Below, piece after piece: positions 1 through 25,499 of a stretch of DNA of 25,499 nucleotides (positions are counted from its first letter, which is position 1; each line of letters begins with the position of its first letter). Under the pieces are notes generated by a model that made no database searches, was not told the origin of the DNA, and worked only from the letters and a program-made list of their open reading frames with translations. Origin of the DNA: a virus. The translations under genes were made by a program, and so were the position numbers. The stretch covers positions 1-25,499 of the IMG/VR virus record IMGVR_UViG_3300030060_004542; one strand, written 5' to 3'.

Positions 1-67
1 TTATTAAGTCTTGGACTAAACCTTGTTCTCCTTGAGAACCCTGTAGAAAAAATGGATTTAAAGTCAT
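1..67 (-). CDS. 14: gp14 neck protein, N-terminal fragment (runs off window)
   Basis: The first 22 codons are visible and read MTLNPFFLQGSQGEQGLVQDLI before the left edge cuts the gene. The ATG shares one base with the gp13 stop (TAATG), and a GGA lies just upstream as a weak ribosome site. In T4-like phages gene 14 directly follows gene 13, and gp14 assembles with gp13 on the filled head to form the neck that accepts the tail. The N-terminal pattern NPFF..GS..EQ.LVQ.LI is what I recall for marine T4-like gp14. The call rests on this short match plus synteny; the rest of the gene is outside the window. Confidence 0.8.
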   Translation of the reverse strand, partial: MTLNPFFLQGSQGEQGLVQDLI

Positions 68-906
68 TATCCAATCATATCCAATGGTGGCATTTCGTAA
101 TCACTAGCCATCTTCGCTCTGATCTCTGCAAGTTCTCTTTCTCCATCATCATATATTTGACGACCATTGAGTTGAATACCACCAGGCAATTGAACTCCTT
201 GGAATTTAATTAGGTTTTGACCCCACTGTCTTTTACATAATGCAGTAAAATATCTCTTTAGGAATTGATCATTATAGACTTTTGTAAAATCATCTGGATT
301 TAAGATTCGGAAACAATCTATGACAAAGTGATCTCCGACTGTCATCTGAGTAAAATCAGCATCAATATAAAGACGATCTTGACGAATGTTGAAACGATAT
401 CTCATGTTTGGATTCAACAAGAAAGTAATATCCTCAAGATATGTTTGAACCATTGAATATTGTAGAAGATCAACAGATCCAAACTGATACAAATCATTTA
501 AGAATAACTGATATCTGATATTAAATAAACCATCAAATACTGTATCAGATCTAAGTTTAAAAACTTGATTGACTCCGATCACTGCCGATGGCATCTGTAA
601 GTAATTATTATTTTCTTCGTAATTAAATGTTGTAGATAATCCTACAGTTGAAGTTCCTGTAGTTGTTGTAATACCAGCACTTTTACCACCACCTCTGGCA
701 CGACCACGATCTATATCTTCCTGTGTAATCTTATATTTTAAATATACTCTTGATATGCCATCATAATGTCTTTCTTGATATATTTGGACAGCATCATCCA
801 ACAGATCTTGAAACTGTTCATCCGCAACGTTGATTTCCAAAACAGGAAATCCAAGTTGTCTCTTTGCGTAATCTATTAGTCCTTGTCTGGAACTTGGTTG
901 AGCCAT
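67..906 (-). CDS. 13: gp13 neck protein (head completion)
   Basis: This 279-residue protein matches the T4-like gp13 neck family, which binds the head portal vertex after DNA packaging and, with gp14, makes the joint for the tail. T4 gp13 is slightly longer (about 309 residues). Visible hallmarks are an N-terminal helical part with RQGLIDYAKRQLGFPV (7-22) and ERHYDGISRVYLKY (about 45-58), a central Arg/Tyr-rich beta part, and a C-terminal part with QWGQNLIKFQGVQLPGG (227-243) and a YEMPP end. A Gly/Thr/Ser stretch near residues 70-95 (GGGKSAGITTTTGTSTVG) looks like a flexible loop. The ATG has a good ribosome site, GAGGTGA, 3 bases upstream, which overlaps the stop of the gene before it. The stop overlaps the gp14 start by one base. 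Confidence 0.9.
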   Translation of the reverse strand: MAQPSSRQGLIDYAKRQLGFPVLEINVADEQFQDLLDDAVQIYQERHYDGISRVYLKYKITQEDIDRGRARGGGKSAGITTTTGTSTVGLSTTFNYEENNNYLQMPSAVIGVNQVFKLRSDTVFDGLFNIRYQLFLNDLYQFGSVDLLQYSMVQTYLEDITFLLNPNMRYRFNIRQDRLYIDADFTQMTVGDHFVIDCFRILNPDDFTKVYNDQFLKRYFTALCKRQWGQNLIKFQGVQLPGGIQLNGRQIYDDGERELAEIRAKMASDYEMPPLDMIG

Positions 907-915
907 TATTCACCT

Positions 916-1278
916 CTAAGTTGAAATACCTGTTCTAACTAATACGTTTCCTTCAATTAACTTGAAGAAAGTAGAACCAGAACTCACATTTACATCATAT
1001 AGATATCTACCCTCTGCTAAACTTCTAGTCTCAGTTGACCCCATAGACAGAGTGACCTTTCCGTCTGTGGTTCCGAGTGTTACACCAAAAGTATTTGCAG
1101 TTCCTATAGCAGACTTCTTCATATTGCTTCGTCCAGTATAGTTAGTAAAATTTATACTTGAACCAGCAGAGGTCTGGATAGTAAATTCAGTGTTAAAATC
1201 TGCACCAGAAAATATAGTTAGATTTACACCGAATGGAACGGCAACGTCTGGATCAAATGTGATTACCTTTTTTGCCAT
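916..1278 (-). CDS. Small beta-rich conserved structural protein of the neck/baseplate cluster
   Basis: I do not recognise a named function for this 120-residue protein. It has no signal peptide or membrane segment. Composition and alternation of residues suggest an all-beta fold: TIFSGADFNTEFTI (21-34), INFTNYTGRSNMKK (42-55), then a stretch ending in RSLAEGRYLYDVNV (85-98) and FKLIEGNVLVRTGIST at the C-terminus. The pattern 'GADF...F.I.....I..T.YTGR......I.......G.I.L......T..L..G.Y.YDV........K...G...V' resembles small beta-sandwich phage proteins such as the N-terminal part of BppU-type baseplate proteins; that likeness is by eye only. It sits between a coiled-coil protein and gp13, separated from gp13 by 9 bases, so a virion role is likely. 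Its ATG follows an A-rich stretch with only a weak ribosome site. Confidence 0.65.
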   Translation of the reverse strand: MAKKVITFDPDVAVPFGVNLTIFSGADFNTEFTIQTSAGSSINFTNYTGRSNMKKSAIGTANTFGVTLGTTDGKVTLSMGSTETRSLAEGRYLYDVNVSSGSTFFKLIEGNVLVRTGIST

Positions 1279-1283
1279 CTTTT

Positions 1284-1517
1284 TTAATTATTTAGTTTCT
1301 GAACAAGATTAGATAAAAGATCTTTAATATCTCCCAATTCACCTTTGACATTATCAAGATCTTTCTTCATTTGATCTAACTCATTATTTTTATTTTCCAT
1401 AACTCTTTTTCTTTCCATGTAGGCAAGATAAGCCTTCTTATCTTTATTAACAATCGCTGTGGAATCTGAATCCCGAAATAGTCCAGACTTACCCTCAACT
1501 GGTATAAAATCACTCAT
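1284..1517 (-). CDS. Small coiled-coil protein in the fibritin (wac) slot
   Basis: This 77-residue protein has two parts. The N-terminal half (1-38) contains FIPVEGKSGLFRD (4-16) and a charged Lys/Tyr stretch. The C-terminal half is an unbroken heptad pattern with hydrophobic residues at L47, M50, L54, V57, L61, I64, L68, L71 and L75 (spacing 3-4 throughout), a strong signature of a parallel coiled coil. It overlaps the upstream 67-residue gene by four bases (ATGA), so the two are probably translationally coupled. In T4 the position just before gene 13 is held by wac, whose fibritin is a trimeric coiled coil anchored to the neck. The shared position and fold type are suggestive, but the sequence is not recognisably fibritin and is far shorter. 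I recall similar short proteins in marine T4-like phages, without known function. Confidence 0.7.
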   Translation of the reverse strand: MSDFIPVEGKSGLFRDSDSTAIVNKDKKAYLAYMERKRVMENKNNELDQMKKDLDNVKGELGDIKDLLSNLVQKLNN

Positions 1518-1717
1518 GCTGTTTTTACTTTAGATTTTACTTTCTTTTTAACTAAAGGGATAGGGAGATTAAAACCAGTGGATTTTCTAAATTTATCAGC
1601 ACCCTGTTTTATAACATCGGGAGTTCTAATCTGTACGGTTCCAGAACCCATTTCATCAGGTTTGGTTTCCATCATCTTAGGTGCTATGTTCTCCATGAAT
1701 TGTTTGTATGTTTTCAT
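1514..1717 (-). CDS. Small basic protein with capsid-targeting-like N-terminus
   Basis: This 67-residue protein begins MKTYKQFMEN. This is very close to the capsid targeting sequence of T4 internal proteins IPI-IPIII, MKTYQEFIAE, which directs them into the prohead before cleavage by the gp21 protease. After it come a Met/Glu/Pro-rich linker, a middle segment (28-50), a Pro-containing segment NLPIPLV (50-56) and a basic tail VKKKVKSKVKTA (56-67) that could bind DNA. A possible gp21 site would be MME/T at 15-18, but it departs from the (L/I)xE/(A/G/S) consensus. The start overlaps the stop of the DUF4815 gene by one base (TAATG), and the stop overlaps the next gene by four. No transmembrane segment is seen. 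The function is not known; packaging into the head is an inference from the N-terminus. Confidence 0.65.
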   Translation of the reverse strand: MKTYKQFMENIAPKMMETKPDEMGSGTVQIRTPDVIKQGADKFRKSTGFNLPIPLVKKKVKSKVKTA

Positions 1718-4700
1718 TAGGCTAATGCGATTGCTCTAAGTTCTTTGATTAATGGTGGTTGTGCTTGATCACTTCCAACCATATCTATCTTAATTTGAAA
1801 TTTAGTAAATGCTGGTATTTCTCTAGATGAGAAAACATATTCCTTAAATTCAGATCCAACAGATGCTAAAACCTTATCATCAGATCTTCCGTTATTATTA
1901 TCTGGATTAATGACTTTACCGAACTGATCAATATTATCAAAGCCAGGGAAAAGTTCAAAGTCTCTTTCCATACTACTTTCTGATGATCCTTGTGCGATTG
2001 TTTTAAAGAATACGCGAATATCTGATGATGTTCTTCGGTATGCAGAAAATTCAACTAAAATACTTGTTGCAGGGTTATCCAAAACAATTAAATTAGAAAC
2101 ATATGTTGATGCACATGGATCTTGACCAGTTTGATTTACTCTGGAATCAGTTGCAAAGTTTGATACAGGACTATTAATACGGTTTGTTGTTAAAACAGTG
2201 CTGACACGATCCAAATCAATCACAGGAGAAACATTTGGACTTGCACTACTCATTAAGACTTCCATTGTTAATGATTTATTTCCAGGCAAATCAGATAATT
2301 GTCTGTCTTCATTAACTTTTGATGCAACCATTCTTGTTGAATCAAAATGAGTTTGCTCATTTAATGATATAGGTTCAAATCCTTGATCAACAAATGATTG
2401 TTCTGATCCGTTAACACTAGTTGATGAAATTGTTCTAACTCTTGATCCGATAGAAGTTCCAGGCGGAGTCATTGTTTGAACATTTGGTGTGATTGTTTCA
2501 AATTGTATATTTTGTGTCGCAATAACATTTGATCCACCACCTCTTTTTGTGGATGAGAAGAAACGATCTGGTAATGATGAACCACTTCTATCTTCACCAT
2601 CGCTGTTCATGTCAATTTTAATATGATAGAAATCTAGATCCTTATTGTTTGTAACGGTTGGACTAGGGCTATTCATATCATGAGTTTTATTAACTCTTCG
2701 GAGAGAAACTCCAGAAAATTCATATTTTTTAATTACTTCTCCTGATGTATAACTTGATTTAGTTGTATTATCAATACCTCTAGTTGTAACTCCTGTGATA
2801 GAACCATTTGCAACACCTGTGTATGATATAATTTCATCTCCAATAATTGCATATCCAAAGTTCGTTGTTCCAACTCCAACACCTTCAAAAGTCGCAAAGT
2901 TATCTGATGCAACTACAGGTATATCTGATAGAGAATTATTTGTATAATCTGCTGTGAGTTTTGTTGAAGGAACATCTGAGTCAACTCCAGATATTTTCAC
3001 AAGGTTATTAAATGCATGTAAAGCATGAGAACGATGATTAACTTTGAAATGTAAACCATCATTGTTTGTGTCAACATCAAAGGTTGTGATTGTTACCCCA
3101 CTTCCAATATTACCGCCAGCTGTAACTCCTAAACCAGTTGTTCCATCTAATCCAAGAACTTGTGATCCATTATTGAATCCTATGGTTCCGATACCTGTGT
3201 TGAACGAACCTTGAATATTATCAATAACAATACTGTTTCTTTCAGTAACTAATCCAACAGAAACAACAGCACTACTTCCATTTCCAAGACCTAAAGTTCC
3301 AATACCAAGAGTATCACCAACTGCATAATTTTTACCACCATCTGTAAGAGTAATCGCACTTACAACTCCATTATTAATTGTGACATTTCCAACTGCTCCA
3401 CTTCCCTCTCCAGTTTCAGTGATCATTGGAATACTATTGTAAGTTAAAGAACCACTTGAAGGTGTATAACCAACGCCAGGATTAATTATGGTAATATCGT
3501 TTGGCCCACCGACTGTTGCAACACCAGCAATATTGATTAATGTCGCAGATGCGTTTAGATTACCAAACTGACTGATTGTGACACCAGGCACAAGTCCCGC
3601 TGTGTCAGGAATTGTTGTTCCTAATCCAACAATTGCCTTTTTAGATAAAGATGTGATTGGATTGGGTGCTAGAGTTGGAAGCTCATCATTACCAACTGCT
3701 AGTTCTGAGTTAAAGAATCTACCAACACTTGAACTTGTATTGAAAACTGCCTTATTAATTGTAAATTTCATGTCCTCATACTGACTTGGATCCCATGTTG
3801 TACCGTTTTGAGATTTAAATAGAGAACCTAAGTATGGTTGTTGACTAATTAATACCTGTTGTTCATCTGGTAAGTTTGCAGTTGATATATCAACCTCTCC
3901 CATTCTTGATATCCAACAATTATAGTTTTCTGCTGGAGTAACCAGAACAAGAGCATATTCATGTTCACCTGTTAGATAAACAGGAGATTCAAAAGTAAAT
4001 CTTGTAGGTATAGATGCATCTTCAGACACATTGACTTCACTTGGATCTAAAACAACAACACTAAATGGTAATATTTTAGATGTTGGTAAACCAGTTTCAA
4101 CAGTTCTTACCTGTAGTGTTAAAGGCAATTCTTCATCCTTAGTTTGCATGAATACATCAACAGATGTAATAAACACACCAGTTGTTTCGTCTACACGGAA
4201 GGTTTGTGCTAATGGGTCATAATATTGAACACCCCTAACCTCTGTAATCTGTCCAGCTGGCCCCTCAACCCTTCTTGTAATTTTATCATTTAGAATTCTT
4301 TGCTCTTCAACACCCAATCTTTCAATTTGTGGTGTTTTAATATTTAAAACTTGTTCTTGAACTGTTTCTAATTCACCCTTAGCTTGGAAGTTTGCCTCAG
4401 CAGATCCAGTTACAGTTCCAGTAATTGTGGAGTTTGTTGGACTTGTGGTTAAACGAAGAGTTTTTGTACCAGTTTCAAATCTTGGATTTGCATCTATGTT
4501 TGGATCTGGTATTTCAAAAGTAGCCTTTAAAAATCCTAAAGTATCTGAAATAAGTCTAACATTGGTAATTGTTGCCTCTGCACCACTTGTTTGACCGACA
4601 AGTTTCATGCCATTTGTAACATGCCCAGAAAATGTACCTTGCACTTGAGTCGCAAGACTAAAGGTATCTACGTTAAGGATTGATGACGATGTTGAATATA

Positions 4701-7700
4701 CAGTTGATATACCAGCTGCATTATCGTAAGGATTTAATGTAATAACTTTTGTTGGTGCGTTATATGGGCCTTCTTTGTGATTTGGTGCAGCTAATCTAAA
4801 TGTAAATGCCTCAGGAATTCCCAATGCATTTACTGTCTCTCCAGTCTGAAATACACCATTTGTCATATTAATTTCAAGTAGTTTTGGAGTGACAAATTTA
4901 GTTACATCAACATTATCAAAGTAAACATAGAAACGAGTTCTAGGTTTCATACGATGAGTTGTGATTTCAATATTTCTTTTTCTCATGTAAGGAATAATGT
5001 CACGACTTAAAGTTCTATCTCCAAGTGATTGTTCAGTAACTTTTGGAGTTACTTTAAATTGTATTCCCTCTCTAGATTGTTGAGATGTTACTTCAACATC
5101 TTCTATTTTTCTCTTTGTAACTAAAGTTGCATCAGCAATTTTACCAACACCTTTTGGAACCCATTTTCCGTTCAACTTCTTCACCATTCTGTAGTTGGCG
5201 ACATGTTTAACATTTAATTTTGTTCCTTTTGGTAAATCTTTTGGATCAACAATTCCCAAATTAATAACTGATTCCTCTTGAAAACTTTCTGTGATTTTTT
5301 CAGATGTCCAGTTTGTCTCCCATGCACCCCAATTAACTTCACTAAATCCAGTTTGTTCATCTATACCTAAAACTGCAACTGTGCTATCATATTGTGAAGT
5401 ATCTTGAGTCACATTTGCAGTTACTCTCTTAGTATCCATCCAAATATCAGAATCTGGAGAAATAAACATATCACCAGAGTAATAAACAATTAGGAATGGG
5501 TTTACGTTCTCAACTCTTGAAGCATAAATCTGCCTCAACATTGTTTCCTCTGTATAATCTAAAGTTAAGAGTCTTCCAGTTTTTCTAATATTTTCACCAT
5601 CAACATCAGTAATATGATTAAGATCTAAAGTTGGATTTGCAGTTGTTCCAATACCTATAAATGATCTAGAACCAACTACTAAATCCAAACATGTAGTGTA
5701 ATGGCCAGGTCTTAAATATCCATTTTTTGCGTCTGTGCTTGCAGAAAAATCAGGATGAAATATTTGATGAGATGCGTGTTTTTTAAAGTTATCAACAAAA
5801 AATCCTGATTTAAATCTAGTTAATCCATTAGCATCAGTTATGTTTAAGTTTTCTGTATTAGATTCAAGTAAAGATAACCGAGTATAATATTCAACAGACT
5901 CTAATCTTTGTTCAAGTCTTCCAATATCAGCCATTGTAAAACGTTTATGTTTCGTTCTAACAATTTTGATTTGATCAATATTATCTACAAAAGGTGGCAT
6001 TGAAAGTTTTGCAATTTCAATAGCATCACCAATGGATTGAGGTTCTTTTGGATCATCTGAAGGAACTCCTTCAAGATATACAAAATCGCCAGCCTTATTC
6101 AAGAATAATCTATCTTTTCTTCCTTGATAGTAATCATAGTTAACAATTAAATTTTCATCAGGAACTAGAGGATCTGGAATACTATCTCCTTGTGAGGAGA
6201 AAGATCTTGATCTAAAATCAAAGGGTGATATTGACGATGATGTATCATAATTTGAAACTTTTGGTCTAATATCAATTAAATCACTAATTGACTCTCCATA
6301 GTTTCTATCAATTGGAATTAATCTTTTATGTTCAATTGGATAACTTGATGCATTATAAAAATCTCCAGTATCATCAGAGTTCACAAAGAAGTTTTTAAAC
6401 ACAATTTTAAGACGATTTGTTGGTGCTTCAAATTCCTTCTTTCTTTCAATAAATGAAAAATCATAATATGTTGGTTTATGATTTGTATCTAATAAATATT
6501 GATTTGTAATATTACGATCACCAGATGTCGTTGCAGTGACTAAAGCTGTAATACTAGATTTTGAAGCTTTAACTTTTTCACCAACATCAAATTGGTTTTG
6601 ATTTAATAAAACAACTCCAAGAGTTGTAACATTTGGTTTTTCTACAACTAAACCAACTGCATTACTTTCTAATCCTATAATTTTTTCACCAACAATTAAG
6701 TCTGAATTATTACCGCTTGGGCCATCGTAAGCTGTTAAAGTCAAAGATGGTAAATCAGGATCTCCAGCATCATTAGATTCTATAACTGCAAGTAATTGAA
6801 CAGCGTCAGCAACATTCAATGATATTTTATCATCTTGAACTCTAGTTCCAAATATACCGTTTGATGTAAGACCATCATTTAAACTATTTGTTCCTATACC
6901 AGAAGCTGATAAAGTTGAACGATTAACAACTATCACATTTGCATCATTTATCTTTTTAAGTTTATTTTTAACTTTCGCTTTTAAAACAGTCGCAAATAAA
7001 TTTGCCTTTCCTGTTGCTTTGCTTAATCCGACAAACGTGACAGTTTTTTTATCCTCGGAAATTGTTATTTGACTTGACGTTAAAGGTTCAACTGATCCGT
7101 CATCATATGATATAAAATATCTCTCCTCATCAAAAGGTTGGAAGAATAAATCCGTGCCAGCATTTGGTGAAGTGAATGAATTTCCAGCTACTGTTATATC
7201 AGAGAATTGTTTTCTAAGTTGAAGAGTTGTGTTTGTTACATCAAGACTTTCAATATTATTATGTCTTACAGGAGTTAATAAACTATTTTCACTAACTTCA
7301 AAAGTTGTTTTACGAAGTAATAGATCATTGACATCAACACTTGTGGCAGCCTGTGGAACTGACCCTCCAAAAACTCCACCACCAGCAACGTTCTTAACTG
7401 TTGCGATACCAGCAACAGTAATTGATGTTCCATCAGTTGTCACACCTGTAATTCTGTTAAATCGTGGAAAGACTTCGCCAGGTATGCTATAACTTATAAT
7501 GTTATTTGAAGTTATAATGCCAGCAAAATTAGTTCCAGATGATGTAATAATTCCAGTATTTCCACCAGTACGAGACAATCTAAAATTACCAGAAAGTAAA
7601 TTTGTTAATTTAACTCCATCATCAAGTAAAATATCTGCTTCAAACGTTGATACACCAACCGCACTTTTTATTGATTTTACGTCATTAAATTCAAAAGAAT

Positions 7701-9291
7701 CAACTTTAGTAATAACTCTTCCATTTTGAACACCATTGAGTAATATAGATTCATCTTTTATAAACTTACCTGTAACATCAATTAAACTAAAATCAGTAAC
7801 GTTAGTTCCTGACGATTTAACAAATCCTGTTGCACCACTTCTTGCACCTTTTATATGAGTTCCAAGTGTTAAAGATGTAATCGCAGTCCCAACTTTAATA
7901 TTTGTAAAAGTTTTAATGTCAAATAAACGAGTTTCATATTGTGTTCTTGCATCTACAAAACTTGCAGATTGTGCCTTAAAATCATACAATCTTGCAAGAC
8001 CTATTTCAGATCCATTATTACCTCTTCTTCTGTCTATTAAAGAAACAGTCGCAGTTGTTCCTATTCCTAAACTTGGTGATCCAAATACATTATTTACGAA
8101 TAAAGGATCTCCAGTTGAGTAGGTTACAGCTTCTTGTTCAATTGTTTTAGTTGTTCTTGGTTTCGGAACATCAATAAAACCAGTCGCAATTTTTTCAATT
8201 GCATAACCTCTGACATATGCTTTTCCAGGCGATATTTGCATCACCATCAAGTCATCAGAGGGAATATTTCCTTGAGATGTTTTTTGTTCGGATGTATATA
8301 TTCCCTTATTTCCAATTTGATCGTTTAATGATTCTTTTACAAACACTTCAAAAGGTTTTACATAATAATCACCAGACTCATCATATGTTCTCGCAGCTAA
8401 ACTATCATTAATTAAATTATATTGAGTATCTCTTACAAACGTTTGTAATTCACCACCTTGAACACGAGCAATTTCTATAAAATTTTGATCATTCGTATCA
8501 TCTAAATTTTTCTTTGTAAGACTAATTTGTATTTTAAGTCTATCTGCGCCAGGAGCAGCAAAATTTGTAAACCCTGCAGCGTTATCATTCAAAGAGGGAT
8601 CTTCATCAGCAGTAACAAAATCTTCTTGAACATCAAATCCAATACGATATGATGGAGTCCCACCATACTGATCTAATATTAAAGTTTCACTTTGAACCTG
8701 AGCAAAAGTTCCACGAATAAAATATACACCCTCTCCAATTGACATTGCAGATCCAATTGCAGTTGCACCAAAAGCTAATGTATTAGCAAAAGGTTCATTT
8801 GCAGAAATTACACTTGCTCCAAAAACTATATCTTGATTTGCAGATAAACTTTCACCATCATCAAACGTTTCAGTAGTGAAGTCATCACCAGATTTTTCAT
8901 ATTTTACATATAAAGTTACATTTCCTCTATCAGAATCATCCTTTGAAAGTATTTTCTTAATTGTAGCAGTTACACCAGATCTTACACCTGTAATTCTTAA
9001 TCCAATTAATTGATCTAAGTATAAGGAAACTGGTATACCTAGAAAAGCGTCATCTATTTGAACACAAGTAAAATTATTATCATAACTTAAGTTGCCTGGA
9101 ATTACCTTAGAACCTTCTTTAAAAAAGTGAGTTCCAAATTGTTCAATCTGATTTTGTAAAATAGATTGAAGGGTGCTAAGTTCTCTCGCCTGAACAGGAG
9201 CGCCTGGCTTGAAAAGAACTTTGTAAAAATTTTTATTTTTATCAAAATCGTCAAAATATGGATTGACGTTAAGATTAGTTTCCTGTGGCAT
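1717..9291 (-). CDS. Very large DUF4815-type virion protein (baseplate/tail-fibre-like)
   Basis: This 2,524-residue protein opens with the DUF4815 signature, NPYFDDFDKNKNFYKVLF (10-27) and VQARELSTLQSILQNQIE (33-50), and continues with SPGKAYVRGYAIEK near 350. Further family-typical blocks are a helical DIGRLEQRLESVEYY with RFKSGFFVDNF (about 1110-1190), an MKPRTRFYVYFDNVDV block near 1445, and DPLAQTFRVDE through GSLFKSQNGTTW (about 1690-1840). The rest is beta repeats: four SGATG/F..GE modules, a GxGY pair near 1930-2000 and one DEIISYTG module near 2150. There is no signal peptide or membrane segment. It lies six bases after gp8, where T4 has genes 9-12, so it probably supplies peripheral baseplate, spike or fibre functions. 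Whether it contacts the host is not shown by the sequence. The ATG has only a weak AAAGA upstream, and the stop is coupled to the next gene. Confidence 0.82.
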   Translation of the reverse strand: MPQETNLNVNPYFDDFDKNKNFYKVLFKPGAPVQARELSTLQSILQNQIEQFGTHFFKEGSKVIPGNLSYDNNFTCVQIDDAFLGIPVSLYLDQLIGLRITGVRSGVTATIKKILSKDDSDRGNVTLYVKYEKSGDDFTTETFDDGESLSANQDIVFGASVISANEPFANTLAFGATAIGSAMSIGEGVYFIRGTFAQVQSETLILDQYGGTPSYRIGFDVQEDFVTADEDPSLNDNAAGFTNFAAPGADRLKIQISLTKKNLDDTNDQNFIEIARVQGGELQTFVRDTQYNLINDSLAARTYDESGDYYVKPFEVFVKESLNDQIGNKGIYTSEQKTSQGNIPSDDLMVMQISPGKAYVRGYAIEKIATGFIDVPKPRTTKTIEQEAVTYSTGDPLFVNNVFGSPSLGIGTTATVSLIDRRRGNNGSEIGLARLYDFKAQSASFVDARTQYETRLFDIKTFTNIKVGTAITSLTLGTHIKGARSGATGFVKSSGTNVTDFSLIDVTGKFIKDESILLNGVQNGRVITKVDSFEFNDVKSIKSAVGVSTFEADILLDDGVKLTNLLSGNFRLSRTGGNTGIITSSGTNFAGIITSNNIISYSIPGEVFPRFNRITGVTTDGTSITVAGIATVKNVAGGGVFGGSVPQAATSVDVNDLLLRKTTFEVSENSLLTPVRHNNIESLDVTNTTLQLRKQFSDITVAGNSFTSPNAGTDLFFQPFDEERYFISYDDGSVEPLTSSQITISEDKKTVTFVGLSKATGKANLFATVLKAKVKNKLKKINDANVIVVNRSTLSASGIGTNSLNDGLTSNGIFGTRVQDDKISLNVADAVQLLAVIESNDAGDPDLPSLTLTAYDGPSGNNSDLIVGEKIIGLESNAVGLVVEKPNVTTLGVVLLNQNQFDVGEKVKASKSSITALVTATTSGDRNITNQYLLDTNHKPTYYDFSFIERKKEFEAPTNRLKIVFKNFFVNSDDTGDFYNASSYPIEHKRLIPIDRNYGESISDLIDIRPKVSNYDTSSSISPFDFRSRSFSSQGDSIPDPLVPDENLIVNYDYYQGRKDRLFLNKAGDFVYLEGVPSDDPKEPQSIGDAIEIAKLSMPPFVDNIDQIKIVRTKHKRFTMADIGRLEQRLESVEYYTRLSLLESNTENLNITDANGLTRFKSGFFVDNFKKHASHQIFHPDFSASTDAKNGYLRPGHYTTCLDLVVGSRSFIGIGTTANPTLDLNHITDVDGENIRKTGRLLTLDYTEETMLRQIYASRVENVNPFLIVYYSGDMFISPDSDIWMDTKRVTANVTQDTSQYDSTVAVLGIDEQTGFSEVNWGAWETNWTSEKITESFQEESVINLGIVDPKDLPKGTKLNVKHVANYRMVKKLNGKWVPKGVGKIADATLVTKRKIEDVEVTSQQSREGIQFKVTPKVTEQSLGDRTLSRDIIPYMRKRNIEITTHRMKPRTRFYVYFDNVDVTKFVTPKLLEINMTNGVFQTGETVNALGIPEAFTFRLAAPNHKEGPYNAPTKVITLNPYDNAAGISTVYSTSSSILNVDTFSLATQVQGTFSGHVTNGMKLVGQTSGAEATITNVRLISDTLGFLKATFEIPDPNIDANPRFETGTKTLRLTTSPTNSTITGTVTGSAEANFQAKGELETVQEQVLNIKTPQIERLGVEEQRILNDKITRRVEGPAGQITEVRGVQYYDPLAQTFRVDETTGVFITSVDVFMQTKDEELPLTLQVRTVETGLPTSKILPFSVVVLDPSEVNVSEDASIPTRFTFESPVYLTGEHEYALVLVTPAENYNCWISRMGEVDISTANLPDEQQVLISQQPYLGSLFKSQNGTTWDPSQYEDMKFTINKAVFNTSSSVGRFFNSELAVGNDELPTLAPNPITSLSKKAIVGLGTTIPDTAGLVPGVTISQFGNLNASATLINIAGVATVGGPNDITIINPGVGYTPSSGSLTYNSIPMITETGEGSGAVGNVTINNGVVSAITLTDGGKNYAVGDTLGIGTLGLGNGSSAVVSVGLVTERNSIVIDNIQGSFNTGIGTIGFNNGSQVLGLDGTTGLGVTAGGNIGSGVTITTFDVDTNNDGLHFKVNHRSHALHAFNNLVKISGVDSDVPSTKLTADYTNNSLSDIPVVASDNFATFEGVGVGTTNFGYAIIGDEIISYTGVANGSITGVTTRGIDNTTKSSYTSGEVIKKYEFSGVSLRRVNKTHDMNSPSPTVTNNKDLDFYHIKIDMNSDGEDRSGSSLPDRFFSSTKRGGGSNVIATQNIQFETITPNVQTMTPPGTSIGSRVRTISSTSVNGSEQSFVDQGFEPISLNEQTHFDSTRMVASKVNEDRQLSDLPGNKSLTMEVLMSSASPNVSPVIDLDRVSTVLTTNRINSPVSNFATDSRVNQTGQDPCASTYVSNLIVLDNPATSILVEFSAYRRTSSDIRVFFKTIAQGSSESSMERDFELFPGFDNIDQFGKVINPDNNNGRSDDKVLASVGSEFKEYVFSSREIPAFTKFQIKIDMVGSDQAQPPLIKELRAIALA
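3290..3505 (-). repeat. GxGY repeat pair in the DUF4815 protein
   Basis: Units ITIINPGVGYTPSSGSLTYN and AITLTDGGKNYAVGDTLGIG occur at about residues 1930-2000, joined by a Gly-rich spacer. The first closely resembles the first unit in gp8 (GVGYGTAATYNNVPI against GVGYTPSSGSLTYNSIPMI). Confidence 0.75.
4440..9018 (-). repeat. Dispersed SGATG / F..GE modules in the DUF4815 protein (four copies)
   Basis: Four spaced copies share 'G..I.G..SGATG.V ... L.......F..GE.V': about 8838-9018 (ITGVRSGVTATIKKILS..TFDDGESL), 7705-7875 (IKGARSGATGFVKSSGT..FIKDESILLNG), 6515-6705 (IIGLESNAVGLVVEKP..QFDVGEKVKA) and 4440-4625 (LVGQTSGAEATITNVRL..RFETGTKTL). A fifth copy is in the giant protein at about 15760-15925. 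The interval between copies is other DUF4815 sequence. Confidence 0.6.
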
Positions 9292-9297
9292 GATTCT

Positions 9298-10857
9298 TTA
9301 AAATTCCAGTACGATCTTGATGTCCTCTTTCTGTTGTGAACTACGAGTTACTGCAGCTCTATTATCTACATAGATGATGTCGCCACTATATTTTTCAACT
9401 TCAGGGTTAGCGACACCTTTCACAAAACTCATCCCTAAATTAAAAGTCCTACTATTTATTGACGTAGACAGACCAGGCTCTAGAGAAGTTCCAAAATTAG
9501 TATCTATATTTAGATTACTTGTCCCACCAAATATAGTTGTTCCAGCTCCAGTTGCAGGGTCAGCACTAAATCTAAACAATTCAAATCCATAAGTTGGGAC
9601 TGAACCGTCTGTTGATATCGCAAGTCTACGATCTTGCCAATATTTAAGAACACCTGTTGTTGCATCATAATTAATCACACGACCAACAGCAGTTGATCCA
9701 ATACCAATTTCCTGAGTTACCTCAGAATCTGCTGTAAATGTCGTAGTTGTTGAACCAGCACCAATGAGTTTTAACGCATAAACAGCACTAGCTTTTTGAA
9801 GAGTTAATTTATTATCAGATCCAAATGCAAGAGGATCACGACAAAGACCAACACGAGCAAACTGGTTTCCTACAATGAAATCTGGATTTGATGTATCGTT
9901 TTCTAAACGAGAATAAATTAAAACACGATTTGCACCCAACTCACGATATACATCTGCACCATGACCATCTTGCGGTGGAATAATGACATTAAATCCAGCA
10001 TCAGTTGATCCTGATGGATTTGTTAATCCAACATCACTTAGTCCGACAGATCCAAACGTGTAATTAGATCCACCATTAGTAATTTCAACAGAGTCAATTT
10101 TACCAGCAGCATTCACAACAACAGAACATTTACCACCACTCCCATCACCTTTGATAGGAACATTATTATAAGTCGCAGCAGTTCCATAACCAACACCACG
10201 ATTTGTGATTGTGACAATTTTTAACTGTCCACTAGTCGCAGCGTTATTTCTAACTGCAGCAACTTCATTATTTGTTGACCAGCTTTGAGGTAGAGGTATA
10301 AAGCTTGTAGAATCAAATTTAATAATACTATTTGGATTAATAGTAAAAAGATACTTCCAAATATATCCGTCTCCAGATGCACCAGCAGATCTTGGTTCTA
10401 AGTCTGTGAATAAAGGTTCATCAAGAGATGGTCTTCCAGATGTATTTTCTGGATTAGTTCCATTCTGTAAGCAAATATAAACTCGAAAATTTGAGTTCAT
10501 CACATAATAATTTGCGTCAAACAAATTAGTTGAACTAGTTTGTGGTGATAAATTTGATCGAGTATAATCATCTCGATACATCTCATATGTTGTACCAGAA
10601 GACCAAGTTATTTTTCTAACAACTCTTGCAATATCATCTGAATTCAACTTTTTGAGTGCGATCATTGTATCCCAATAATCATTCTCTTCACTAAAAGAAT
10701 CTTTAGGTGCTGGTGGATTTTCACTCCAATCAGACTGAAAATCTTCTGGGTTGGGAAGACCAATCCACGCATAATAACTGTTCGTAGTTGATGCTATACC
10801 AGCTACAAAATTTTCCGAGTTTAATATACGCAGTTGATCAGTTATAATTGCTGACAT
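9298..10857 (-). CDS. 8: gp8 baseplate wedge protein with inserted beta-repeat module
   Basis: gp8 is a wedge component that joins gp7 and gp10 before gp6 binds in T4 baseplate assembly. The match is clear at three places: an N-terminal WIGLPNPEDFQSDWSENPP (about 31-49), GDGYIWKYLFTI (about 163-174; T4 has GDGYVWEYLFEI), and the C-terminus SGDIIYVDNR plus EDIKIVLEF (T4 has SGEMIYMENR and EEINILFTF). The protein is 519 residues against 334 in T4. Much of the excess is a Gly-rich region at about residues 206-290 carrying two GxGY-type units (NRGVGYGTAATYNNVPI and NGGSNYTFGSVG), the same module seen in the two giant neighbours. The gene is separated from the upstream giant by a 30-base gap that contains a degenerate late promoter. 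No strong ribosome site is visible. Confidence 0.93.
   Translation of the reverse strand: MSAIITDQLRILNSENFVAGIASTTNSYYAWIGLPNPEDFQSDWSENPPAPKDSFSEENDYWDTMIALKKLNSDDIARVVRKITWSSGTTYEMYRDDYTRSNLSPQTSSTNLFDANYYVMNSNFRVYICLQNGTNPENTSGRPSLDEPLFTDLEPRSAGASGDGYIWKYLFTINPNSIIKFDSTSFIPLPQSWSTNNEVAAVRNNAATSGQLKIVTITNRGVGYGTAATYNNVPIKGDGSGGKCSVVVNAAGKIDSVEITNGGSNYTFGSVGLSDVGLTNPSGSTDAGFNVIIPPQDGHGADVYRELGANRVLIYSRLENDTSNPDFIVGNQFARVGLCRDPLAFGSDNKLTLQKASAVYALKLIGAGSTTTTFTADSEVTQEIGIGSTAVGRVINYDATTGVLKYWQDRRLAISTDGSVPTYGFELFRFSADPATGAGTTIFGGTSNLNIDTNFGTSLEPGLSTSINSRTFNLGMSFVKGVANPEVEKYSGDIIYVDNRAAVTRSSQQKEDIKIVLEF
10040..10240 (-). repeat. GxGY repeat pair inserted in gp8
   Basis: Two units (TITNRGVGYGTAATYNNVPI and VEITNGGSNYTFGSVG) lie between parts of gp8 that align with T4 gp8. 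T4 gp8 lacks them as far as I recall, so they look like an insertion in this lineage. They match the units of the giant gp7-like protein. Confidence 0.75.
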
Positions 10858-10879
10858 TTTATCAAAGACTTTTTGTTTT

Positions 10880-10887
10880 TATTTATG
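10880..10887 (-). promoter_or_regulatory. Degenerate late promoter CATAAATA upstream of gp8
   Basis: In the 30-base gap between the giant gene's stop and gp8, the minus strand reads CATAAATA, one base off the T4 late consensus and fitting the NATAAATA form. It ends 22 bases before the gp8 ATG, almost the spacing seen at gp25. It would re-initiate transcription after the 12-kb giant gene. In AT-rich DNA such an octamer can occur by chance; its position in the longest gap inside the cluster is what supports it. Confidence 0.5.
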
Positions 10888-13800
10888 TTATGTAAAGGAC
10901 TCTTTTAAATCCCTAGTTCTGATAATCACAGGGCCAGTTTTGATTCCTGTAATACCATCATTTGTAATTGCGGTAAATGCACTATCATTTGTTGTAACAA
11001 AATCATGCAAACGACCCCAAGAGAACTTACCATAAAAGAGAGGATTAATTGTAGTGCCTATACCGACAGGGACAGTTAAACCTTCAATAGAATTTACACT
11101 TACAGTCACTCTTTTTAGAGCAGTAGCACCTATTCCAAGAGCAGGCCCTTGTATAATTTTAGCACTATGCACCTTGTATATATTATCTATGAAGGAAGTT
11201 CCAACTCCAACTGGTGAAGTTCCAATCGCATTTTCAAAAGAAGTTAAACCACTTCCAATATTTGTTTCAAATGCGGTGAAGTAATATCCTGATGTAATAC
11301 CACTTACAGTTATTGCACTTCCAACAACTGATGTATCACGAAGAACAGAATCTTTTGGAATAAAGAAATCTAATTGGAAAGCGGTTCCAATTCCAGCTAC
11401 AGTTGTTGTTGCAATTCCAACGATATGTCCAAAATCACCTTCATATTTGATACTAGTTAAAGTATTCTGAGTTATAGATTCTGGTTCAATTAACACTGAT
11501 GGTGGATTTGTATTTGTATATCCAGCACCAGCATTATTAATAGTGATTGCAGATATTGTTCCAACACCTGATACAGTTGCGGTAGCGGTAGCATTTGTTG
11601 ATGTTGTTCCAATTCCAGCATGAACAGTTCCAATTCCAGCAGTTACACCGATAGAAACATGTGGTGCTACGGTGTAACCTGATCCACCATCAGATATAAC
11701 AACACTTGATATTGTTCCACCAGCAGAAACAATTGCAGTTGCAGCAACACCTGTTTTAGTTGTGCGATCAAGAATTAAAACACTTTGTTTAGTTTCAACA
11801 ATATCATCAACTTGGTTGAATAATGGAACTGCTGTATCTGTGAATATTTCTGTAGAACCAGCAGACACACTCTTAATAATGTAGGCAGTCGGACGAATGC
11901 CAGGTTCTAATTCAGTTCTATCTTTACCAATTCCAATATTATTAACAACCACATCCTGTATTTGTTTTTTCCAAGTAACTGGTCTCTGAAGTGTTCTTAC
12001 TGTTGTAATTCCAGCATCAATGTAAGTATTAGTTGTTACAGTATCAGATGTAGTAATACCTGTGACTGTTCTTGGTTCTTGTTGGAATACTGCATCCAAA
12101 CCGATATCAGGATATTTGTTAATTGTGAGACTATCACCAGTCTTAACTGTTTCTAAAATATCAACCTCAGCGACATCATGTTCAGATCCACGATAATAAT
12201 AAACTCTTACCTTATCATCAGCTTTTGGTGCCTCTGAGAATGTAATTTGGGATCCACCATTAAAAACATAACTCTCAAGAGGAACTTGAAGAATATCATT
12301 TAAGAATATTAAACAATTATCTTCTACACGAATTGGAGATCCTTTTGCTGCTCTCAAAGTAATTGGAGTTTCAGATGCACCAATCGTTTTTGTGATCGGG
12401 AAAGATCTTCTCGTACCATCAAATAAGTCTTCAAATGAATTTAACTTTTCTAATTCACCAAATGTAAATCCAGCAAAACTATCATTGAATACATCAAGAA
12501 CAGTTAGAGAGAATGTTTTAAATGAACTACCAGCAGATGCATCAGTTAAAATACCAGCTTGACCACCCTCTTCAATTGTAAGAACATCATCAATCTTATA
12601 ATTATATCCAAAGTTTGTAATATCAAAACTAATTACACTTGATGCAGTTCCAACACGAACAGATACTGATGCACCAATACCTGTGGTGCTGCCCACTAAT
12701 CTCATATTTTCATAATTAAGTGGTTTTTCAAATTCAAGAGTTGGAGGAGTTGCAGAACTAAATCCTGATCCACCACTCGTAATTGTAACTGAGGTAACTA
12801 ATCCAGCAGAGACATTTGCCTTACCTATTGTTGTAACACCAGAGCTTGTAACAGCTCTCACAAGAATATTAGTTTGTAATCCAACACGATATCCAGATCC
12901 ACTATTACCGATTGATACAGACTCAACAGTTCCAGCAGCAGATACAATTGCAGTTCCACCAGCAGCTACTAAAGGTTGATATCCGAATGATGATGTCTCA
13001 CCAACAGATACAATAATACCACCTCTAGGAACTGATGATACATTTACATCATAACTATTTGTTACTCCAACACCAGTGAAACTTACAGATGTAATACCAG
13101 CAGTTTCAATAATATTATAATCATCATTTGGATTTTGGAAGATTTCATTTAGAAGTAAAACACCTGTATTTGTTGCAAATCCAGTTACATCTGATCCACC
13201 AGACTTTAGAATAAAGTTAGTTGCGATTCCTGTAAATTGATTTTCAAAAGTATCAAATACAAAATTGTTTGAATAAGTTTCTTGAGATCCGTCAGGAATG
13301 CCAGTATGAGTGAATACACGACCCACAAATGTAGATGTGGTTGTTAAACCAGCAGGGCCTTTTGATCCTTTAGGTGCATCAGTAAAGTTAATAGTATCTC
13401 TTACAATTTCATAGTTACCTAAGAACTTAGTTACAGTATCACCAGCACTATGATTTGCTAATGCAGAGTTAAGTTGTCCTTTCTTAACAAGAAGTTGATT
13501 TGTAGATCCAATACCCACAGTATCAATCTTCATAAATTCATCATTAATTTTGATAATATCACCAGAGAAGAATGATGATATACCTGTCAGAGTTATGAAG
13601 TCAGATGTTAGTAATGAATCAAATGCTAATGTTGTATTAACAGGAGATTGTATAACTGGACTTTGAATATTATTATCAAGAGTAATTAATGCCTTTGAGT
13701 TAAGATTCTTAGATGTAAATGAGTGTGTTGTTCCAACACCAACAGCTGTAACATCAATAACTTTTGGAACGGCTTGAAGTGCCTCAGCAGCAGTTCTTGC

Positions 13801-16800
13801 AAGTTTAAATTTATTTTCGGCAAGTTTAACTGCAAATACTGTTGGTGGTAATTTAGATGTAACACCAATTCCACTGATTGAGGTTGCTGCAATACCAATA
13901 CTCATTGTTGTACCAGCACCTGTGGGTGTGTAAGTTAGTTCTTCACCAGTTTGGAAGAAGTGATTATCAACTATAAATGTATCATTTGTAACATCAACGA
14001 CTGCAGCATCAGATGAGTTAAATGTTTTATGGAAGATTGAGTCACCAGTATGTTTTAAATTGAATGAGAACTTAACATCATTTTCAGTTCCAGTATATGA
14101 TCCCTCAGCTGATTTTAATCTAGAATCTGTAAATGTGACTAAACCAACTCCACCAGTTCCAGATTCGTTAAAGTTATATTGAAATACTTTTGTTGTAACT
14201 GCTGTGTTCGCTGGAGGTGTAAGACGAAGTTCAATGTCACCACCAGTTACAGATGAATATCCAACACCAATAGTTCCAATGCCAGAGAAACTGGTTACAT
14301 TGGTATTAAAGTTATCCATATAACCAAACTCTACAAACTGTGGAGTAATGGTATCATGAATTGCAGTCACTTGAGTTACAGCGTATCTGTCATTCGTAGT
14401 GTCATGTATTTCAATTAACGCATCAAAAGCAGTGTATGTAACAGAATTGATTCCACTAATTCTTGTTGGTTGTGGAGTTCCTGTTGATGCAATATCTGTT
14501 GTTGTGGTTAATATTTCAGTCAGTGATATTGTTGTGCTTCCAATTCCAGTTGCAGTTCCTCCGATTGCAACCTGATGAACTCTCATTGTAACACCAACAC
14601 CAGTGGTGGGTGTGAAATATACGCTCGTGATACCTGATCTTACATCTGCACCAAATGTTCCTAGACCTACGTTTGGAGAATTACTTTGAGAAGTATTCTC
14701 ATTAATCATTTGTGCATAATCTAAAAGATATACCTCTTCACTATCATTCAATACAACCAGTTCATTTAACTGAGTTCTTTGATCTCCACCCAATTCCTGT
14801 GTCTGGATGAATAACTTGGAGGTTGTAATCGCGGTTGATCCAAATCCCACAACTTGAACTGGAGATGGATCTGTAGATCCAATACCAGATGAGGTAGAAA
14901 TAATATCATATCCTGTTCCGAGTGATAGTGTGCTGATGCCAGATTGTGTATCTTTAAATGTTTCAATCGCAAATAATCTTAATGCATAATTATTAAATTT
15001 AGATTTAGCTGGAAGGAATCTTAAGTTTCCAGTTGTACCTGAAACATTGAAATCAAATTCACCAAGATCAATTGTAGTTTCAACACGACCAAATGGCATC
15101 ATGTATCCAAGAGATCCATCATGAAGTAAATTAATCTGAATTATTTCCTTCTCTCCAGAAAATCTAGTATCAAATATCATAGCATAGAACTTGACTCCAT
15201 CAATATCATTAATATTAAAGTCAAATACATCAGAGAATGCAGTTGCACGAGGTAAATCATTAAACTCAGAACTTACGCTATCAATCGTAATTGCTCTGTT
15301 AGTTCTTGATTCAATATAATCAGTTAAAACTCTATTTCCAAAATTAATTTCATCTGATGCAAATACTCCAGATATATTTTTTGAATTTTCACTAACTAAA
15401 TCAAAATCATAATAATTATGTAAAGACTCTTTTTCACTTACTAAATCGGAAACAACCACTGCGACTGATGATGAAACACCGACTGATGCATTTCTACGAT
15501 TCTTATCATCTGTTGATGCAGTTGAAACTACACTTACATCTGCAAAGTTTTTAAATCCAACAACATGACTTAAACTGTTAACAGGATCTCTCCATGTATC
15601 ATAATCAATTGTACTTCCTAATGAGTAAGAAAATGTTTGATAATAATTATTATCTGCTAGTCTTTGTAACTCAACATTTAACTTACCAGTTTCTTTTCCA
15701 AAACCACTTCTAAATTCTGAATCTGAGTCTATGTTGAATACAGAATCAAACTTTGTGGTTTGCTCAATTAATGCGATTGATTTAGATGATGATCCGTTAA
15801 TTGATTCTCCAACATTAAACGTATCATTTGAGAGAACTTTAAGATACTTATTATTCTCATTCCATGCAACAACAGTTCCAACTTTATCACCAGTGCTAAC
15901 AGTTTCGCCTAAACTAAATTGATTTGTCTCTACACTAATATTAAACTGTGCAATATTTTCAAAAGGTATAGCTTGACCAGATGATGACGGGCCACTAAAG
16001 ATGCCTGGGCTTGTGACTGATGAATCTAAATTATATGAAACTGACGCATTTCCTCCGCCTGGATTTGTATTTACACCAGTAATGACAAATGGTTCATAGT
16101 TATAATCCGATGAATTATAACCACTACCTGTTGATCCAATACCTATGTTTTCAACATATAATTTATCTCCTAATGTAAATGGATAAGTTGTTGAATCGTA
16201 TGCACCCTCTAGTGTTAAAGTTACAAGATTAGTTCCACTTGTATATGATAGGTTTTTAACTTTTATTCCATTATTATTATTAGTGGCAATAATTCTTGGA
16301 TTAGAATCATATAAAGTATTTGTGTTTGTTAAAAGTCTAACTTCTGATACGGATGTTCCTTGAATATCAACCGCTGTTATAACCTCATTCTTAACTGTGT
16401 TTGTAACTCTATCAATAACAACAATATTAGGTGGGTTAAGATAATTTTTACCAGCAGAACTAATTCCAATGCTGTCTATTTTTGATAATCTATCTAACCT
16501 TAAAATTTGAGGTAATGAAACAGATGGTTGAATTGTTTTGTCAGCTGAGTAATCAAATCCAATATTTTTAATTGTATATCTTCTAAGTTTTCCTATTTCA
16601 TCACTGTTTAAACGAACAACACCACCAACTCCAAGAGTAGACCCGATTGAAGTTACAACTGGTATAGTGCGATAATTTCTTCCCTTTGAAATAATTTTAA
16701 TATCATTAATACTTCCTATGGCTGTTGTAGAAGAAGTATTGTATTCTAATGTAGTTGCTTCATCTTTTGTATATCCATCTTTCTCAGGTTGTTCTGGAAG

Positions 16801-19800
16801 AACGAAGGAGAAGGTTGTACTACCAATTCCACTCACAAAATAACGACCATTATATCCACTATCAGATATAATTAAATTTGAGAAATTTATAACATCGGTA
16901 TCAACAATCGGATCTCTTTTAAAAGGAGCATTAATGTTAAAATTTATTGGAGTTAATTGATAAAATAAATTATCAGGAGTGTTATTCGTAAGTGAAAGAT
17001 CAACTCTTGCAGTTGTTGTTACACCAACTGTCCCAACACCTGTGACTTGGAATCCGCCATCTTCAACATTATTAAAATATGGATTGGTAAAATTAAAATC
17101 TCTGAATAAATTAAAATCAAAAACTTGAGTTCTCTTACCAGATACAACTTGTGTGAGAGATGTATCCGAGACTGCAAATCCGACTTTATATCCACGAGTT
17201 AATTGTAATGGTGGATTAATTAAAGCAATAGTGTGTCCAGATCCAGTTGAAGTGAGTGAAATACAATCAGGGACTAATTTCTTAGATTTAAAGAATGATT
17301 CAGATAATTTAATTGTATTTTTATCAATTCTGACTATAAAGTATGTAAAATTACTCTTTAGTGGATTTGCTGTGTTTGAAGATTTATAAAGAATTTTATC
17401 ACCTGTTTTATATCCATGATTTGGAATTGTGATTTGATCTTTATTTGTATCAATAGCAGAGGCACCAAAATTAATTGGATTAATAAATGTTCTACGAGTT
17501 GTATCATCAAATTCAACTTGGAATGAAGTTGTGATGCCTGGTGTTAGTGAAACTGAAACTTGATCATTCGCTTGTAACCCATGTGACTCCTTACAAACAA
17601 CTGTAGCGACAACTTTCTCTGCAAAACCAGTAATTTCCTCTCTTTGTGGTTTTAAACTATGAACATTACCTGTTCCATGACCTTTAAAGAATAGTTGATA
17701 AGCAGTTGATCCAATACCAGTAACTGAACCTGTAGATCCAATCGCAACTGGATTCGTAGATAAACCAAGTAAATTAACGCCAGCATTAATTGCAAAAACT
17801 GGAGAGTTATTTGTTAAACTAAATGTTGATATTCCATTTGAAACTAAAAGAGGATTTCCAGTATCACTAGAATATAAAAGTTTTTCACCAGTTTTAAATC
17901 CATGACTCTGTAAGAAAATATTTTGTGTTGGAACAAATCTCTCTGTTGATCCACCACCTATGACACGGAATGAATATCTAATCGTAGAACCAATACCAAC
18001 ACCAGCTGATTCTCCTAACGCAACACTTTCAATTGGATTAAAGTAATATGGAATGTTAACTCTAGTTTGTATATCAGTATTAATACCTAAGTTAAATGTT
18101 ATGGATCTGTTTAAAGATGTGATTAGAGAAGTGCTTGAGTGTCCAGTTCCTAAGACACCATCAAATTCTCTCTTAACTCTTATCTTGTCATTGATATCAT
18201 CAACGTTAAGAACTAACATTCTCTCAGTTGTAATACCTATAACATCATTTGCTTGAATACTATTTCTTGATAAATCACCAGTTACAGACAAACTTGTAAC
18301 AATCCCTGTTGCACCAGTTGTTCCGATTCCTGTGTTTAGAAGAAGGAATGAAGTATTAAATCCAATTTGATGTCTACCATCTAATCTTCTTAAAGTATCC
18401 GTTGATAAACCTGATACAGAAATAACATCTCCTACAACTAAATCATGTGGTTGTGATGAAAGTCCTGTAACATTTCCATTTTCATTGTTATATGAAAATA
18501 CTAAATTTTCAATTTTAACAACCGTTGATGCAATAGATACAATTTCCTTTCCCTCTACTCTTCCAACTTCAGCAGAGAAACCTCTTCCATCACCTAAGTT
18601 TTGTATTCTCAAAGGATCTTTGATTTGATATCCAGATCCAGAACTTAAAATTTCAAATTGATTGATTCTGCCTGGTGATGCATAATTAACTTCAACTTCT
18701 TGATCAACTAATTTACGACTATCATGTATTCCTTCATAATCAGTTCCAGAGCTATCAAGTTTATATGGGTTTGAATTTCTGCGTAAATTTAAAGTATTAA
18801 AATCTAAATCTTGATTATTTGTTTCTATGAAATTAAATTCATCAGGTTTTGCAATAAAGTTTTCACCAATTAAATATGGAAATACTGGAGCTCTAAAGTT
18901 TTTAAATGTGCCACTTGTTTCATTTTTATCTGGATTAATGGTAGCAAAATAGGCGTAAGTTCCCTTTGGAAAATCTGGTGTAATACAAAATCTTCCATTA
19001 TTTTCATCAAGATCTCCGTTTCCAAGATATTCAAAATCTTCAATAAAAAATCCAAGTGGGAAAGTATTAATTGGAGGCCCATTCTCTCTAGTTGTTTTTA
19101 ATCCATAACCAGATCTCATAACTCTCACTACACCACCATCTTTACGATCATATCCGTATGGGCCATAAATTGGATTACCATCATATGACCATCCAATAAT
19201 TGGTGAGTGATTTAATGACGCTTGTTCTGCATTGTTTAAAAGATTTAAATCGTTTGATGTGTAATCTACTGTGCCATCACTATTTTTTTGTTTAAGTATT
19301 TTTCTTAAACCTCTAGGTGCGTAAAAAGATGTAAATTTAATTCCCTCATCATTATCACCACGAGTTAAGAATCCATCATCTTCAAAGAAGATATCTTCAT
19401 ACCTTTTTACATTATTAACTGCCCAAGACTTAATTTTAGGTAAGAAAATTGCACCAGAGCCAGGAATGACCTCTTGAACACCAACAGATGCAGTTGAGTA
19501 TCCGACACCACCATTATCAACTGTAACATTATCTACGATTCCATTACTAATAGATGATATAATTTTTGCACCAACACCATCACCTAAAATAGTTAAATCT
19601 GGTGCGGAAGTATATTCGCCACCAGAACGAGTTACAATAACAGATTGTATTCTTCCATTTGATACAATCGCCTTATATTCAGATGATGATCCAGAAGAAA
19701 CACGAACAGTTGGTGGAATACTAAAATTAAAAGTAGTTGGAGATCCATATCCAAGGCCAGGTTTTTCTACGTTAATAGAAGTAATTGAACCTCTAACGAT

Positions 19801-22800
19801 TGGATTGACTTTTGCATGATAATTTTCTGGATGTGCAGTGTTAATTCCAATTGTCCCTTTGACATTTACAACGATTGGAGGATAATTAAAAATATGATCT
19901 CCAGAACCCACTGATGTTAATCCAACAAATTGTTTTGAAAGATAATTTGCATTAGATAAAGTTGTTCCAATTCCAGCAGATGCAAGTCGGAATCTATCCT
20001 CACTTACTTTTAAAACATAGTAATCTTGTTCTGTATCAAGACCTCCAATTGTAATTCCAATTCCTGAATGTGAATATCTAACTAACTCTCCATCTTGAAA
20101 TCCATGATTTTTAAATTGAATAAAATCAGAATATGTGTTAATACCAGCTGTAGTAACCAATCTTCTTTTATTTTCATATCCTTCGCCAGGATTATCTATG
20201 ATAATTTGACCTAAAACAAATTTCTTTCTTAAACTTTGAAATCTTTGAGAACCATCCGCAAATCCAGTGAGATTGATGAGATTGGACTTGGTTAAAGCAT
20301 CATTCTTATTATTTGCAAGTTTAATTGTCGTTTGATTAACTTTAGATACAAAATATATTGATTCGTCAACGAGTCTTTGATCTGGATTAAGTTGAATCGC
20401 AGTTGTAGTGATACCAGCACTCGCAATACCAATTGATCCTGTATTAAAGGTTTTATAGATTACAGCTTCTCCATCACGGAACTTATGGAAAGTTCCAAAA
20501 CCAATCGTATCATCGGCAATATTAATTGCATTACCTGTAGATGATGCGTCAAAATCTACAAAATGATCTACTTGTTTCAACCTTGCTCTTGCAATCGCGT
20601 TTTTTCCATTACCACCACTAATTTCAATTACAGGAGGTGAGACATAATCAAAGCCTGGATCAAGAATGTCAATTCTTTTAAATTGACCTTTTATATTTGC
20701 AGTTGCACTTACACCAGCACCAGCTAAACTTGTGACATCTACTTTTGGAGGATTAATCAAATCATATTCACTACCACCTTCCAAAACATCAATTGATTCA
20801 ACACCACCAAATTGAATTACATCTCCAGATTTATAATTTGATATTTCCGTTCCATTAATTAAAATTCCAGTTGTGCCTGGAGATGTCTCTCTTTTAACAC
20901 CATCAAATAGGGGATTAATTGAAATTCTTTTTAATAATTTTTGATGATCAAGTTTTTTATTTGCAAGATCTGGAACTGATATCTTAAATGTTCCAGTACC
21001 AGTTGCATCAACGAAATCACCATTGATTAGATCTGGTAATGAGTTTGCAAGACGAATATTGTTTGAATCAACACGACTTACAAAATAATTTTTACCATCA
21101 ATTAGTTGTCCTAGGAAACCACTGATTACATTATAAGTGACAACCTCTCCAGAATAGAAACCATGATCTGCTGCACCTTCTGTAACCTGTATCAACTGTA
21201 TAAGGTCGCCGCCTGTCGCGCCAGTCCATGATATAGAACGATCTGGTGCAGTAATGGGTTCATTACCTAAACTCGGTAGAGAGGGTGAGGCAACGTATAC
21301 ATGAGGGTGTGGAGGTTTTGCAAAAGCATTACCAATCTCATGATCATAAGTATTTTGAACGTCAACAGTATATTTTTGAATATTAGTATGAACTGAACTG
21401 TTTCCTCTTTTGAGTTTTCTACGGATAAAGGCGATATTAAATTCACCAACGCTTGGCAAATCACCTAAAACAAAAGTTGCACTTCCAATAACAGTTAAAA
21501 CACGACCAGTACCAATTACACGAGATTGTCCATCTAATACCTCTACTTGATCCTCTTCTAAAAGTCCATGAGCAGATTTTGTTTCAATGTTAAAACTACT
21601 TGAAGATATACGAGTAACGGTGTTTGGAGTAAATTTAACTGATGTATTATAAACCCATGATCCAAAATGAGGATCCTCAGAACTTTTATTAATACCAAAA
21701 GTTCCAACTTTAATTTTATCACTCTTATTGAAATAAAAAGTTGTGTCTGGAATCGGGAAGTCTTTTAAAACACCAGTGATTAAAACTTCTATTTTTTTAG
21801 TATTATTTGCAAAAGAATATCCATACGCAACGTTATTATATCTAACATCATTACCAATAATTAAGGCATCTTTCATAGTGCCTAAACCTGTAAATTGATT
21901 GATAGTTTTACCAGTGTAAGTTACGATTCCTGATACATTTGCTTGTGGTAATAAAATAGATCCACTTGTTGGAAATCCAACTGTAGTATCAACTGTGATT
22001 ACAGTCGCACCAATTGATACGGGGTTTGTAATGCGAGTTCTGCCTGGAACCACAAAATCACCATCAATTGAATCTTGTGATAAAGTAATTTGATAATAAT
22101 GTTCACCATCATATAAAAAGTCTTTAACATTAGATATCGCACCAGAGGCACCTAAAATATTTTTATCATCTTTATCTTTATCTTGAAAAAGTGTAGATCC
22201 GATTAAATCCTGTGGATTACCCTCTATTGATCTAACAACAAAATCTTGACCAAATCCATAATCAGCATCTGATGGTTTAATTAAAAAATCTGATGGTTTA
22301 ATAATATTAACTTCTTCACCATATAAAACTCTGAATAATATACGATATGATTCTTCTGTTCCCTTCGTTCTATAAAAATCTTTAATTTGACGAATAAACT
22401 TGACTTGATCTAAATCACTATTTAAAGTTCTATTCTCAAAACCACTTGCAAATGTTGTTTTTAATTTTTTAAAGAATTCACGAATAAAAATATTAGAAAG
22501 ATTATGAACTTTTGATCCACCTGTATGTGCAACACCAACAGATGTTCTAAAATCTAAAACATCAGGTTTTGTTGGTTGTTTTAAAGCATTGACACCACTA
22601 AATCCACGAACACAACCAGTAAATGAAGTTGTACCAATTCCAGTATATGTAATAATCTCATCATCAATTTTAAGTAATCCGTACTTATCTGGATAACCTT
22701 TTGTAGAGTCTACAAATATCGTGTTTGAAAATGCTTGAGTATCAGTAGATAGTCCAGTAAATTCTGTAAGTGCAGCACCTACATAAGTTTGTAATTTTGT

Positions 22801-22971
22801 GTAACGATCAATATTTTCTGCAATATTGATAGATGCACCTTGAAACTCTTGAGAAATATAATACTGTTTTAAAAAATCCACAAAAAGTGGACTTTCTGCT
22901 TGCACAAATTCAGGTAACTGGTTTTCAATTACCTGATTTATCTCTACTCTTTGTATTGAAGTATCAATCAT
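10888..22971 (-). CDS. 7: Giant gp7-like baseplate wedge protein with beta-repeat insertions and YHYH-like domain
   Basis: This 4,027-residue protein (T4 gp7 is about 1,030) sits exactly where T4 has gene 7, between 6 and 8. Residues about 195-220 read FYRTKGTEESYRILFRVLYG followed by EEV, closely matching T4 gp7 (FYSTKGIEASYKFLFKVLYN, EEV), and DLIGSTLFQ follows as T4 DLVGQTIY. A second gp7-like stretch, TFSYSLGST..YDTWRD..NSLSHVVGF, lies only at about 2450-2472. Between and after these lie some fifteen GxGY units, seven or more HGF..GE..Y units, a YHYH-like domain (about 1252-1370), a SGATG-type module and two LND.LQ.P domains near the C-terminus. No signal peptide or membrane segment is seen. 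In T4, gp7 starts wedge assembly by binding gp10 and gp8. Start: ATG with AGGA five bases upstream, sharing one base with the gp6 stop. The frame is open throughout with no sign of decay. Confidence 0.85.
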   Translation of the reverse strand: MIDTSIQRVEINQVIENQLPEFVQAESPLFVDFLKQYYISQEFQGASINIAENIDRYTKLQTYVGAALTEFTGLSTDTQAFSNTIFVDSTKGYPDKYGLLKIDDEIITYTGIGTTSFTGCVRGFSGVNALKQPTKPDVLDFRTSVGVAHTGGSKVHNLSNIFIREFFKKLKTTFASGFENRTLNSDLDQVKFIRQIKDFYRTKGTEESYRILFRVLYGEEVNIIKPSDFLIKPSDADYGFGQDFVVRSIEGNPQDLIGSTLFQDKDKDDKNILGASGAISNVKDFLYDGEHYYQITLSQDSIDGDFVVPGRTRITNPVSIGATVITVDTTVGFPTSGSILLPQANVSGIVTYTGKTINQFTGLGTMKDALIIGNDVRYNNVAYGYSFANNTKKIEVLITGVLKDFPIPDTTFYFNKSDKIKVGTFGINKSSEDPHFGSWVYNTSVKFTPNTVTRISSSSFNIETKSAHGLLEEDQVEVLDGQSRVIGTGRVLTVIGSATFVLGDLPSVGEFNIAFIRRKLKRGNSSVHTNIQKYTVDVQNTYDHEIGNAFAKPPHPHVYVASPSLPSLGNEPITAPDRSISWTGATGGDLIQLIQVTEGAADHGFYSGEVVTYNVISGFLGQLIDGKNYFVSRVDSNNIRLANSLPDLINGDFVDATGTGTFKISVPDLANKKLDHQKLLKRISINPLFDGVKRETSPGTTGILINGTEISNYKSGDVIQFGGVESIDVLEGGSEYDLINPPKVDVTSLAGAGVSATANIKGQFKRIDILDPGFDYVSPPVIEISGGNGKNAIARARLKQVDHFVDFDASSTGNAINIADDTIGFGTFHKFRDGEAVIYKTFNTGSIGIASAGITTTAIQLNPDQRLVDESIYFVSKVNQTTIKLANNKNDALTKSNLINLTGFADGSQRFQSLRKKFVLGQIIIDNPGEGYENKRRLVTTAGINTYSDFIQFKNHGFQDGELVRYSHSGIGITIGGLDTEQDYYVLKVSEDRFRLASAGIGTTLSNANYLSKQFVGLTSVGSGDHIFNYPPIVVNVKGTIGINTAHPENYHAKVNPIVRGSITSINVEKPGLGYGSPTTFNFSIPPTVRVSSGSSSEYKAIVSNGRIQSVIVTRSGGEYTSAPDLTILGDGVGAKIISSISNGIVDNVTVDNGGVGYSTASVGVQEVIPGSGAIFLPKIKSWAVNNVKRYEDIFFEDDGFLTRGDNDEGIKFTSFYAPRGLRKILKQKNSDGTVDYTSNDLNLLNNAEQASLNHSPIIGWSYDGNPIYGPYGYDRKDGGVVRVMRSGYGLKTTRENGPPINTFPLGFFIEDFEYLGNGDLDENNGRFCITPDFPKGTYAYFATINPDKNETSGTFKNFRAPVFPYLIGENFIAKPDEFNFIETNNQDLDFNTLNLRRNSNPYKLDSSGTDYEGIHDSRKLVDQEVEVNYASPGRINQFEILSSGSGYQIKDPLRIQNLGDGRGFSAEVGRVEGKEIVSIASTVVKIENLVFSYNNENGNVTGLSSQPHDLVVGDVISVSGLSTDTLRRLDGRHQIGFNTSFLLLNTGIGTTGATGIVTSLSVTGDLSRNSIQANDVIGITTERMLVLNVDDINDKIRVKREFDGVLGTGHSSTSLITSLNRSITFNLGINTDIQTRVNIPYYFNPIESVALGESAGVGIGSTIRYSFRVIGGGSTERFVPTQNIFLQSHGFKTGEKLLYSSDTGNPLLVSNGISTFSLTNNSPVFAINAGVNLLGLSTNPVAIGSTGSVTGIGSTAYQLFFKGHGTGNVHSLKPQREEITGFAEKVVATVVCKESHGLQANDQVSVSLTPGITTSFQVEFDDTTRRTFINPINFGASAIDTNKDQITIPNHGYKTGDKILYKSSNTANPLKSNFTYFIVRIDKNTIKLSESFFKSKKLVPDCISLTSTGSGHTIALINPPLQLTRGYKVGFAVSDTSLTQVVSGKRTQVFDFNLFRDFNFTNPYFNNVEDGGFQVTGVGTVGVTTTARVDLSLTNNTPDNLFYQLTPINFNINAPFKRDPIVDTDVINFSNLIISDSGYNGRYFVSGIGSTTFSFVLPEQPEKDGYTKDEATTLEYNTSSTTAIGSINDIKIISKGRNYRTIPVVTSIGSTLGVGGVVRLNSDEIGKLRRYTIKNIGFDYSADKTIQPSVSLPQILRLDRLSKIDSIGISSAGKNYLNPPNIVVIDRVTNTVKNEVITAVDIQGTSVSEVRLLTNTNTLYDSNPRIIATNNNNGIKVKNLSYTSGTNLVTLTLEGAYDSTTYPFTLGDKLYVENIGIGSTGSGYNSSDYNYEPFVITGVNTNPGGGNASVSYNLDSSVTSPGIFSGPSSSGQAIPFENIAQFNISVETNQFSLGETVSTGDKVGTVVAWNENNKYLKVLSNDTFNVGESINGSSSKSIALIEQTTKFDSVFNIDSDSEFRSGFGKETGKLNVELQRLADNNYYQTFSYSLGSTIDYDTWRDPVNSLSHVVGFKNFADVSVVSTASTDDKNRRNASVGVSSSVAVVVSDLVSEKESLHNYYDFDLVSENSKNISGVFASDEINFGNRVLTDYIESRTNRAITIDSVSSEFNDLPRATAFSDVFDFNINDIDGVKFYAMIFDTRFSGEKEIIQINLLHDGSLGYMMPFGRVETTIDLGEFDFNVSGTTGNLRFLPAKSKFNNYALRLFAIETFKDTQSGISTLSLGTGYDIISTSSGIGSTDPSPVQVVGFGSTAITTSKLFIQTQELGGDQRTQLNELVVLNDSEEVYLLDYAQMINENTSQSNSPNVGLGTFGADVRSGITSVYFTPTTGVGVTMRVHQVAIGGTATGIGSTTISLTEILTTTTDIASTGTPQPTRISGINSVTYTAFDALIEIHDTTNDRYAVTQVTAIHDTITPQFVEFGYMDNFNTNVTSFSGIGTIGVGYSSVTGGDIELRLTPPANTAVTTKVFQYNFNESGTGGVGLVTFTDSRLKSAEGSYTGTENDVKFSFNLKHTGDSIFHKTFNSSDAAVVDVTNDTFIVDNHFFQTGEELTYTPTGAGTTMSIGIAATSISGIGVTSKLPPTVFAVKLAENKFKLARTAAEALQAVPKVIDVTAVGVGTTHSFTSKNLNSKALITLDNNIQSPVIQSPVNTTLAFDSLLTSDFITLTGISSFFSGDIIKINDEFMKIDTVGIGSTNQLLVKKGQLNSALANHSAGDTVTKFLGNYEIVRDTINFTDAPKGSKGPAGLTTTSTFVGRVFTHTGIPDGSQETYSNNFVFDTFENQFTGIATNFILKSGGSDVTGFATNTGVLLLNEIFQNPNDDYNIIETAGITSVSFTGVGVTNSYDVNVSSVPRGGIIVSVGETSSFGYQPLVAAGGTAIVSAAGTVESVSIGNSGSGYRVGLQTNILVRAVTSSGVTTIGKANVSAGLVTSVTITSGGSGFSSATPPTLEFEKPLNYENMRLVGSTTGIGASVSVRVGTASSVISFDITNFGYNYKIDDVLTIEEGGQAGILTDASAGSSFKTFSLTVLDVFNDSFAGFTFGELEKLNSFEDLFDGTRRSFPITKTIGASETPITLRAAKGSPIRVEDNCLIFLNDILQVPLESYVFNGGSQITFSEAPKADDKVRVYYYRGSEHDVAEVDILETVKTGDSLTINKYPDIGLDAVFQQEPRTVTGITTSDTVTTNTYIDAGITTVRTLQRPVTWKKQIQDVVVNNIGIGKDRTELEPGIRPTAYIIKSVSAGSTEIFTDTAVPLFNQVDDIVETKQSVLILDRTTKTGVAATAIVSAGGTISSVVISDGGSGYTVAPHVSIGVTAGIGTVHAGIGTTSTNATATATVSGVGTISAITINNAGAGYTNTNPPSVLIEPESITQNTLTSIKYEGDFGHIVGIATTTVAGIGTAFQLDFFIPKDSVLRDTSVVGSAITVSGITSGYYFTAFETNIGSGLTSFENAIGTSPVGVGTSFIDNIYKVHSAKIIQGPALGIGATALKRVTVSVNSIEGLTVPVGIGTTINPLFYGKFSWGRLHDFVTTNDSAFTAITNDGITGIKTGPVIIRTRDLKESFT
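11480..11720 (-). repeat. Two GxGY units near the C-terminus of the giant protein
   Basis: Units VVISDGGSGYTVAPHVSIG and ITINNAGAGYTNTNPPSVLI are the best-preserved copies of the family, separated by an Ala/Thr/Gly-rich spacer containing AGIGTTSTNATATATVSG. Confidence 0.8.
12550..12940 (-). repeat. Three GxGY-type units in the giant protein
   Basis: Units VSIGNSGSGYRVGLQTNIL, VTITSGGSGFSSATPPTLEF and FDITNFGYNYKIDDVLTIEE are arranged in series with Ala/Gly/Val spacers. This cluster lies between the two LND/LNE..Q.P domains. Confidence 0.75.
13710..13990 (-). repeat. HGF..GE..Y repeat, C-terminal unit in the giant protein
   Basis: A single unit with NHFFQTGEELTYTPTG, then VFAVKLAENKFKLARTAAE and a closing VGVGTTHSF, follows the same plan as the units several thousand bases to the right, but lies beyond the second gp7-like stretch. 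Confidence 0.65.
16420..16720 (-). repeat. Three GxGY-type units in the giant protein
   Basis: Units ISKGRNYRTIPVVTSIG, IKNIGFDYSADKTIQPSV and ISSAGKNYLNPPNIVVID follow one another. They are more diverged (NY or DY in place of GY) but keep the spacing and the preceding I..I.I strand. A lone unit, LSSGSGYQIKDPLRIQNLG, lies further right near 18625. Confidence 0.7.
17225..17950 (-). repeat. HGF..GE..Y repeat family, further units in the giant protein
   Basis: Units HGFKTGEKLLYSSDTGNPL and HGYKTGDKILYKSSNTANPL are so alike that a fairly recent duplication is plausible; a short degenerate copy, SHGLQANDQVSVS, lies between them. The second ends with YFIVRIDKNTIKLSES, the standard distal half of the module. 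Confidence 0.75.
19470..19800 (-). repeat. Tandem GxGY beta repeats (three units) in the giant protein
   Basis: Three consecutive units of the form 'G.I..I.I...G.GY...P.V.I' occur here: VEKPGLGYGSP.., VTRSGGEYTSAPDLTI and VDNGGVGYSTASVGV. Each unit is a short beta hairpin-like pattern ending in Gly-x-Gly/Glu-Tyr and separated by an Ala/Gly-rich spacer. This is the clearest tandem cluster of a family found about fifteen times along the protein. Confidence 0.8.
19885..21172 (-). repeat. HGF..GE..Y repeat family, three units in the giant protein
   Basis: Three units of about 65-90 residues share the plan 'HGF.(S/D)GE.V.Y ... YFV.(R/K)V....I.LA ... G.G...F': HGFYSGEVVTYN/NYFVSRVDSNNIRLAN; KFRDGEAVIYK/IYFVSKVNQTTIKLAN; and HGFQDGELVRYS/DYYVLKVSEDRFRLAS. 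They alternate with GxGY units. A more diverged copy (AHGLLEEDQVEVLDG) lies just right of this block. Confidence 0.75.
20620..20830 (-). repeat. Two GxGY-type units in the giant protein
   Basis: Two units, LEGGSEYDLINPPKVDV and LDPGFDYVSPPVIEISG, keep the Gly..Tyr..PP.V.I pattern of the GxGY family, joined by an Ala-rich spacer. A single divergent unit (DNPGEGYENKRRL) follows further left near 20170. Confidence 0.7.
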
Positions 22972-25040
22972 TAATATCCTGAACCAGAACTAGGAGTTGA
23001 ACTAGATCCACCACCTGTGGCGGTTGTTGAACTACTTGCACTTGTAGTTGTTGTTGCTGCAGCTCTCGCAGCACTTGTTGATGATGATGTAACGGTAGTT
23101 GCAGTGGAAGCTGCGGTTGCACTAGTGACTAAACCTGTTGTAGATACTTCAGATTTAGAATCACGAGTAAACTTCGGCATATAGTAACTATGTGTATGTA
23201 TGAACCTTGAACCTGATGTGTTTTCTCCAGAAGCAATTGTGTCAGGAACCATAGTTAAAGTTGTATTTGTCATATCAAACTTAACATACAAATCACGCAG
23301 TCCAATCACATCATTTGAGTGAGGAACTGCTTGAATTTCAATTACGTTGTTCTCTATTACCGTTGAAAGTATGTTACAAGTATCTATAAGAATTTCTCCA
23401 TGCAAATAATCAACTGTTCCAGCGTTTTTCTTAACTATAGTTGGTTCTCCACCTTCCACATAAGTAAAGAAGAAAATTCTTCCACTACTACTTGAAATTT
23501 TTTCATCTGCAAGATAAACAACGTTTGGAACACCCTCTATTGTAAATCCTGTTGATATGATGTTATATGCAGGCTCAGCTTGATACATCCGATTACCATA
23601 ACAAAGTTCATACTGAGCAAATCTTCCAATTTCTGCTCTTAGATTTCTTCTCATACAAACTAAAGTGATATTGGATGTGATTGATGAATCTACAGAGTCA
23701 ATTAGTGAGACTGCTTTACTATATTTGAATCTACCACCAAATTTATTCACATCAATTGATCTTGAGTATTGTTCAAGTGCATTTGAGACTGAAGTTTTTA
23801 AGTTATTCACATCATCATTTAAACTTGGATTATAATAAGCGTTAACTTTAAGTTCTACATACAGATACTTCAAATCAATGAACTCTGGGACGATGCCAGC
23901 AACCGCATAACTCTTTAATTTTTGTATAAGTTCTCTTTTTGTTTCATCTGATAGAAAATCACCATTTCTTGGTTTAACAGAGATAAAAACTTTGCCAAAA
24001 CGAGGTGGAGTCATTTCTTCACCACCATAAGCAGTTACAGACTCTACGTTTGGATAAATGAAACCTAAAACAGATTCATAGTCAGAAGAGGTGACTGCAC
24101 GATACTGAGATGAATAAATTCTTGGTGCAAAATACTTGATTGATGAAATTGATTCAATATCATCACCATCTCTTGACTTTTCTACGGTTGTCACAAGTGA
24201 AATATTGCCTGCATCAATGACTCCACCATCCTGATCAGTAATATTACCTACAAAACTAAAGTCAGAAGCGCCATTTCCTTCTTTTCCATCAGTTGTAACG
24301 TATGAAACCTCTATGAAGTTGTTATTTGATAGTTTTTTACCAATTACGTTATCACCAAAGATTAATTCATATCTTTCATCTTCAATCTCTTGTAGTAAGT
24401 ATGATGAAGAGGTAGATGTAACACCAACAATATTATCAATTTGTTGATAATTAACAAATGCAGTTGATGACTCTGATGGTTTAACCTTAACTTTTATTGT
24501 TGATGTATCAATAAATGAATTATCAAGAATAAATCTTTGATTAAACAAGGAACTATCAAAAGTAAAGTTTTGACTTACAAAGTTGCCTTCAAAGATCTCA
24601 ACATTCTCAAATATTGCGACTCCATTCTTAACAGGAACTGTGATACTTTCAGGAAGTGAAAATACGAAGTTTGAGTTACGTCCAGCACCGTTACAAACAA
24701 CGCCCTCATTAATTTTAAGAGATGATGTCTCAGTGAGATCATCTACAGTAAAAGATATCTTTGCTCTCGCTGATCTTCTTGATCTTGGCACATATCCAAT
24801 GTTTCTTGCAAGTGCAACGACGTTTTCTCGGAGTGTAGAAGAGTCCAGAAAACACTCATTCGCTGCCATATTGGTATTATATGCAGTAATGTATGTATTA
24901 TATGCTAACGCATCAATTATGATTGAAAGGTTTGACCCTTCAAAGTCATAATCGGTGAAATTTGTATTTGCCCTCAGATAATCTCTGATGGACTGTTTTA
25001 TTTCATCAAAATCTAAATTAACGTATTGTCCAAAAGCCAT
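22971..25040 (-). CDS. 6: gp6 baseplate wedge protein
   Basis: This 689-residue protein is the T4 gp6 homologue (660 residues in T4). gp6 forms the continuous ring of dimers that ties the six wedges together around the hub. The N-terminus has IKQSIRDYL..NTNFTDYDFEGS (14-36) and IIDALAYNTY (41-50), then NIGYVPRSRRSARAKI (80-95), all close to T4 gp6. A baseplate-J-like core spans about 300-415, with FAPRIYSSQYRAVTSSDYES and a following PPRFGKVFISVKP. The last 60 residues or so (about 630-689) are almost only Ser, Thr, Ala and Gly, which I do not recall from T4 gp6. The start shares one base with the gp25 stop (TAATG), with only a weak TAGAG upstream, so translation is probably coupled to gp25. 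The stop is coupled in the same way to the giant gene. Confidence 0.95.
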   Translation of the reverse strand: MAFGQYVNLDFDEIKQSIRDYLRANTNFTDYDFEGSNLSIIIDALAYNTYITAYNTNMAANECFLDSSTLRENVVALARNIGYVPRSRRSARAKISFTVDDLTETSSLKINEGVVCNGAGRNSNFVFSLPESITVPVKNGVAIFENVEIFEGNFVSQNFTFDSSLFNQRFILDNSFIDTSTIKVKVKPSESSTAFVNYQQIDNIVGVTSTSSSYLLQEIEDERYELIFGDNVIGKKLSNNNFIEVSYVTTDGKEGNGASDFSFVGNITDQDGGVIDAGNISLVTTVEKSRDGDDIESISSIKYFAPRIYSSQYRAVTSSDYESVLGFIYPNVESVTAYGGEEMTPPRFGKVFISVKPRNGDFLSDETKRELIQKLKSYAVAGIVPEFIDLKYLYVELKVNAYYNPSLNDDVNNLKTSVSNALEQYSRSIDVNKFGGRFKYSKAVSLIDSVDSSITSNITLVCMRRNLRAEIGRFAQYELCYGNRMYQAEPAYNIISTGFTIEGVPNVVYLADEKISSSSGRIFFFTYVEGGEPTIVKKNAGTVDYLHGEILIDTCNILSTVIENNVIEIQAVPHSNDVIGLRDLYVKFDMTNTTLTMVPDTIASGENTSGSRFIHTHSYYMPKFTRDSKSEVSTTGLVTSATAASTATTVTSSSTSAARAAATTTTSASSSTTATGGGSSSTPSSGSGY

Positions 25041-25432
25041 TATACTCTAGCTGGGAAAAGAATAACATCCACTTCTTGTGCTGGTGCTGGAATTCCAACA
25101 ATTGTGTATTGAACTGTGACATTTACCTCATTTGAATCAGGTCTAATCGTCGCTGTTGCAACAATATCACTAATTCTAGGTTCATATCTTTTTAATGACG
25201 ATTCAATTTCATCAACAATTCCAATTTCATTAAGAGTTGTATTTAATTCAAACAATGAATTATTAATTACTGATCCAAAAAGAGGATCATAAGGTTTTTC
25301 ACCTAAAATTGTAAAAACAATATTTTTAACAGATCTTTTAATGGCATCTTCATTTTTTAACACAACAAGATCATTCGTCACAGGATGACGTTTGAATGAA
25401 AGGTTAATATCTTTAAATGCCTTTGAAGTCAC
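25040..25432 (-). CDS. 25: gp25 baseplate wedge protein (lysozyme-like fold family)
   Basis: This 130-residue protein matches T4 gp25 (132 residues), the small wedge protein that lies next to the tail-tube hub and, with gp6 and gp53, forms the inner baseplate core and the site from which the sheath starts. Diagnostic blocks are EKPYDPLFGSVINNSLFE (45-62; T4 RPFDPEFG..LSDQLFE) and IESSLKRYEPRISDI (76-90; T4 IESAVRNYEPRIDKL). The start is GTG at 25430-25432. It is preferred because a TAA lies two codons upstream in frame and because the length fits the family. A canonical late promoter lies 25 bases upstream. An AGGA is present but 17 bases from the GTG, so the ribosome site is poor. The stop overlaps the gp6 start by one base. 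Confidence 0.95.
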   Translation of the reverse strand: MTSKAFKDINLSFKRHPVTNDLVVLKNEDAIKRSVKNIVFTILGEKPYDPLFGSVINNSLFELNTTLNEIGIVDEIESSLKRYEPRISDIVATATIRPDSNEVNVTVQYTIVGIPAPAQEVDVILFPARV

Positions 25433-25457
25433 TATTTACACAAAAAGTTTCCTGTTT

Positions 25458-25465
25458 TATTTATA
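25458..25465 (-). promoter_or_regulatory. T4-type late promoter TATAAATA upstream of gp25
   Basis: The minus strand reads a perfect TATAAATA here, ending 25 bases before the gp25 GTG. This octamer is the T4 late promoter core, recognised by host RNA polymerase with the phage late sigma factor gp55 and coactivator gp33; marine T4-like phages use the same or a NATAAATA form. Transcription would start a few bases further left, giving a leader of about 20 bases. Its place in front of the first gene of a long co-directional structural cluster fits a late operon promoter. Confidence 0.8.
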
Positions 25466-25499
25466 CCTATTTTTTACCTTTTTATTAGACGATATGTAT
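25466..25499. other. Right-edge remnant, no gene called
   Basis: These 34 bases lie between the late promoter and the window edge. On the minus strand two frames stay open for several codons before stopping: one ends YISSNKKVKNRYK with its stop inside the promoter, another ends TYRLIKR. Either could be the tail of the preceding gene, but the stretch is too short to decide. Confidence 0.4.

Follow-up and report, generated by a model that had tools for sequence, protein, structure and literature searches.

In bacteriophage T4, the baseplate wedge protein gp7 (1,032 aa; PDB codes 5iv5 and 5hx2) is encoded between gp6 and gp8. One gp7 chain pairs with two gp6 chains, and six copies are present per baseplate. 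Within the chain, domain V (PF21427, residues 766-861) sits between two helical stretches, which we refer to as the KGT helix and the HPxG helix, in that order. Short gp7s, encoded after gp6, are found in the phages HTVC008M, Mosig, Melnitz, phiN3, RHph_I1_18 and BUCT-ZZ01 (PF23786). Other gp7s are much longer, reaching 4,156 aa in S-SM2, 4,446 aa in P-HM1, 5,195 aa in P-SSM2 and 6,376 aa in Syn33. The giant proteins of P-SSM2, S-SM2, Bellamy and others are already annotated as "baseplate wedge initiator" or "baseplate wedge subunit", and one "baseplate wedge initiator" from P-SSM4, with 7,312 aa, is listed as the largest bacterial-virus protein in a proteome survey (PMC8553790).

One of these giant proteins is reported from virions. 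SSM1_102 of phage S-SM1 (T4-GC 969, 6,180-aa frame) contains both gp7 core halves described below, and T4-GC969 is among the 41 multi-peptide proteins reported for purified S-SM1 virions by Sullivan et al. 2010 (PMC3037559). In S-CREM2, ORF122 (1,937 aa), which lies between wedge genes, was represented by 91 unique peptides (PMC10665884); from its place and size, we infer that it is gp7. A similar idea is described for AlgoCIS, where a wedge protein (Alg11/Alg12) carries a sizeable additional domain of about 366 residues (domain IV of Alg11, spike cage), the likeness being drawn from its published description (PMC8894135). The make-up of the record-size "baseplate wedge initiator" proteins is unexplained in the open-access literature searched, in which we found no description of a split core, of an entry point in domain V or of a separate arm (subscription papers were outside this scope).

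Gene content of the window

The window, meaning the whole stretch of DNA analysed here, is a 25,499-base virus fragment from IMG/VR. Its wedge genes, their neighbour and the parts of the giant ORF are as follows.

10888-22971, minus strand: giant ORF assigned to gp7, 4,027 aa, 433 kDa, stop codon included in the coordinates; phrog_2885 "baseplate wedge subunit", 3325 bits
22042-22953, minus strand: first half of the wedge core, residues 7-310; profile and hhalign matches
22318-22377, minus strand: KGT stretch, residues 199-218, equivalent to T4 gp7 734-753; phmmer and profile search
15772-22041, minus strand: insertion, residues 311-2400, 2,090 aa, 226 kDa; gap census, conservation profile and predicted fold of residues 310-1509
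18874-19254, minus strand: YHYH-family domain within the insertion, residues 1240-1366, with YAYF replacing the eponymous motif; PF14240, 83 bits against a cut-off of 25
15457-15771, minus strand: second half of the wedge core, residues 2401-2505; profile matches and shuffles
15553-15630, minus strand: HPxG-type stretch, residues 2448-2473, equivalent to T4 gp7 860-888; PDB profile search and hhalign
10891-15456, minus strand: C-terminal arm, residues 2506-4027, 1,522 aa, 161 kDa, encoded from about residue 3039 onwards by a distinct ORF in some relatives; arm profile and relatives
22971-25040, minus strand: gp6, baseplate wedge, 689 aa; phrog_219, PF21379
25040-25432, minus strand: gp25-type baseplate wedge protein, 130 aa; phrog_261, PF04965
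9298-10857, minus strand: gp8, baseplate wedge, 519 aa; phrog_438, PF09215
1717-9291, minus strand: DUF4815 protein, 2,524 aa, at the VrlC position of annotated relatives; PF16075 and phrog_358 (unknown function)

According to PHROG and Pfam, the gene order is gp25, gp6, giant ORF, gp8, and the giant ORF thus occupies the place of gp7 in the wedge operon, as gene 7 does in T4. Its best stretch against PHROG 2885 covers residues 4-3383. It displays the same order of parts as the giant gp7s of PHROG 2885 from P-SSM2, S-SM2, P-HM1 and Bellamy, and is 30-37% identical, in long aligned stretches, to the gp7s of S-SM2, S-8S53 and P-SSM2. The length after the second half is 1,522 residues in the window versus 2,653 in P-SSM2.

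VrlC follows gp8 in P-HM1, S-SM2, HTVC008M and S-SM1. Beyond the gene at this position in the window, the gene at 916-1278 matches PHROG 3304 (L-shaped tail fiber protein assembly) and the gene at 67-906 matches the end of PHROG 211 (head-tail adaptor Ad2). A weak module is common to residues 205-418 of gp8 and the gp7 C-terminal arm (16.1 bits; also PHROG 701), so several wedge proteins carry it. The photosystem family PF00124 was found in none of eight related IMG/VR records (22-248 kb, of unknown completeness), including the 247,932-base record L173, which encodes a gp7 of 3,703 aa.

Two stretches of the giant ORF match gp7

An earlier note on this DNA had pointed to gp7-like stretches near residues 200 and 2460 of the giant ORF. 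Both are present: FYRTKGTEESYRILFRVLYG corresponds to residues 199-218, with EEV directly after it (219-221), and SYSLGSTIDYDTWRDPVNSLSHVVGF corresponds to residues 2448-2473. The matching stretches of T4 gp7, residues 734-753 and 860-888, are 106 residues apart, close to the 110 or so given in that note, versus 2,229 in the window. The chains also differ outside these stretches. The match starts near residue 678 in T4 versus 149 in the window, leaving T4 with more than 500 additional residues ahead, and the second stretch is followed by 1,554 residues in the window versus 144 in T4.

The first half comprises the N-terminal helix, the KGT helix and the beginning of the region that corresponds to domain V; its profile match extends to residue 316. 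It matched T4 gp7 directly (phmmer, E 0.0032), and a profile built from 12 phages, with no T4-like row, retrieved gp7 among all PDB sequences at E 4.8e-7 and 8.1e-6; up to E 10, it retrieved two distinct PDB sequences, both of which are gp7. Against T4 gp7, hhalign gave a probability of 96.9 and an E of 2e-10 for this half. The KGT-helix segment is homologous to T4 gp7.

The second half was recognised most clearly through the short gp7s. A profile built solely from six of them found window residues 2414-2495 at 39.9 bits, all other listed stretches of the window scoring 0 or less. With the second-half profile built without the window row, residues 2402-2501 scored 80.6 bits. When the window protein was shuffled 250 times, the highest score was 2.0 bits. 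For the window, the shuffles and the six-phage profile rule out a chance match of the second half. The link to T4 is more modest. Against the PDB, the second-half profile from 13 phages placed gp7 at ranks 1 and 3 (E 0.098 and 0.36), rank 2 going to an unrelated maturase; hhalign against T4-like gp7s alone gave an E of 6.1e-5 and a probability of 64.9 at the collinear place, T4 848-895. T4 gp7 itself scored 12.0 bits with the 13-row profile, a value equalled by 1 in 1000 shuffles of T4 gp7, and 3.8 bits with the six-row profile, equalled by 3 in 1000. All five T4-like gp7s were matched at the collinear place by the 13-row profile, at 8-14 bits. The HPxG segment is thus tied strongly to the short gp7s and modestly to T4: the second half is firmly identified as a relative of the short gp7s and is probably a relative of T4 gp7.

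The best conserved 40-residue blocks of the window and 54 giants are distributed over both halves and the YHYH domain: 2441-2480 in the second half, 1321-1360 and 1241-1280 in the YHYH domain, and 81-120, 1-40 and 201-240 in the first half.

The insertion and its YHYH domain

Residues 310-1509, which cover more than half of the insertion, were predicted as an almost purely beta chain (mean pLDDT 82.8, pTM 0.69). The search of this model against the PDB with Foldseek gave no match at E 0.001, and among viral models the gp7 of phage Bellamy matched it best (query TM 0.75). VIA-align returned tail-tip and baseplate chains of phages Chi and JBD30 (Z 9.5 and 8.9, with rmsd above 16) and ATPase barrels (Z about 8). 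We read these as common small barrels rather than as kinship with the Chi, JBD30 or ATPase chains.

The insertion had been described as made of repeats, which is not borne out. No DNA tandem repeat was detected, and no off-diagonal self-BLAST pair was detected at E 0.01. What is found is a weak, dispersed G-Y module, around residues 715-800, 1050-1165, 2082-2230, 3330-3475 and 3737-3850.

The PF14240 match of the window lies above the cut-off of the family. The YHYH domain is present in all 75 complete giants (near copies included) and in none of the complete short gp7s of the sample. When whole records of 12 phages were searched, PF14240 was found in six, those in which the two gp7 halves are separated by at least 1,457 residues, and no match was found in the records of T4, Melnitz, phiN3, HTVC008M, Mosig and S-CRM01. 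The Syn33 record contains a second YHYH match at 75632-77284, in a separate 1,721-aa frame after gp9. The window YHYH region also matches SSM1_104 of S-SM1 (L493:7516-11679), a PHROG 708 protein adjoining gp9.

According to a published prediction, YHYH domains act as tail-associated metal-dependent hydrolases and contain three histidines and one aspartate (PMC7824862). This prediction, together with the rank of the domain among the best conserved parts of the giants, could suggest that the arms of the giant protein are mainly enzymatic and open the cell envelope. Against this, both histidines of the Y-H-Y-H motif are missing in all 55 aligned giants, where the motif reads YAYF (47, including the window), FAYF (4), YAYY (3) or YCYF (1). 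The only histidine conserved above 80% in the domain is 1255, near the aspartates 1264, 1312 and 1322. As far as can be judged from the alignment, the missing histidines do not fit a metal-dependent hydrolase, and mainly enzymatic arms appear unlikely.

The C-terminal arm

Residues 2506-4027 had been overlooked in the earlier note. Its overall interpretation is upheld for the split gp7 core and has to be corrected for the repeats and for these 1,522 residues. An arm profile (window residues 3039-3780) matched the same ORF as gp7 in 66 of the 75 complete giants. In eight of the other nine, the arm is a separate downstream ORF; in the ninth, L288, the contig ends too early. The separate arm adjoins gp7, at about 20 bases, in L086, L088, L091, L092, L093 and L094, and follows after one intervening ORF in L320 and after three in L284. 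The six adjacent cases belong to two clusters of near copies, placed side by side on the gp6 tree, and may therefore represent one event. Seven of the eight separate arm ORFs run past the end of the available sequence, the complete one being that of L320. Four further contigs were left out of this count: L264 and L328, in which the arm ORF starts about ten bases past the second-half ORF and gp7 is incomplete, and L142 and L065, in which the break lies inside the arm. These four cases may be frame errors of the contigs.

The separate arm protein of L320 (1,614 aa) starts with a match to positions 1-84 of PHROG 708. SSM1_104 of S-SM1, a "baseplate wedge subunit" whose gene lies between gp9 and gp8, belongs to this family. 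Ahead of the L320 arm is an ORF that matches PHROG 677 (tail fiber connector) and, at a score under the cut-off, T4_gp9_10_N. Judging from these ORFs, the arm can exist as a baseplate protein of its own, which in the window is tethered to gp7.

Outside the giant clade, the gp7s of L343, L453 and L409 (1,446, 1,676 and 1,401 aa) extend 627-1,175 residues beyond the second half, although their halves are separated by small gaps of 94-484, so C-terminal growth happened elsewhere too. In the gp7s of Syn33 (L008) and S-SM1 (L493), about 500 residues separate the N-terminal part (4-109 in Syn33) from the KGT part (613-814), a third place of growth.

Spacing of the two halves and history of the insertion

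We measured the gap between the end of the first-half match and the start of the second-half match, which is 2,092 in the window (309 to 2401). The census loci came from six scans, several of which were restricted to 80 loci or to the matches listed, and from named phages, and the counts describe that sample. The census excluded ORFs shorter than 120 aa and matches with an E above 0.001. In the five T4-like gp7s, the second half misses this threshold, and they are therefore outside the 363 ORFs with both halves. The isolates S-CRM01 and S-H34 joined the set later and were measured separately. Of the 363 ORFs, 284 are complete, or 159 once near copies are removed. Alignment A4 holds 35 of the 56 listed small-gap ORFs, and alignment A5 holds the window and 49 of the 68 giants.

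Both halves are present in short and giant relatives alike. Among the 54 giant representatives, the gap ranges from 1,457 to 2,619, with 46 of them at 2,036-2,138. The named short gp7s, from HTVC008M, Mosig, Melnitz, phiN3, RHph_I1_18 and BUCT-ZZ01, have gaps of 98-713, and the short gp7s of the sample other than the minimal ones described below have gaps of 88-869. Related phages with shorter gp7s that do not have the insertion, whose existence the earlier note had proposed to check, are thus available. Lower or intermediate values are seen in S-CRM01 (gp7 of 1,454 aa, gap 986) and S-H34 (1,942 aa, gap 1,503).

A gp6 tree was built with the "quick" method from 107 rows, near copies having been removed from a set of 138. 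It is unrooted (midpoint for drawing), its T4 branch is very long, and support is weak at several deep forks. Its label "giant" means at least 1,400 aa, and thereby includes L453, L343 and L409 by their C-terminal length, not by an insertion. The 38 insertion carriers make up one side of a branch with an SH-aLRT of 99, and the nearest groups, with a fork support of 94, are pelagibacter phages, methylophilales phages and seven other small-gap contigs. As the carriers lie on one side of a branch, the insertion most likely arose once. Phages with no arm in gp7 occur inside the insertion clade at two places (L284 and L320; L088 and L093).

The reverse history, in which the giant gp7 is ancestral and the short gp7s lost the insertion, draws on the missing root and the weak deep forks, and on S-CRM01 and S-H34, which lie within the giant clade, so that shrinkage is possible there. 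It is nevertheless quite improbable given the single well-supported branch of the carriers and the gp7s outside the clade, whose gaps are at most 869 where measured in the census.

The two halves as one core

The order of the halves is reversed in none of the 363 ORFs. In two minimal gp7s, L451 (482 aa, a two-member cluster) and L443 (490 aa, a four-member cluster), the profile matches of the two halves are only 9 and 12 positions apart, respectively. These near-contiguous halves, together with the strict order, indicate that the two halves are one core.

The Pfam family PF23786 (Baseplate_wedge) leads to the same conclusion. All six short gp7 relatives match it above the cut-off. In short gp7s, model positions 154-230 align with the first half, and positions 230-278 align with the second. 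The first half carries positions 154-230 in HTVC008M and 162-228 in Mosig, and positions 230-278 correspond to residues 462-506 in RHph_I1_18. From these alignments, PF23786 is a single model of both gp7 halves joined. The window protein scores 25.3 bits, just under the curated cut-off of 27; there is no Pfam match in its own second half, and 7 of 13 second halves match PF23786 up to E 1 (best E 2.9e-5). T4 gp7 does not match PF23786 up to E 1. Conversely, the families PF21428, PF21427 and PF21456 (Gp7_helical, Gp7_5th and Gp7_6th) match neither the window protein up to E 0.1 nor the six short gp7s up to E 1.

The minimal gp7 L451 also provides a structural link. Its model is poor overall (mean pLDDT 50.9, pTM 0.26), with a beta domain at residues 131-220 that has block means of pLDDT 70-89. 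Among 350,542 PDB chains, the top three Foldseek matches of this model are phage baseplate entries (E 4.8e-8, 2.6e-7 and 3.6e-5), which we read as gp7 from their entry and length. The superposition of the whole length on gp7 chains is meaningless (TM 0.16-0.17, rmsd 23-28), and the fold link therefore rests on the barrel. With VIA-align, residues 130-221 of the model superpose on 5iv5_BJ 762-853, which corresponds to domain V of T4 gp7 (Z 9.7, rmsd 3.3, 89 aligned), and the model also superposes on 9f4a_A0 (Z 9.8, rmsd 2.8, 86 aligned). The gp7 rows occupy ranks 2, 3 and 11, rank 1 being a tail tube protein that matches through another domain. The C-terminal domain of L451 (residues 362-443; L451:1788-3233) resembles the barrel of the phage tail tube entry 9n71 (Z 10.7, rmsd 4.4, 80 aligned), and many unrelated barrels score 7-9.

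In the window, only the first part of domain V is visible by sequence (match to T4 814), the barrel itself being seen in the L451 model. As the first-half match of L451 stops at residue 193 and the second starts at 202, the insertion would enter, by offset, near T4 825-834, inside the domain V barrel; this is arithmetic on alignment ends and places the entry with less than residue-level precision. The earlier claim that the gp7 wedge core is kept and split by about 2,100-2,200 residues thus agrees with the minimal relatives, the order of the halves, PF23786 and the barrel of L451.

Under a different reading, the two stretches would be separate domains of one large protein, resembling T4 gp7 by chance or through a common module. 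It could appeal to how weakly the second half matches T4: an unrelated protein ranks between the two gp7 entries in the PDB search, and occasional T4 shuffles equal the scores. However, separate domains would hardly keep the same order in 363 of 363 ORFs, stand 9-12 positions apart in minimal gp7s, share one Pfam model and match five of five T4-like gp7s collinearly. In addition, the second half occurs without the first in only two complete ORFs of the first census, both on contigs with a broken-looking gene. We regard this reading as highly unlikely.

An equally low probability applies to the view that gp7 is absent and that VrlC stands in its stead, as published for cyano- and pelagimyophages in a 2020 study (PMC7029224). 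Homologues of gp7 are found after gp6 in HTVC008M, Mosig, P-HM1, S-SM2 and others, alongside VrlC after gp8, and their occurrence in VrlC-bearing genomes speaks against that statement. Finally, the giant ORF might be an assembly or binning artefact, since the window is a 25,499-base IMG/VR fragment, but the same arrangement of parts recurs in 75 complete giants (near copies included) from other contigs and from isolates, among them P-SSM2, P-HM1, S-SM2 and Syn33, which makes this negligibly probable.

Discussion

We propose that the giant ORF encodes the gp7 wedge subunit of a T4-like, Kyanoviridae-related phage, extended by a nested insertion and by a C-terminal arm. We assign this explanation as a whole a probability of roughly 0.8, and for the narrower statement that the ORF is a gp7 with a split core our confidence is very high. 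At the level of the primary structure, the gap opens at the domain V position and the core is followed by a further 1,522 residues.

The helical parts of the two halves would come together in the folded chain and, as in T4, each wedge would contain this bundle paired with two gp6 chains. The 2,090-residue nested beta chain would leave and re-enter the wedge at the barrel and form a lateral arm, its direction being taken from analogy. Through the C-terminal arm, a component that is a baseplate protein of its own in some relatives would be tethered to each wedge. The two arms may then constitute an outer baseplate layer, formed in T4 by gp10, gp11 and gp12, and hold fibres or receptor-binding parts. 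In the earlier note, the extension was taken to project from every wedge, six times per virion, as a collar or fibre-like appendage; the number six would follow by analogy with T4, and the collar or fibre is a speculative reading.

The idea of an outer layer comes from two observations. The gp7-like part of AlgoCIS is described as laterally exposed, as touching the tail fibres and as a re-engineering hotspot (PMC8894135), and cyanomyoviruses are said in a review to be devoid of g10, g11 and g12 (PMC2984593). By this analogy, we consider an outer-layer function of the arms slightly more probable than the contrary. A further step is doubtful and is offered tentatively: the outer baseplate might be one covalent chain per wedge, in which the gp7 arms took over the structural and receptor-contact roles of gp10, gp11 and gp12, and in which the contraction trigger is transmitted within one polypeptide.

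Reading the protein as a gp7 core with a nested arm and a C-terminal arm provides testable domain borders for structural studies of abundant marine phages. The series of gp7s, from 482 to more than 6,000 residues, presents a wedge protein that grows and keeps its place in the machine, and hints at the way in which a family of very large phage proteins enlarged while staying in the tail.
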